Source: an uncultured Bacteroidota bacterium
GTDB taxonomy: Bacteria > Bacteroidota > Bacteroidia > Bacteroidales > F082
DNA length: 53,667 bases
Reading direction: 5' to 3'
Assembly: GCA_913055825.1 (NCBI GenBank)
Contig: CAJXKB010000010.1
Span: 1 to 53,667, forward strand
The notes beneath the pieces are model-generated. The model worked only from the letters and a program-made list of their open reading frames with translations. It did not search any database and was not told the DNA's origin. Below are positions 1 to 53,667 of the stretch, piece after piece. How positions within the stretch are numbered: position 1 is the first letter of the stretch; each line of letters starts with the position of its first letter. Made by a program: the position numbers and the translations under genes.

Positions 1-2
1 AA

Positions 3-164
3 CGGAAACTTTGTGCCTTACTCAAATTGGGCATGAGCAGCAAGGAAATAGCCACAATTACTTTGATACGTCCTGAGAGCGTGGACACAGCCCGCTCGCG
101 GTTGCGGAAGAAGTTGGGACTTAACGGGGAAGATGATTTGTTCGAGTTTTTGAGAAAGTTTTAA
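3..164 (+). CDS. C-terminal fragment of a LuxR/GerE-type helix-turn-helix regulator (5' end outside window)
   Basis: Reading frame 3 is open from the window edge to a TAA at 162-164, giving 54 residues. The visible part has the shape of the second half of a GerE/LuxR helix-turn-helix: a short helix, then the MSSKEIA motif, a turn, and the recognition helix with ESVDTARSRLRKKLGL, followed by an acidic tail ending FLRKF. In Bacteroidota this pattern is typical of the C-terminus of large sensor-type regulators (TPR or two-component propeller plus Tyr-Tyr-Tyr domain plus HTH), but nothing upstream can be seen, so the sensor part is unknown. The next gene starts 277 bp downstream with its own upstream element, so the two are probably separate units. 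Confidence 0.7.
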   Translation, partial: RKLCALLKLGMSSKEIATITLIRPESVDTARSRLRKKLGLNGEDDLFEFLRKF

Positions 165-294
165 GGTTACCCGACTTCTCTTTTCCATAAAAACATTAAA
201 AACAGCTACGTTTTCAGAAGCCTTTTTACAAAAACTAAAAATTCATATCATATTGATTATAAACGTATAATTACGTAAATGACATTTATTTTTA

Positions 295-319
295 TGTTTT
301 GTACAGATTTTATCAAGGT
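295..319 (+). repeat. 25-bp block repeated upstream of two exported-protein genes (copy 1)
   Basis: A 25-bp block containing TTTTGTACAGATTTTATC and ending AAGGT is present here and, without mismatch, at 4572-4596. Each copy lies before a gene for a large exported protein, 122 bp and 84 bp ahead of the start codons. Both are followed by a TATAAAAC stretch and a T-A-n-A-T-T-T-A motif. The likeliest role is a shared regulatory or promoter-proximal element; its protein partner is unknown. The rest of 165-441 holds no gene that can be seen. Confidence 0.6.
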
Positions 320-441
320 GTGAGAAACGGGAAAATACGTATATAAAACTACATTTACACGAGAATCATTTTAAGTATTATTTTATTGTTGAACGTCTCA
401 TGAACCTTTATTTATAAAAACAAACAAACTGTGGTTAACAT

Positions 442-3400
442 ATGAAAAAATCCTTTCTGTTCTTTCTTTTCTGTTTTTCCTTATATTTATTAAAGGCCCA
501 AGATGCTATCTATACAGTCAAAAGCACAATTGGCAACAATTGTACACCTGTTGATTCGATCCTTGTCGAAGATTTATCTAATAATTCCAGGATACTTTTC
601 GCCAATTTGCCTGACTTAAATGAATATAATATCAATTTAACTCAAAAAGCATTATGGGGGAAAACATTGAGCCCTTCAAACGAGCAAAATCCTGGTTTTA
701 AAATAACCAGTAATTATCCTGGATTCTTATGTTTAACTTATAATCACAGCAACCCAACGGTGGTAAGTTTGTACATCTACAATTCCCAGGGCCAGCAAGT
801 TTACAAAAACAAAAATCAACTATTATCAAAGGGGAATTTAATACGTATCTATTTAGGGCTCATGCGATTCTATGTCGTCAAAATTGTATCAAGTTATGGC
901 GTTCAGGGTTTCAAAGCATTAGGATCTAATAGAAATGAAAAAACAAAGGTAAACATCTCTCAGCAGGCCTTTCTTTTTCATATGAATATTGAGAGACCTA
1001 GTATCACCGACAATAATTTTAATTATGCCGATGGAGACAGTATTCGTGTTTCCGTATATAAACATGGGTATTATGCATTTCCAAAATCATTTAAAATAGC
1101 GAGATATGATTCACTCCGCTTTCGGTTAAGAGTGAGTCATGTGAATTCCACAGGAATTAGTGACGCATATAGAAATTTAAGTGATACATCAAAAAATACG
1201 AAAATAACCCATTATGACCCTGAGAATGGAAATATCCAGGTAAAATTCAATGGGGAACCTGACATGCATCCCGGTGAGATTGTAACTGTTGATTTGGATA
1301 CGGCAGGCTATTTAAGGCAGGTAGTCGATGTTGTGAAAAATGACAGTACAACAACTTTGACGACAACAGCAGCAAAACTTGAAGATATTTTTGTAAATCA
1401 GGATTTAAAACTCAACACAAGATTAATTTCTCCGAAAACTACTTTGAAAAGCACTAGTTCTTATAAGGAAATTATGAAGGCACTTACAGATAAAAACGGT
1501 TATATCCACCCGGTCAAAATCATTTATCACGATAACCAGGGAAGACTAAAATCTGAAAGTGTATTTAAAAATAGTGAAAATGATACAGTAAGAAAAAATA
1601 TTATTGATTTTCACAAAGATCTGAAAACAAATTTGTACGGCAAAGATGGAGGTGACGTGCATTTTTACATTGACCAAGGAAATATTTCCCTGATATCCGA
1701 TGCTGTCTTTGAAATAAATTTTAAAGATAGTGGAAAGAGATCGAAGAAAATAAAAGCGAAAATTGGATCTCTAAAGTCCTTCTCCTTTTATTTAGATAGC
1801 AAAGCCGATTTCTTAATCAAGCTCGCTTTAGACCTTAAGAAGGATTTTGAAAAAGAAAACACGGAAAAGCTAATTGATATACCAAAGGCCAGAGCAGAAT
1901 TTGTGGTACCCCCCGGTATACCTATATGGATAACGTTTAATTGTGATATTTATGGGAGTTATTACTTTTCAAGCGATGCATCATTACATGCAGATTGGGG
2001 CTTCGAAAGCAGCCATACTTTAAAAGTTGGTGGGACATACGATGTGCCAACGAAAAGATTTATACCCATTAAAGAATACACACCAACAAATACCATTTTT
2101 CCACTTAATGTCTCAGGAGAAATCAATGATTCGGCACGTCTGGAACTTTATCCAAGAGTTGACATAAAACTCTATGGTGTTTTGGGCCCGTTTGCGGAAA
2201 TCGTTCCTTACGTGACAGGCAGTTATCATGCAAGGTATCAGGGGCAGTTTTCCAAGAACCAAACAAAAAATTTTCTGGCGTGGAACAGTGCCATTGACTT
2301 AGGCCTTGATTTAAGAGCTGGTATATCGTTTTCAGTATTTAAATTTAATCGTGATATCGTTGGACCCATAAACATGCCATGTTTTAATAAAAAATTATGG
2401 GACTCCCCTTCAGACATCCAATTAATGAGCAATTTACCAACCAGCATCAATGTGGGAGAGAATGAAACGTTGTTATATAAAGTTACCGACCTATGGGGAC
2501 ACCCTGTAATCGGATGCCCCGTTTACGTTGATGGAAATGGCAGTTTTGATCGTCAACTGGGTTTAACGGGTTCCAGTGGTGAAATCTCGTTTACATGGAC
2601 TGCCGGTAATCCCGGAAACAGTAAAATTACGGCTACAATTTTTCAGGCAGACAAAGAAATAATCCAACAGAAAACATCTACAATTTTTGTAAACAATCCT
2701 CCACCGCCCGTTGCAGATTTTAGTGCTGTACCAAAATCCGGTTCGGCTCCCCTCAATGTCAATTTCATTGACCAGTCAACGAACAATCCAACACAATGGC
2801 AATGGGATTTTGGAGATGGCCTTAAATCAACAGAAAAAAGTCCCACACACAAATACACCTCTGCCGGGAAATATACAGTTTCACTCACTGCCAGTAATAA
2901 TTATGGGGAAAACACCAAATCTAAATCAGATTATATTATTGTAGGCAATTTGCCTGTTGCAGATTTCACAGCCGATAAAACAACGGGTAAGGCTCCTCTT
3001 ATCGTTAATTTTACCGACCATTCCACCGGAAATCCTGCTTCCTGGTACTGGGAGTTTGGTGATGGCGGTGTAAGTGCAGAAAGAAATCCCTCACACAAAT
3101 ATCAAAATTCAGGGAACTATAATGTAAGACTAACGGTGACAAACCAGTTTGGAACCGGAACGCCCCAAACTAAAGAAGGTTATATAAATGTTGAAAAATC
3201 AGGTTCGAAACCCACTGCAGACTTTACTGCCAGCCCTGTATCGGGCAACGCTCCGCTTCGGGTTCAGTTCATCAATAATTCTTCAGGGAGTCCAACTTCT
3301 TATCATTGGGATTTCGGTGACGGCAATACCAGTAATCAACAAAGTCCCGTCCATAAATACCAAAAAAACGGAAAATATACGGTAGCACTGACTGCTACCA

Positions 3401-4497
3401 ATGAATTTGGCCAAGACACAAAAACGGAACCTGATTATATTAATGTAAATAATACAGAATCCAAACTTACCGCTAACTTTATTGCCAACCCAGTTTCAGG
3501 AACAGCGCCATTAAAAGTTTATTTTACAAACCAGTCCACAGGCAATCCAACCTCCTACCATTGGGATTTTGGCGATGGAAATTCCAGTTCTCAACAAAGT
3601 CCCACTCATGTCTATCAAAAAAGTGGAACCTATTCAGTAACACTTACGGTCGCCAATAATTCCGGAAATGATACCAAAACAGTACCTAGTTATATTTCTG
3701 TTCAGTCATCAGGTTCTTCACTGGCAGCATATTTTAAAGCTAGTCCACTTTCCGGAACGGCTCCTTTAGCTGTTAATTTTACCGATCAATCCACTGGTAA
3801 TCCAACATCCTGGACTTGGTATTTCGGTGACGGCGATACCAGTCATCAACAAAATCCCACTCATGTCTATCAAAAAAGCGGGAACTATTCAATAAAACTT
3901 ACTATTGCTAATTCAAGTGGAGAGGGTAGTAGCTTAGTTTCACCTGATGATTATATTTCAGTAACTAATACAGGCACATTTACAGATCCCCGGGATGGAC
4001 AAACTTACAAAACGGTCAGAATTGGGTCACAAACCTGGATGGCACAAAACTTAAATTATAAAACTGATAACTCATGGTGGTATAACAACGATCCTAACTA
4101 TGGTTCAATTTATGGCCGCCTTTACACATGGGATGCTTCACAAACAGCCTGTCCAAGTGGCTGGCATTTGCCAAGAAAAAATGAATGGGAAACTTTGTTT
4201 AATGTTCTGGGCGGTGAAAGTTCTGCCGGAGGTAAAATGAAGGAGACCGGAACAGCACATTGGTCTTATCCAAATACAGGAGCATCTGATAGTGTTGGCT
4301 TTAAAGCACTCCCTGGTGGAATCGAGTCAAATGGTAAATTTTCTAATTTAGGAGATTGGGGAACCTGGTGGTCATCTACATCGGGTTCATATCAAACTCA
4401 GGCATTTTCTATTCAATTAGTAAAGGATTCTAAAGGTGCATCAACGGGTGCTAGCCAAAAAACATATGGTTATTCTGTTCGATGTGTTAAAAATTAA
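442..4497 (+). CDS. Exported multi-domain protein: Ig-like domain, five PKD domains, C-terminal FISUMP domain
   Basis: The 1351-residue product begins with a Sec signal peptide (MKKSFLFFLFCFSL, cleavage near residue 19, KAQ). Residues about 20-160 resemble the N-terminal module often seen in FISUMP proteins (TVDSILVEDL early, IYNSQGQ later). About 160-660 is unassigned beta-rich sequence. About 665-752 looks like an invasin/Big_1-type Ig domain. Five PKD domains follow at about 755-835, 838-920, 924-1007, 1008-1090 and 1093-1177, each with the W-x-F-G-D-G core. Residues 1178-1351 are a Fibrobacter succinogenes major paralogous domain (DGQTYKTVRIGSQTWMAQNL, CPSGWHLP, WWSST, SVRCVKN). No type IX sorting domain follows, so the final location is uncertain. 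PKD domains usually act in surface adhesion or polymer binding; the ligand is unknown. Confidence 0.85.
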   Translation: MKKSFLFFLFCFSLYLLKAQDAIYTVKSTIGNNCTPVDSILVEDLSNNSRILFANLPDLNEYNINLTQKALWGKTLSPSNEQNPGFKITSNYPGFLCLTYNHSNPTVVSLYIYNSQGQQVYKNKNQLLSKGNLIRIYLGLMRFYVVKIVSSYGVQGFKALGSNRNEKTKVNISQQAFLFHMNIERPSITDNNFNYADGDSIRVSVYKHGYYAFPKSFKIARYDSLRFRLRVSHVNSTGISDAYRNLSDTSKNTKITHYDPENGNIQVKFNGEPDMHPGEIVTVDLDTAGYLRQVVDVVKNDSTTTLTTTAAKLEDIFVNQDLKLNTRLISPKTTLKSTSSYKEIMKALTDKNGYIHPVKIIYHDNQGRLKSESVFKNSENDTVRKNIIDFHKDLKTNLYGKDGGDVHFYIDQGNISLISDAVFEINFKDSGKRSKKIKAKIGSLKSFSFYLDSKADFLIKLALDLKKDFEKENTEKLIDIPKARAEFVVPPGIPIWITFNCDIYGSYYFSSDASLHADWGFESSHTLKVGGTYDVPTKRFIPIKEYTPTNTIFPLNVSGEINDSARLELYPRVDIKLYGVLGPFAEIVPYVTGSYHARYQGQFSKNQTKNFLAWNSAIDLGLDLRAGISFSVFKFNRDIVGPINMPCFNKKLWDSPSDIQLMSNLPTSINVGENETLLYKVTDLWGHPVIGCPVYVDGNGSFDRQLGLTGSSGEISFTWTAGNPGNSKITATIFQADKEIIQQKTSTIFVNNPPPPVADFSAVPKSGSAPLNVNFIDQSTNNPTQWQWDFGDGLKSTEKSPTHKYTSAGKYTVSLTASNNYGENTKSKSDYIIVGNLPVADFTADKTTGKAPLIVNFTDHSTGNPASWYWEFGDGGVSAERNPSHKYQNSGNYNVRLTVTNQFGTGTPQTKEGYINVEKSGSKPTADFTASPVSGNAPLRVQFINNSSGSPTSYHWDFGDGNTSNQQSPVHKYQKNGKYTVALTATNEFGQDTKTEPDYINVNNTESKLTANFIANPVSGTAPLKVYFTNQSTGNPTSYHWDFGDGNSSSQQSPTHVYQKSGTYSVTLTVANNSGNDTKTVPSYISVQSSGSSLAAYFKASPLSGTAPLAVNFTDQSTGNPTSWTWYFGDGDTSHQQNPTHVYQKSGNYSIKLTIANSSGEGSSLVSPDDYISVTNTGTFTDPRDGQTYKTVRIGSQTWMAQNLNYKTDNSWWYNNDPNYGSIYGRLYTWDASQTACPSGWHLPRKNEWETLFNVLGGESSAGGKMKETGTAHWSYPNTGASDSVGFKALPGGIESNGKFSNLGDWGTWWSSTSGSYQTQAFSIQLVKDSKGASTGASQKTYGYSVRCVKN

Positions 4498-4571
4498 AAG
4501 TATCCGTTAGAAAAGATCTGTAATTCAATAAGTTGAAATTCTATTCACGGAAAAGTTAAGCCCTGTTTTTT

Positions 4572-4596
4572 TGTTTTGTACAGATTTTATCAAGGT
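4572..4596 (+). repeat. 25-bp block repeated upstream of two exported-protein genes (copy 2)
   Basis: Identical over 25 bp to the block at 295-319. It ends 84 bp before the start codon of the next gene and lies just upstream of a recognisable -33/-7 promoter (4603-4635). That position suggests an upstream activator site rather than a leader element. Confidence 0.6.
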
Positions 4597-4602
4597 TAAT
4601 AT

Positions 4603-4635
4603 TTTGATATAAAACCAATTATAAACCTATATTTA
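4603..4635 (+). promoter_or_regulatory. Putative promoter of the propeller/Kre9-repeat exported protein
   Basis: TTTG at 4603-4606, a 21-nt spacer, then TATATTTA at 4628-4635, close to the Bacteroidota pattern TTTG/19-21/TAnnTTTG with the last base different. It is 45 bp upstream of the ATG at 4681. Confidence 0.45.
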
Positions 4636-4680
4636 CCCAATTTTAGTTCAGAACATGAATGGTATTAAAAAATCAATGGC

Positions 4681-7410
4681 ATGAAAAAGTTTCCTTACTT
4701 TTTAAAATTTGGCTTTATTACCCTTTTATTGCTTACCCTGAACAGTGTTCTTATGGGGCAAACCTATTCTATCAAGGTTATTCAGCCTAATGGTGGAGAA
4801 AACTGGGCCTCCGGTGTTTCACACTTGATTTCGTGGACAGATAACCTTAGCGGAAAGGTTAACATCCTTTTGAGTACTGATGGTGGCACCACCTATTCAA
4901 CGACATTGGCCTCCAATGTGAGCGGAAATACCTGGAACTGGAACATCCCTGCTACCGGGTATTCAGGGTCAGACTATAAAATTAAAGTGGAAAGCGCCAT
5001 TGACAATAAGGTTGAAGATGTCAGCAACCATACATTTTCAATTTCTGACAAAGGCTACATCAAAGTTTTGCAGCCTAATAAAAAAAATATTGTATGGGCT
5101 CAGGGAACCGCGCATTTAATCTCATGGAACGACAATTTAAAAGGGAACGTAAACATTATGTTGAGTTCCGACGGCGGTTCTCATTATTCAACTTTAAAAT
5201 CTAATGTTAAAGGCAGTACCTGGTCGTGGAAAGTACCTGACAACCTTAATACCGGCTCGAGCTACAAAATTAAAATCGTTAGTGCTGAAAATCCTGGCGT
5301 TTTCGATGAAAGCAACAATGATTTTGCCGTTAAAGCTGTTTCTCAAGGGAGCTTCATCCAGGTTTTACAACCCAACAAAAATAGAATAGAGTGGGCTCAA
5401 AACACCAACCATTTAATTTCCTGGAATGACAATTTAAAAGGGAAAGTGAATATTAATCTGGTTAAATGTCAGGCAAACGGTGATATCGTTAAACCTTGGA
5501 CTCTTTATACCAAGGAAAACACTAATTCTGGAACAAATGTTGGCTTACCGAATGTTGATATCATTTCATTAGCTATTGATGCACAAGGAAATTATTGGGT
5601 AGGAACCGCTGTGTCTTTAGCAAAATTTGATGGTAAAAAATGGACTTCTTTTACAACTCCTTATTTACCAGATAACATTGTCACTTCCCTTGCCGAGGAT
5701 AATTCGGGAAATATTTGGGCTGGAACTCCTCAAGGATTAGCTAAATTTAATGGAACATCATGGATAACTTTTACAACCCCTGTTTTACCGGATAACTATG
5801 TCTCTTCGTTAGCCGTTGATAATTCCGGTAATATATGGGTAGGTACCTATAAAGGATTAGCGAAATTTGATGGAACTAATTGGACAACATACACTTATGG
5901 TAGTACGAATGTTCCTATTTTCGTTAACGACATCACAGCATTAGCCGTGGACCCTTCTGGAAATATTTGGGTGGGTTCAACTTATGGATTAGCGAAATTT
6001 GATGGGAAAAAATGGACTTCTTTTACTACTCGTTTTCCGAATTATGTAGGCAATATCCTTTCGTTAGCTTCGGATGATAACGGTAATATTTGGGTCGGTA
6101 TAAATGATGGTGGATTAGCTAAATTTGATGGGAAAAAATGGACTTCTTTTACTACTCCTGTTTTACCGGGCAACACTGTCTATTCAATAGCCGTGGATGA
6201 TTCAGGTAATATTTGGGTCGGAACAGGATCAGGATTAGCTATATTTGACGGGGAAAAATGGACAACCTACACACCTGGTAGCACGAAAATTCCTTTGCCC
6301 ACAATCGATATTACTTCATTAGCTTTTGACAATGCGGCAGGTATTAAATTGATTGGTTCAACGTATGGTTTCTTAGCAAGTAATTGTACTACCTCAACCT
6401 ACGTTATTAAAAAAGGTGTCTCTGGCAGTACTTACCCCTGGAAAATCACAAGCCAGTTTCCTGTGTACGGGTACTATAAAGTAAAGGTAAGTAGTGCAGA
6501 TGATCCGTCTGTTTTTGATGAAAGCAACAATCTGTTTGCCATTACAAAAGTTCCGGATGTGAGTTTTATTACTGTTGAACAACCCAACGGTGGAGAACAA
6601 TGGACAAAGGGAAGTTCACATTTAATTTCATGGAACGATAACCTTTCAGGGAAAGTGAATGTCTTGTTGAGTACTGACGACGGCAACAATTATTCACTTT
6701 TAAAATCTAATGTTAAAGGCAGTACCTGGACATGGAAGATCCCTTCGAATACAACAATTTCCAAGAAATGTAAAATAAAAGTTGAAAGTGCTGATGATAA
6801 TACTGTAAATGACGAAAGTGATAATCCTTTTGAAATTACAAAAGTACCGGATGGTAGTTTCATTACTATCAAACAACCCAACGGTGGAGAGCAATGGGCC
6901 GTTGGTACAACTCACCTGATTTCGTGGAATGACAACCTCTCGGGAAAGGTTAATATTTATCTTGAAAATGGAACTTCAAGTTATCTCATAAAGTCTGGTG
7001 TCGAAGGAAGTACCTACAGTTGGAAAATTGACGGGAAGGACCATGCCTCAGGTAGTAGTGCGACATACTCCACTGGTAATAATTTTAAGATCAAAGTGGT
7101 TAGCGCTGATGATAATACCATGTATGGCGAAAGTGATAATCCTTTTGAAATTATACAAAAACTTACAATTGATGCTTTCCCCAATCCTGCCACCACGCAG
7201 GTTACACTGAAGTTCAATCCGAAAGACAATGAAACTTATCAGATAAGCTTGTATAACCGCTACAACAAGAATATCTTTACCCGCAAGGTGAATGCTGCTT
7301 ATATGAAACAACTGCACATCAGCACCTTTGACTTGCCCAATGGATTCTACTTCCTGAGGTTGACGTCACCTAAAGGTGTTATCATGAAGAAAATTATTGT
7401 GCAACATTAA
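4681..7410 (+). CDS. Exported type IX cargo protein: five Kre9/KNH-like repeats, one split by a seven-bladed propeller, C-terminal sorting domain
   Basis: The product has 909 residues. A signal peptide covers residues 1-26 (MKKFPYFLKFGFITLLLL, cut after MGQ). Four intact Kre9/KNH-like beta-sandwich repeats (about 28-120, 121-217, 622-718, 719-830; motifs QPNGGE.W, HLISW.DNL, ES.NPFEI) and a fifth interrupted copy can be read. The interrupted copy starts near 222, breaks after KVNINLVK (about 261) and resumes with YVIKKGVSGSTYPW (about 573). Between the halves lie seven propeller repeats of the two-component-regulator type (D.SGNIWVGT..GLAKFDG..WT); the seventh is degenerate. Residues about 836-909 are a type IX secretion sorting domain (DAFPNPATTQVTLKF, SLYNRYN, PNGFYFLRL, KKIIVQH). 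It should be exported by Sec, crossed over the outer membrane by T9SS, and surface-anchored or released. The binding target is unknown. Confidence 0.85.
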   Translation: MKKFPYFLKFGFITLLLLTLNSVLMGQTYSIKVIQPNGGENWASGVSHLISWTDNLSGKVNILLSTDGGTTYSTTLASNVSGNTWNWNIPATGYSGSDYKIKVESAIDNKVEDVSNHTFSISDKGYIKVLQPNKKNIVWAQGTAHLISWNDNLKGNVNIMLSSDGGSHYSTLKSNVKGSTWSWKVPDNLNTGSSYKIKIVSAENPGVFDESNNDFAVKAVSQGSFIQVLQPNKNRIEWAQNTNHLISWNDNLKGKVNINLVKCQANGDIVKPWTLYTKENTNSGTNVGLPNVDIISLAIDAQGNYWVGTAVSLAKFDGKKWTSFTTPYLPDNIVTSLAEDNSGNIWAGTPQGLAKFNGTSWITFTTPVLPDNYVSSLAVDNSGNIWVGTYKGLAKFDGTNWTTYTYGSTNVPIFVNDITALAVDPSGNIWVGSTYGLAKFDGKKWTSFTTRFPNYVGNILSLASDDNGNIWVGINDGGLAKFDGKKWTSFTTPVLPGNTVYSIAVDDSGNIWVGTGSGLAIFDGEKWTTYTPGSTKIPLPTIDITSLAFDNAAGIKLIGSTYGFLASNCTTSTYVIKKGVSGSTYPWKITSQFPVYGYYKVKVSSADDPSVFDESNNLFAITKVPDVSFITVEQPNGGEQWTKGSSHLISWNDNLSGKVNVLLSTDDGNNYSLLKSNVKGSTWTWKIPSNTTISKKCKIKVESADDNTVNDESDNPFEITKVPDGSFITIKQPNGGEQWAVGTTHLISWNDNLSGKVNIYLENGTSSYLIKSGVEGSTYSWKIDGKDHASGSSATYSTGNNFKIKVVSADDNTMYGESDNPFEIIQKLTIDAFPNPATTQVTLKFNPKDNETYQISLYNRYNKNIFTRKVNAAYMKQLHISTFDLPNGFYFLRLTSPKGVIMKKIIVQH

Positions 7411-7443
7411 ATCCTTTCGTGGTAGAAGAGCGTCATAAAAAAC

Positions 7444-7470
7444 GGGGAGCCGGAACGGTTTCCCTTTTTT
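7444..7470 (+). terminator. Intrinsic terminator after the exported protein gene
   Basis: A nine-pair stem GGGGAGCCG (7444-7452) / CGGTTTCCC (7456-7464), with two G-U pairs and a GAA loop, is followed by six T residues. Confidence 0.65.
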
Positions 7471-7661
7471 ATTAAAGAGTTCGGTATAAAAACTACCCAA
7501 AATCTAAGTTCGTATAAATCCGATATTAAAAAAAATAACCTTATATCTGCAAGGGTGCTTCGTATTACAAATGATTCCTGAAAATTAATTTTATATTCTA
7601 TTTGTCATAAGAAGTTCCCCGTACGCATAAATGTTTACTTTTATTGTCCAAAATTAAAAAA

Positions 7662-8477
7662 ATGGAACAAATTAAAAAACAGATACTTGAGGCTTGGGAA
7701 AATCGTGAACTGTTGAAGGAAAAAGAGGTTGAGTCAGCCATAAACGATGTTGTGGAGGCACTCGATAAAGGGAAATTAAGGGTTGCCGAGCCTGCAGGTA
7801 GGCAATGGAAGGTGAACGAATGGGTAAAAAAAGCAGTGATTCTTTATTTCCCGTTACGGAAAATGGAAACCATTAGTCAGGGTGTTTTTGAATTTAACGA
7901 TAAGATTCCTTTAAAGCATGATTTTGCACGCCGGCAGGTCCGGGTTGTCCCGCATGCCCTTGCCCGCTATGGTGCCTATCTTGCACCAGGTGTGGTTATG
8001 ATGCCATCTTATATAAATATTGGGGCTTATGTCGACAGCGGAACGATGGTTGATACATGGGCTACGGTGGGCTCTTGCGCTCAAATTGGTAAAAATGTGC
8101 ATTTAAGCGGTGGTGTAGGAATCGGGGGCGTTTTGGAACCGGTACAGGCTGCACCTGTAATTATTGAAGATGACTGTTTTATCGGTTCACGTTCCATCGT
8201 AGTTGAAGGGGTTCGTCTTGGAAAAGAGGCTGTGCTGGGCGCCAACGTGGTGTTAACCCAATCTACAAAAATAATTGATGTGAGTGGCAGCGAGCCTGTT
8301 GAATACAAAGCCTATGTGCCGCCACGTTCAGTAGTTATACCGGGAACATATCCCAAACATTTTCCTGCCGGTGATTATCAGGTTTCGTGTGCTTTAATTA
8401 TTGGAAAACGCAAAGCCTCTACCAATACAAAAACATCCCTAAATGAAGCTTTACGCGATTTCCAGGTTTCGGTTTAG
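7662..8477 (+). CDS. dapD: 2,3,4,5-tetrahydropyridine-2,6-dicarboxylate N-succinyltransferase
   Basis: DapD transfers succinyl from succinyl-CoA to tetrahydrodipicolinate in the succinylase branch of lysine and meso-diaminopimelate synthesis; it is a cytosolic trimer. The 271-residue product has the helical N-terminal region (to about residue 90), then a left-handed beta-helix of hexapeptide repeats (PGVVMMPSYINIGAYVDSGT, GKNVHLSGGVGIGGVLEP, IIEDDCFIGSRSIVVEGV), and the C-terminal segment ending ALRDFQVSV, a full-length match to the family. The frame is also open back to a TTG at 7644, but the ATG at 7662 (MEQIKKQI) fits the usual length and is chosen. The GT9 gene follows 27 bp after the stop. 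Confidence 0.93.
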   Translation: MEQIKKQILEAWENRELLKEKEVESAINDVVEALDKGKLRVAEPAGRQWKVNEWVKKAVILYFPLRKMETISQGVFEFNDKIPLKHDFARRQVRVVPHALARYGAYLAPGVVMMPSYINIGAYVDSGTMVDTWATVGSCAQIGKNVHLSGGVGIGGVLEPVQAAPVIIEDDCFIGSRSIVVEGVRLGKEAVLGANVVLTQSTKIIDVSGSEPVEYKAYVPPRSVVIPGTYPKHFPAGDYQVSCALIIGKRKASTNTKTSLNEALRDFQVSV

Positions 8478-8504
8478 CACGAATTATTTTATGGATTTAA
8501 GTGA

Positions 8505-9509
8505 ATGAAGGATTTAAAAAAAATATTAATTATTCAAACTGCTTCTCTCGGCGACGTGGTTCTATCTACTCCCTTAATTGAGAAACTGCATGATTTTTAC
8601 CCGAAAGCAGACATCGATTTTCTGCTGAAGAACGGGAGCGAATCACTTTTGCGCTATCACCCTTATTTGAAGCGCGTTATGGTGTGGGACAAATCCGAGG
8701 AGAAATATAAGCGTCTGTGGGAGTTGCTAGGCATAATCAGAGCCGAACATTACGATCTCGTAGTGAATGTGCAACGGTTTGCCTCTTCGGGATTTTTAAC
8801 AGCCTTTTCCAACGCTAAACTAACTACCGGTTTTAGCAAGAATCCTTTTGCGTTGTTTTTCAGCAAACGGATTAAACACCGTATTCAAAAGCAGGGTGGA
8901 GGGGTCCACGAAATCGAAAGGAACCTTAAATTGATTGAGTTTGTCACAGATAACACGATAGTTAAACCACGGTTGTATCCTTCACAGCACGACTTTGCCC
9001 ACATGTCGCAGTACAAAACCAAACGATTTATTACCGTTTCGCCTGCCTCATTATGGCACACCAAACAATTTCCAAAAGAAAAGTGGGTTGGATTCATCTC
9101 TTCACTGGAACCGGATTGGGTAATTTATTTTCTAGGGAGTGACAGAGATAAAACATTGATTGATAATATTATTAGTGAATCAAATCATAATAATAGTTTA
9201 AATCTGGCCGGTAGGCTGACTTTGTTAGAATCGGCTGCCCTCATGCGCGATGCCTCTATGAATTTCACTAACGACTCAGCCCCGATGCATTTGGCATCGG
9301 CAATGAATGCCCCTGTTGCTGCCATTTTCGGCTCTACCATTCCTGCTTTTGGTTTCGGGCCGCTATCGGAAAAGTCCTTTATTGTTGAAACGGATGAAAA
9401 TCTCGCATGCAGGCCATGTGGCCTGCATGGGCATCACAAATGTCCTAAAAAACATTTTAAGTGTATGTCAACCATTGAAATAAAAAAAATGTTAGCATGT
9501 CTAAATTAG
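8505..9509 (+). CDS. Glycosyltransferase family 9 (ADP-heptose:LPS heptosyltransferase-like)
   Basis: The 334-residue product has the GT9 two-Rossmann-fold layout. It starts with the acceptor-domain motif LIIQTASLGDVVLSTPLI. The middle segment has ITVSPASLWHTKQFPKEKW, and the C-terminal nucleotide-sugar site has NDSAPMHLASAMNAPVAAIFGST. The tail carries a cysteine cluster (LACRPCGLHGHHKCPKKHFKCM) seen in Bacteroidota members of this family. The expected role is adding heptose or another sugar to the LPS inner core at the cytoplasmic face. Donor and acceptor cannot be fixed from sequence, so no waa/rfa symbol is given. It lies between dapD and tsaC on the same strand and overlaps tsaC by 13 bp, so the three are probably co-transcribed. 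Confidence 0.88.
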   Translation: MKDLKKILIIQTASLGDVVLSTPLIEKLHDFYPKADIDFLLKNGSESLLRYHPYLKRVMVWDKSEEKYKRLWELLGIIRAEHYDLVVNVQRFASSGFLTAFSNAKLTTGFSKNPFALFFSKRIKHRIQKQGGGVHEIERNLKLIEFVTDNTIVKPRLYPSQHDFAHMSQYKTKRFITVSPASLWHTKQFPKEKWVGFISSLEPDWVIYFLGSDRDKTLIDNIISESNHNNSLNLAGRLTLLESAALMRDASMNFTNDSAPMHLASAMNAPVAAIFGSTIPAFGFGPLSEKSFIVETDENLACRPCGLHGHHKCPKKHFKCMSTIEIKKMLACLN

Positions 9510-10069
9510 AAATTGAGGTGCAAAAGTCGGTTGAATTACTCAGTCAGGGAAAAGTTATTCTTTACCCTACGGATACCATCTGGGGCTTGGGATGTGATGC
9601 CACTCAACCAAAAGCAATTCAAAAAATTTACAAGATAAAGATGCGTCCGCAGCAGAAAAGTATGATCCTGTTGCTGGATTCGACTGAGAAATTACCGCAT
9701 TATGTTGCAAATATACCGGCGGTTGCTTACGATTTAATACAAAATGCCGTATCGCCTTTGACTATTGTTTACTCAAATGCAAAAAATTTGCCTAAAAAAC
9801 TAATTGCCGGTGATGGCACTATTGCCATTAGGATAGTAAATGGTGATTATTGCAAAGAGGTAGTCAGGCGATTGGGAAAACCTTTGGTTTCTACATCAGC
9901 TAATATTTCGGGTGAACCGGCACCTCAAATTTTTGATCAAATAAGTGAAAACCTTAAGCAAAAAGTTGATTATGTTGTGGAGGTGCATCGTTCGCGTATC
10001 AGGTCGGTGAGACCTTCAACCGTGATAAAATTGGAAGAAGACGGTCTTTTCACTATTCTGAGACCGTAG
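9497..10069 (+). CDS. tsaC: L-threonylcarbamoyladenylate synthase (Sua5/YciO/YrdC family)
   Basis: TsaC makes threonylcarbamoyl-AMP from threonine, bicarbonate and ATP, the first step of the t6A37 modification in ANN-decoding tRNAs. At 190 residues it is the short form with only the YrdC domain. Visible motifs are GKVILYPTDTIWGLGCDA near the N-terminus, KIYKIKMRPQQKSMILLL (nucleotide-contacting basic segment), AIRIV and LVSTSANISGEPAP. The start overlaps the end of the GT9 gene by 13 bp, which indicates translational coupling. The alternative label is a YciO-type paralogue, but the conserved KxR and STSAN motifs fit TsaC. Confidence 0.88.
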   Translation: MSKLEIEVQKSVELLSQGKVILYPTDTIWGLGCDATQPKAIQKIYKIKMRPQQKSMILLLDSTEKLPHYVANIPAVAYDLIQNAVSPLTIVYSNAKNLPKKLIAGDGTIAIRIVNGDYCKEVVRRLGKPLVSTSANISGEPAPQIFDQISENLKQKVDYVVEVHRSRIRSVRPSTVIKLEEDGLFTILRP

Positions 10070-10101
10070 GCATTGTTAAGAAATAACTTGAGCTATATTT
10101 A

Positions 10102-10518
10102 TTAAACAGGTGTCTTGTGTGCCAAAGTACTCGAATTATTCATTTGCCGGCTTATCGCCTGTTTAAGTTTTTTAAAATCAACCGGTTTAGACACGTAATC
10201 GTTACAACCTTTTCTAAGTATTTCCTCACGGTCGCCGGCCATTGCGTAGGCGGTTACAGCAATAACAGGAATGGTTTTATAATCAGGTAATTGACGAATT
10301 TTCTGCAATAATTCCAATCCTGATTTTCCAATGGGGCCCAGTTTAATATCCATTAAAATCAGGTCGAAATAGTTGTGTCTGACTTTGTCGAGTGCCGATT
10401 CAGCATCAATAGCTCCCTCTACATCAAATTCATTTCTAAGCAAATGCGAAATTAGTAGTAAACTGGCCCTGTCGTCTTCTACATAAAGGAGTTTTTTAGT
10501 CGGGCTGTTTGTTTTCAT
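10102..10518 (-). CDS. Single-domain response regulator (CheY-like receiver)
   Basis: The 138-residue protein is a complete receiver domain: acidic pocket VEDD (E14, D15, D16), phospho-acceptor D57 in LILMDIKL, T89 in VIAVTAYAM, and K111 in YVSKPVDF. There is no output domain, so it should act by protein contact, as free-standing receivers do. It is the last gene of a three-gene minus-strand run, 25 bp after the PAS histidine kinase, so it is the most likely phosphotransfer partner of that kinase. Confidence 0.9.
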   Translation of the reverse strand: MKTNSPTKKLLYVEDDRASLLLISHLLRNEFDVEGAIDAESALDKVRHNYFDLILMDIKLGPIGKSGLELLQKIRQLPDYKTIPVIAVTAYAMAGDREEILRKGCNDYVSKPVDFKKLKQAISRQMNNSSTLAHKTPV

Positions 10519-10543
10519 TGTTTTTCAGATTTCGATTATAAAC

Positions 10544-12802
10544 TTATTTTGTGGCGTCCGTTTTGCTATTTTTATAAGGTGATACGGGGATATGGATCGA
10601 AAAGGTAGAGCCGAGGTTCACTTTGCTTTTTAAGCGAATATATCCCCCCATAAGTTCTACATATTTTTTGGCCAAACTTAGTCCTAAGCCAATCCCTTCG
10701 TAAGTACGGCCATAACCTTCACTTTCCTGACGAAAATCTTCAAAGATAATTTTCTGATTTTCTTCTGATATTCCAATACCTGTATCAGTAATATCAATAA
10801 CAGCATACGGAATTTTATGTTCTGTTTTTTCGCTGATGGAAATTGTAACTGAGCCTTCAGTAGTAAATTTTATGGCATTATCAATCAGATGTTCAAGTGC
10901 ATCACTTAAGAATTTTTCGTCCGTTTCAATTGTGAAATGTTCTATAGGGCAAAAACTTCTTATTTGCAAGTCTTTGTTATCAGCTTCCTGTTGAAACATT
11001 TCAATAACCTTGTTCACAACAGGTAAGAGTTCGACAGTTTGATAACTGGGCCGGAATGAGCCGGCTTCCATGCGTGAAATATCGAGTATGAGCCGTAATG
11101 TGCGGAGCAACCGTTGACCACTTTCGTAGATAAACCGGTTCATCTCACGTGTTTCTTCTATTGTTTTCGCATCCATCATGAGTTCTGAAAATCCGAGAAT
11201 GCCATTAAGGGGCGTACGCAGTTCGTGGCTCATGTTGGCTAAAAAAGCCGACTTTAATCGGTTGGCTTCTTCCGCTATTTCTTTACTGTGCAATACTTCC
11301 GCCTCCATCCGTTTTCTTTCCGTTATATCTTCCTTTATGGCAGCATATTGTGTAATATTACCCTGTTCATCCATAACCGGAGAGATAACGGCATATTCAT
11401 AATATTCTTCGCCATTTTTCTTTTTATTAATGAATTCTCCTATCCATGTTTTACCCGAAGTGATGCTATCCCAAAGTTGGGTGTAAACTTCTTTTCTGGT
11501 TTTTCCGCTTTGCAGGATTCGCGGATTTTGGTTCTTTGCTTCCTGTAGCGTATAACCGGTCGTGCTAATGAAAGCCCGGTTTACATACTCAATATTTCCA
11601 TCAATATCCGTAATGACAACGGAAAGAGGGGTTTGTTCCACTACGGTAGAAAGCTTTTTAACTTCAAATTCGATTTGTTTTTCATGTGTAATATCAAACA
11701 CTGTCCCGATGGCAGCTTGTTTTCCCATGAATTCAATGCGACCTGCAGTAAAATTAATCCAGCGTGTTTTCCCGGTTTTGGTAAGTAGCTTAAAAGTGTA
11801 GTTTTTCTGCACTTCCTGATTGTTCAGCCTTTGCATGCCGCGTTTTTTTATTAGTTCCCGGTGATCGGGATGCACCACTTCCCAAAAATTCATGCCCAGC
11901 ATTTCTTTTTGAGAATATTCTGTAATCTCGGTAGCGGCAGGATTTACAAATAAAAAACCTTCTTTGTTGTAAATTACAACACCGGCAGCCATATTTTCTG
12001 AAAGGCTGCGAAAGAGCCTCTCTGATTTTCTGACCTCTTCTTCGGCCCTCCTCCTTTCGGTGATATCGAAAAGGTATCCCTGAATCTGGATTAACTTACC
12101 CTCCTTATCGAATTCCCCATAGGCATTCTCCAGTAAAATAATTGGTTTTCCCTTACTGGTTTGCATGGGGATTTCATAATTCCTGACATAACCGTTCCTG
12201 GTTATAGAATCAAAAATTTCTTTGCGTTTACTTTCACTCACATGAAGATTCCTTGTCCCAAAAGCATTTAATTCTTCAAGGTTTTCGAAATCAAATATCT
12301 CCAAAACGCGTTTGTTACAATAAAGCACTTCGTGATCATTTTCAAGATAATCACCTGAGATATCGTTTTCCACAAATTTCCGGAAACGTTCCAGGCTCTC
12401 AAGCAATTGTTTTTGTGCTATTTCTTTTTCTTCCCGCGTTTTCTTTTGCTCAAGGGCATTGCGCACAGCTACGTTCAGCCGGTCGAGATGTTCTTTGGTA
12501 ACATAGTCGGTAGCTCCTGATTTGATACATTGAACGGCAGTTTGCTCATTGATTGATCCGGTTACTACTATAAAAGGGGTCTCCGGCATTTGTTGATTCC
12601 TGATTTTTAAGGCCTGCATACCGTCGAATTGGGGCAGACTGTAGTCGGAAAGTATAATATCGGGCTCAAAATCGTTTAATGCTTTCCTGAAATCCGATTC
12701 GGTTTCAACCCATTGGTGGGTAAACTGAAAATCGCGTTTAAGATGTCTTAGAATTAATTCCTCATCGTCACGCACATCTTCCAGAATTAAAACTTTTAGC
12801 AT
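10544..12802 (-). CDS. Hybrid-type sensor histidine kinase: receiver, three PAS domains, HisKA, HATPase
   Basis: In the 752-residue protein the domains run as follows. An N-terminal receiver (about 1-125) has D53 in LSDYSLP. Three PAS or PAC segments follow (about 137-255, 258-385, 386-505; PAC ends at FDITERR, FDITHEK, KEDITERK). HisKA has the phospho-accepting H526 in SHELRTPLNG. HATPase_c has DNAIKF, DTGIGIS, EGIGLGLSL and GSTFSIHIP. No transmembrane segment is present, so it is a cytosolic sensor; PAS ligands or redox cofactors cannot be told from sequence. The receiver-first order suggests it is itself an output of an upstream kinase. It lies between an internally deleted response regulator and a complete one, with gaps of 28 and 25 bp. 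Confidence 0.9.
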   Translation of the reverse strand: MLKVLILEDVRDDEELILRHLKRDFQFTHQWVETESDFRKALNDFEPDIILSDYSLPQFDGMQALKIRNQQMPETPFIVVTGSINEQTAVQCIKSGATDYVTKEHLDRLNVAVRNALEQKKTREEKEIAQKQLLESLERFRKFVENDISGDYLENDHEVLYCNKRVLEIFDFENLEELNAFGTRNLHVSESKRKEIFDSITRNGYVRNYEIPMQTSKGKPIILLENAYGEFDKEGKLIQIQGYLFDITERRRAEEEVRKSERLFRSLSENMAAGVVIYNKEGFLFVNPAATEITEYSQKEMLGMNFWEVVHPDHRELIKKRGMQRLNNQEVQKNYTFKLLTKTGKTRWINFTAGRIEFMGKQAAIGTVFDITHEKQIEFEVKKLSTVVEQTPLSVVITDIDGNIEYVNRAFISTTGYTLQEAKNQNPRILQSGKTRKEVYTQLWDSITSGKTWIGEFINKKKNGEEYYEYAVISPVMDEQGNITQYAAIKEDITERKRMEAEVLHSKEIAEEANRLKSAFLANMSHELRTPLNGILGFSELMMDAKTIEETREMNRFIYESGQRLLRTLRLILDISRMEAGSFRPSYQTVELLPVVNKVIEMFQQEADNKDLQIRSFCPIEHFTIETDEKFLSDALEHLIDNAIKFTTEGSVTISISEKTEHKIPYAVIDITDTGIGISEENQKIIFEDFRQESEGYGRTYEGIGLGLSLAKKYVELMGGYIRLKSKVNLGSTFSIHIPVSPYKNSKTDATK

Positions 12803-12830
12803 CTTTATTGTTTTAAATATTTATTGATTA

Positions 12831-13103
12831 TTAAATTGTTGTGGGAATTTTGTTTAAAGAAAGCCAGTATTCGCCGAGTGTGGCCACTTGCTCAATAAGG
12901 CATAACTTTTGTAGAGTAGCCAAATTTTGAGTACTTTGATCAGTAAATATAAAATTCAGTGCCTCTTCGCCATCGGAAACGTGATGGACAGGGTTCATAA
13001 TTTTATTGTGTATGAATGCACGCTTAGCCAGTGCCGCTTCTGCAGGATTATCCTCAACAAGTAGTATATCACAGTTTAAGTAAGTGTTTTCCATCAATAT
13101 CAT
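12831..13103 (-). CDS. Internally deleted Rcp1-like response regulator (probable remnant)
   Basis: The 90-residue ORF starts like an Rcp1-type receiver (CDILLVEDNPAEAALAKRAF, then VSDGEEALNFIF) and ends like the last helix and tail of the same family (QVATLGEYWLSLNKIP). The middle of the domain is missing: the strand with the phospho-acceptor aspartate, the Thr/Ser and the Lys of the active site. The loss is about 55-60 residues relative to the usual length near 145, and the frame stays open. It keeps its own upstream -7 box and sits at the head of the kinase operon. It cannot be phosphorylated in the usual way; it may be a dead remnant or a small binding protein. The start could also be the ATG at 13094. 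Confidence 0.7.
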   Translation of the reverse strand: MILMENTYLNCDILLVEDNPAEAALAKRAFIHNKIMNPVHHVSDGEEALNFIFTDQSTQNLATLQKLCLIEQVATLGEYWLSLNKIPTTI

Positions 13104-13135
13104 TAATTGGTTAACCCCTATTTGACAAAATTAGA

Positions 13136-13143
13136 AAAAAAAT
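13136..13143 (-). promoter_or_regulatory. -7 promoter box of the response-regulator/histidine-kinase operon
   Basis: On the minus strand this reads TAATTTTG, an exact match to TAnnTTTG, about 33 bp upstream of the first ATG of the operon. No convincing -33 box was seen. Confidence 0.5.
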
Positions 13144-13175
13144 CTAAAAATGTACTGTGTTGGGCAGGGGTGTTA

Positions 13176-14117
13176 TTATATTTTATTAACAATTCGGTTT
13201 TGTGGGTGATAGCGAAGTATGGTTTCTCTCAGGTCATTGGTGTCAAGATGGGTATAAATTTCAGTAGTGGTGATGGACACATGCCCCAAAAGTTGCTGTA
13301 CTGCCCGCAAATCGGCGCCATGCTGAACGAGGTGTGTGGCAAATGAGTGACGAAAAGTGTGTGGACTTACATTTTTGTGTATGCCGGCCTTTTCGGCTTG
13401 TTTTTTTACCATCAAAAAAATCATTTGCCTGCTAAGTTTACCGCCCCTGCGGTTAAGAAACACGATGTCGAGTGCATTTTTGTGGGGTGTCTGACGGCTT
13501 CTAACCTGTCGGAGGTAAGTGTTCAGCTGTTTTCGCGCGGCTGCGCCGATGGGAATGAGCCGCTGTTTATTTCCTTTTCCGGTTACCATGATAATCTCAT
13601 CTTTTAAATGAAGGTTCGACAATCGCATGTCGATGAGTTCAGAAACCCGAAGCCCGCATCCGTACAAGATTTCAAGAATAGCCTTGTTTCTTTCGCCCTG
13701 AGGTTCCGACAAATCAACATTCTCCAAAATAGACAAAATATCCTCTTCGGTGAGCACCACTGGCAATTTATTTAGCAGTTTTGGCGATTTGAGTAAGGAT
13801 GCCGGATTGGTTGCAATTATTTTTTCAAGCGTCAGGTAATTGAAAAATGACTTTAACCCCGAAATTACCCGGCTTTGGCTGTATGGACCCAGCCCCATTT
13901 GATGAACCTCCATTACAAATTCCCTCAAATCGGAAAGTGAAACCTCACGAATATCCAGCGACGGTCTCCTTTCAGTGAGGAATTGTAAAAATAGTGCAAC
14001 ATCGTGTTGATAAGCAGAAATTGTATTCCCTGACAGGTTTCTTTCTAATTGCAGATGGCTTTTAAAGCCATTTTTATAAGAATTGTATTTCGTCAATTTT
14101 AGAATATTTTTGGTCAA
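13176..14117 (-). CDS. xerD: Site-specific tyrosine recombinase XerD
   Basis: XerD and XerC resolve chromosome dimers at dif with FtsK; this cytosolic DNA-binding enzyme forms a 3'-phosphotyrosyl intermediate. The 313-residue product has a SAM-like N-terminal core-binding domain (about 15-100, NLSGNTISAYQHDV) and a catalytic domain with all active-site residues: R157 (CGLRVSEL), K181 (TGKGNKQR), H253 and R256 (SPHTFRHSFATH), H279 (LLGHVSI) and Y288 (EIYTH). The length fits chromosomal XerD better than a mobile-element integrase, and no element boundary is visible nearby. The gene starts 123 bp from the divergent acyl-CoA dehydrogenase gene. Confidence 0.88.
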   Translation of the reverse strand: MTKNILKLTKYNSYKNGFKSHLQLERNLSGNTISAYQHDVALFLQFLTERRPSLDIREVSLSDLREFVMEVHQMGLGPYSQSRVISGLKSFFNYLTLEKIIATNPASLLKSPKLLNKLPVVLTEEDILSILENVDLSEPQGERNKAILEILYGCGLRVSELIDMRLSNLHLKDEIIMVTGKGNKQRLIPIGAAARKQLNTYLRQVRSRQTPHKNALDIVFLNRRGGKLSRQMIFLMVKKQAEKAGIHKNVSPHTFRHSFATHLVQHGADLRAVQQLLGHVSITTTEIYTHLDTNDLRETILRYHPQNRIVNKI

Positions 14118-14165
14118 AATGATTAAAATTATTTGACTAAAATAGAAATTATCCGGCAGAAAATG

Positions 14166-14173
14166 TAAATTTG
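14166..14173 (+). promoter_or_regulatory. -7 promoter box of the acyl-CoA dehydrogenase gene
   Basis: TAAATTTG matches TAnnTTTG exactly, 68 bp ahead of the ATG. A -33 TTTG at the right spacing is absent. Confidence 0.45.
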
Positions 14174-14240
14174 TTTGCTCGTAGGCGTTTATGTGCCTAA
14201 TTTAATGCAAATTAATTCTTTAACTTAAATATATAAAAAT

Positions 14241-15383
14241 ATGGTAGATTTTTCTTTAGAACCTAAACAAATTGAACTTCGTGAAAAAGTACGCGATTTT
14301 GCGCAGCGTGAGATGATTCCCAATGCCAGAAAATATGATGAATCGGCAGAGTTTCCATGGGACATTGTAAAAAAAGCTTATGCCGAAGGGTTGATGAACG
14401 GTCCTATTCCGGTAGAATATGGTGGCAATGGTCACAATATTTTTGAAAGTGCTTTATCTTCAGAAGAATTGGGCGCAGGTTGCGTGGGTATTGGAATCTG
14501 TTTGGATGCTAACACACTGGCTTTGACGCCCCTGTTATTGGGTGCCAGCGAGGAGCAAAAGAAAAGATTCTTCGGGCAAATTGTTGAGACAAAAGGCGTT
14601 GCGGCTTATGCTCTTACTGAACCCAATGCCGGTTCGGATGTGGCAGGTATTAAAAGCACGGCTATTTTACATGGGGATAAATACATCCTGAATGGCCATA
14701 AACGATTTATAACCAACGGCGCTGTTTCGGAATTTATAACGGTTTTTGCAGTTGTAAATCCTGAAAAAGGAGCACGTAGCCTTAGTGCATTTGTTGTTGC
14801 TACCAATTCTCCCGGTGTAAAAGTTGTTTCAAACTTGCGAAAAATGGGACAACGCGCATCCGTACAAACAGAATTTATTTTTGAAGACGTGGAAGTTCCC
14901 AAAGAAAACCTCATCGGTGGTGAGGGGCATGGTTTTATTTTGGCTATGAAAACTTTTGAACGTACTCGTACCGGCGTTGCGGCACTGAGCGTGGGGAATG
15001 CCCGTGCTGCTTACGAAACGGCTTTAAATTGGGGAAAAAATCGTATCCAGTTCGGCAAACCGGTTACGGCGAATCAGGGCGTTAGTTTTATGTTGGCCGA
15101 TATGGCTACCGAAATTGAGGCCGCACGGCTTTTAACCTGGCACTCCGCCTGGGCCTATGATAACGGCCAAAAATCAAAAAACCTGTTGTCGGCCATGTGT
15201 AAATTATATGCTTCTGATGTAGCCATGAAAGTTACCACTGATGCGGTTCAGGTAATGGCTGGAGAGGGCTATTCCACTGATTATCTGGTAGAAAAGATGA
15301 TGCGTGATGCGAAACTTTGCCAGATTTATGAAGGCACTAATCAGGTTCAACGACTCGTAATAAGCAAGGGTATTTTAAAATAA
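14241..15383 (+). CDS. Acyl-CoA dehydrogenase (short-chain/butyryl-CoA type)
   Basis: This FAD enzyme oxidises acyl-CoA to trans-2-enoyl-CoA and passes electrons to electron-transfer flavoprotein. The 380-residue product has the full family fold: N-terminal helical domain, the middle beta-domain with AYALTEPNAGSDVAGIKSTA and KRFITNGAVSEF, and the C-terminal helical domain with IQFGKPV and QVMAGEGYSTDYLVEKMMRD. The catalytic base is E364 in QIYEGTNQVQ, the medium/short-chain position. Chain length cannot be fixed without structure. No etf genes or other beta-oxidation genes are adjacent. It ends at a bidirectional terminator shared with clpC. Confidence 0.9.
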   Translation: MVDFSLEPKQIELREKVRDFAQREMIPNARKYDESAEFPWDIVKKAYAEGLMNGPIPVEYGGNGHNIFESALSSEELGAGCVGIGICLDANTLALTPLLLGASEEQKKRFFGQIVETKGVAAYALTEPNAGSDVAGIKSTAILHGDKYILNGHKRFITNGAVSEFITVFAVVNPEKGARSLSAFVVATNSPGVKVVSNLRKMGQRASVQTEFIFEDVEVPKENLIGGEGHGFILAMKTFERTRTGVAALSVGNARAAYETALNWGKNRIQFGKPVTANQGVSFMLADMATEIEAARLLTWHSAWAYDNGQKSKNLLSAMCKLYASDVAMKVTTDAVQVMAGEGYSTDYLVEKMMRDAKLCQIYEGTNQVQRLVISKGILK

Positions 15384-15414
15384 TTTTATTTGAAATATAA
15401 AATGGTTTATAAAT

Positions 15415-15444
15415 AAAAAAAGCTGCAGTTTGCAGCTTTTTTTA
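15415..15444. terminator. Bidirectional intrinsic terminator between acyl-CoA dehydrogenase and clpC genes
   Basis: AGCTGCA (15421-15427), a GTT loop, and TGCAGCT (15431-15437) form a perfect stem with A residues on the left and T residues on the right. It serves both convergent genes. Confidence 0.75.
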
Positions 15445-15457
15445 TTGAAGGTTGTTT

Positions 15458-18043
15458 CTAATTATTGTTCTCCATTTTTTTCGGTTTGGCTTTACGCCCA
15501 TCAGATTTGGTCACACGCCGTGGCTTGGTAATTTTTATTTTAATTTCATCTTTTTTAGCATCATAGTCAATGTGAATAACGTCATTTTCTGACAAGTTAC
15601 TTTTGATGATTTCTTCTGCAAGCGGATCTTCAATGTATTTTTGAATGGCACGTTTAAGCGGACGGGCACCAAATTGTTCATCCCAGCCTTTTTCGATGAT
15701 AAAATCTTTAGCTTTGGCACTCACTTTGATGGAATAGCCCATTTCCTGAATACGGCCATAAAGATGAGAAAGTTCAATATCAATAATTTTATAGATAGAC
15801 TCTTTTTCTAACGAATCAAAAATTACGACATCATCAATCCGGTTTAGGAATTCAGGTGCAAATGAGCGTTTCAGGGCATTTTCTATCACCCCGTGGGCAT
15901 GGCTGGCCCTACTTTGGCGCTTGGCATCTGTGTTAAACCCAACTCCTTGCCCGAAATCCTTCAATTGGCGCGAGCCAATATTGGAAGTCATAATGATGAT
16001 TGTATTTTTAAAATCTACTTTTCTGCCTAAGCTGTCGGTTAGAACTCCATCATCCAATACCTGCAACAGCAAATGAAAAACATCGGGGTGAGCTTTTTCA
16101 ATTTCATCTAACAATACGATGGAGTAAGGCTTACGCCGCACTTTCTCTGTAAGCTGGCCACCTTCCTCATAACCGACATAGCCGGGAGGGGCACCTACCA
16201 AACGCGAAACAGCAAATTTTTCCATATACTCGCTCATGTCAATACGGATAAGTGTATCTGACGAGTCGAACATATATTTGGCAAGCATCTTAGCGAGATA
16301 AGTTTTCCCAACACCCGTAGGGCCCAGGAAAATAAAGGAACCAATAGGTTTATTGGGATCTTTTAAACCGGCCCTGTTCCTGCGGATAGCTTTTACCACT
16401 TTCGTGATGGCATTTTCCTGGCCGATAACCTCTTTTTGCAGTTCAGGTTCCATGCGGATTAACCGTTGGCTCTCGCTTTGGGCAATGTTAGTTACAGGAA
16501 TTCCGGTCATCATGGCCACCACTTCGGCCACATTTTCTTCGGTAACTTCTTCGCGATGTATCTTTGTATCGTCTTCCCAGCGTTTTTTTGCACGTTCCAG
16601 CTCATCGGTATAGCGTCTTTCAATATCTCTGAACTGTGCCGCTTCTTCAAATTTCTGGGCACCAATGGCGTGAATTTTTTTCTGGCGGATTTCTTCAATT
16701 GATTTTTCCAGATTAATAATTTCAGCCGGAACATGAATATTAGTAATATGAACCCGTGCACCGGCTTCGTCCAGTGCATCTATGGCTTTATCAGGTAAAT
16801 AGCGGTCGCTGATATAACGATTGGTAAGATTTACACAGGCGCGAATGGCTTCGTGAGAATAAGTTACCAGATGATGGTCTTCATATTTTTCCTTGATATT
16901 CTCAAGAATATGCATGGTTTCGTCGGGTGTGGTGGGGTCAACCAGCACTTTCTGGAACCTTCTTTCCAATGCCCCGTCTTTTTCGATGTATTGACGATAT
17001 TCATCGAGGGTTGTTGCACCGATACATTGCAGTTCGCCACGCGCCAATGCAGGTTTAAACATATTGGAAGCATCCAACGATCCTGATGCATTTCCTGCGC
17101 CCACAATGGTGTGGATCTCGTCAATGAATAAAATAATATCCGGGTTTTTGGTGAGCTCATTCAGGACAGCTTTCATCCGTTCTTCAAACTGTCCACGGTA
17201 TTTTGTGCCGGCAACCAGTGAGGCCAAATCGAGTGTGATGATTCTTTTGTTAAAAAGTGCACGAGACACTTTACGGTGAACAATACGCAGGGCAAGGCCT
17301 TCGGCTATGGCAGATTTCCCAACACCGGGTTCTCCAATTAGAATGGGGTTGTTTTTTTTACGTCTGCTAAGTACCTGGGCAATACGTTCTAACTCTTTGT
17401 CGCGACCTACAATGGGATCTAATCGTCCCTCTTCGGCGGCACGTGTCAAATCGCGACCAAAATTGTCTAAAACAGGGGTTTTCGATTTGGCTTCGGGCGC
17501 TTTTTTTGCGCCACCACCAAAAGGAGGTCCTCCTCCGGTCATTTCATTTTCCGTTTCACCGGGTAACGCAGCCGAAGTCTTTAAGGGCAACGGCTTTTGC
17601 TTATGTTCTTTCAGGGTACTGGCCAGTTCATCTTTTAGCTTTTGGTAATCAACACCAAACAAGGCGAGCTTACGGGTAACCAGATTGTTTTCATCTTTTA
17701 AGATAGCAAGCAGTAAATGCTCGGTATCAATAACGCCACTGTGAAAAACTTTTGCTTCAAGATACGTTATCTTCAGGGCCTTCTCGGCTTGTTTTACTAC
17801 CGGAATGTTTTCTATTTCAACACCCTGATTAGTCGTGTCCTTTATTGCGTCCTCAATGTCAAGTTTTAAGTTTTTTAAATCTACGCCAAAATACCTGAGC
17901 ATTTGTATAGCCAATCCTTCACCTTCGCGCAAGATTCCGAGCAACAAATGTTCCATCCCTATATAATTATTTCCCAGTCGCACAGCCTCTTCACGGCTAT
18001 ACGACATGACATCTTTCATTCGTTTTGAAAATTTAGCGTCCAT
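15458..18043 (-). CDS. clpC: ATP-dependent Clp protease ATP-binding subunit ClpC
   Basis: ClpC is a hexameric AAA+ unfoldase that feeds ClpP. The 861-residue product has two Clp_N repeats (about 1-145), a glycine-rich linker (about 165-185), AAA1 with Walker A GEPGVGKS (237-244), an M-domain with a UVR motif ([21 protein letters not shown]) that separates ClpC from ClpA, AAA2 with Walker A GPTGVGKT (near 575), and the ClpP-docking loop with GVGF. The lysine-rich tail ([16 protein letters not shown]) is ordinary for the group. It is monocistronic, divergent from gyrA across a 199-bp gap, with its own -7 box. There is no clpP or mcsA/mcsB neighbour. Confidence 0.95.
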
Positions 18044-18073
18044 AGGTTTGTTTAAAATTTCTTATTTATACTG

Positions 18074-18081
18074 CAAAATTA
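18074..18081 (-). promoter_or_regulatory. -7 promoter box of clpC
   Basis: On the minus strand this reads TAATTTTG, an exact TAnnTTTG match, 31 bp upstream of the clpC ATG. Confidence 0.5.
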
Positions 18082-18167
18082 AGCATAAGCTAAATACTAA
18101 CTGTAGAATGCTTTTATTTTGTTAACACTTTTTTGTTAAAACTATGTAAAACAGAAATTATGAATCC

Positions 18168-18198
18168 TTTTTAATATTATCATTAATTCGTATTTTTG
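18168..18198 (+). promoter_or_regulatory. Putative gyrA promoter
   Basis: TATTTTTG (18191-18198) is an exact -7 match. TTTT at 18168-18171 stands 19 nt upstream in the -33 position. The gyrA ATG is 45 bp downstream. Confidence 0.5.
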
Positions 18199-18242
18199 CC
18201 ACGTCTTTTAATCAAAATCATAATAAGTAAGGAGAGCAATGC

Positions 18243-20810
18243 ATGGAAAGTGTTCATGAAGACGAAAAGATTGTAAGGGTAAACATTGAAAACCAAATGA
18301 AATCAGCTTACATCGATTATTCGATGTCGGTAATTGTGGCAAGGGCTTTGCCTGATGTTCGTGACGGGATGAAACCGGTTCACCGGAGGGTGCTGTTTGG
18401 AATGTATGAGTTGGGTGTTTATTCAAACCGGCCTTATAAAAAGTCTGCCAGGATAGTGGGAGAGGTGCTGGGGAAGTTTCATCCCCATGGTGACAGTTCG
18501 GTTTACGACACGATGGTTCGTATGGCCCAGGATTGGTCGTTGCGTTATCCTTTGGTTGACGGCCAGGGCAACTTTGGCTCTATTGATGGCGACAGCCCGG
18601 CTGCTATGCGTTATACCGAAGCCCGTTTACGAAAAATTGCTGAGGAATTATTGACCGATCTCGATAAAGATACCGTTGATCATCAGTTAAACTTCGATGA
18701 CACCATTATGGAACCTACGGTGTTACCTGCCATGATCCCCAACCTGCTTGTCAACGGTGCATCCGGTATTGCTGTAGGGATGGCCACCAATATGGCCCCG
18801 CATAATTTAACAGAGGTGATTGACGGGATTATTTCCTACATCGATAATAATGACATCAGCATTCCCGAATTGATGAATTACATTAAAGCCCCTGATTTCC
18901 CCACCGGTGGAATTATTTATGGCTATGAAGGGATAAAATCAGCATTTGAAACGGGTAGGGGACGTGTTGTAATCCGCGGCCGGGTAGAAGTGGAAGAAAC
19001 AAAAAGTGGTCGTGAACGCATTATTGTTACCGAATTGCCTTACCAGGTAAATAAAGCGGATATGATTAAGAAAACCGCTGATTTGGTTAACGAGAAAAAA
19101 ATAGATGGTATTTCTGATATAAATGATGAGTCGGATCGTAACGGGATGCGCATTGTGTACGATCTGAAAAAAGATGCACTGGCCAGCATTGTTATCAATA
19201 AATTGTACAAACTTACAGCCCTCCAAAGTTCGTTTAGTGTAAACAATATAGCACTTGTAAACGGACGTCCTGAAGTATTAAACCTTAAAGACCTGATTCA
19301 CTATTATGTTGAGCATCGTCATGAAGTTGTGATTCGGCGGACACGTTATGATTTAAGAGAAGCCGAAAAAAAAGCCCATGTGCTGGAAGGGTTAATCATT
19401 GCTTTAGACCATATTGATGAGGTAATTGCCTTAATTAGGGCGGCAAAAACTCCTGAAGAAGCCCGAAAAGGCTTAATGGAGAGGTTTGAATTGTCTGAAA
19501 TTCAAGCCAAAGCCATTTTAGATATGCGCTTGCAAAAACTTACCGGTCTGGAAAGGGATAAATTAAAATCGGATTATGCTGATTTACAGAAACTAATAGG
19601 TGAATTAAAAGAAATTTTGGGTGATGTTCAGCTGCGAATGAACATTATTAAAGATGAACTTTTGCGGGTTAAAGAAAAATATGGCGACGAAAGACGTTCT
19701 GAAATTGTTTATACCGCCGAAGATATCCGCATGGAAGATGTTATACCTAATGAGCCTGTGGTTATTACTATATCGCATCATGGATATATCAAACGTACGC
19801 CTTTAACCGAATACCGTGTACAAAGCAGGGGAGGGCGTGGTTCTCGCGGAAGCACTACACGTGATGAAGATTTCCTGGAACATCTTTTTGTGGCCACCAA
19901 TCACAATTATATGCTGTTTTTTACAGAACAGGGCAAGGTTTTCTGGATGAGGGTGTTTGAAATTCCCGAAGGCACAAAAATATCTAAAGGACGTGCTATC
20001 CAAAATCTTATCCAAATTAGCCCGGATGATTCGGTAAAAGCTTACATAAATGTGACTGACCTGAAAGACGAAGAATACATTAATAATAACTTCATCATCC
20101 TTGCCACCAAAAAAGGGACCATTAAGAAAACATCGCTTGAAGCTTTTTCGAGGCCGCGAACAAATGGCATCAATGCAATTACGATTCACGAAGGGGATGA
20201 GTTGCTGGCCGCCCGATTGACGAATGGAAATAATGATGTGTTACTTGCCTTAAAATCGGGCAGGGCAATTCGTTTCCCGGAAAATAAAGTCCGTTCAATG
20301 GGACGTACTGCAGCAGGCGTCAGAGGAATAAGCTTAAAAGATGAAACTGACGAAGTAGTGGGAATGATTTGTGTGGATAATGGAAGTTTTGATATTTTGG
20401 TCGTATCCGAAAAAGGATACGGAAAACGCTCCAGCTTAGATGATTACCGAGTTACAAACCGTGGTGGTAAAGGGGTAAAAACTTTGAATATCACCGAAAA
20501 GACCGGAAACCTCATCACAATTAAAAATGTTACGGATGATGATGATTTAATGATTATTAATAAGTCTGGGATTGCTATCCGGATACCTGTCGGATCGTTA
20601 CGCGTAATGGGCCGGGCTACACAGGGCGTGAAACTTATTAATCTGAAAGAAGGAGATGAAATTGCAGCTGTTGCCAAGGTGGAAGTGTATGGCGATGAGG
20701 AACATGTTCAGGATATACATTCTGGTACAGCTGAAAATGAAGATGTTGACTATACTGAGGAACATAAATCTAATGATGAAGAAACAGGTGAACCATCTTC
20801 GGTTGAATAA
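18243..20810 (+). CDS. gyrA: DNA gyrase subunit A
   Basis: GyrA cuts and rejoins DNA in the A2B2 gyrase that introduces negative supercoils. The 855-residue product has the winged-helix/tower core with catalytic Y124 (AMRYTEARL), a coiled coil near residues 370-470, and a C-terminal beta-pinwheel. The gyrase-defining box reads QSRGGRG, a variant of QRRGGKG, and this separates it from ParC. The quinolone-resistance region is wild-type in form ([12 protein letters not shown]85 and D89 match E. coli S83 and D87). The tail from about 820 is very acidic, as is common. It is transcribed alone, followed by a gene with its own -7 box. Confidence 0.95.
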
Positions 20811-20868
20811 GTAATAGTTTAGAAGGACTATAAATATTTCGATAAATCGGTATAATTGTTGTAATTAA

Positions 20869-20876
20869 TATCTTTG
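20869..20876 (+). promoter_or_regulatory. -7 promoter box of the exported TPR protein gene
   Basis: TATCTTTG matches TAnnTTTG exactly, 20 bp before the ATG at 20897. This short distance would give a brief untranslated leader. No -33 TTTG at the right spacing. Confidence 0.5.
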
Positions 20877-20896
20877 CACTTCTAAAAATTTTAAAA

Positions 20897-22039
20897 ATGA
20901 AGAAAATAATCCTATCTCTTGCGATGGCACTTTTATTTGTGAGTGCCGGATTCGCTCAAAAAAGTAATCGTACCAGTGCTTATATGTATCTGGAAAAAGG
21001 AAAGCTGGACAAGGCAAAACAAAGCATTGATCTTGCTGTTAAAAATGAAAAAACAAAAAACGATCCCAAAACATGGTTGTATTATGGTGAGATTTATTAT
21101 TCCATTGCAGCTTCTCCATTACCGGCTTTTAAAAAATTGGATCCCAATGCCAGCCAGAAAGCTTTAAAAGCACTGGAAAAAGCTAAAAAACTTGACGCTA
21201 AACACAAAGTGGATAAAGATGCCAATAATTACCTGAAGAAATTAACGGCAGTTTTTTATGCACAGGGTGCTGAAGTTTTTAAACAGAAAAATTACAAAAA
21301 AGCGATCGAATATTTTAAAAATGCTTTTGAAGTGGCTCAAAATACAGGTGCATTCGATACAACAGCCGCTTTTAACATTGGTATTGGTGGTGTATTGGGT
21401 AATGAGCCCAAGGTAGCTGCCGAATACTTGAAAAAATGTGTTGATGTTAACTTTAATGAGCCAAGAATATTTATCTATTACAACCGTGCTTTACAGCAGT
21501 TGGGTGATACAGCCTCAGCACAAAAAGTTATTGACTTGGGAAGAAAACGCTATCCTGAGAATTTGAGTTTGTTGCTTGAGCAGGCTCAGTTGTTTCTCGA
21601 AAAGGGACAGGCCAATGAGTTGATTGCCAGCTTGAAAGAAGCCATTGCGAAAAAACCTGACAATCCTGCTAATGCAAACTTTAATTTCCTGATTGGGAAA
21701 AGTTATGACGATATGGGCAAACGTGACTTGGCTGAAGAATTTTATAAAAAAGCTTTGGAAGTAAATCCTAAATTTTTTGAAGCTTATTATAATATAGGTG
21801 CTATTTATGTAAATGCAGCTTCTAAACTACAAAAGGAGGCCAATAATTTGCCTTTGGAAAAGGTGAAAGAGTATAACGCTATTAATGGCAAGGCCAATGC
21901 TCAGTTAAAAATTGCTGTCCCGTGGCTCGAAAAAGCCCTGGAGATCCGCCCGAATGATGAACCAACCATTCATGCATTAAAAGAAGCTTATACGCGTCTT
22001 AAAATGAATGACAAGTTGAAAAAACTTAATAATAAATAA
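20897..22039 (+). CDS. Exported tetratricopeptide-repeat protein
   Basis: The 380-residue product starts with a clear signal peptide (MKKIILSLAMALLFVSAGFAQ, cleavage after residue 20-21), so it is periplasmic or surface-associated. The rest is lysine-rich helical repeats of TPR type. The best are near residues 27-60 (AYMYLEKGKLDKAKQSIDLA), 127-165 (AEVFKQKNYKKAIEYFKNAFEVA) and 265-300 (LIGKSYDDMGKRDLAEEFYKKALEVNP), with the last helices near 345-375. TPR proteins of this form are scaffolds; no partner can be named. It lies between gyrA and the arginine operon with a strong terminator behind it, so it is probably monocistronic. Confidence 0.85.
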   Translation: MKKIILSLAMALLFVSAGFAQKSNRTSAYMYLEKGKLDKAKQSIDLAVKNEKTKNDPKTWLYYGEIYYSIAASPLPAFKKLDPNASQKALKALEKAKKLDAKHKVDKDANNYLKKLTAVFYAQGAEVFKQKNYKKAIEYFKNAFEVAQNTGAFDTTAAFNIGIGGVLGNEPKVAAEYLKKCVDVNFNEPRIFIYYNRALQQLGDTASAQKVIDLGRKRYPENLSLLLEQAQLFLEKGQANELIASLKEAIAKKPDNPANANFNFLIGKSYDDMGKRDLAEEFYKKALEVNPKFFEAYYNIGAIYVNAASKLQKEANNLPLEKVKEYNAINGKANAQLKIAVPWLEKALEIRPNDEPTIHALKEAYTRLKMNDKLKKLNNK

Positions 22040-22045
22040 TTAGTC

Positions 22046-22088
22046 AGGAAAGGGGGAGCTCATTACGGACTTCCCTTTCCTTTAATAT
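22046..22088 (+). terminator. Intrinsic terminator after the TPR protein gene
   Basis: AGGAAAGGG (22046-22054) pairs perfectly with CCCTTTCCT (22073-22081), enclosing an 18-nt loop, and is followed by a T-rich tract. Confidence 0.65.
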
Positions 22089-22156
22089 TTTCTATTTAAC
22101 ATAATATATATTATAGGACAAATGTTATTCGGTCTTTATCTATAAGCTACAACGCT

Positions 22157-23449
22157 CTAATAACAATTATAGTGATTGTCGAATTTTTCTTTGATTTTAT
22201 CCAAACATAGGTTACCAATACTTCCTTCATGTGTATAATGCACATTCTTATCCGGTTTATATTTTCCATTAAGGATTTCATTACCAATTTTTTTGTATGC
22301 ATCGCGAAATGACATCCCCTGCATTACAAGTTTATTTGCAGATTCGGCACTATAAAGGTTATCGTAAATTTTCTTTTCAAGAATATTATCTTTGATTCGT
22401 ACGTGCTGCATCATAAAATTGACAATGTTTAAATTTTCCTTCAAGCTATCCACTGCCTGTATAAAACTTCCTTTCAAAAGTTGAAAATCGCGATGGTAAC
22501 CACTTGTTAAATTATTAACTATCATTGTAATTTCCATGGGAAGATTTTGGATTTTATTGCTTCGCGCACGTACCAACTCAAAAACATCAGGATTCTGCTT
22601 ATGGGGCATAATGCTCGATCCGGTGGTTAATTCTTTAGGGAAACCCAAAAAATTGAAATTGGGGCTCATAAAAAGACAGACATCTGCGGCCATTTTTGAC
22701 AACGTACCCGATACGGATGCCATGGCATATGCCATTGTTTTTTCCAGTTTGCCGCGGCTCATTTGTGCTGCGACAACGTTGTATTTCAGCGTTTTAAAAC
22801 CAAGTAGCCCGGTTGTATAACTCCTGTCGATGGGAAAACCGGTGCCGTAACCTGCACCCGAACCCAACGGGTTTTGGTCGGAAATCATATATGCAGCATT
22901 TAACATAATCAGATCATCAATAAGACTTTCGGCATAAGACGAAAACCAAAGTCCGAATGAGGAAGGCATGGCTACCTGCATGTGGGTGTAACCCGGAATA
23001 AGCACCTTTTTATGTTGTTCGCTTAATTCAAGCAACGTAGTAAATAGCTGTTTTACAGCCTGTTTGATCAATTCGATTTCTTCTTTGGCATAAAGATGTA
23101 AATCGACTAATACCTGATCGTTACGCGAACGCGCTGTATGAATTTTCTTACCCGCCTCCCCTATCGTTTTGGTTAGCTCGAACTCAATCTTGCTATGCAC
23201 ATCTTCAAAGGATTCCTCAATAATAAAAGTCCCATCATCGATGGTTTTTTGGATTTCATTCAGGCCATTGAGAATATTTTTTAGTTCTTCATCCTTTAAT
23301 ATTCCTATTTTGTTTAACATTTTAGCATGTGCCACATTGCCCTGGACATCATATTTTGCAAGTTTTAAATCAAGGATTCTGTCATTGCCTACCGTGAATT
23401 GCTCCACAAGGTTTTCAGTTTCATATCCTTTGTCCCATAGTTTTTTCAT
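22157..23449 (-). CDS. argH: Argininosuccinate lyase
   Basis: ArgH splits argininosuccinate into arginine and fumarate, the last step of arginine synthesis. The 430-residue product has the fumarase/aspartase-superfamily signature GSSIMPHKQNPD (catalytic serine loop), TARSRNDQV and the TGYHRDFQLLK segment. The frame is open to an ATG at 23473, which would overlap the upstream deacylase gene; the ATG at 23449 (MKKLWDKG) is chosen because it aligns with known ArgH starts (KLWDKG...EQFTVGND). It is the last gene of the arginine operon. Confidence 0.93.
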   Translation of the reverse strand: MKKLWDKGYETENLVEQFTVGNDRILDLKLAKYDVQGNVAHAKMLNKIGILKDEELKNILNGLNEIQKTIDDGTFIIEESFEDVHSKIEFELTKTIGEAGKKIHTARSRNDQVLVDLHLYAKEEIELIKQAVKQLFTTLLELSEQHKKVLIPGYTHMQVAMPSSFGLWFSSYAESLIDDLIMLNAAYMISDQNPLGSGAGYGTGFPIDRSYTTGLLGFKTLKYNVVAAQMSRGKLEKTMAYAMASVSGTLSKMAADVCLFMSPNFNFLGFPKELTTGSSIMPHKQNPDVFELVRARSNKIQNLPMEITMIVNNLTSGYHRDFQLLKGSFIQAVDSLKENLNIVNFMMQHVRIKDNILEKKIYDNLYSAESANKLVMQGMSFRDAYKKIGNEILNGKYKPDKNVHYTHEGSIGNLCLDKIKEKFDNHYNCY

Positions 23450-23459
23450 AATCAATGTC

Positions 23460-24521
23460 TTATAGAATTTCATTAAATATTTTAATCATTATATTAATTC
23501 CTTCCGAAACTTCCTGCAAATAAATGAATTCATTCGCCTGATGTGACCGTGTGGAATCGCCGGGGCCCATCTTTAACGAGGGGCACGAAAGCACCGATTG
23601 ATCTGATAGTGTGGGAGAAGCATAAGTGTTACGTCCACATTTTAAACCAGCCTGCACAAATGGATGGCTGATATCTATAGAAGACGAATTGAGGTTAAAC
23701 GACCTCGCTACCACCTTGCTTTGAGTGTGCTGATCAACAATTTCAAAAATTTCTCTGTTTTTATATAAATCATTCACACGAATATCTACAACAAAATGAC
23801 AGGTGGCCGGAACTACATTATGCTGCGTTCCGGCATCAATCTGGGTGACCGTCATTTTTATCTTACCCAACAATTCCGACACTTTAGGAAATTCGTAGGT
23901 TTTAAACCATTGAATATCTTCGATTGCTTTGTAAATGGGGTTTACCGTATTGTTGTGTGCGGCATGGCCTGCAATACCTGATGCGTAGCCATCAAGAACA
24001 AGCAATCCTTTTTCGGCAATGGCCATTTGCATTCCGGTGGGCTCTCCCACCACGGCAAAATCAGGTTGCGGCAAATCTGTCAACAGGCTGTTTAGTCCTT
24101 TTGTCCCTGAGCTTTCCTCTTCTCCTGTGGCCGCTAGTACCAGGTTGTATTTCATGTCTTTACGAAGGTAATTGTAAACAAACAGGCTCAGTAAAGAAAC
24201 CAAAGATCCTCCGGCATCATTACTTCCCAGCCCAAACAATTTACCATCAATCACCTCAGGTTTAAAAGGATCGTTGGTGTAATTTGAATTGGGCTTCACC
24301 GTGTCGTGATGCGAATTAAGCAAAATTGTGGGCTTGTTTTCATCGAAATACTTGTTTTTAGCCCAGACGTTGTTGTTCGACGTACTGTATTCAACACCGA
24401 ATGCTTTTAGATAATCCTGAATGAGCTTGCCGGTATTTTCTTCTTCACCCGAAAAAGATGGGGTTTCAATTAAATGACTCAGCAATTCTATGGCTTTTTG
24501 TTCCAGCTTTTTAATTTTCAT
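23460..24521 (-). CDS. argE: M20-family deacylase of the arginine pathway (ArgE-like, acetyl- or succinyl-ornithine/citrulline deacylase)
   Basis: The 353-residue M20 metallopeptidase-fold enzyme has the di-zinc ligands in order: LLNSHHDTVKPN, GLGSNDAGGSL, ATGEEESSGTKGL (general base Glu pair), VVGEPTGMQMA and the final His in STRSHQANEF. In Bacteroidota arginine synthesis the blocking acyl group can be succinyl and is removed after carbamoylation, so the substrate may be an N-acyl-citrulline and not N-acetylornithine; sequence alone does not decide. It starts 1 bp after argB ends and stops 10 bp before the chosen argH start. Confidence 0.85.
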   Translation of the reverse strand: MKIKKLEQKAIELLSHLIETPSFSGEEENTGKLIQDYLKAFGVEYSTSNNNVWAKNKYFDENKPTILLNSHHDTVKPNSNYTNDPFKPEVIDGKLFGLGSNDAGGSLVSLLSLFVYNYLRKDMKYNLVLAATGEEESSGTKGLNSLLTDLPQPDFAVVGEPTGMQMAIAEKGLLVLDGYASGIAGHAAHNNTVNPIYKAIEDIQWFKTYEFPKVSELLGKIKMTVTQIDAGTQHNVVPATCHFVVDIRVNDLYKNREIFEIVDQHTQSKVVARSFNLNSSSIDISHPFVQAGLKCGRNTYASPTLSDQSVLSCPSLKMGPGDSTRSHQANEFIYLQEVSEGINIMIKIFNEIL

Positions 24522-24522
24522 A

Positions 24523-25305
24523 TCACAATGTTAGACAAGTGAATAATTCTTCTTTATTATTATTAATTACCCCGGCGTTTCCAATAATTACTTTGGAAAC
24601 TTTATGCTCAATTGCATCAAATCCTTTTTTTAGTTTTGGTAACATGCCGTCATTTATTATGCCCTTTTTCAGCAACCCTTTATAGTTTTCACTATTGATT
24701 TGTGGGATGACCGAATCCGGATTGTCCAGATCATACAGCACCCCTTTTCTTTCAAAACAATAAATCAGTTCTGTTTCAAAAAGTGAGCACATGGCTATTG
24801 CAACTTCAGAGGCCACCGTATCGGCATTGGTATTAAGCAATTGCCCTTTATTATCGTGGGTAATAGCACAAAATACAGGTGTAATTCCATGCTTAAGTAA
24901 CAGGTTAACAACCTCATAATTTACTTTCACGACATCTCCCACCAAACCGTAATCAATTTTGTGAACAGCTCTTTTTTCAGAAAGGATGGCATTGGCATCA
25001 GCACCTGAAAGGCCCAACGCATTGCAAGTTAGGGATTGTAGTTTAGCGACAATTTTTTTATTGATTAATCCGGCATAAACCATGGTTACGATTTCCAAAT
25101 CGTGTTGATTCGTTAATCGGCGGCCTTCATGCATTTGGGGCTCAATTCCCATTTTATGGCTCAGCTTACTGGCCAGCTTACCACCCCCGTGGATCAGGAT
25201 TTTTTTCCCTTTGACAGCAGCAAAATCTTTCAAGGCCTCATTCAGCTTCCGCTCATTATCAATAATCTCCCCTCCAATTTTGATTACTTTTAGCTTGTCT
25301 TTCAT
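24523..25305 (-). CDS. argB: N-acetylglutamate kinase (or N-acylglutamate kinase)
   Basis: ArgB phosphorylates the N-acylglutamate gamma-carboxyl, the second step of arginine synthesis. The 260-residue amino-acid-kinase fold shows KVIKIGGEIIDN and ILIHGGGKLAS at the N-terminus, the substrate segment HEGRRLTN, GLSGADANAI, and the nucleotide-binding LLNTNADTVASEVA. The length is that of the short, arginine-insensitive type without an N-terminal kinked helix, so feedback control is probably elsewhere. It sits between argD (36-bp gap) and the deacylase (1-bp gap). Confidence 0.92.
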   Translation of the reverse strand: MKDKLKVIKIGGEIIDNERKLNEALKDFAAVKGKKILIHGGGKLASKLSHKMGIEPQMHEGRRLTNQHDLEIVTMVYAGLINKKIVAKLQSLTCNALGLSGADANAILSEKRAVHKIDYGLVGDVVKVNYEVVNLLLKHGITPVFCAITHDNKGQLLNTNADTVASEVAIAMCSLFETELIYCFERKGVLYDLDNPDSVIPQINSENYKGLLKKGIINDGMLPKLKKGFDAIEHKVSKVIIGNAGVINNNKEELFTCLTL

Positions 25306-25341
25306 TGTTATTATTTTAAATCTTTTTGCCTTTTTTTATCT

Positions 25342-26472
25342 TCAAGACAGCACCCCGGTAAGTGCTTTCACAAAAGTGTCTGCATTTTCGCGAGTAATGA
25401 TTAGCGGGGGTAGAATCCGCAACAAATTTGGATTGGCAGAAGAACCTGTAAAAATATGATAATCATACACCAGTTTTTCACGGATATCTTTGACGGGAAA
25501 ATCGAATTCAACCCCCAGCATCAGACCTTTTCCTTTGATTTGTTTCACCTTTGGAAGCTGCTGCAACTCTTCCTTTAAATACCCACCTACTTCATTAACA
25601 TTAGTCACAACGGATTCTTTTTTCATTACATCCAACACAGCGATTCCTGCTGCACAGGCTAGCGGGTTTCCCCCGAAAGTCGTTCCCAAAAGTCCATATT
25701 CGGCTTTAATTTCGGGAGAAATCAATACCCCGCCAATAGGAAAACCATTTCCCATGCCTTTGGCTATTGTGATGATATCAGGCTTAATATCAGCATATTG
25801 ATGTGCGAAAAACTTTCCACTTCGGCCGTAACCACTTTGTATTTCATCCAAAATAAGGATAATACCATGTTGTTTACTTTGTTGCGAAAGAAATTTCAGG
25901 AACGCAACCGAAGGGGCATCCAAACCGCCAACGCCCTGTATTCCTTCCACTATTATTGCACATACATCATCCGAACGCAACGCATCTTTCAATGGCTTTT
26001 CCTTATTTAATTCCAGATATTTAACCGGGAAATTGTTGAAATTAAGCGGGGCCGAGAGTTTAAGGTTATCTGTCACGTTTAAGGCTGCTGCCGTTCTTCC
26101 GTGAAAGCTGCCCTTAAAAGCAATTACTTTTCTCTTTCCCGTATAAAAAGAGGCTAGTTTCAGTGCGTTTTCGTTTGCTTCGGCACCCGAATTACACAAA
26201 AATAGTTGATAGTCGTGGTAACCACTTGCTTCGGAGAGCTTTTGTGCTAATTCATCCTGAATGGGCAAATAGATGGAATTGGAATAAAAAACCAGTTTGT
26301 CAAGTTGTTGATTTACTCTTTTTATGTACCCTGGATGGGAGTGGCCAATGGAGATAACACCATGACCACCATAAAAATCGAGATATTGCCGGTGCTGATC
26401 ATCCCACAAATAAACTCCATAAGCTTTTTCAAGTGTTACTTTAAAACGGGGATAAACATCAAATAATTTCAT
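25342..26472 (-). CDS. argD: Acetylornithine (N-acylornithine) aminotransferase
   Basis: ArgD is a PLP enzyme converting N-acylglutamate semialdehyde to N-acylornithine. In the 376-residue product the class-III motifs are NSGAEANENALKLA, KGSFHGRTAAALN, ILDEIQSGYGRSGKFF and the Schiff-base lysine in TIAKGMGNGFPIGG. The frame runs back to a TTG at 26481 that overlaps proC; the ATG at 26472, one base after the proC stop, is preferred. It could also serve in ornithine or lysine transamination, as ArgD enzymes often do. Confidence 0.92.
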   Translation of the reverse strand: MKLFDVYPRFKVTLEKAYGVYLWDDQHRQYLDFYGGHGVISIGHSHPGYIKRVNQQLDKLVFYSNSIYLPIQDELAQKLSEASGYHDYQLFLCNSGAEANENALKLASFYTGKRKVIAFKGSFHGRTAAALNVTDNLKLSAPLNFNNFPVKYLELNKEKPLKDALRSDDVCAIIVEGIQGVGGLDAPSVAFLKFLSQQSKQHGIILILDEIQSGYGRSGKFFAHQYADIKPDIITIAKGMGNGFPIGGVLISPEIKAEYGLLGTTFGGNPLACAAGIAVLDVMKKESVVTNVNEVGGYLKEELQQLPKVKQIKGKGLMLGVEFDFPVKDIREKLVYDYHIFTGSSANPNLLRILPPLIITRENADTFVKALTGVLS

Positions 26473-26473
26473 G

Positions 26474-27295
26474 CTAATCAATATTTTTCTTAATATCTGT
26501 AATCATTTCGTAAGACGATAATAAACCGTGAATCAAGGCGGAGCTCAGTCCTTGTTGTTCCATTTGGTTAAGGCCCCGAATGGTGCACCCTTTCGGAGTG
26601 GTAACTTTATCAATTTCCCCTTCGGGATGTGACTGTGGGTTTGCAGCCAGTATGTTTGCAGCACCGAGTGAGGTTTGTACAGCGATAAATTTGGCTTCTT
26701 CTGCATCGAATCCCATCTGGACTCCTCCCTGAGTAGTGGCACGTATCAACCGCAGCCAAAAGGCAATGCCACTGGCGCCCAGCACTGTGGCCGCCTGCAT
26801 GAGTTCATCCTCAATAATCAGGGTTTTACCGAGATTGTTAAAAATATTTTGTGCAATTTCAAGGCCTCGGGTGTCCCCATTTGTGCTAAGGCACGTCATT
26901 GACTCACTCACGGCAATGGCCGTATTTGGCATAGCCCTTACAATTTTACAGCCTTTGCCCAACGCTGCCTCCAGATTTTTAACGGTCATGCCGGTTATGG
27001 TTGAAATAACCACTTTATCCCCGATATATGGTTTTATCTGAGCTATAACGTTCGAAAACTGATTGGGTTGTACCGACAAAATGATTACATCCGACTGCCT
27101 TGCTGTTTTTACATTATCAGTAGTAAAAGTCAAATTTGAACTTTCAAGTGGTGGTGTCGCGAAAGGTTTTCTCTTACTGGCCATCATTGTAAGTTTATGA
27201 TTTATCGGAGAGGCCAACAGCCCTTTTATGATGGCCAATCCCAGATTTCCGGTTCCGATAATTCCGATTTTTATTTTGCTTGTTTTTTGTTTCAT
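26474..27295 (-). CDS. proC: Pyrroline-5-carboxylate reductase
   Basis: ProC reduces pyrroline-5-carboxylate to proline with NAD(P)H. The 273-residue product has the Rossmann start IGIIGTGNLGLAIIKGL, VILSVQPNQ, RAMPNTAIAV and the C-terminal signature VTTPKGCTIRGLNQME. The frame is open upstream to 27331, which would overlap argC; the ATG at 27295, one base after the argC stop, is the better start. Its place between argC and argD is notable, since its product is outside the arginine path but shares the glutamate-semialdehyde chemistry. A bifunctional role in ornithine-proline interconversion is possible but not shown. Confidence 0.9.
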   Translation of the reverse strand: MKQKTSKIKIGIIGTGNLGLAIIKGLLASPINHKLTMMASKRKPFATPPLESSNLTFTTDNVKTARQSDVIILSVQPNQFSNVIAQIKPYIGDKVVISTITGMTVKNLEAALGKGCKIVRAMPNTAIAVSESMTCLSTNGDTRGLEIAQNIFNNLGKTLIIEDELMQAATVLGASGIAFWLRLIRATTQGGVQMGFDAEEAKFIAVQTSLGAANILAANPQSHPEGEIDKVTTPKGCTIRGLNQMEQQGLSSALIHGLLSSYEMITDIKKNID

Positions 27296-27296
27296 C

Positions 27297-28274
27297 TTAA
27301 AAATAATTTGCTTTGAAATGTAAACTTTCATCCTGTTTAATACCGAGCATCAGGTTCATGTTTTCTACAGCCTGTCCGGCGGCCCCTTTTAATAAATTGT
27401 CAATTGCGGTGGTGATAAATGCTTTATTGCCATGCTTTTCCACGTGAATTAAACAATAATTGGTATTGACAACCTGCTTCAGATTGATAGGCGTATCGCT
27501 AATAACGGTGAACGTTTCGCCTTCATAAAAGGTTTTGTATAATTGTACCAATTCGTTTTCTTCCAGGTCGCAGCCCGTGTAAATACCGGTAAAAATTCCA
27601 CGGGTAAAATTTCCTCTGAGCGGAATGAAATTTATTTCCTGATTAAACCCGGGCTGGCATGCGGCGAGACTTTGATGAATTTCGTCGAGATGCTGATGCG
27701 TAAAAGGTTTATACGCTGAAATATTATTATTTCTCCAGCTAAAATGGCTGGTCGCAGATAATGCCTGTCCTGCTCCCGTTGAACCTGTGATTCCTTGAAT
27801 ATGAATGTCGTTTGTAAGTTGTCTTGCATTCGCCAAGGGAAGCAAACCCAATTGTATGGCCGTGGCAAAACAACCCGGATTGGCAATGTTATCTGCCAGA
27901 ATTATTTTCTCCCGGTTGAGTTCGGGCAATCCATATTCAAACTTATTTCCTAAAAAAACGGCATTTGAATTTAAACGAAAATCGTTACTAAGATCGATGA
28001 TCCTGGTTTTGTCCGAAAACGGATGTTTATTCAGAAACCGGCCTGAATTACCATGCCCCAAACATAAAAACACCACATCAACATCTTCGGTAACAACATC
28101 CGTAAATTCAATTTCAGGATGTGTAAAAAGGTCTTCATGCACTTTTAGGACTTTTTCCCCGGCATGGGAATGACTGTAAACAAAATTGATATTTACCAGT
28201 GGATGTCGAATCAAAACCCGAATCAACTCCCCTGCTACATAGCCTGTGCCGCCTACAATGCCTACTTCTGTCAT
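27297..28274 (-). CDS. argC: N-acetyl-gamma-glutamyl-phosphate reductase
   Basis: ArgC reduces N-acylglutamyl phosphate to the semialdehyde with NADPH. The 325-residue product has the Rossmann start VGIVGGTGYVAGELIRVL, the catalytic cysteine in NPGCFATAIQLGL, GITGSTGAGQALS and the His-bearing HQHLDEIH. It overlaps the argG stop by 4 bp and ends one base before the proC start, which fits tight translational coupling. Confidence 0.93.
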   Translation of the reverse strand: MTEVGIVGGTGYVAGELIRVLIRHPLVNINFVYSHSHAGEKVLKVHEDLFTHPEIEFTDVVTEDVDVVFLCLGHGNSGRFLNKHPFSDKTRIIDLSNDFRLNSNAVFLGNKFEYGLPELNREKIILADNIANPGCFATAIQLGLLPLANARQLTNDIHIQGITGSTGAGQALSATSHFSWRNNNISAYKPFTHQHLDEIHQSLAACQPGFNQEINFIPLRGNFTRGIFTGIYTGCDLEENELVQLYKTFYEGETFTVISDTPINLKQVVNTNYCLIHVEKHGNKAFITTAIDNLLKGAAGQAVENMNLMLGIKQDESLHFKANYF

Positions 28275-29464
28275 TTTGATTGATTTACGTTTTGATAAAT
28301 TTTTATTGCATTTGAAATAATTTTGGTAAAGCCTTTAATATCTTCTCCTGTCCAGGCCTTGTTCACTTCACCGTAATCTCCAAAACCCGATTTCATCAAA
28401 TCATGATTAGAGGTAATTCCCTGCACTTCGAATCTGTATGGATGCAACACTACCGATACATTTCCTGATACATTTTGCTGCGAATCCTGTAAAAAGGTTT
28501 CGATATTTCGCATCACCGGTTCAAAATATTGCGATTCATGGATAAACATGCCGTACCAGTTGGCCAGTTGTTCTTTCCAGTATAGTTGCCATTTACTCAG
28601 GGTATGTTTTTCAAGCACATGGTGCGCCTTGATGATTATACTCGCTGCAGCCGCTTCAAAGCCAATCCGTCCTTTTATTCCGATGATAGTGTCACCTGTA
28701 TGCATGTCGCGGCCAATGGCGTATTGGCCAGCCAGTTGTTCAATTTCCTGAATAGCTTTTACCGGTGTTATTTTTTTACCGTTTAAACTGCTGATTTCTC
28801 CTTTTTCAAATTCAATTTGGATTGTCTGTGAGTTGGATTTCTTCAGTTGACTGGGATAAGCTTCTTCTGGTAAAGGTAAATTTGAGGTCAGTGTTTCTTC
28901 GCCGCCGATACTGGTACCCCAGAGCCCTTTATTCAAAGAATATTTAGCTTTTTCCCAATCGATTTTCAGACCTTTTTCGGCCAGATACTTTATTTCATCC
29001 TCACGGGTAAGAATTTGATCTCTCACCGGGGTTAAGATTTCCAGTTCGGGGGCAAGCAATTGAAAAATCATATCAAAACGTATTTGATCGTTACCGGCAC
29101 CGGTGCTACCATGCGCGATGTATTTGGCACCGATATACCGTGCGTATTTGGCCAATGCAATAGCCTGATAAATTCGTTCGGCACTTACCGATAAAGGATA
29201 GGTGTTGTTTTTCAGCACATTACCAAATATCAGGTATTTAACAATATGATCATAAAAGGCCTGCGTCCCTTCAAGGGTCTTGTGATTTGCAGCCCCTAGT
29301 GAATAAGCTCTTTTGGCAATGGCTTCCAGTTCTTTCCCGGAAAAGCCACCAGTATTGACAATGGCGGTATGTACTTCCAGGTTTTTTTCGTGCATTAAAT
29401 ACTTTACGCAATAGGATGTATCTAATCCGCCACTAAAGGCCAACAATACTTTTTCTTTGTTCAT
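28271..29464 (-). CDS. argG: Argininosuccinate synthase
   Basis: ArgG joins citrulline and aspartate with ATP. The 397-residue product begins with the PP-loop LLAFSGGLDTSYCVKYL, then HGSTGAGNDQIRFD, WGTSIGGEETLTS and GRIGFEAAAASI. It overlaps the upstream GNAT gene by 4 bp and argC by 4 bp. With argH at the far end of the same operon, both steps from citrulline to arginine are encoded here. Confidence 0.94.
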   Translation of the reverse strand: MNKEKVLLAFSGGLDTSYCVKYLMHEKNLEVHTAIVNTGGFSGKELEAIAKRAYSLGAANHKTLEGTQAFYDHIVKYLIFGNVLKNNTYPLSVSAERIYQAIALAKYARYIGAKYIAHGSTGAGNDQIRFDMIFQLLAPELEILTPVRDQILTREDEIKYLAEKGLKIDWEKAKYSLNKGLWGTSIGGEETLTSNLPLPEEAYPSQLKKSNSQTIQIEFEKGEISSLNGKKITPVKAIQEIEQLAGQYAIGRDMHTGDTIIGIKGRIGFEAAAASIIIKAHHVLEKHTLSKWQLYWKEQLANWYGMFIHESQYFEPVMRNIETFLQDSQQNVSGNVSVVLHPYRFEVQGITSNHDLMKSGFGDYGEVNKAWTGEDIKGFTKIISNAIKIYQNVNQSK

Positions 29465-30129
29465 TTGTGTAATATTTTATTGAGTTTTGGATATAATTGA
29501 GTCATTTCAGGAAAATTGATCTTGCGTTTGTGCAAAAAGGTTTTAAAATGTTCCCACGATTGTGATGATCTCTTTTTCCCGTTAATTACTGTATGATTAT
29601 TTTTGGGATTGTAAACCATGGCCGTACAGAGGCACATTTTTCTCCCGGTCCGTTGCAGGATATCATAATTGGTACATGTTTCGCAACCTTTCCAAAATTT
29701 CTCGTCGGTGGTCAGCTCCGAAAAGGTAACCGGTTGATAACCCAGTCCCGAATTGATCTTCATCACCGCCAGACTTGTGGTAATGCCGAATATACGCGAT
29801 TCGGGAAATTTGCTTTGCGACAGCTCAAAAATCTTTGTTTTAATTATTTTTGCCAGCCCTGTTTTACGGTAATCGGGGTGAACAATAAGGCCTGAATTGG
29901 CTACAAATTTTGCCCCTTCCCAACTCTCGATGTAGCAGAAACCCACTACCCGTGAGCCATCTAAGGCAATTACTGCTTTGCCCTCATTTATTTTTTCACG
30001 GATGTATTCAGGTTCACGTTTAGAAATACCTGTTCCCCTTGCTTTTGCAGCTTCTAAAATCATATTACAAATTTCAGCTGCATATTGCTGGTGGGTATTG
30101 TCAACCACCTTAATCACAATTTGCTTCAT
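29461..30129 (-). CDS. GNAT acyltransferase heading the arginine operon (candidate N-acylglutamate synthase)
   Basis: The 222-residue product has a GNAT fold: VVGFCYIESW (strand beta4), the acetyl-CoA loop in VHPDYRKTGLAKIIKTKIF, and ITTSLAVMKINSGLGYQ. As the first gene of the arginine operon, 4 bp overlapping argG, it is the likely enzyme making N-acetyl- or N-succinylglutamate; classical ArgA or ArgJ is not in the window. An unusual feature is a cysteine cluster, C-x2-C then C-x-C within about 20 residues (GCETCTNYDILQRTGRKMCLC), which could bind a metal or act as a redox or regulatory site. The C-terminal 45 residues are basic and lack clear homology. Confidence 0.75.
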   Translation of the reverse strand: MKQIVIKVVDNTHQQYAAEICNMILEAAKARGTGISKREPEYIREKINEGKAVIALDGSRVVGFCYIESWEGAKFVANSGLIVHPDYRKTGLAKIIKTKIFELSQSKFPESRIFGITTSLAVMKINSGLGYQPVTFSELTTDEKFWKGCETCTNYDILQRTGRKMCLCTAMVYNPKNNHTVINGKKRSSQSWEHFKTFLHKRKINFPEMTQLYPKLNKILHK

Positions 30130-30203
30130 GTGACGATTCTATTAAATCAGAAATAAAATGAATGGATATAAAAATTGAGAAATGGCAGGGTACGGAACCC
30201 CGC

Positions 30204-30229
30204 AAAAAATATTAAACCCCGAAGGGGGG
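30204..30229 (-). terminator. Putative attenuator hairpin at the end of the arginine-operon leader ORF
   Basis: On the minus strand a run of six C (30229-30224), UUC, and GGGG (30220-30217) form a short GC stem, followed by UUUAAUAUUUUUU. AUUA before and UAAU after can extend it with a CC bulge. It overlaps the last codons and the stop of the leader ORF and precedes the GNAT start by about 75 nt. A second hairpin, GCGGGG / CCCUGC, lies at 30203-30185. The U tract is interrupted, so strength is uncertain. Confidence 0.5.
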
Positions 30230-30322
30230 CCTAATCCTGCTTACGTGAACAAAATGCAAACGCATACCGGCCACAACGGGATGTTGTGCACAAGAATAGT
30301 GGTATGTGTTTTTTTGTTTCAT
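30212..30322 (-). CDS. Putative 36-residue leader peptide of the arginine operon
   Basis: An ATG at 30322-30320 opens 36 codons ending in TAA at 30214-30212. The peptide runs MKQKNTYHYSCAQHPVV, then AGMRLHFVHVSRIRPPFGV. It has three arginine codons: CGT at 30262-30260, and AGG at 30238-30236 and 30232-30230. The last AGG abuts the six-C arm of a hairpin that contains the stop codon. A -7 box 36 bp upstream would give a leader of about 30 nt. No Shine-Dalgarno is visible, as is normal for the phylum; the region before the ATG is A-rich. The layout fits ribosome-mediated attenuation by arginine supply. It also has four histidines, so specificity is inferred from the position of AGG and the operon content, not shown. 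Confidence 0.5.
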   Translation of the reverse strand: MKQKNTYHYSCAQHPVVAGMRLHFVHVSRIRPPFGV

Positions 30323-30357
30323 TTTGATGGGGTAAAAGTAAATGTTTTTTTTAAATA

Positions 30358-30365
30358 CAAAAGTA
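30358..30365 (-). promoter_or_regulatory. -7 promoter box of the arginine operon
   Basis: On the minus strand this reads TACTTTTG, an exact TAnnTTTG match. Transcription would begin near 30350, about 28 nt before the leader-peptide ATG. A weaker alternative, TTTG then TACTTTTA at 30340-30333, would leave almost no leader before that ATG. Confidence 0.5.
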
Positions 30366-30462
30366 TTCCGGAAATATTTTTTATTTTATTTTTATAAATC
30401 CGTTTAATATGCAGTAAATAACGCAATTAAGTTGGCTTGTCGAATTAGTTTCCTTTTGGGTT

Positions 30463-30480
30463 TGTGATCCGGGCGGGATT
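30463..30480. repeat. 18-bp duplicate of the tRNA-Arg 3' end (possible attachment-site scar)
   Basis: The 18 bases TGTGATCCGGGCGGGATT are identical to 30633-30650, which is the tRNA's discriminator base, 3' acceptor strand and 3' part of the T arm. Flanking bases differ on both sides. The rest of a tRNA is absent here. Such a copy is what integrase recombination at a tRNA 3' end leaves behind. Confidence 0.6.
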
Positions 30481-30517
30481 ATTGCATGATTCCTGCGCCT
30501 CCATTTTGAAATAGAGT

Positions 30518-30549
30518 AAGGCTGCGGAATTCATTCCGCAGCCTTTTTT
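30518..30549 (+). terminator. Plus-strand terminator-like hairpin with no plus-strand gene upstream
   Basis: AAGGCTGCGGAA (30518-30529), a TTCA loop, and TTCCGCAGCCTT (30534-30545) form a perfect 12-bp stem with T residues following. No plus-strand gene is seen upstream, so it is either an orphan left by rearrangement or the end of a small RNA. Confidence 0.6.
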
Positions 30550-30598
30550 ATGTTCGGGAACACCTCAAAAAAATTTGGTTTTTCCCGAACATAAAAAA
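30544..30598. terminator. Large bidirectional inverted repeat between arginine operon and tRNA-Arg
   Basis: A perfect 17-bp inverted repeat (30544-30560 / 30582-30598, core ATGTTCGGGAA) has T and A runs at its outer ends, which suits termination on both strands. Confidence 0.6.
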
Positions 30599-30622
30599 GG
30601 CTCACCCACCGGGCAAGCCTTT
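30596..30622 (-). terminator. Terminator of tRNA-Arg
   Basis: On the minus strand AAAGGCT (30622-30616) pairs with AGCCTTT (30602-30596), followed by a U run. It lies 13 nt after the tRNA 3' end. Confidence 0.55.
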
Positions 30623-30634
30623 CACTCTTATCTG

Positions 30635-30708
30635 TGATCCGGGCGGGATTCGAACCCGCGGCCCGCAGCTTAGAAGGCTGCTGCTCTATCCAACTGAGCT
30701 ACCGGACC
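30635..30708 (-). tRNA. tRNA-Arg (anticodon UCU)
   Basis: A 74-nt cloverleaf without encoded CCA. The acceptor GGTCCGG pairs with CCGGATC (one G-U). The D arm is GCTC/GAGC, the anticodon stem GCAGC/GCTGC encloses CTTCTAA (anticodon TCT), the variable loop is five bases, the T arm GCGGG-TTCGAAT-CCCGC, and the discriminator is A. It reads AGA and AGG. A -7 box lies 35 bp upstream and a terminator follows. pyrF upstream is on the same strand. Confidence 0.95.
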
Positions 30709-30742
30709 CGAAAAAAAATAATCTTTTTCCTTTTTAGGGCTG

Positions 30743-30750
30743 CAAAATTA
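30743..30750 (-). promoter_or_regulatory. -7 promoter box of tRNA-Arg
   Basis: On the minus strand this reads TAATTTTG, an exact TAnnTTTG match, 35 bp upstream of the tRNA 5' end. TTTG motifs occur upstream but at 11 and 15 nt, shorter than usual spacing. Confidence 0.5.
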
Positions 30751-30810
30751 AAAAAATTGAACAAACAAAAACCTGAGCTAAAAAGTTTTTTAAAAAAGGA
30801 AAAACGAGAA

Positions 30811-31653
30811 CTATTGAACAGTGGCTATCAGTCCGTGTGCTGTCAGCAGTTCCGCCATTTCCTTTTGCAGTGCGGCTGCCGCCTCAGCTGCTTTCTTAGC
30901 AAAATTTTTCCCGGAAGATGCATAAATAATTCCACGTGAAGAATTAACCAGTAAGCCACAATGAGAATTCATCCCGTAGCGAGCAACTTCTTCCAGGCTG
31001 CCTCCCTGTGCCCCCACCCCAGGGACCAGCAGAAAATGCTCAGGAACAATTTTACGCACTTGGGCCAGTCCCTCTGCCCGCGTGGCGCCCACTACATACA
31101 TTAGTTGATTACAGGTTCCCCATTCACGGGAAATCTGTAACACTTTTTCATACAGCAGTTGTCCGTTTTTGCCTTCAAAATACTGAAAATCAGAGGCTGA
31201 TGAATTTGAAGTCAGTGCGAGCAAAATCACCCAACGGTTTTTGTATTTCAGAAAAGGGCTTACCGTATCCTTACCCATGTAAGGTGAAAGCGTTACGGCA
31301 TCTACATTTAAACCTTCAAAAAACGTTTCGGCATACAGCCTGGAGGTATTCCCGATATCTCCCCTTTTGGCATCTGCAATGATCAAAACCGATGGTTCCT
31401 TTTGTCGGATATAGTTAATAGTTTTTTGCAGACTTCGCCAGCCGGCTTCGCCACCGGCCTCGTAAAATGCCATGTTTGGTTTATAAGCTACCGAAAAAGG
31501 CAGGGTTGCATCCACTATTTGCCGGTTAAACTCAAACACGGGGTCATCTGCATCAAGAATGTGAGCGGGAATCCGTTTGACATCCGTATCCAGGCCTACG
31601 CACAGAAAAGATTGTTTTTGCTGAATTTGCCGGAAAAGTTCGTTGTAAGTCAT
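30811..31653 (-). CDS. pyrF: Orotidine 5'-phosphate decarboxylase (long, type 2)
   Basis: PyrF decarboxylates OMP to UMP, the last step of de novo pyrimidine synthesis. The 280-residue product belongs to the longer type-2 family: FLCVGLDTDVKRIP at the N-terminus, the catalytic D-x-K-x2-D in IIADAKRGDIGNT, VTLSPYMGKDTV, LALTSN and LLVPGVGAQGG. An in-frame ATG at 31662 adds three residues; the ATG at 31653 (MTYNELF) matches family starts. It lies downstream of prfA on the same strand, separated by a tandem octanucleotide array. Confidence 0.93.
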   Translation of the reverse strand: MTYNELFRQIQQKQSFLCVGLDTDVKRIPAHILDADDPVFEFNRQIVDATLPFSVAYKPNMAFYEAGGEAGWRSLQKTINYIRQKEPSVLIIADAKRGDIGNTSRLYAETFFEGLNVDAVTLSPYMGKDTVSPFLKYKNRWVILLALTSNSSASDFQYFEGKNGQLLYEKVLQISREWGTCNQLMYVVGATRAEGLAQVRKIVPEHFLLVPGVGAQGGSLEEVARYGMNSHCGLLVNSSRGIIYASSGKNFAKKAAEAAAALQKEMAELLTAHGLIATVQ

Positions 31654-31705
31654 TTTAAGCATTCAATAATTCAGTCCGTTTTCACCCCCCACAACCTCAG
31701 CATCC

Positions 31706-31777
31706 CACATTACCACATTATCACATTACCACATTATCACATTACCACATTACCACATTACCACATTATCACATTAT
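31706..31777. repeat. Tandem octanucleotide array (CACATTAY)9
   Basis: Nine uninterrupted 8-bp units, each CACATTAC or CACATTAT, fill 72 bp between pyrF and prfA. The last unit shares one base with the prfA stop codon. The C/T choice at position 8 alternates irregularly. Units are adjacent with no spacers, so this is a simple tandem repeat and not a CRISPR. Confidence 0.9.
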
Positions 31778-32853
31778 TATTCAAATTCTTCTTTCAGCCG
31801 TTCGGCATTCTCAGCCAGTTGTAGTTTGTCAATCAATTCCTGGATATCACCATCAATTATGGATTGTAAGTTATATAATGTCAGGTTTATACGATGATCG
31901 GTAACGCGGCCCTGCGGCCAGTTGTAGGTCCTGATTTTTGCCGAGCGGTCACCCGTAGAAACCATCGTTTTTCGTTTGGACGACATCTCTTTAAGATATT
32001 TATTGTATTCCTGTTCGTACAAACGGGTACGTAAAACCTTCATGGCTTTGGCGAGATTTTTTATCTGCGATTTTTCATCCTGGCAGGTAACCACAATTCC
32101 CGAAGGTATATGTGTCAGGCGAATAGCCGAATAGGTTGTATTTACCGATTGTCCGCCGGGGCCACTGGAGCAGTAGGTATCTTTTCTGATATCTTTGTCA
32201 TGTAATTCCACGTCGAATTCGTCGGCTTCGGGAAGTACAACCACCGAAGCGGCAGAAGTATGAATACGTCCCTGGGTTTCTGTTTTAGGCACACGTTGAA
32301 CCCTGTGCACGCCCGATTCAAACTTCAATGTTCCGTAAGCTCCGTCGCCAATCACGTTAAAAACGATCTCCTTAAAACCGCCCGCAGTTCCTTCATTCAA
32401 TTCGACCACTTCAACTTTCCAATGTTTGGTTTCGCAATATTTTTGATACATCCTGAAAAGATCCCCTGCAAATATGGAAGCTTCGTCACCGCCCGTACCG
32501 GCCCTTATTTCCATAACCGCATTTTTTGAATCTTGCGGATCTTTTGGAATCAACAGCATACGAATGTTTTCTTCCATGTTTTCACGTTGAGGTAAAAGCT
32601 CATCCAGTTCTTCTTTGGCCATTTCCCTGAATTCGGGGTCTTTCTCCGTATTTAATATCTCGCGGGCATTGTCGATATTGCTAAGTAAATTTTTATAAGC
32701 CTTATAAGCCTTAACGATGGGTTCAAGCTCTTTATAGTCCTTATTCAACTTCACAAAATGCTTCATATCAGTCATCACCGAGGGGTCATTCATTTGTTCT
32801 GCAATTTCTTCCCATCGATTTTTAATAACCTCTAACTTATCTAAGATTTCCAC
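31777..32853 (-). CDS. prfA: Peptide chain release factor 1
   Basis: RF1 ends translation at UAA and UAG. The 358-residue product has the GGQ hydrolysis motif in [12 protein letters not shown], the stop-codon-reading tripeptide region [15 protein letters not shown] (PKT where E. coli has PAT), and RAGTGGDEA. The frame is open to an ATG at 32910, but a -7 box TATCTTTG (32885-32878) lies inside that extension and would start transcription after it. The GTG at 32853 ([13 protein letters not shown]) gives the usual length and is chosen. A prmC neighbour is not present. Confidence 0.9.
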
Positions 32854-32877
32854 TTCTGCTATGTATTTTTTGGTTTG

Positions 32878-32885
32878 CAAAGATA
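32878..32885 (-). promoter_or_regulatory. -7 promoter box of prfA
   Basis: On the minus strand this reads TATCTTTG, an exact TAnnTTTG match. Transcription would start near 32870, about 18 nt ahead of the GTG start at 32853, and this decides the start codon. Confidence 0.55.
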
Positions 32886-32980
32886 GTAAATTGCAAACAA
32901 TCCTTAACATAGGGTTGTAGCAGGGCTAAATAATATTTAGCCAAATTTTGCACCAAAGCTCGAATCTTTTAATTAATTGT

Positions 32981-32988
32981 TATTTTTG
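32981..32988 (+). promoter_or_regulatory. -7 promoter box of the DUF349 protein gene
   Basis: TATTTTTG matches TAnnTTTG exactly, 63 bp before the ATG at 33051. It is divergent from the prfA box about 95 bp away. Confidence 0.5.
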
Positions 32989-33050
32989 CATCCAATGAAT
33001 AGCTCCTTACCGGCTTCAAATGAATTGCCGGATGCTTAAAAATGTGTAAA

Positions 33051-35234
33051 ATGGAAACAAAAGACGAGATGAATCAAAATCCTGAACCTGAAAACAACAA
33101 GCCGGTTCGGGAGGAGAAGCCTGAAACTGTGAAACAACCGGTTGATGAAGTTAAAACCCCTGCAAAAAGAAAAATTGTTAAGGCAGGCATTACAAAAAAA
33201 GAAAAAAAACGTATTGTTGAACTTGTAAAAAGCCCGGTCGCGGCCAGTCAGCAAAAAAAAGTCAGTCCGGCCAAACCACGGAAGAAAAAACTGATTAATA
33301 AGAAGCTTAAAGAAAAAATTCTTGTTTTAACTCGTGATACCAGGGGGCAGGAATTAGAAGCTAAATCTGCTAAAAAACAGCCAAGTGACAAATCTTCGCC
33401 CAAAAAACCTGACCATCTGATCAGTGATACCGAACGGCAATTAATCCTTCGTTTGTTACGTGATATTTCCAAACGTGAGCAAGTATCAACACCGGAAGTT
33501 CGGCGTGAAGATGACATTGACTACGAACATCTAAATAAACAGGAACTGGTTGAATTGCTCGAAAAACTTGTCGAAGACAAAAACATTAACAAGATAAAAA
33601 ACGGGGTGGCACGTATTAAAGTTGCTTTTTACCACCGCAACAAGGAAGATATTGATAATAAAACACGGGAATTTGTTGCCAAAGGTGGTAATGAAGATGA
33701 ATATGAACATATTCCGGATCCTTTAGAGCAACGTTTTCATCAGGCATTTTCCGTTTACAAGCACAACAAAGCCAAATATTCAGAACTTCTCGAAAAAGAA
33801 AAACAGGTCAATTTAAAGAAAAAATTAGATATTCTTGATGAACTCAAAGTTCTTATTAATTCTGAAGAAACACTGAAGAAAACCTACGATGAATTTAAGG
33901 TTTTACAGGAGAAATGGAAAGAAGTGGGACAGGTACCTGCAAGTGAATTAAACAATCTCTGGCAAAGTTATCATTTCCTGGTTGAGCGATTCTTTGATAA
34001 GGTGCGTATTAATAAGGAATTGCGTGATCTTGATTTGAAAAAGAATCTGGAACAAAAAATTGAGTTGTGCGAAAAGGCAGAAAAGTTATTGTTGGATGAT
34101 TCTATTTTACGCTCTTTTAAATTGTTACAAAAATACCATGATGACTGGCGTGAAATTGGCCCGGTACCCCGCGAACAAAAGGATGAAGTTTGGGAGCGTT
34201 TTAAAGCAGCCACCGATAAAATTAATCACCGACGCCGCGAACATTATAAAGAATTACACGAGGAGCAACACGCTAATTTGAAGGCCAAAAAGGCACTTTG
34301 CGATCAGATAGAAGCCTATTTAGTTGAAAATGAATTCAATTCGGTAAAATCATGGCAAAAAGCCACCGACAAAGTTAACGAGTTGATGAAATTGTGGAAA
34401 TCAGTAGGACGTGCACCCAAAGCTGATAATGATGAAATCTGGAAACGGTTTAAATCGTCGCTTGACCAGTTTTATACGGCTAAACGGAACTTTTTCTCTG
34501 CCATCAAAGAACAACAACTCGAAAATTATAACCGTAAATTGGATTTGTGTATCCGTGCTGAGGCCATCAAAACCAGCGACGACTGGAAATCAGTTACCAG
34601 AGATTTGATTAATCTGCAAAAAGAGTGGAAAAAAATCGGGCCGGTTCCCCGGAAATATTCGGATAAAATATGGAAACGATTTCGTGCAGCATGCGACGAA
34701 TTTTTTAATCGTAAATCGGATTTTTATAAAAAAACACATCACAAAGAAGATGAAAACCTGAAAATGAAACAACAGATTATTCAGGAAATTCAAAACTTTG
34801 ATGTAAAAAAGGATAAGAAAGAAAATCTGGAGGCATTAAAAAACTTTCAAAAGCGATGGATGGAAATCGGCCATGTGCCTTTTCATGAAAAAGACAAAGT
34901 TTACAAGCAATATCGTGATGCTTTTGACGAGCTTATGGGTAAACTGGGGATAAGCCAAACCGATTTGAGTGCCAAAGGCTACCAAAATAAGCTGGAAGTA
35001 TATAAAAATGCACCCGATTGGGAAATGCGCCTGTCGAAAGAACGATCACTTTTGGTGAGCAAGATGAATAAGTTGAAAGATGATATTATCCTTTGGGAAA
35101 ATAACATCGGCTTTTTCTCCAATTCCAAACAATCGTCGGTTTTGAAGGCCGAGTTTGAAAAGAAAATCGAACGGGCAAAGAAAGATTTTGAATTATTAAA
35201 ACAAAAGATAAGGATGATTGATAAGGAAATGTAA
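33051..35234 (+). CDS. DUF349 domain protein with five repeats
   Basis: In the 727-residue cytosolic protein residues 1-150 are lysine/proline-rich and probably disordered (KPETVKQPVDEVKTPAKRK). Residues about 150-230 are a helical lead-in. Then come five DUF349 repeats, each with a W-x-x-G-x-x-P core: LQEKWKEVGQVP, YHDDWREIGPVPRE, MKLWKSVGRAP, LQKEWKKIGPVPRK and FQKRWMEIGHVPF. A coiled-coil tail closes the protein. DUF349 proteins are common in Bacteroidota and Actinobacteria, with no firmly assigned function. The in-frame ATG at 33042 is an alternative start three codons upstream. Two hairpins follow the gene. Confidence 0.85.
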   Translation: METKDEMNQNPEPENNKPVREEKPETVKQPVDEVKTPAKRKIVKAGITKKEKKRIVELVKSPVAASQQKKVSPAKPRKKKLINKKLKEKILVLTRDTRGQELEAKSAKKQPSDKSSPKKPDHLISDTERQLILRLLRDISKREQVSTPEVRREDDIDYEHLNKQELVELLEKLVEDKNINKIKNGVARIKVAFYHRNKEDIDNKTREFVAKGGNEDEYEHIPDPLEQRFHQAFSVYKHNKAKYSELLEKEKQVNLKKKLDILDELKVLINSEETLKKTYDEFKVLQEKWKEVGQVPASELNNLWQSYHFLVERFFDKVRINKELRDLDLKKNLEQKIELCEKAEKLLLDDSILRSFKLLQKYHDDWREIGPVPREQKDEVWERFKAATDKINHRRREHYKELHEEQHANLKAKKALCDQIEAYLVENEFNSVKSWQKATDKVNELMKLWKSVGRAPKADNDEIWKRFKSSLDQFYTAKRNFFSAIKEQQLENYNRKLDLCIRAEAIKTSDDWKSVTRDLINLQKEWKKIGPVPRKYSDKIWKRFRAACDEFFNRKSDFYKKTHHKEDENLKMKQQIIQEIQNFDVKKDKKENLEALKNFQKRWMEIGHVPFHEKDKVYKQYRDAFDELMGKLGISQTDLSAKGYQNKLEVYKNAPDWEMRLSKERSLLVSKMNKLKDDIILWENNIGFFSNSKQSSVLKAEFEKKIERAKKDFELLKQKIRMIDKEM

Positions 35235-35254
35235 ATCAATCTTAAATTTTCAAT

Positions 35255-35284
35255 AAAAAAAGAGGCCATGCGACCTCTTTTTTA
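35255..35284 (+). terminator. Intrinsic terminator after the DUF349 gene
   Basis: AGAGG (35261-35265) and CCTCT (35274-35278) pair, extended by A residues before and T residues after, with a run of T at the end. Confidence 0.6.
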
Positions 35285-35298
35285 TTCTGTATTTGTTT

Positions 35299-35326
35299 CG
35301 TCCGCGTTTACAAAGCGGACGTTTTT
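35299..35326 (+). terminator. Second terminator-like hairpin upstream of parE
   Basis: CGTCCGC (35299-35305) and GCGGACG (35315-35321) form a perfect 7-bp stem with a 9-nt loop, followed by five T residues. It may back up the preceding terminator. Confidence 0.55.
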
Positions 35327-35381
35327 ATTCTTGCATTACAGGTTCTCAACAACCGTCGTTTAACAACTATTTAAAGCCGGC

Positions 35382-35412
35382 GTTGTTTCTTTGGAACAAA
35401 CTTATATTTTTG
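35382..35412 (+). promoter_or_regulatory. Putative parE promoter
   Basis: GTTG (35382-35385), a 19-nt spacer, and TATTTTTG (35405-35412) match the -33/-7 pattern. The ATG is 17 bp downstream. Confidence 0.55.
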
Positions 35413-35428
35413 CAGCAAATTCAGAAAA

Positions 35429-37288
35429 ATGTCGGCAGAATATAATGATGACAGCATCCGATCGCTTGACTGGAAAGAACACATCCGGCTCAGGCCGGGT
35501 ATGTACATTGGAAAATTAGGTGACGGCAGTTCACCCGATGACGGAATTTATGTCCTGCTGAAAGAAGTAATTGACAACTCCATCGACGAGTATGTCATGG
35601 GACATGGAAAAGTCATCGACATAACCATCAACGAAAAAACAGTAAGCGTCCGCGATTATGGTCGCGGCATGCCACTCGGTAAGGTTAAAGCTTGTGTCAG
35701 CCAGATTAATACGGGTGCCAAATACGATTCAAAAGTCTTTAAAAAAGCCGTAGGGCTGAATGGTGTAGGTTCCAAAGCTGTCAATGCCCTGTCTGCCTTT
35801 TTCAGGGCACAGTCCATCCGTGAAGGCAAAACAAAAGTGGTCGAATATAAACGAGGTGAACTTATTACAGACGATGAGGTCGTGGCAAGCAACGACAAAC
35901 AAGGCACCTTCATCACTTTCATCCCCGACGAAGAAGTTTTTGGCAATTTCCATTATATTTTTCCATTTGTGGAAGAAATGTTATGGAATTATGTCTTTCT
36001 GAACAACGGCTTAACCATTACATTCAACGGAACACGCATGCAAGCCAAAAACGGGCTGCTCGACCTGTTGGAGCACAACATCAATGGAAACGGACCGGTG
36101 CGCTATCCCATCATCCGCATCCGGGAAGATGATTTTGAATGCGCTTTCTCGCATAGTTCCAACTCTTACACCGAAGAATATTATTCGTTTGTAAATGGGC
36201 AGCACACCACCCAGGGCGGCACTCATCAAAACGCTTTCCGTGAAGCAATGGTAAAAACCATACGCGAATTTTATAAAAAAGATTTTGAAACCAGTGATAT
36301 ACGTACTTCACTCATTGCTGCCATAAGCATAAAAGTGCAGGAACCGGTTTTCGAATCGCAAACCAAAACCAAGCTCGGTTCGCAACATATTGAACCCGGC
36401 GGCCAAAGTATACGTAATTATATTGGTGACATCGTAAAACGAAACCTCGACAACTACCTGCATATCCATTCGGAAGTAGCTGATGAATTGTACCGCAAAA
36501 TTATTCAGTCCGAAAAAGAACGCAAGGATATGGCCGGCATTAAAAAACTGGCCCGCGAAAGCGTGAAAAAAGCCAGCCTGCACAATAAGAAACTACGCGA
36601 CTGCCGCATTCATCTCAACAGCAATCACGAAAAACGCCTCGAGACCACACTTTTTATCACCGAGGGCGATTCGGCCAGCGGCTCCATCACCAAATCGAGA
36701 AATGTGCAAACACAAGCTGTTTTCAGCCTGAAAGGAAAACCGCTGAATAGTTACGGACTCAGCAAAAAAATCGTTTACCAAAACGAAGAATTTAACCTGC
36801 TGCAAGCCGCTTTAAACATCGACGAAAGCCTTGAAAACCTGCGATATAACAATATTGTGATTGCTACTGATGCCGATGTGGACGGGATGCATATCCGTTT
36901 ATTGCTTCTTACTTTTTTTCTGCAATTTTATCCGGATTTGGTAAAAACAGGCCACGTCTATATTTTGCAAACGCCCCTTTTCAGAGTCAGAAACAAAAAA
37001 GAAACTTTGTATTGCTATAGCGATGAGGAACGTGTAAATGCCATCAACAAGCTGAAACCCAATCCCGAAATTACACGTTTTAAAGGACTTGGCGAAATAT
37101 CACCCGGCGAGTTCAAACATTTTATCGGCAAAAGCATCCGCCTCGACCCTGTCATCCTGCAACGCAAATCGTCCATTGCCGAAACCCTGTCGTTTTACAT
37201 GGGCAAAAATACACCCTCAAGGCAAAAGTTTATCGTCAACAACCTGCGCGTCGAAGAAGATGTGGTTGAAGAGCTGGAAACATTTTAA
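35429..37288 (+). CDS. parE: DNA topoisomerase IV subunit B (ParE)
   Basis: ParE is the ATPase half of topoisomerase IV, which unlinks daughter chromosomes. The 619-residue product has the GHKL ATPase fold ([46 protein letters not shown]) and the TOPRIM domain ([23 protein letters not shown]). The final region is short, as in ParE; it lacks the GyrB insert. It is called ParE rather than GyrB on length and on [11 protein letters not shown]-type start. In Bacteroidota parC usually follows directly; here 1150 bp without a gene comes next. Confidence 0.9.
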
Positions 37289-37383
37289 TGCAGGTTCTGC
37301 CAGTTAGAAAACATGATTATTTTACGGGCGGGCGGGCTTCCCACGCACAACATCTGCGCCAAGCCCGTCAGGCTGTCCACTTT

Positions 37384-37483
37384 AGCCGTGCTGATGAAAG
37401 CGGTGTTGCGCCACGGCAGGCAAGGCGCTTCCTCCGGTCGCACTTGCCTGCCTGCTCCACATCCGCTTTCGTCAGCACGGGCT
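37384..37483. repeat. GC-rich imperfect palindrome, MITE- or REP-like
   Basis: The left arm AGCCGTGCTGATGAAAGCGG (from 37384) is matched inverted by CCGCTTTCGTCAGCACGGGCT ending at 37483, differing by one substitution and one insertion. Inside it, GCAGGCAAG (37416-37424) pairs with CTTGCCTGC (37443-37451). The whole 100 bp can fold as one hairpin, and its base composition is unlike the neighbours. Confidence 0.6.
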
Positions 37484-37722
37484 GCCGTTCCCATCCTTCC
37501 CGCTTCAACAAACCCAAAACGTTTGAATCCAATCTGCAATTCCAGCAATAATTCTTCATACGCTCACACTCATCCTCGTTTGTAACAAAGATGGTTTTAT
37601 CCTGAACATTTTAAATGTTCTACGAGGCAAATAAAGTTTAGAGTGCCTAAAGTTTGGAGTGCCTAAAGTTAGTTACGATATCCAATTTTTAACTCCAAAC
37701 CTCAAAACCATACAAAAACGCT

Positions 37723-37831
37723 CGTCATAGCGAACATCGTGCGTTAGCTTGTGTGCCGGCGTGAAGCTATCTCTTTAACAGCATCTGTTGTTTCAGGAGA
37801 TTGCTTCAGTCGTGCCTCCTTCACAATGACG
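37723..37831. repeat. Dispersed palindromic element with GTCAT-type inverted ends
   Basis: The left end CGTCATAGCGAA and the inverted right end CGTCATTGTGAA agree at 10 of 12 positions. Inside, GTGAAGCTATCTC and the inverse of GAGATTGCTTCAG also correspond. This is the pattern of the short GTCATTGCGA/GAAGCAATCTC palindromic repeats that occur in many bacterial genomes; this copy is diverged. Confidence 0.55.
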
Positions 37832-38438
37832 AACGGGTAGTAAAAACAATAGTGTTTCACGATGACGGTAAAGCACCGCTCATTCGGATTTGCAACCTCA
37901 TTTAAAAAATTGTTAAGGCACTACTGTTGAGCATATAAAGATTTTCAAAATTTTTTTTTCTTTTCTGCTTGACAAATTAAAAATTTGTCTATTATTGCCT
38001 TTTAAATAATTGCGTCAAGCGGTGATAAAATTATCTGACATATTATCTGAAATTGCAGGAGTGTTCTCAAGCACTTTTTTTAACAGTATTCCCCTCGGAA
38101 TGAAACTGCAAATGGTATATGCAGAAAACACCAGTCTTGAAATCACTTCCAGGCAGAATCCTCTCTGGCGATGGCGATGGCGCAGCTAAAAAGAAAACCA
38201 TTCTTTTTTTGATTGCAATTCGATTACCCTGGGATTGCTCAACTTCCGAATACCGGTTTTCTTTCCATTAACTTTCAGCACATAGAACCATTCGGTTAAT
38301 CGAACCATCAAATTGCTGAAATCCATTTTATATTTATTTAAATAACAATTCCTTAAAAGCTCAGGTGTCATTAAGGTTATATTCAACAAGAAATCATAAA
38401 CAAAAAATCAAATTTATTAATCATTTAAATTTACAACC

Positions 38439-39665
38439 ATGTCAGAAAATTATTTTAAAACGTATCCAAACGAAACAGGTTATTTTGGAAATTATGGTGG
38501 CGCTTTTCTGCCCCCACATCTTGAAAAAGAGATGAAAAAAATTACTGATGCTTATTATTCCATCAGCAAATCGCACAAGTTTATTTCCGAGCTGCGCAGT
38601 ATCCGAAAACATTATCAGGGAAGGCCCACTCCGGTGTATTATTGTGGCCGTCTTTCCAATAAATACGGCGGCCGGATTTATCTGAAACGTGAAGACCTGA
38701 ACCATTCGGGGGCACACAAACTTAACCATTGCATGGGTGAAGCCCTGTTGGCCAAATACATGGGCAAAAAGAAACTTATTGCAGAAACAGGAGCCGGCCA
38801 ACATGGTGTGGCACTGGCAACTGCTGCCGCCTATTTCGGACTGGAATGTGAAATTCACATGGGGGAAGTAGATATTAAAAAAGAGCACCCCAATGTAGTA
38901 CGGATGGAAATTCTTGGTGCAAAAGTAGTTCCGGTATCACACGGGCTTAAAACATTAAAAGAGGCCGTTGATTCTGCCTTTGACGCATACGTGCAGGATT
39001 CTGAAAATTCGCTTTATTGTATCGGTTCGGTAGTTGGCCCCCACCCTTTCCCAATGATGGTACGCGATTTTCAACACGTGGTAGGCGTTGAAGCCCGCGA
39101 ACAATTTATGGAAATGACCGGTGAACTTCCTGACAAAGTAGTCGCCTGTGTAGGTGGTGGAAGTAATGCCATGGGACTTTTTTCCGCTTTCCTTGAAGAT
39201 GATGAATGCGAAATTTATGGCGTGGAACCGGCCGGCCGCTCTTTAAACCTCGGTGATCATGCCGCCACAATGACCTTTGGAAAACCCGGAGTTATTCATG
39301 GTTTTAAATGCTATCTGCTTCAGGACGAAAACGGCGATCCGGCACCGGTTTATTCGGTAGCCAGCGGACTGGATTACCCCGGCGTAGGGCCCGAGCACAG
39401 TATGCTTAAAGACCTGAAAAAAGTAAAATATGATATGATTAATGATGAAGAAACTATTGATGCATTCTACGAATTGAGTCGAATGGAGGGAATTATCCCC
39501 GCGCTGGAAAGTGCACATGCGGTGGCCTACGCCATAAAACTGGCACAAAAATATCCCAGAAAATCTATTTTGGTGAATTTGAGCGGCCGCGGAGATAAAG
39601 ACATTGATTTTGTGGTGGATACCTTTGGATTACCCGAGGACAGAAAAAAGGCTGAAAAGCAATAA
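38439..39665 (+). CDS. trpB: Tryptophan synthase beta chain, stand-alone
   Basis: TrpB is a PLP enzyme joining indole and serine to make tryptophan. The 408-residue product has PLP lysine K94 in [10 protein letters not shown] (usually HTGAHKINN), catalytic E116 in [11 protein letters not shown], the phosphate-binding [19 protein letters not shown] and the C-terminal SGRGDKD. The sequence is of the TrpB1 type. There is no trpA or other trp gene in the window, so it may be an orphan copy working on free indole or a separated operon member. A strong terminator follows. Confidence 0.92.
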
Positions 39666-39691
39666 CTATTTTGTTAAAATTCAATCAGCAC

Positions 39692-39733
39692 GTCCGGAAT
39701 TTGAGCCACACAGGCTTAAGTTCCGGACTTTTT
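39692..39733 (+). terminator. Strong intrinsic terminator after trpB
   Basis: GTCCGGAA (39692-39699) pairs with TTCCGGAC (39721-39728), and the pairing continues inward to GAGCC/GGCTT for a stem of about 16 pairs with an ACACA loop, followed by TTTTT. Confidence 0.85.
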
Positions 39734-39875
39734 GTTGCCAACAGGGAGCAATATTTTTCGAGTGTCTTATATACTGTTAATAAATACACAGTCTAATTTT
39801 ACTATTTCGACCTGATTAATCAAAAATGTTCTTAATTTTACAAAGCAAAATTGCATAGCTTTAAATAACAATAAA

Positions 39876-40862
39876 ATGGTCGATCTAAAAATCAAATACA
39901 TGGGGTTAACGTTGCGTAATCCTATTATTGTAGGAAGCTCTGGCTTAACAAATTCGGTAGAAAACATTATTGAGATCGAAAGAAACGGGGCCGGGGCGGT
40001 GATCCTTAAATCGTTGTTTGAAGAACAAATTCATCACACTGCCAACCATACGCTAATGCAGGACGAATACACCAATTTGTATCCCGAGGCAGAAGATTAC
40101 ATCCGCAACTACACAACAGAAAATGATGTGAACCGGTATTTAAATCTGGTTTCAGAAGCTAAAAAAGCCGTCAACATTCCTGTTATTGCATCTATGAATT
40201 GCATTTCCGATGTGCATTGGATTTCTTTTGCAAAAAAAATTGAAAATGCCGGGGCCGACGGCCTTGAGTTAAATATTGCCGTGCTCCCTTCCAACCCTGA
40301 TAAAGGAGGTCGCGAAAACGAGGAGATTTATTTTGAGATTATCGAGAAAATTGAGAAAAACCTAAGCATTCCGATAGCCTTAAAGCTGAGTTACTACTTC
40401 TCGGGCTTGGCACAGACTATAACCAAACTTTCATGGACAGGTATTAATGCATTGGTTTTGTTTAATCGTTTTTATTCGCCGGATGTTGATATTGAACATG
40501 AAGAGATAAAGTCATCTTTTGTATTTAGTTCGCCCTCCGATATTGCCATATCGCTGCGTTGGGTGGCTATGTTATCGCCGTTTGTAAAATGCGACATTGC
40601 CGCTTCAACCGGAGTCCACGACGGGAAAGCTTTAATTAAACAATTGCTGGCAGGTGCCACTGCTGTTCAAATTGCATCAGTCTTATACAAAAAAGGATTT
40701 AAAGAAATTGGTATCATGCTTGAATATCTGGAAAGCTGGATGGACAGGCACAACTATCAAACCATTGACGAATTCAGGGGAAAGCTAAGCGTCTCAAAAG
40801 CCGAGAATCCTGCTGCTTTCGAACGTATTCAGTTTATGAAACACTACTCGGGCATTGAATAA
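39876..40862 (+). CDS. Dihydroorotate dehydrogenase-like flavoprotein
   Basis: The 328-residue product has the FMN-binding (beta/alpha)8 fold of class-1 dihydroorotate dehydrogenases: LTLRNPIIVGSSGLTNSV near the N-terminus, VIASMNCISDVHW, GLELNIAVLPSNPDKGG, IALKLSYYF and CDIAASTGVHDGKALIKQLLAGATAVQIAS. The catalytic-base loop of class-1 enzymes is not evident, so oxidation of dihydroorotate is uncertain; such homologues are usually annotated as DHODH-like. It is separated from trpB by a terminator and stands alone. Confidence 0.8.
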   Translation: MVDLKIKYMGLTLRNPIIVGSSGLTNSVENIIEIERNGAGAVILKSLFEEQIHHTANHTLMQDEYTNLYPEAEDYIRNYTTENDVNRYLNLVSEAKKAVNIPVIASMNCISDVHWISFAKKIENAGADGLELNIAVLPSNPDKGGRENEEIYFEIIEKIEKNLSIPIALKLSYYFSGLAQTITKLSWTGINALVLFNRFYSPDVDIEHEEIKSSFVFSSPSDIAISLRWVAMLSPFVKCDIAASTGVHDGKALIKQLLAGATAVQIASVLYKKGFKEIGIMLEYLESWMDRHNYQTIDEFRGKLSVSKAENPAAFERIQFMKHYSGIE

Positions 40863-40905
40863 TCACTCATATTAAACATCAAAATGTCGCATATCTCCTC
40901 CCCGC

Positions 40906-43599
40906 TTAATCTGCTTTTGAGATTCGAACCAAGTTTACCTGAATGGGATTATTTTCGGGATAAATGCTAAACCAGTTGTTATCTTCCGAAAACCATTTGT
41001 ATTGATTTCCAATACGGATAATAAAGTCGTGTAAAGTTTTTCCTGCCGGCACCTGTACCACAAAACCACCATTTTTGGCCTTATCCTTCCCGTACATAAA
41101 AATAATTTTAAACGCCTTGCCATCCACATTTTTAGCTTTTACCAACACGTAGTTTTTCTTTCGGACATCGATGCGCACAGGTGCAAATCCGATCCTTCTG
41201 GTTTCGTTTGCTTTAATCTGCATCGGTTGCTTTACGATATCCACGATGGCATTTTCTTCGATATACTTAGTGATTTTTTGAATCATTTCAGCAGGATAGG
41301 TTTCATCGGGCTTGGCTTTTTGCGCCTTATGGTAGGAATCAATGGCCTTATCGTAAATTTTTGCAGCGTACAGCTGGTCTGCGTACGCAACAGCCTGTCG
41401 GTAAGCCGCTTTTTGTTGGGCAAAAATTTGTGCCAATGCTCGTTTACAGGCATCAATCTTTTTGTCAGGGTAAGATTCTGAAGGCTTAATACTTTGCGCC
41501 AGTTGAAATTGCTGAAGTGCTTTTCGGTACTCATTATTGCCGAACAAGCTATCTGCTGTTGTAACTGCTGTTGCATAGCGCTGTTCTTTTTCCTTTTCCA
41601 GGCGGGTGAGAATGTTATTGATCTCGACTATTTTTTGTTTGGGATAATTTTGATTGGCTTTAACGACCAGTGCCTTTTCATACTGGCTTTTAGCCAGCTC
41701 GTACTTTTCATCTTTTAACAGTTTATCTGCTTTCGCGATGCTTTCGTCATAGGCTTGTTGTTGCTGTCGGGCACGTTCAATAGCAGCCAGTATGGTTTTG
41801 ATTTTTTGTATTTTTTTGCCGGGGAGGCTTTCGGCAGGTTTAAGATTACGGGCTTTTTCATACGCACCCAGGGCATCGGTATAGGCTTTTTTTGCAAGGA
41901 AATCATCACCTTGTTTCATCGCCCCTGCATAGGCCTGATTTATTTTTGCCAACATAATCTTCTGTTGAACCAGGCTGTCAATTACATGAATTTTTCTTAT
42001 GGGAAGTTGCTCCTGAGGTTTAAGATCACGCGCATTGACAAAGGCTTTTTTGGCGTCGGCCAGACGCCCGTCCTGCATCAACCGTGTTCCTAAAATAATC
42101 TGGTTGCTATATTTTTCATCCAGCTCTTTTCTTTTCTGTGCTTCCGCAATTAATTTTCTGATTTGATTTATTTTATCAACCGGATAATTTTCTGTGGATT
42201 TGAGTAGTTGAGCCTGCTGATATTTTTTGATAGCTAAATCAAAATGGCGGTCTTTTAACAACTGATCAGCCTCCGTAATCAAAGCCTGATACTGTGCATT
42301 AATTTTGTCCAGCGCCGCCTGTTCAGCTAGTTTCTGTTCAATATCCTTTAACCGTTTTTCGGGATATTTGTCGTTAGGCCTTATTTGTAATGCTCGTTCA
42401 AAGTCGTCCTTTGATGCGAGGTAATCCCCTTTGTTAAATAAACTGTCGGCATGCCTGATAAGTCCTGAATAATGCGCCTGAAGCTTTTGGTACTGTGCTT
42501 TTTTAAATAAATCAATAGCTTTTATCTGACGGACAGGGTATGTAGCACCTGGTTTCAAATTAAGTGCCATATGGTATTGTGCCTTGGCGTTATCCATTTC
42601 CTGTTTACCAAAAAGGCTGTCGGCCTGATGTATTGCTATTTGATAATTCTTTTCCAGATTATTTCTTTGCTCGGCCATACGGTCATCAAGCCGTGCAATC
42701 ATCTCTTTGGGATAAGTAGCGTCGGGCCACAATTTTTCTGCTTCCTGATATTTCAATTTAGCGGCCAGATAATTTTTACTGATGTATAATTTATCACCTT
42801 CTGCTGCTTTAGCATTGTACGCAGCCTGTTGATGGGCTTTTGGCCTTAACTCATTAATTTTAGCTGCAATAGAAGCATTACCGGGAACGAGAGAATCTGC
42901 TATTTCATAATGTTTAAGTGCCTCATCGTACCGTCTGATTAACAAATACCGGCCTGCCTGTTTAATTTCAATAGCTGCCTTTGCTTTACGTGCTTTGAAA
43001 TCGGACCACATTTTGTCAGCCAGTTTAATTTTTTCGGGAGGGGTTGTCTTTTTAGGATAAAAATGTTGTGCCTGCCGGAAAGCATCTATCGCTTGTTGAT
43101 ACTGGTTTGCAGTCAACAAGCTATCTCCCTTTTTCATGGCCCTGGCATAACTGGCCAGCTTTTGCTTTTCTTCGGTTTGCTGTTGTATGATTTCATTAAT
43201 CCTATTTACTGCATATGTGTCGCCCGGAATCACCTTTAATGCACTGCGGTAAGCCTTCAAAGCCTGGTTAAAGGCATCATGGTCAAAATAAGCATCAGCC
43301 CGGTCAATAATGTTGTAATAAATTTCATGACGGCTTTCCCCTTTTTTCAGTTGCAGAATAATTTCCTGAATTTTCTTTTTGGCAACAGCATCATCAGTCC
43401 GGTAACGTAAAGCCATCTGAAAATAAGCTTTGGCATCATACAATTTATGGGCTTTCAATAATTCATTTCCCCTCGCTATCGCTTCTTCATAAGTGGTAGC
43501 CTGCTGGGCCGGCAAAGGAGCCGTATCTGCCAGTACCAAAAAAAAAGCAAATAAGCCTGCCAACATCCATTTTACCAAAAATCGGGAATTATATTGCAT
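40906..43599 (-). CDS. Large exported protein with about 13 TPR-like repeats and a C-terminal beta domain
   Basis: The 897-residue product starts with a signal sequence (FLVKWMLAGLFAFFLVL, cut near PLPAQ). Then come about 13 repeats of roughly 50 residues plus linker, consensus Y..AI..AD.L.....Y..A...Y..A...KP...YP..KI..I. The last starts at AYRQAVAYADQLY. Linkers are rich in Gln, Lys and Ala, so the protein may form a long rod. The last 110 residues (from ENAIVDIVKQP) form a separate beta-rich domain ending NPIQVNLVRIS. The ATG at 43623 is an alternative start that gives a longer N-terminus; the one at 43599 suits the signal peptide. It follows lolD by 44 bp, so the two are probably co-transcribed. 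Function unknown. Confidence 0.8.
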   Translation of the reverse strand: MQYNSRFLVKWMLAGLFAFFLVLADTAPLPAQQATTYEEAIARGNELLKAHKLYDAKAYFQMALRYRTDDAVAKKKIQEIILQLKKGESRHEIYYNIIDRADAYFDHDAFNQALKAYRSALKVIPGDTYAVNRINEIIQQQTEEKQKLASYARAMKKGDSLLTANQYQQAIDAFRQAQHFYPKKTTPPEKIKLADKMWSDFKARKAKAAIEIKQAGRYLLIRRYDEALKHYEIADSLVPGNASIAAKINELRPKAHQQAAYNAKAAEGDKLYISKNYLAAKLKYQEAEKLWPDATYPKEMIARLDDRMAEQRNNLEKNYQIAIHQADSLFGKQEMDNAKAQYHMALNLKPGATYPVRQIKAIDLFKKAQYQKLQAHYSGLIRHADSLFNKGDYLASKDDFERALQIRPNDKYPEKRLKDIEQKLAEQAALDKINAQYQALITEADQLLKDRHFDLAIKKYQQAQLLKSTENYPVDKINQIRKLIAEAQKRKELDEKYSNQIILGTRLMQDGRLADAKKAFVNARDLKPQEQLPIRKIHVIDSLVQQKIMLAKINQAYAGAMKQGDDFLAKKAYTDALGAYEKARNLKPAESLPGKKIQKIKTILAAIERARQQQQAYDESIAKADKLLKDEKYELAKSQYEKALVVKANQNYPKQKIVEINNILTRLEKEKEQRYATAVTTADSLFGNNEYRKALQQFQLAQSIKPSESYPDKKIDACKRALAQIFAQQKAAYRQAVAYADQLYAAKIYDKAIDSYHKAQKAKPDETYPAEMIQKITKYIEENAIVDIVKQPMQIKANETRRIGFAPVRIDVRKKNYVLVKAKNVDGKAFKIIFMYGKDKAKNGGFVVQVPAGKTLHDFIIRIGNQYKWFSEDNNWFSIYPENNPIQVNLVRISKAD

Positions 43600-43643
43600 G
43601 GGGTTCAAAAGTTCATTATGCAAACGGTTTACAGCTTAATTTA

Positions 43644-44300
43644 TTATTTCCGGTTAATCAATCCGTCTTTTATTATGAATTGACGATCAGCCATTGTGGC
43701 CAAATCTTTGTTGTGAGTAACAATCACAAAAGTTTGTCCAAATTCATCACGAAATCGTAAAAACAGCCGGTGTAAATCTTCCGAGGCTTTCGAATCGAGG
43801 TTGCCGGAAGGCTCATCGGCAAACACTACCAAAGGCTTATTTATCAATGCACGGGCAACTGCTACACGCTGTTGTTCCCCTCCCGACAAGGCTTCCGGTT
43901 TATGTGAGGCACGATGGGAAAGACCTACAAACTTTAGCAATTCAGTAGCATAAGCTTCTGCATTTTTGCGCGACACTCCCGCAATAAAAGAAGGAATACA
44001 AATATTTTCGAGAGCAGTGAACTCCGGCAAAAGATGATGAAACTGAAACACAAAACCAATGTGGCGATTTCTAAAGGCTGATAAATCCCTATCATTGAAC
44101 CGGCTGACTTCTTTTTCGTCGATTCGGACAAAACCTTTGTCTGCCTTTTCGATAGTACCCAGTATCTGTAACAAGGTTGATTTTCCGGCACCCGAAGCAC
44201 CGGCTATGGATACAATTTCATTCTTCTCCACCCTCAAATCAATACCTTTTAGTACTTCGACAGCTCCAAACGATTTGTGTATATTTTCAGCAACAACCAT
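43644..44300 (-). CDS. lolD: ABC transporter ATP-binding protein, LolD/MacB type
   Basis: The 218-residue product has Walker [10 protein letters not shown], the Q loop QFHHLLPEF, signature LSGGEQQRV, Walker [13 protein letters not shown] and H-loop VTHN. The [10 protein letters not shown] segment is typical of the LolD/MacB/FtsE group, which serves lipoprotein release or mechanotransmission rather than channel transport. The permease partner (LolC/E) is not adjacent. The frame is open to a TTG at 44309; the ATG at 44300 is chosen because the promoter would start transcription near 44310. It is co-directional with the TPR-like gene downstream. Confidence 0.85.
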
Positions 44301-44316
44301 ATTTTTCAATTAAGAG

Positions 44317-44346
44317 CAAAGATATAAAAACAGGGCTAATCACCAA
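44317..44346 (-). promoter_or_regulatory. lolD promoter
   Basis: On the minus strand TTG (44346-44344), a 19-nt spacer and TATCTTTG (44324-44317) match the Bacteroidota -33/-7 pattern, one of the best examples in the window. Confidence 0.6.
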
Positions 44347-44447
44347 TGGGACGGAAAATTTATAATTTTACATATGATACACGTATTATAACAGAAAATG
44401 AAAAAGCAAAATTCCTGGAAATGGAAGCCAGGGGCTGGAAAGGCTGA
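44346..44447 (+). CDS. Possible 33-residue small protein
   Basis: A plus-strand ATG at 44346 opens 33 codons to TGA at 44445-44447, between the divergent-facing ends of lolD and the E2 gene. The peptide begins MGRKIYNFTYDTRIITEN and ends MEARGWKG, with an amphipathic helix-like middle. Its first codon overlaps the -33 box of lolD on the other strand and no promoter is seen for it. It could be a real small gene, a remnant, or chance. Confidence 0.22.
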   Translation: MGRKIYNFTYDTRIITENEKAKFLEMEARGWKG

Positions 44448-44449
44448 GT

Positions 44450-45763
44450 TTAAATCTCACGGTCCTCATCCCAGTTTTCCAATATCTCTTTTACTTTTTT
44501 AATGTACATCCCGCCAAGGGCGCCATCTACAATACGGTGGTCGTAAGCCAACGATAAAATCATAATGTGACGGATGGCAATCACATCACCCTGAGGGGTT
44601 TCAAGTACTACTGGCTGTTTCCTGATAGCTCCCACACCGAGGATAGCCACTTGCGGCTGGTTGATAACCGGAGTGCCCGTCAGGCTGTCGAAGCTGCCAA
44701 AATTAGTCATGGTAAACGTCCCGCCCTGAATCTCATCAGGGCTTAACGCATTGGCACGCGCTTTGCCGGCCAAACTGTTCACCGATTTTACTACACCCAA
44801 TAAACTTTTTTGATCCACATTTTTGATCACGGGAACAATCAAATTTCCATTGGGAAGCGCTGTAGCCATACCAATATTTATGTTTTTCCGATAAATGATA
44901 TTGTATCCATCCACTGATGCATTTACCTGTGGAAATTCGCGTAAAGCCTGTGCCGCTGCATCAATAAAAATCGGAGTAAAAGTAACTTTTTCACCTTCGC
45001 GTTTCAGAAAACTGTCTTTCACCTTGTTACGCCAGTTCACAACCCGTGTAACATCTACATCAATAAAAGAAGTAACATGGGGCGAAACCTGCTTCGACAT
45101 TACCATATGGTCGGCAATCATCCGGCGCATACGGCTCATTTCGACCACCTGATCGCCCTCCTGCGTATTCACCGGTGGAAGACTTATTTTAGGCATTTCC
45201 CGGCCAACGGATTTTATATCAGTATTTGACGATTTAGCGACTCTTCCCGACTTTTTATTTTCCAAATAAGATAGGATATCACGTTTGGTAACGCGTCCAT
45301 CCTTACCTGTTCCTTTAATTTGTTCCAACTCATTAAGAGGCATGTTTTCAGCTTTTGCAATGCTCCGGACAAGCGGTGAGTAAAACCTTTCGGACTCCGA
45401 AAAGTCGGATAACACAGTTGTTTCTTCCTGGCCCGGTACCGTCGTGACGGCGTTGTCTTCCAACATTTCCGTGCCCGGAATATCATCACCAACAGACCCG
45501 GTTTCTTCCTGCGTATCCTCTCCTTCTGTTTCTATCAATGCAATCACCTCCCCTACAGGAACCACATCACCTTCATTAAAAAGCGTTTTCACTAACTTGC
45601 CTTCTACCGGACTGGGAATTTCAGAATCTACTTTATCAGTGGCAATTTCTACAATGGCATCATCTTCTTCTAAGGTATCGCCTTCGACTTTTAACCATTT
45701 CGTGATAGTAGCTTCTATAATACTTTCGCCCATTTTGGGCATTACAATTTCAAACTTAGCCAT
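44450..45763 (-). CDS. Dihydrolipoamide acyltransferase, E2 of a 2-oxoacid dehydrogenase complex
   Basis: The 437-residue product has a lipoyl domain (about 1-80) with lipoylated K44 in ATDKVDSEIP, an acidic linker (about 82-120), a peripheral-subunit-binding domain (FYSPLVRSIAKAENM, KGTGKDGRVTKRDIL), a second linker, and a catalytic domain with H409 and D413 in YDHRIVDGALGG. It is the core of a pyruvate, branched-chain or oxoglutarate dehydrogenase; which one cannot be told, since E1 and E3 are not in the window. The wording of the lipoyl domain (MGESIIEATITKWLK) favours the branched-chain/pyruvate type. A -7 box lies upstream. Confidence 0.9.
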   Translation of the reverse strand: MAKFEIVMPKMGESIIEATITKWLKVEGDTLEEDDAIVEIATDKVDSEIPSPVEGKLVKTLFNEGDVVPVGEVIALIETEGEDTQEETGSVGDDIPGTEMLEDNAVTTVPGQEETTVLSDFSESERFYSPLVRSIAKAENMPLNELEQIKGTGKDGRVTKRDILSYLENKKSGRVAKSSNTDIKSVGREMPKISLPPVNTQEGDQVVEMSRMRRMIADHMVMSKQVSPHVTSFIDVDVTRVVNWRNKVKDSFLKREGEKVTFTPIFIDAAAQALREFPQVNASVDGYNIIYRKNINIGMATALPNGNLIVPVIKNVDQKSLLGVVKSVNSLAGKARANALSPDEIQGGTFTMTNFGSFDSLTGTPVINQPQVAILGVGAIRKQPVVLETPQGDVIAIRHIMILSLAYDHRIVDGALGGMYIKKVKEILENWDEDREI

Positions 45764-45831
45764 TTGTTTACTGATTATTAATATTTTAATATGTCTGACT
45801 GATCAATTAAAATACTCAAATTTTTCAAGTG

Positions 45832-45839
45832 CAAAAATA
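45832..45839 (-). promoter_or_regulatory. -7 promoter box of the E2 gene
   Basis: On the minus strand this reads TATTTTTG, an exact TAnnTTTG match, 68 bp before the ATG. Confidence 0.5.
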
Positions 45840-45979
45840 CAAAAAAACTTATTAATTCAGACTTATTCTAAATAAAATAATTTCCGTTCTTCTATTATCA
45901 TTACAAGGGAAATTTTCACCGCCCATAAACAGCACTTTTTAACAAATGATTATTTTTTTCAACAATCTGGCCTAAGGTC

Positions 45980-46009
45980 TTTGCTTGTATTGTAGAATTC
46001 TTATTTTTG
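45980..46009 (+). promoter_or_regulatory. Promoter of the DUF3276 protein gene
   Basis: TTTG (45980-45983), an 18-nt spacer and TATTTTTG (46002-46009) are both exact boxes. The start codon is about 30 bp downstream. Confidence 0.6.
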
Positions 46010-46041
46010 TGTGTGTTAAATCAATTTAAGCATGTATGCCC

Positions 46042-46413
46042 ATGGAAGGACAAGAAAAACAGGAACGCAGGGAAGACATCTTTTCAAAAGCCGTTAGGGC
46101 CGGAAAGAGAACCTATTTTTTTGATGTAAAAACTACACGTAACGGCCAGAATTATCTGACCATTACGGAGAGTAAACGCCGGTTCATAAACGATCAGGGG
46201 AAATTTGTTTATGAAAAACATAAAATTTTCCTTTTCCGTGAAGACTTTGAAAAGTTTGTAAAAGGATTGGATGCCTCCATCCGGTTTATCGAAACAGAAC
46301 AACAATCGCGGGAACGTGAAGATGAGCCTGCTGAAAAGGATACACCTGGCACCGACATGAACGTTGACATCAGCTTTGATGACCTCAATAAAGATATTGA
46401 AGAAATCAACTAA
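46042..46413 (+). CDS. DUF3276 / PUR-alpha-like nucleic-acid-binding protein
   Basis: The 123-residue product carries the PUR repeat-like fold of DUF3276: FSKAVRAGKRTYFFDVKTTRNGQNYLTITESKRRF, then KHKIFLFREDFEKFVKGL. Bacterial PUR proteins are dimeric and bind single-stranded DNA or RNA; the physiological target here is unknown. The C-terminal 35 residues are acidic and probably disordered (EDEPAEKDTPGTDMNVD). The ATG at 46036 is two codons upstream and equally possible. It has its own promoter and lies 146 bp ahead of parA. Confidence 0.85.
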   Translation: MEGQEKQERREDIFSKAVRAGKRTYFFDVKTTRNGQNYLTITESKRRFINDQGKFVYEKHKIFLFREDFEKFVKGLDASIRFIETEQQSREREDEPAEKDTPGTDMNVDISFDDLNKDIEEIN

Positions 46414-46559
46414 TGTGGCCTGTCCGGATATATTGCTGAATTTCAGCTAGCTCCGAAAATTTAGTGAAAGATGTTGAAAACTTGAATTTTTTCGGGTTCA
46501 TTAATAGGAAATGAAAGTCTAACTTTGGCCAACTATTAAAGTTGATTTTAAAGGAAATT

Positions 46560-47378
46560 ATGGGAAAAACGATCGCTATTACCAACCAAAAAGGCGGAGT
46601 AGGTAAGACTACCACCGCTATCAGCCTGGCCGCAAGTTTAGCGGTACTTGAATACAAAACATTGCTTATTGATGCTGATCCTCAGGCTAACGCTACTTCC
46701 GGTATCGGATTCGACCCGAAAAATATTCAAACAAGCATATACGAATGCTTGATTGATGATGCAAAACCACGGAATGTTATTTTGCAGACAACTACTCCGC
46801 ATCTTGATTTATTGCCTGCCCATATTGATTTGGTAGGTGCTGAAATCGAAATGATTAACCTCCCAAACCGTGAGAAGATGATGCGTCGGGTAGTGGATAA
46901 AATTAGAGATGACTACGACTTTATTATTATCGATTGTTCCCCCTCGCTGGGTTTGATTACCATAAATGCTCTCACCGCTTCCGATTCAGTTATCATACCG
47001 GTCCAGTGCGAATATTTTGCATTGGAAGGACTCGGAAAACTCCTGAATACAATTAAGATTGTACAAAGTAACCTGAATCCCAATTTGGATATCGAGGGAA
47101 TCTTATTGACTATGTTTGACATACGGTTACGCTTGTCGAAGCAGGTGGTGGAAGAAGTAAAAACCCATTTTCAGCAATTAGTTTTCGACACAATTATCAA
47201 CCGGAACACCCGCTTAAGTGAGGCGCCCAGTTTTGGAAAGTCGATTATCATGCATGACGCATCCAGTACAGGAGCGGTGAATTACTTAAATTTTGCACGT
47301 GAATTATTGCAAAAAAACGACATGACCGGCATGAAGAACGCAGATAAAAAAATTAGCATTTCGGATAACGATGAGTAA
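46560..47378 (+). CDS. parA: Chromosome partitioning ATPase ParA (Soj)
   Basis: ParA is a Walker-type ATPase that binds DNA and drives segregation of ParB-parS. In the 272-residue product the deviant Walker A is KGGVGKTT (residues 11-18), Walker A' is LLIDADPQAN and Walker B IIIDCSPSLG. The C-terminal ARELLQKNDM tail is usual. The frame extends to a TTG at 46542; the ATG at 46560 gives the standard MGKTIAITNQKGG start. It overlaps parB by 8 bp. Confidence 0.94.
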   Translation: MGKTIAITNQKGGVGKTTTAISLAASLAVLEYKTLLIDADPQANATSGIGFDPKNIQTSIYECLIDDAKPRNVILQTTTPHLDLLPAHIDLVGAEIEMINLPNREKMMRRVVDKIRDDYDFIIIDCSPSLGLITINALTASDSVIIPVQCEYFALEGLGKLLNTIKIVQSNLNPNLDIEGILLTMFDIRLRLSKQVVEEVKTHFQQLVFDTIINRNTRLSEAPSFGKSIIMHDASSTGAVNYLNFARELLQKNDMTGMKNADKKISISDNDE

Positions 47379-48264
47379 GAAACCTACAAAACGTGCACTC
47401 GGCAGAGGATTGGATGCCATTTTGAGTAGTCCTGATACTGACATTACGTCTAAGGATATCTCCGGGAATTATGTAGCCGGTGCCATTGCTGATATTAAAA
47501 TCAGCGAGATAGAAGTCAATCCATTCCAGCCCCGTACCGATTTTGATGAGGTGGCGCTTCGCGAACTTACCAATTCTATTAAGGCACAGGGCGTTATACA
47601 ACCCGTAACCGTTCGCAAAATGGGACGCGACCATTATCAGCTGATTGCCGGCGAACGGCGGTTAAAAGCTTCGGAGCTTGCCGGGCTCGAGCGCATTCCT
47701 GCCTTTATCCGCGTTGCAAATGATGAGCAAATGCTCGAGATGGCCCTCATCGAAAATATTCATCGTCAGGATTTAAATGCCATCGAAGTTGCCATCAGCT
47801 ATAACCGGCTGATGGGTGAATGCCAGTTGACACAGGAAAAATTAAGTGAAAAAGTAGGGAAAAGCCGCAGCACCATCACCAACTTTTTACGTTTACTAAA
47901 ACTACCCCCCGAAATTCAAATTGCTTTGCGCGATGGCTCCATCAGCATGGGACATGCGCGTGCTTTAATAAACGTGGAGGGAGAAGCGAGGCAACTTCGT
48001 ATCTTAAAAAGGATAATTGAGGATGGCCTTAGTGTTCGGCAGGTGGAAACCCTGGTTCGCGAAATGAATCAACCTGCACAAAAAAAGAAAACGAAAACTA
48101 CCCAAATTCCTGAAAAATATAAGTCAATTACGGCTCGCTTAAGTCATAATCTGGGAACTAAAGTAAGCCTGAAGCGAAACCAAAAAGGGACAGGGCAGAT
48201 CAACATCACTTTTAAAAATGATGAAGAATTAGATCAAATAATTGCTTATTTTGAGAAAAAATGA
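47371..48264 (+). CDS. parB: Chromosome partitioning protein ParB
   Basis: ParB is a CTP-dependent DNA clamp loaded at parS. In the 297-residue product an N-terminal ParA-contacting motif (KRALGRGLDAIL) is followed by the CTPase/ParB_N domain with QPRTDFDEVALRELTNSIKAQG and the GERR motif in LIAGERRLKAS, the helix-turn-helix (LTQEKLSEKVGKSRSTITNFLRLL), and a C-terminal dimerisation region after a lysine-rich linker. No full parS site was found in the window. It overlaps the end of parA by 8 bp. Confidence 0.94.
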   Translation: MSKKPTKRALGRGLDAILSSPDTDITSKDISGNYVAGAIADIKISEIEVNPFQPRTDFDEVALRELTNSIKAQGVIQPVTVRKMGRDHYQLIAGERRLKASELAGLERIPAFIRVANDEQMLEMALIENIHRQDLNAIEVAISYNRLMGECQLTQEKLSEKVGKSRSTITNFLRLLKLPPEIQIALRDGSISMGHARALINVEGEARQLRILKRIIEDGLSVRQVETLVREMNQPAQKKKTKTTQIPEKYKSITARLSHNLGTKVSLKRNQKGTGQINITFKNDEELDQIIAYFEKK

Positions 48265-48268
48265 AGCG

Positions 48269-48856
48269 GTGGGCAGAACAAAAAGCATTGGAAAATTTCT
48301 ATTCGTCTTGCTCCTCTCAATTGAGATAGCAGCATCCCATCCCATTTATGCCGCTACGAAATCCAAAAAGAAAAAAATATATAAAAAAGAGAAAAAAAAA
48401 CGCCCTCCACGTTCCCCCAAAAAAGCAACCCTTATGTCGCTGGTCCCTGGCATGGGGCAGGCTTACAATCATAAATACTGGAAAATCCCCATTGTTTATG
48501 CGGGCTTTGGTGTTATCGGATATTTTGCCCTTACCAACCAAAAAGAATATTCCAAATACAGTGACGCTTACACCTGCAAAATAATCGACCCCAAGTGTAC
48601 AAATCCAATTTCATTAAAATATAGCGAAAATACTTTACGTACCATCCGCGATTATTATCGCCGGAATACTCAGTTATCGTACATCGTAATGGGCGCCTGG
48701 TATCTTTTGCAAATGATTGATGCTAACGTGGATGCGCATCTATCGCATTGGGATGTGTCAGATAAACTTTCATTGGATGTAACACCTATGATTGCCCCCA
48801 CACACAATAATCCGGCTAATTTTTACAAGGGAATCAGCCTGCGATTTAATTTTTAA
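48269..48856 (+). CDS. DUF5683 exported or membrane protein
   Basis: The 195-residue product has a signal-like N-terminus (FLFVLLLSIEIAASHPIYAA), a lysine-rich stretch (KSKKKKIYKKEKKKRPP), then the DUF5683 core ATLMSLVPGMGQAYNHKYWKIPIVYAGFGVIGYF and a C-terminal part ending GISLRFNF, which resembles a beta-rich outer-membrane-facing end. This gene usually follows parAB in Bacteroidota. The start is unusual: the ATG that overlaps the parB stop (ATGA at 48261) is in a different frame and reads only 22 codons. GTG at 48269 or TTG at 48251/48242 must be used, or a frameshift is present. GTG is chosen. Confidence 0.75.
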   Translation: MGRTKSIGKFLFVLLLSIEIAASHPIYAATKSKKKKIYKKEKKKRPPRSPKKATLMSLVPGMGQAYNHKYWKIPIVYAGFGVIGYFALTNQKEYSKYSDAYTCKIIDPKCTNPISLKYSENTLRTIRDYYRRNTQLSYIVMGAWYLLQMIDANVDAHLSHWDVSDKLSLDVTPMIAPTHNNPANFYKGISLRFNF

Positions 48857-48879
48857 CTTATAACCTCAAAACCAAAACC

Positions 48880-51720
48880 ATGAAAAAAAATGTATTTTTT
48901 TTGTTTCTGTTTTCCATTAGCTTTTTTGCTTTCGGACAACAGCAGAAACCTTTAGACCATTCGGTTTACGACCATTGGAAAGACCTTAAAAATGCCATTA
49001 TTTCGCATGACGGACATTATGTTGCTTACGAGATTGACCCACAGGAGGGCGATGGATGGATTTATTTGTATGATGTTCAACAGCAAACACTCGATTCCAT
49101 GCCAAGAGGTGTAAAGCCTGCTTTTACTGCTGATGGGAGTGTCCTGATTTATCGTATCAGGCCGGTTTTCAATAGCATACTAAAATTGGAACGTAAAAAA
49201 GTAAAAAAAAGTAAATTGCCTAAAGATTCGCTTGCTGTTTGGAATACAGCCACACATAAACTTTTCAAATTAGGTCAGATAAAACAGGTAGAAATTCCTG
49301 AAAAGGCTGGACATTGGATTGCTGTGTTGATGAAAAAAGAAACAGCCAAAAAGCTCAAGAAAAAGAAAATCAGTGCTCCTTCCGGGAAAGTCATGGCCGT
49401 AAATCCGGGTATGAAAGCAAAAGAAAAAATAAAACCACCACTACATAAAGATAAAATACTTAAAAAAACACAGTGGAACCGCCTCGTTTTGTTGAACACA
49501 CAAAATATGGATTCGGTAGTATTCGACCATGTTACAAAATTTACCATCTCCAGAAACGGCAAAAGTTGTGCCTTTGTCAGGGTTCCCAAAGACACAATTA
49601 AACGAATTGAAGTTTCAGTTTTTGATACCCAAACAAAAGAGACTCACTTGGTTTTCAGGGCCACGGGAAGCTCAAAAAATATCAGTTTGGATGAAATGGG
49701 AAATCAATTAGCCTTCACCTATTCAAAAGACACCGTAAAAAATAAAGCATTAGGCTTGTATTATGTTAATCTAAAGAAAAACAAGACTTTGTTGGTTTCC
49801 GGCGATAATTTTTCTAATTTGAAAAACGGATGGTCGGTTAGCCCCAACGGGAAAATATTTTTTAATGAGTCCGGCTCAGAACTATATTTTGGTACCGCTC
49901 ATAAACCGGAGCCTGAACTAAAAGACACCTTGGCAAAATCGGAAAAAGTAAGCCTTGACATCTGGAACTGGAAAGACAAATTGCTTCAGCCCCAGCAAAA
50001 AGTCCAATTGAAAAAGGAAAAGAAAAGGAGTTATCAGGCAGTTTATTTTCCTGCAAAAGATAGGTTTATGCAATTGGCCGATCCGGGCATGAAAGAAATC
50101 AGAATTGACCCGAAAGCCAAAGGGCTGTATTGTTTGGGATACGATGACACACCCTACCAAAAGATGACATCATGGTCAGGCCATTGGTTCCAAAATGTGT
50201 ACCTCGTTAATCGTTATACAGGAACCCGAAAACAGATTTTGAAAAAAATTGACGGCCGGGTGAGTTTGTCGCCTGATCAAAAACATGTAGCCTGGTATAA
50301 TATTGCCGACAGCTCATGGAATGCCTATAATGTAAAAACCGGAAAAAGCATCAACCTGACTGCCCAATTACCAGTAAACTTTTATAACGAGCTGAACGAC
50401 ATCCCCAACGAAGCACGGGCATATGGCATGGCCGGCTGGACAAAAAACGGACGTTTGGTGGTGTATGATGCCTATGACTTATGGTCGCTGGACCCGGATG
50501 GAAAGTCAGCTGCGATCAATCTCACAAAAGGAGAAGGCCGCAAACATCAGTTGCGTTTCCGTTATGTAAAACTCGATAAAGAGGCCCGCTATTTACCGGA
50601 AAAAATGCTGCTTAGCGCATTTCAGACCCACAATAAAAAGGCAGGTTTTTACTCGCTCGAAAATAATATGTTAAAAAAATTATTCTTGGATGACTACGCC
50701 TTTAGCCGTCCGGTAAAGGCCAGGAATGCAGATAACATCCTGTGGCGCAAGCAATCGTTCAGGCTGTACCCCGACTTATATATAAGTAAGCTTAATTTTC
50801 AGCAAGCCCGTAAAATATCCAATACCAATCCTCAGCAAAAAAATTATCTGTGGGGCAGTGTCGATTTGGTAAGCTGGATTACGTTTGACGGTGACACCAT
50901 GCAGGGAATGCTTTACAAGCCTGCCAATTTCGATCCCAATAAAAAATATCCCATGTTGGTTTATTTTTACGAACGTTACTCCGATCGCATCCATCGCTAC
51001 ATAGCCCCACGGCCCATCCGCTCGGTTATCAATTTCAGCTATTACACCAGCAACGGTTATCTGATATTTGTTCCAGACATCAAATATAAAACCGGTTATC
51101 CCGGTGCCAGTGCCTTCAACTGTATTATCAGTGGCACTCAAGCCATGGCCAACCGCTATCCCTTCATCGACAGGACGCGGATAGGCATGCAGGGACAAAG
51201 TTGGGGTGGTTATCAGTCGGCTTATCTTGTTACTCAAACCAACATGTTCCGGTGTGCCGAAGCCGGAGCCCCCGTAAGCAATATGACCAGTGCTTACGGT
51301 GGCATCCGTTGGGGAAGCGGCATGAGCCGCGAATTTCAGTATGAACACACTCAAAGTCGCATTGGAGGTACCCTCTGGGACAAACTCCCGCTTTATATGC
51401 TCAACTCCCCGCTTTTTTTTGCCCCACGGATACAAACACCGCTGCTCATTATGCATAACGACAAAGACAATGCGGTGCCATGGTATCAGGGAATTGAATT
51501 TTTTACTGCCTTACGGCGATTGAACAAACCGGTTTGGATGTTGTCGTATAACGGGGCACCCCATAATTTGAGCCGGCGGGCAGATGAGAAAGATTTAACC
51601 CGTCGCATGCAGCAGTTTTTTGATTATTATCTGAAAGATGCCCCCGAACCCCGCTGGATGAAGGAAGGAATTCCGGCTATTAAAAAAGGTAAAGATTTCG
51701 GATTTGAACTGGAGAAATAG
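48880..51720 (+). CDS. Exported prolyl-oligopeptidase-family serine peptidase (S9)
   Basis: The 946-residue product starts with a signal peptide (MKKNVFFLFLFSISFFAFGQ). Residues about 30-650 form a propeller-like N-terminal region. The C-terminal alpha/beta-hydrolase has all three catalytic residues: S774 in MQGQSWGGYQ, D863 in HNDKDNAVPW and H895 in NGAPHNL. A lysine-rich insert lies near residues 105-195 (KKVKKSKLPKD, KKLKKKKIS). It probably acts in the periplasm or at the surface on peptides. It follows the DUF5683 gene by 23 bp where dapB would usually be expected. Confidence 0.88.
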   Translation: MKKNVFFLFLFSISFFAFGQQQKPLDHSVYDHWKDLKNAIISHDGHYVAYEIDPQEGDGWIYLYDVQQQTLDSMPRGVKPAFTADGSVLIYRIRPVFNSILKLERKKVKKSKLPKDSLAVWNTATHKLFKLGQIKQVEIPEKAGHWIAVLMKKETAKKLKKKKISAPSGKVMAVNPGMKAKEKIKPPLHKDKILKKTQWNRLVLLNTQNMDSVVFDHVTKFTISRNGKSCAFVRVPKDTIKRIEVSVFDTQTKETHLVFRATGSSKNISLDEMGNQLAFTYSKDTVKNKALGLYYVNLKKNKTLLVSGDNFSNLKNGWSVSPNGKIFFNESGSELYFGTAHKPEPELKDTLAKSEKVSLDIWNWKDKLLQPQQKVQLKKEKKRSYQAVYFPAKDRFMQLADPGMKEIRIDPKAKGLYCLGYDDTPYQKMTSWSGHWFQNVYLVNRYTGTRKQILKKIDGRVSLSPDQKHVAWYNIADSSWNAYNVKTGKSINLTAQLPVNFYNELNDIPNEARAYGMAGWTKNGRLVVYDAYDLWSLDPDGKSAAINLTKGEGRKHQLRFRYVKLDKEARYLPEKMLLSAFQTHNKKAGFYSLENNMLKKLFLDDYAFSRPVKARNADNILWRKQSFRLYPDLYISKLNFQQARKISNTNPQQKNYLWGSVDLVSWITFDGDTMQGMLYKPANFDPNKKYPMLVYFYERYSDRIHRYIAPRPIRSVINFSYYTSNGYLIFVPDIKYKTGYPGASAFNCIISGTQAMANRYPFIDRTRIGMQGQSWGGYQSAYLVTQTNMFRCAEAGAPVSNMTSAYGGIRWGSGMSREFQYEHTQSRIGGTLWDKLPLYMLNSPLFFAPRIQTPLLIMHNDKDNAVPWYQGIEFFTALRRLNKPVWMLSYNGAPHNLSRRADEKDLTRRMQQFFDYYLKDAPEPRWMKEGIPAIKKGKDFGFELEK

Positions 51721-51731
51721 CTTTTAACAAG

Positions 51732-52127
51732 ATGCCGGAACTATCCCCAAATCATAAAAGAGCCTTATCCTCAACCCTTTTCCTTATGGAGAAAATGGTT
51801 GAGGAAATGGCTTTTACGCTGACTAATTCAAACGACCTGGTGATGCAAAAAACAGAACATGACATTAGTACAGCACAAAAAGTTTCCATATTGAAAACGT
51901 TGGAGCTTGTTAAAGCAGAGATTACCAGGCTGGCTTCAAAATATCAGCTGGATAGACAAACACTGGTAGAGAGTCATTTTGTAAATGCACGAAAATCAAA
52001 GGCATGGGAAATGCTGCACAATACCAAATCAAAACATTTGAATGCCTTTGGAAAATTTCCCAAGAACCTGAGTAAGGAATTTGACGAAGATTTGGACAAA
52101 TTGCTGAAATTAATTGGGAAATTGTGA
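51732..52127 (+). CDS. Small helical protein of unknown function
   Basis: The 131-residue protein is not recognised. It starts 11 bp after the S9 peptidase stop, so it is probably co-transcribed. It is predicted to be all helix, with no signal peptide. Motifs visible by eye are MEKMVEEMAFTL, ILKTLELVKAEITRLASKYQL and a C-terminal lysine/leucine-rich helix (FDEDLDKLLKLIGKL). A terminator-like structure follows. The lack of any gap and good codon continuity support it as a real gene. Confidence 0.65.
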   Translation: MPELSPNHKRALSSTLFLMEKMVEEMAFTLTNSNDLVMQKTEHDISTAQKVSILKTLELVKAEITRLASKYQLDRQTLVESHFVNARKSKAWEMLHNTKSKHLNAFGKFPKNLSKEFDEDLDKLLKLIGKL

Positions 52128-52154
52128 GGCAGGGTTTCTGCTATCGTTTTTTTT

Positions 52155-52209
52155 AGCCCAGGATTCTGTCAATATCGCTTCACTCCGCTCGCGATAACGG
52201 GCTCTTTTT
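52155..52209 (+). terminator. Terminator-like hairpin between convergent genes
   Basis: AGCCC (52155-52159) pairs with GGGCT (52199-52203), and TATCGC (52173-52178) with GCGATA (52191-52196), then CTTTTT. The stem is interrupted, so confidence is moderate. Confidence 0.45.
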
Positions 52210-52238
52210 CGTTCCGTCGTCTCAACTTTGCCCCATTA

Positions 52239-53489
52239 TTACTCCATCAGCCGTTTTTCACCTTTGAGTTTTCTTATTTCCGTTACGTCCTGGCTGACTT
52301 CCAGGGTACCGCGGTAAATTCCCTGCTCATCGCGTAAAGCAAAATATTGAATCAAAATAAATTTCTCACCCATCTGAATCCAAAAGCTTTCTTTTTCCTT
52401 TCTGCCGCTACGGAAATCATCCACCAATTGCTTCACAATGTGCACACTGGAAGGCGGATGACAGTTTTCGACCAAGCGACCGATAATGGCTTTGGAACGG
52501 GGAAAAATCCGATGGCCCGGCGTGGAGAAATAGCGCACCTCATCCTTTTCGTTTACCAGTGTAACATCTACCGGCAAATGATTCAGCAACATCACGGCCT
52601 GTTCGATGGTCATCAGTCCGGTGCCGAAATCAAGCAATTTACCCGCCAAAGCCTCCTCATGCAAAACATCTTGCCATTCAACAGATTCGGAAGCCACTTC
52701 TTTTTGTTTAATCACCGAACGGTCGGGAGTGGTAATAAAGGCAAAGCCCACATCAAAAGCCTGTTCCATCATCCCATTCAACTCCGCTTCAGGAATCAGA
52801 TCGAAAACAACGGGAAACAAAATATACTCTTCGCGAAAGCGGATGGCATACATCGTGAAAAACAAATCGCCCAGCAAACGGTTCAGACGCTTTAAATCTG
52901 AAGGTTTTTTTTGAATCAATTGGATAATTTCTTTCTGGTAATTCCTGATGTCATCGTGATACGACCACATCATGGGCAAACAGCGATACTCGGGCAGATG
53001 TTTTTCGATGTGCGGAAAAAGAATATTCTCCTTTTTGATATAATGCAGGTTGAATTCACCCAGCGCATCAACGGCCTTTTCAATTTTTTGCAATGCGTTT
53101 TCAATTTGCGCGTTGCCGGCACCTTTGGCATTAAAGGCTTTGATGGGCGCCCGCAATTCAATGAGCCGCTCGTTTAAGACATTGTTTTCGGATTGAAGCA
53201 TCCCGAAAAATGATTTTGTAGAATAGTCGGGAATTTTTTTTGAAACCAACGATTTATAGAGCATGTTCAGCGACCGGTTGACACCCGATTTGAGTTTTTC
53301 CAATTCAATATCATCCTGCATCAATCGATCGATGACGACCACCACATCGTAGGCCTGTGCCTGTTCGATGGCCGTTTCATATGTTTTTATCAGCTTAGCC
53401 CCGGCTCCTTTTCCTTGCAAAGCGATTCCTTTGATAAAAGCGTACAAATCGTTGATTCGTAATTCTGTGTTATTAATCAATTCAGACAT
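52239..53489 (-). CDS. DUF438 / hemerythrin / PAS domain protein
   Basis: The 416-residue cytosolic protein has an N-terminal DUF438-like helical segment (about 1-95), a hemerythrin HHE region (about 100-235; iron ligands in NLHYIKKENILFPHIE, MWSYHDDIRNYQKE and RFREEYILFPVVF), and a C-terminal PAS domain (about 300-410; VTLVNEKDEVRYFSTPGHRIFPRSKAIIG, CHPPSSVHIV, DVTEIRKLKGE). Hemerythrin-type sites bind oxygen or nitric oxide, so a role in gas or redox sensing is likely, but no partner kinase or regulator is adjacent. It is on the minus strand, convergent with the preceding gene. Repeats lie upstream. Confidence 0.85.
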   Translation of the reverse strand: MSELINNTELRINDLYAFIKGIALQGKGAGAKLIKTYETAIEQAQAYDVVVVIDRLMQDDIELEKLKSGVNRSLNMLYKSLVSKKIPDYSTKSFFGMLQSENNVLNERLIELRAPIKAFNAKGAGNAQIENALQKIEKAVDALGEFNLHYIKKENILFPHIEKHLPEYRCLPMMWSYHDDIRNYQKEIIQLIQKKPSDLKRLNRLLGDLFFTMYAIRFREEYILFPVVFDLIPEAELNGMMEQAFDVGFAFITTPDRSVIKQKEVASESVEWQDVLHEEALAGKLLDFGTGLMTIEQAVMLLNHLPVDVTLVNEKDEVRYFSTPGHRIFPRSKAIIGRLVENCHPPSSVHIVKQLVDDFRSGRKEKESFWIQMGEKFILIQYFALRDEQGIYRGTLEVSQDVTEIRKLKGEKRLME

Positions 53490-53571
53490 TGGATAGCTAT
53501 TTGGCTAAGCAAAGATGCAAATTATTATTGAAATATCACTGAAAAATAGACCCCGTCAGTCCGGGCGATTT

Positions 53572-53620
53572 CCTTTCAGGTCTTTAGATTTTCCTTTCAG
53601 GTCGAACAAGACCTGAAAGG
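53572..53620. repeat. Repeated and inverted 11-bp motif upstream of the DUF438 gene
   Basis: CCTTTCAGGTC occurs directly repeated at 53572-53582 and 53593-53603, and inverted as GACCTGAAAGG at 53610-53620. The second and third copies form a perfect 11-bp stem around a six-base loop. No gene occupies 53490-53667. Confidence 0.7.
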
Positions 53621-53667
53621 TGGAAACAATATCATACAATATTATTAATCAGGTAACTACAATATAG

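Follow-up and report, generated by a model that had tools for sequence, protein, structure and literature searches.

Comparative analysis of the window, by which we mean the whole 53,667-nucleotide stretch of DNA that was analysed, points to a ribosome-mediated arginine attenuator ahead of the GNAT-argG operon, and we regard this reading as quite probable. An attenuator had been proposed earlier from the letters of this DNA alone; the arginine leader of that proposal, with arginine codons at or in a hairpin whose span includes or adjoins the stop codon, is conserved and stands, but its promoter box was probably misplaced and its U-tract is not conserved. Judged by comparison with related sequences, the observation exceeds what chance would give because it is conserved across relatives; taken by themselves, the window's two arginine codons are too few for that.

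A short arginine-coding ORF precedes an arginine operon

The operon lies on the minus strand and comprises eight genes, here listed from the first gene to the last.

29461..30129, minus strand: GNAT acetyltransferase, first gene of the operon (PF00583, 26.6 bits, cut-off 20.7)
28271..29464, minus strand: argininosuccinate synthase, argG (TIGR00032, E 5e-74, 249.8 bits, just below the cut-off of 268.2)
27297..28274, minus strand: argC (TIGR01850, above cut-off)
26474..27331, minus strand: proC-like reductase (TIGR00112, 194.2 bits, cut-off 196.75)
25342..26481, minus strand: argD-like transaminase (TIGR00707, 367.8 bits, below the cut-off of 410)
24523..25305, minus strand: argB (TIGR00761, above cut-off)
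23460..24521, minus strand: ArgE/DapE-family deacylase, argE/dapE-like (TIGR01910, 137.7 bits, below the cut-off of 217.6)
22157..23473, minus strand: argH (TIGR00838, above cut-off)

The genes downstream of the leader are those of arginine synthesis, with argC, argB and argH above their cut-offs, and argG and the others below theirs with strong E-values. No NCBIfam model scored above its cut-off for the GNAT gene, which may, as guessed from its position, encode the first enzyme of the pathway (N-acylglutamate synthase). The leader ORF and the two arginine codons with a putative regulatory role lie upstream of GNAT.

30212..30322, minus strand: leader ORF of 36 codons, MKQKNTYHYSCAQHPVVAGMRLHFVHVSRIRPPFGV (sequence; leaders in 9 of 9 GNAT-carrying genomes of the genus)
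30236..30238, minus strand: putative regulatory arginine codon AGG, codon 29 (sequence, conservation, arginine enrichment)
30230..30232, minus strand: putative regulatory arginine codon AGG, codon 31, abutting C6 (abutment in 7 of 9 genus leaders)

The ORF runs from ATG at 30322-30320 to TAA at 30214-30212 on the minus strand, and its 36 codons, its CGT (codon 21), its two AGG codons and a C6-UUC-G4 hairpin that contains the stop codon and precedes a U-rich tract are all present as the sequence-only reading had described them. Only two arginine codons fall among the last ten of the window leader, which is at the low end among leaders. The leader peptide matched no Pfam or NCBIfam model, and a tRNA was the sole match across the window to Rfam 15 at gathering scores. 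A tRNA-Arg gene (UCU), which presumably reads AGA and AGG, lies upstream at 30634-30708 on the same strand as the leader; it is probably a chance neighbour, because no tRNA gene was seen near the leader at any of 17 relatives' loci within the DNA compared.

The leader is conserved in the genus and rich in arginine near its end

A search with the 36-residue peptide revealed relatives at E < 0.005 in five other genomes of the same genus. GNAT was found in 9 of the 12 genus genomes, and a covariance model detected the leader in the same 9, with one strong match in each; three further matches within the GNAT-carrying genus genomes had E-values of 0.07 to 1. C6 follows directly on the last AGG in all but two of the 9 genus leaders (7 of 9); the two AGG codons are separated by one codon in the window and by two codons in the other six C6-type members. 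In the genomes G007 and G008 the hairpin is CGCC-UUAG-GGCG instead of the C6 type, and arginine codons lie inside and beside it. The idea had been staked in part on whether relatives keep the ORF and an AGG next to the hairpin, and it survives this comparison: the ORF, with arginine codons at or in the hairpin, is kept in the genus and recurs in scattered genomes.

Arginine is concentrated at the ends of the leaders. Among window-type leaders (n = 28), arginine accounts for 34% of the last ten codons versus 2.8% of the preceding codons, and all six arginine codons are used (AGG 46, CGC 18, AGA 14, CGT 9, CGA 6 and CGG 3); the corresponding values are 47% versus 0.8% in a second leader type (n = 13) and 30% versus 1.3% in a third (n = 7, L051 included), all of these counts coming from related loci and being taken without kinship correction. 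Because leader ORFs were chosen by their arginine count, a shuffled control with the identical arginine-seeking choice was needed, and under the same choice rule at least four arginines in the last 12 codons were present in 54% of 28 leaders versus 1.2% of shuffled upstream regions. No cross-clade conservation was apparent by eye in the peptide between the start and the arginine codons; the arginine residues alone are shared. Poly-proline stalling at CCC CCC was rejected as the common cause, as the two prolines are absent in 20 of 27 window-type leaders.

A probable promoter box lies close to the leader start codon

Two promoter-like boxes precede the ORF in the window.

30333..30340, minus strand: probable -7 promoter box, TACTTTTA, one mismatch, 10 nt ahead of the leader start codon (position shared with relatives)
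30358..30365, minus strand: TACTTTTG, the box originally named as the -7 element (sequence; comparison with relatives)

The TACTTTTG box is present and perfect, but its assignment as the -7 box is probably misplaced, as the box of the relatives stands 5-10 nt before the start codon, a place taken in the window by TACTTTTA, 25 nt further down. Of 27 window-type leaders, 25 have a box resembling TAnnTTTG (5 or more of 6 positions) 5-10 nt ahead of the start codon, versus 9 of 238 controls, and a perfect one is present in 20 of 27 versus 1 of 238, the controls being long ORFs read from their first ATG, in which misplaced starts are possible. The TTTG of TACTTTTG (30361-30358) is 17 nt upstream of the box at 30340-30333, close to the expected place of a -33 element; the customary spacing in the -33/-7 promoter consensus is slightly longer than 17 nt. 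Either box in the window, TACTTTTA or TACTTTTG, could serve.

With a box 5-10 nt before the start codon, the leader mRNA is probably near-leaderless. Such a start is rare for the phylum: leaderless transcripts make up 5.5% of the mapped mRNAs in F. psychrophilum (PMC9723704, in excerpt), and 5' UTRs shorter than 10 nt make up 3.7% in B. thetaiotaomicron (PMC7366714, in excerpt).

Covarying hairpins accompany the stop-codon hairpin

The region 30345-30130 folds better than shuffled sequences (z -2.97), and the following elements were distinguished within the leader region.

30273..30287, minus strand: hairpin P1, ACAAC-ATCCC-GTTGT, mid-ORF, with a loop of five (4 of 5 pairs changed on both sides; RNAalifold)
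30211..30235, minus strand: hairpin P2, enclosing the stop codon and resembling a terminator in the window genome (fold, terminator scan, tail score)
30185..30203, minus strand: hairpin P3, GCGGGGTTCCGTACCCTGC, 8 nt after the stop codon (pairing in 97.6% of cells; changes on both sides in 4 of its 7 pairs)
30301..30307, minus strand: ACATACC, candidate 5' arm of an outer helix P0 (position of the ACATAY motif in relatives)
30263..30268, minus strand: 3' arm of the possible helix P0, GGTATG (pairing counts given below)

P2 contains C6 (30229-30224), UUC (30223-30221) and G4 (30220-30217) on the minus strand. It had been credited with only four strong pairs, and the four G-C pairs are there, but the stem is longer and reaches ten pairs (30235-30211) when A-U and G-U pairs are included. 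Among relatives P2 keeps its place and takes the form of CCCC/GGGG, CGCC/GGCG, GCCC/GGGC and related variants, and in 21 of 25 leaders its predicted fold is at least as stable as -5 kcal/mol. The start of P3 lies 6-14 nt past the stop codon in 23 of 25 leaders; the footprint of a ribosome standing on the stop codon has its edge at about the place where P3 starts.

P1 and P3, which the sequence-only reading missed, both covary. The covariation was measured in an alignment (A2) of 18 of the 27 window-type leaders, which left out L031 (a near-copy of L030), L029, L033, L034, L040, L041, L043, L044 and L045; another alignment, A3, played no part in the counts. Across these 18 leaders, 93.1% of the P1 and P3 cells are paired versus 31-53% in slid versions, a share that is biased upward because the leaders were chosen partly for visible P2 and P3. 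Covariation depends less on that choice, and 22 cells with double changes were counted versus a shuffled mean of 5.7, with none of 500 shuffles as high. RNAalifold, unprompted, recovered exactly the helices P1 and P3. P1 is a probable pausing hairpin.

In 19 of 27 leaders the motif ACATAY lies at nucleotides 13-27 of the ORF, versus 1 of 238 control genes, and because it sits in another frame in L051 it was treated as a nucleotide motif. It hints at an outer helix P0 enclosing P1, of which it would be the 5' arm: 61.6% of the P0 cells are paired, versus 33-48% in slid versions and a shuffled mean of 54.9%, and the P0 covariation score was reached by 10 of 500 shuffles. Two of five measures, changes on both sides and further pair types, were no better for P0 than in shuffles. 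As a general mark of leaders ACATAY was rejected, since the combination of box, ATG and ACATAY was no commoner than a reversed control (14 versus 11 in G000; 8 versus 22 in G005).

Arginine-rich leaders are widespread but patchy

Of 149 genomes in the family, 11 have GNAT at E 1e-30. Nine of these belong to the genus, and no leader was seen in the two GNAT-bearing family genomes outside it (L024 and L025). Under laxer filters the covariance model gave 9 strong matches in 40 relatives, all in the genus and none in the 28 genomes outside it. Across 395 phylum genomes the model R1 gave 2 matches, the window and one at E 0.05, in a search that scored only 8 candidates per genome under stricter filters prone to losing weak matches, and that we do not take as a sign of absence.

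At greater distances the layout is commoner. In all, 91 GNAT loci were examined, consisting of the best 80 of 144 from a scan of named genomes together with 11 family and genus loci. Sorted by reading, arginine-rich leaders lie ahead of GNAT at 50 of the 91 loci (48 without two copies). Window-type leaders are present at 31 loci (29 without L026 and L028, which are copies of L016 and L023), the second type, with peptide ends resembling RRPHRRIRI, at 13 (Cytophagales, Cyclobacteriaceae and other Bacteroidota), and the third at 6 (Tenacibaculum and kin). A conserved leader that is not arginine-rich lies more than 200 nt upstream at 25 loci (Flavobacterium and other Flavobacteriaceae), and 16 loci have no recognisable leader. 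Two window-type loci are labelled Ignavibacteria and have weak model scores (L044, 14.1 bits, E 3; L050, 27.1 bits, E 0.015). The Aureivirga locus L051 scored 63 bits though it is outside the 18 leaders from which the model was built; its ORF would begin with GTG and end in FRFDFRRRLLA. Eleven window-type leaders lie outside the model, of which L031 and L051 matched strongly and L029, L040, L041, L043 and L050 weakly (E 0.002-0.015), while L034, L044 and L045 were at noise level and L033 gave no match. Taken together, these comparisons indicate a predicted leader layout that is widespread but patchy in Bacteroidota, in a pattern that does not tell descent from transfer.

Several of the other leaders have features of their own. 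The Flavobacteriaceae leader (25 of the 91 loci) encodes a MNKISLHITSLSRTNSPITSPEVRTLSL-like peptide, and in L056 ACATAT is also present in another frame. Leaders of the second type (L082, L099 and others), situated about 100-110 nt ahead of GNAT, seem to start with TTG (TTGGAAAA), GNAT in L082 and L099 seems to begin with TTGGAAAA too, and a four-codon ORF precedes the leader. In L054, a Flavobacteriaceae MAG, a 22-codon ORF ending in LRNRRR lies 227 nt ahead of GNAT and is perhaps a further leader type; the locus was counted as having no leader despite this arginine-rich short ORF.

The repressor ArgR was not found in the genus

ArgR control and the proposed leader are alike in acting on the same operon, and differ in that ArgR is a protein repressor, which was not found in the genus of the window. 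PF02863 (ArgR) matched in 0 of the 12 genus genomes, 8 of which combine a completeness of 90% or more with a contamination of 5% or less and several of which are incomplete; as a control, the same model was found in 8 of 14 named genomes. In the phylum sample, PF02863 was found in 138 of 395 genomes and in none of the other 257. The 50 genomes reached through GNAT loci, whose completeness is not given, divide into 8 with ArgR, 31 with the leader only and 11 with neither. ArgR was present in 2 of 33 genomes with an arginine leader versus 6 of 17 without one (Fisher p = 0.013, uncorrected for kinship), and by coordinates ArgR stands just ahead of GNAT in 6 of the 50 genomes, all without an arginine leader (L076, L083, L089, L095, L100 and L105). 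The close kin L030 and L031 are the only 2 of the 50 genomes with both an arginine leader and ArgR, and perhaps represent an intermediate state or dual control. The association of leader and ArgR may be one of clade history, given these two genomes with both and the 257 of 395 phylum genomes that are without ArgR anyway.

Proposed mechanism and alternatives

In the mechanism that we favour, transcription would start a few bases before the leader AUG, as the -7 box suggests, so that the first ribosome would load almost at the 5' end. P1, to judge from its position and covariation, is probably where RNA polymerase waits for that ribosome. With arginyl-tRNA in short supply, the ribosome would stall on the terminal arginine codons and cover the 5' arm of P2, so that P2 could not form; when arginine is ample, the ribosome would reach the stop codon and leave. 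The state of P2 and P3 would then decide whether RNA polymerase enters GNAT-argG-argC-proC-argD-argB-argE-argH. Control most likely acts on transcription, with P2, P3 or Rho as the terminating device, and the favoured final step would be premature termination, either intrinsic at P2 in the window genome or assisted by Rho in the G-poor stretch after P3.

30130..30184, minus strand: U/C-rich, G-poor stretch leading up to the operon, where Rho may enter (base composition)

That P2 itself is an intrinsic terminator, blocked simply by the stalled ribosome as the sequence-only reading had it, is possible, if doubtful. In the window its 10-pair stem is followed by AUUUUUUG and is terminator-like in a scan, and its U score of 2.56 comes close to 2.58, the 95th percentile for random background sequence; however, the P2 U score averages about 1.1 over 24 leaders, window included, versus a background of 1.0 and a score of 4.8 for the tRNA terminator of the window, and a ribosome finishing at the stop codon would cover P2 as well. 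The scan listed 34 sites in 22000-41900 versus 20.8 in shuffles, so that the listing of P2 alone is weak, and the proposed terminator of hairpin and U-tract could apply in the window genome, though not across the group, in which the U-tract is not conserved. Tails were scored in 25 of 27 leaders (L044 and L045 out); in that scoring L034 gave no P2, L029, L040 and L041 gave no stable P2, and in L037 another hairpin was taken as P3. A three-way switch would have P2 as 1:2 and P3 as 3:4, and its antiterminator would form when the 3' arm released from P2 pairs with the P3 loop and 3' arm; it seems to us rather unlikely. Complementarity of -5 to -10 kcal/mol between the P2 3' arm and the loop side of P3 was found in all 18 leaders tested, and own pairs of P2 arm and P3 were better than cross pairs (p = 0.002, 18 leaders), but the cross pairs came close (mean -6.4, versus -7.5 for own pairs) and with one leader per clade (n = 10) the median p was 0.117. 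The pairing is suggestive at most of a separate antiterminator, of which the sequence-only reading saw no obvious sign. Moreover, in predictions for 22 leaders P3 forms at most positions of the ribosome, whether it is stalling there or not, which leaves no clean switch; without a ribosome it is lost in 3 of 22 leaders (L035, L038 and L039), contrary to what a simple switch demands; and its U-tail is weak, with a mean of about 1.6 (25 leaders). Pairing of the arginine-codon region with the whole of P3 (p = 0.16; 0.22 with flank) or with the P3 5' arm (0.70) found no support, and for the P3 loop side none of 5000 permutations was as good, with a weak result by clade (median p 0.058). One leader, L019 of genome G008, has a P3 followed by seven U (U score 4.89), which would make a good intrinsic terminator, unlike P3 of most relatives.

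Rho-dependent attenuation, in which Rho would enter the U/C-rich, G-poor stretch after the leader ribosome leaves and a stalled ribosome would prevent its entry, is likewise rather unlikely when taken singly. The lack of a conserved U-tract across leaders favours it, as does the composition of the 60 nt before GNAT at 27 leader loci, with 7.8% G versus 14.7% in 151 controls and a C minus G of 0.115 versus 0.023 (p = 3e-7; related loci), a composition of the kind found at Rho sites. The stretch is, however, more U-rich than C-rich, and its shielding by a ribosome stalled far upstream is hard to explain. Translational attenuation or control of mRNA decay at GNAT has a parallel in Salmonella speF orf34, where arginine codons are used for structure-dependent decay (PMC6386406, in excerpt), but we consider it unlikely here; against the translational form, the predicted openness of the GNAT start is nearly constant in 27 leaders (0.51 free, 0.56 with the ribosome stalled at the last arginine and 0.55 at the stop codon). 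An arrest peptide, whose nascent chain would sense arginine itself in the exit tunnel, would fit the arginine-rich C-terminus and the length near 36 codons of most window-type leaders. The arginine arrest peptide types SpeFL and AAP have a conserved nascent-peptide sequence ahead of the stall; across clades no such conserved peptide was visible by eye ahead of the arginine codons, and the frame of ACATAY differs in L051, so that this account is very unlikely. A chance ORF without function is hardly credible, for although two arginine codons and one terminator-like hairpin would be unremarkable in the window alone, conservation and covariation across relatives argue against it.

Relation to known leaders

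The trp, his, thr and phe leaders are ribosome-mediated transcription attenuators of amino-acid operons, and attenuation has reportedly been the subject of a comparative study by Lopatovskaya in 2010. Like these leaders, the window system has a short ORF ending in codons for the product amino acid, an early pausing-like hairpin, and hairpins over or after the regulatory codons, and in its sensing features the predicted arginine leader would work like a classic attenuator. Unlike them, it is probably near-leaderless, has a stop codon that falls within a hairpin or at its margin, lacks a conserved U-tract and occurs in Bacteroidota genomes that mostly show no ArgR.

Salmonella speF orf34 shares the arginine codons in its leader of 34 codons and the sensing of arginine by ribosome pausing, but it controls ornithine decarboxylase through Rho, occlusion of the ribosome-binding site and RNase G, and its 5' leader is long, at 516 nt (PMC6386406, in excerpt). 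In Pseudomonas aeruginosa, carA likewise has a leader peptide on an arginine-related operon, according to a second-hand account, but it is discussed together with pyrimidine attenuation and with arginine-dependent ArgR control (PMC4997734, in excerpt). Within the same phylum, clues to attenuation ahead of amino-acid operons have been described in F. psychrophilum (PMC9723704, in excerpt) and small ORFs in long 5' UTRs in B. thetaiotaomicron (PMC7366714, in excerpt); the excerpted text of neither source describes an arginine leader or structure. A 2010 survey stated that, before its Firmicutes cases, no amino-acid leader peptides had been shown outside Proteobacteria and Actinobacteria (PMC2965389, in excerpt). 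Arginine codons in a regulatory leader are thus already known from speF, and leader peptides in Bacteroidota are suspected in general terms; searches of the open-licence literature yielded no account of an arginine leader from this phylum.

As a tentative extension, which we hold with less than even confidence, a patchy attenuator might replace ArgR in many Bacteroidota and perhaps in some Ignavibacteria, with a near-leaderless mRNA, no conserved intrinsic terminator, and a switch that would consist of the position of the ribosome on P2 and P3, perhaps together with Rho. The phylum makes little use of Shine-Dalgarno signals (PMC9723704, in excerpt). If the attenuator reading is true, the leader, seen mostly in genomes in which no ArgR was found and with its start codon near the predicted 5' end, would provide a test case for transcription-translation coupling in such a phylum, and it would raise the question of what stops RNA polymerase when the U-tract is not kept.
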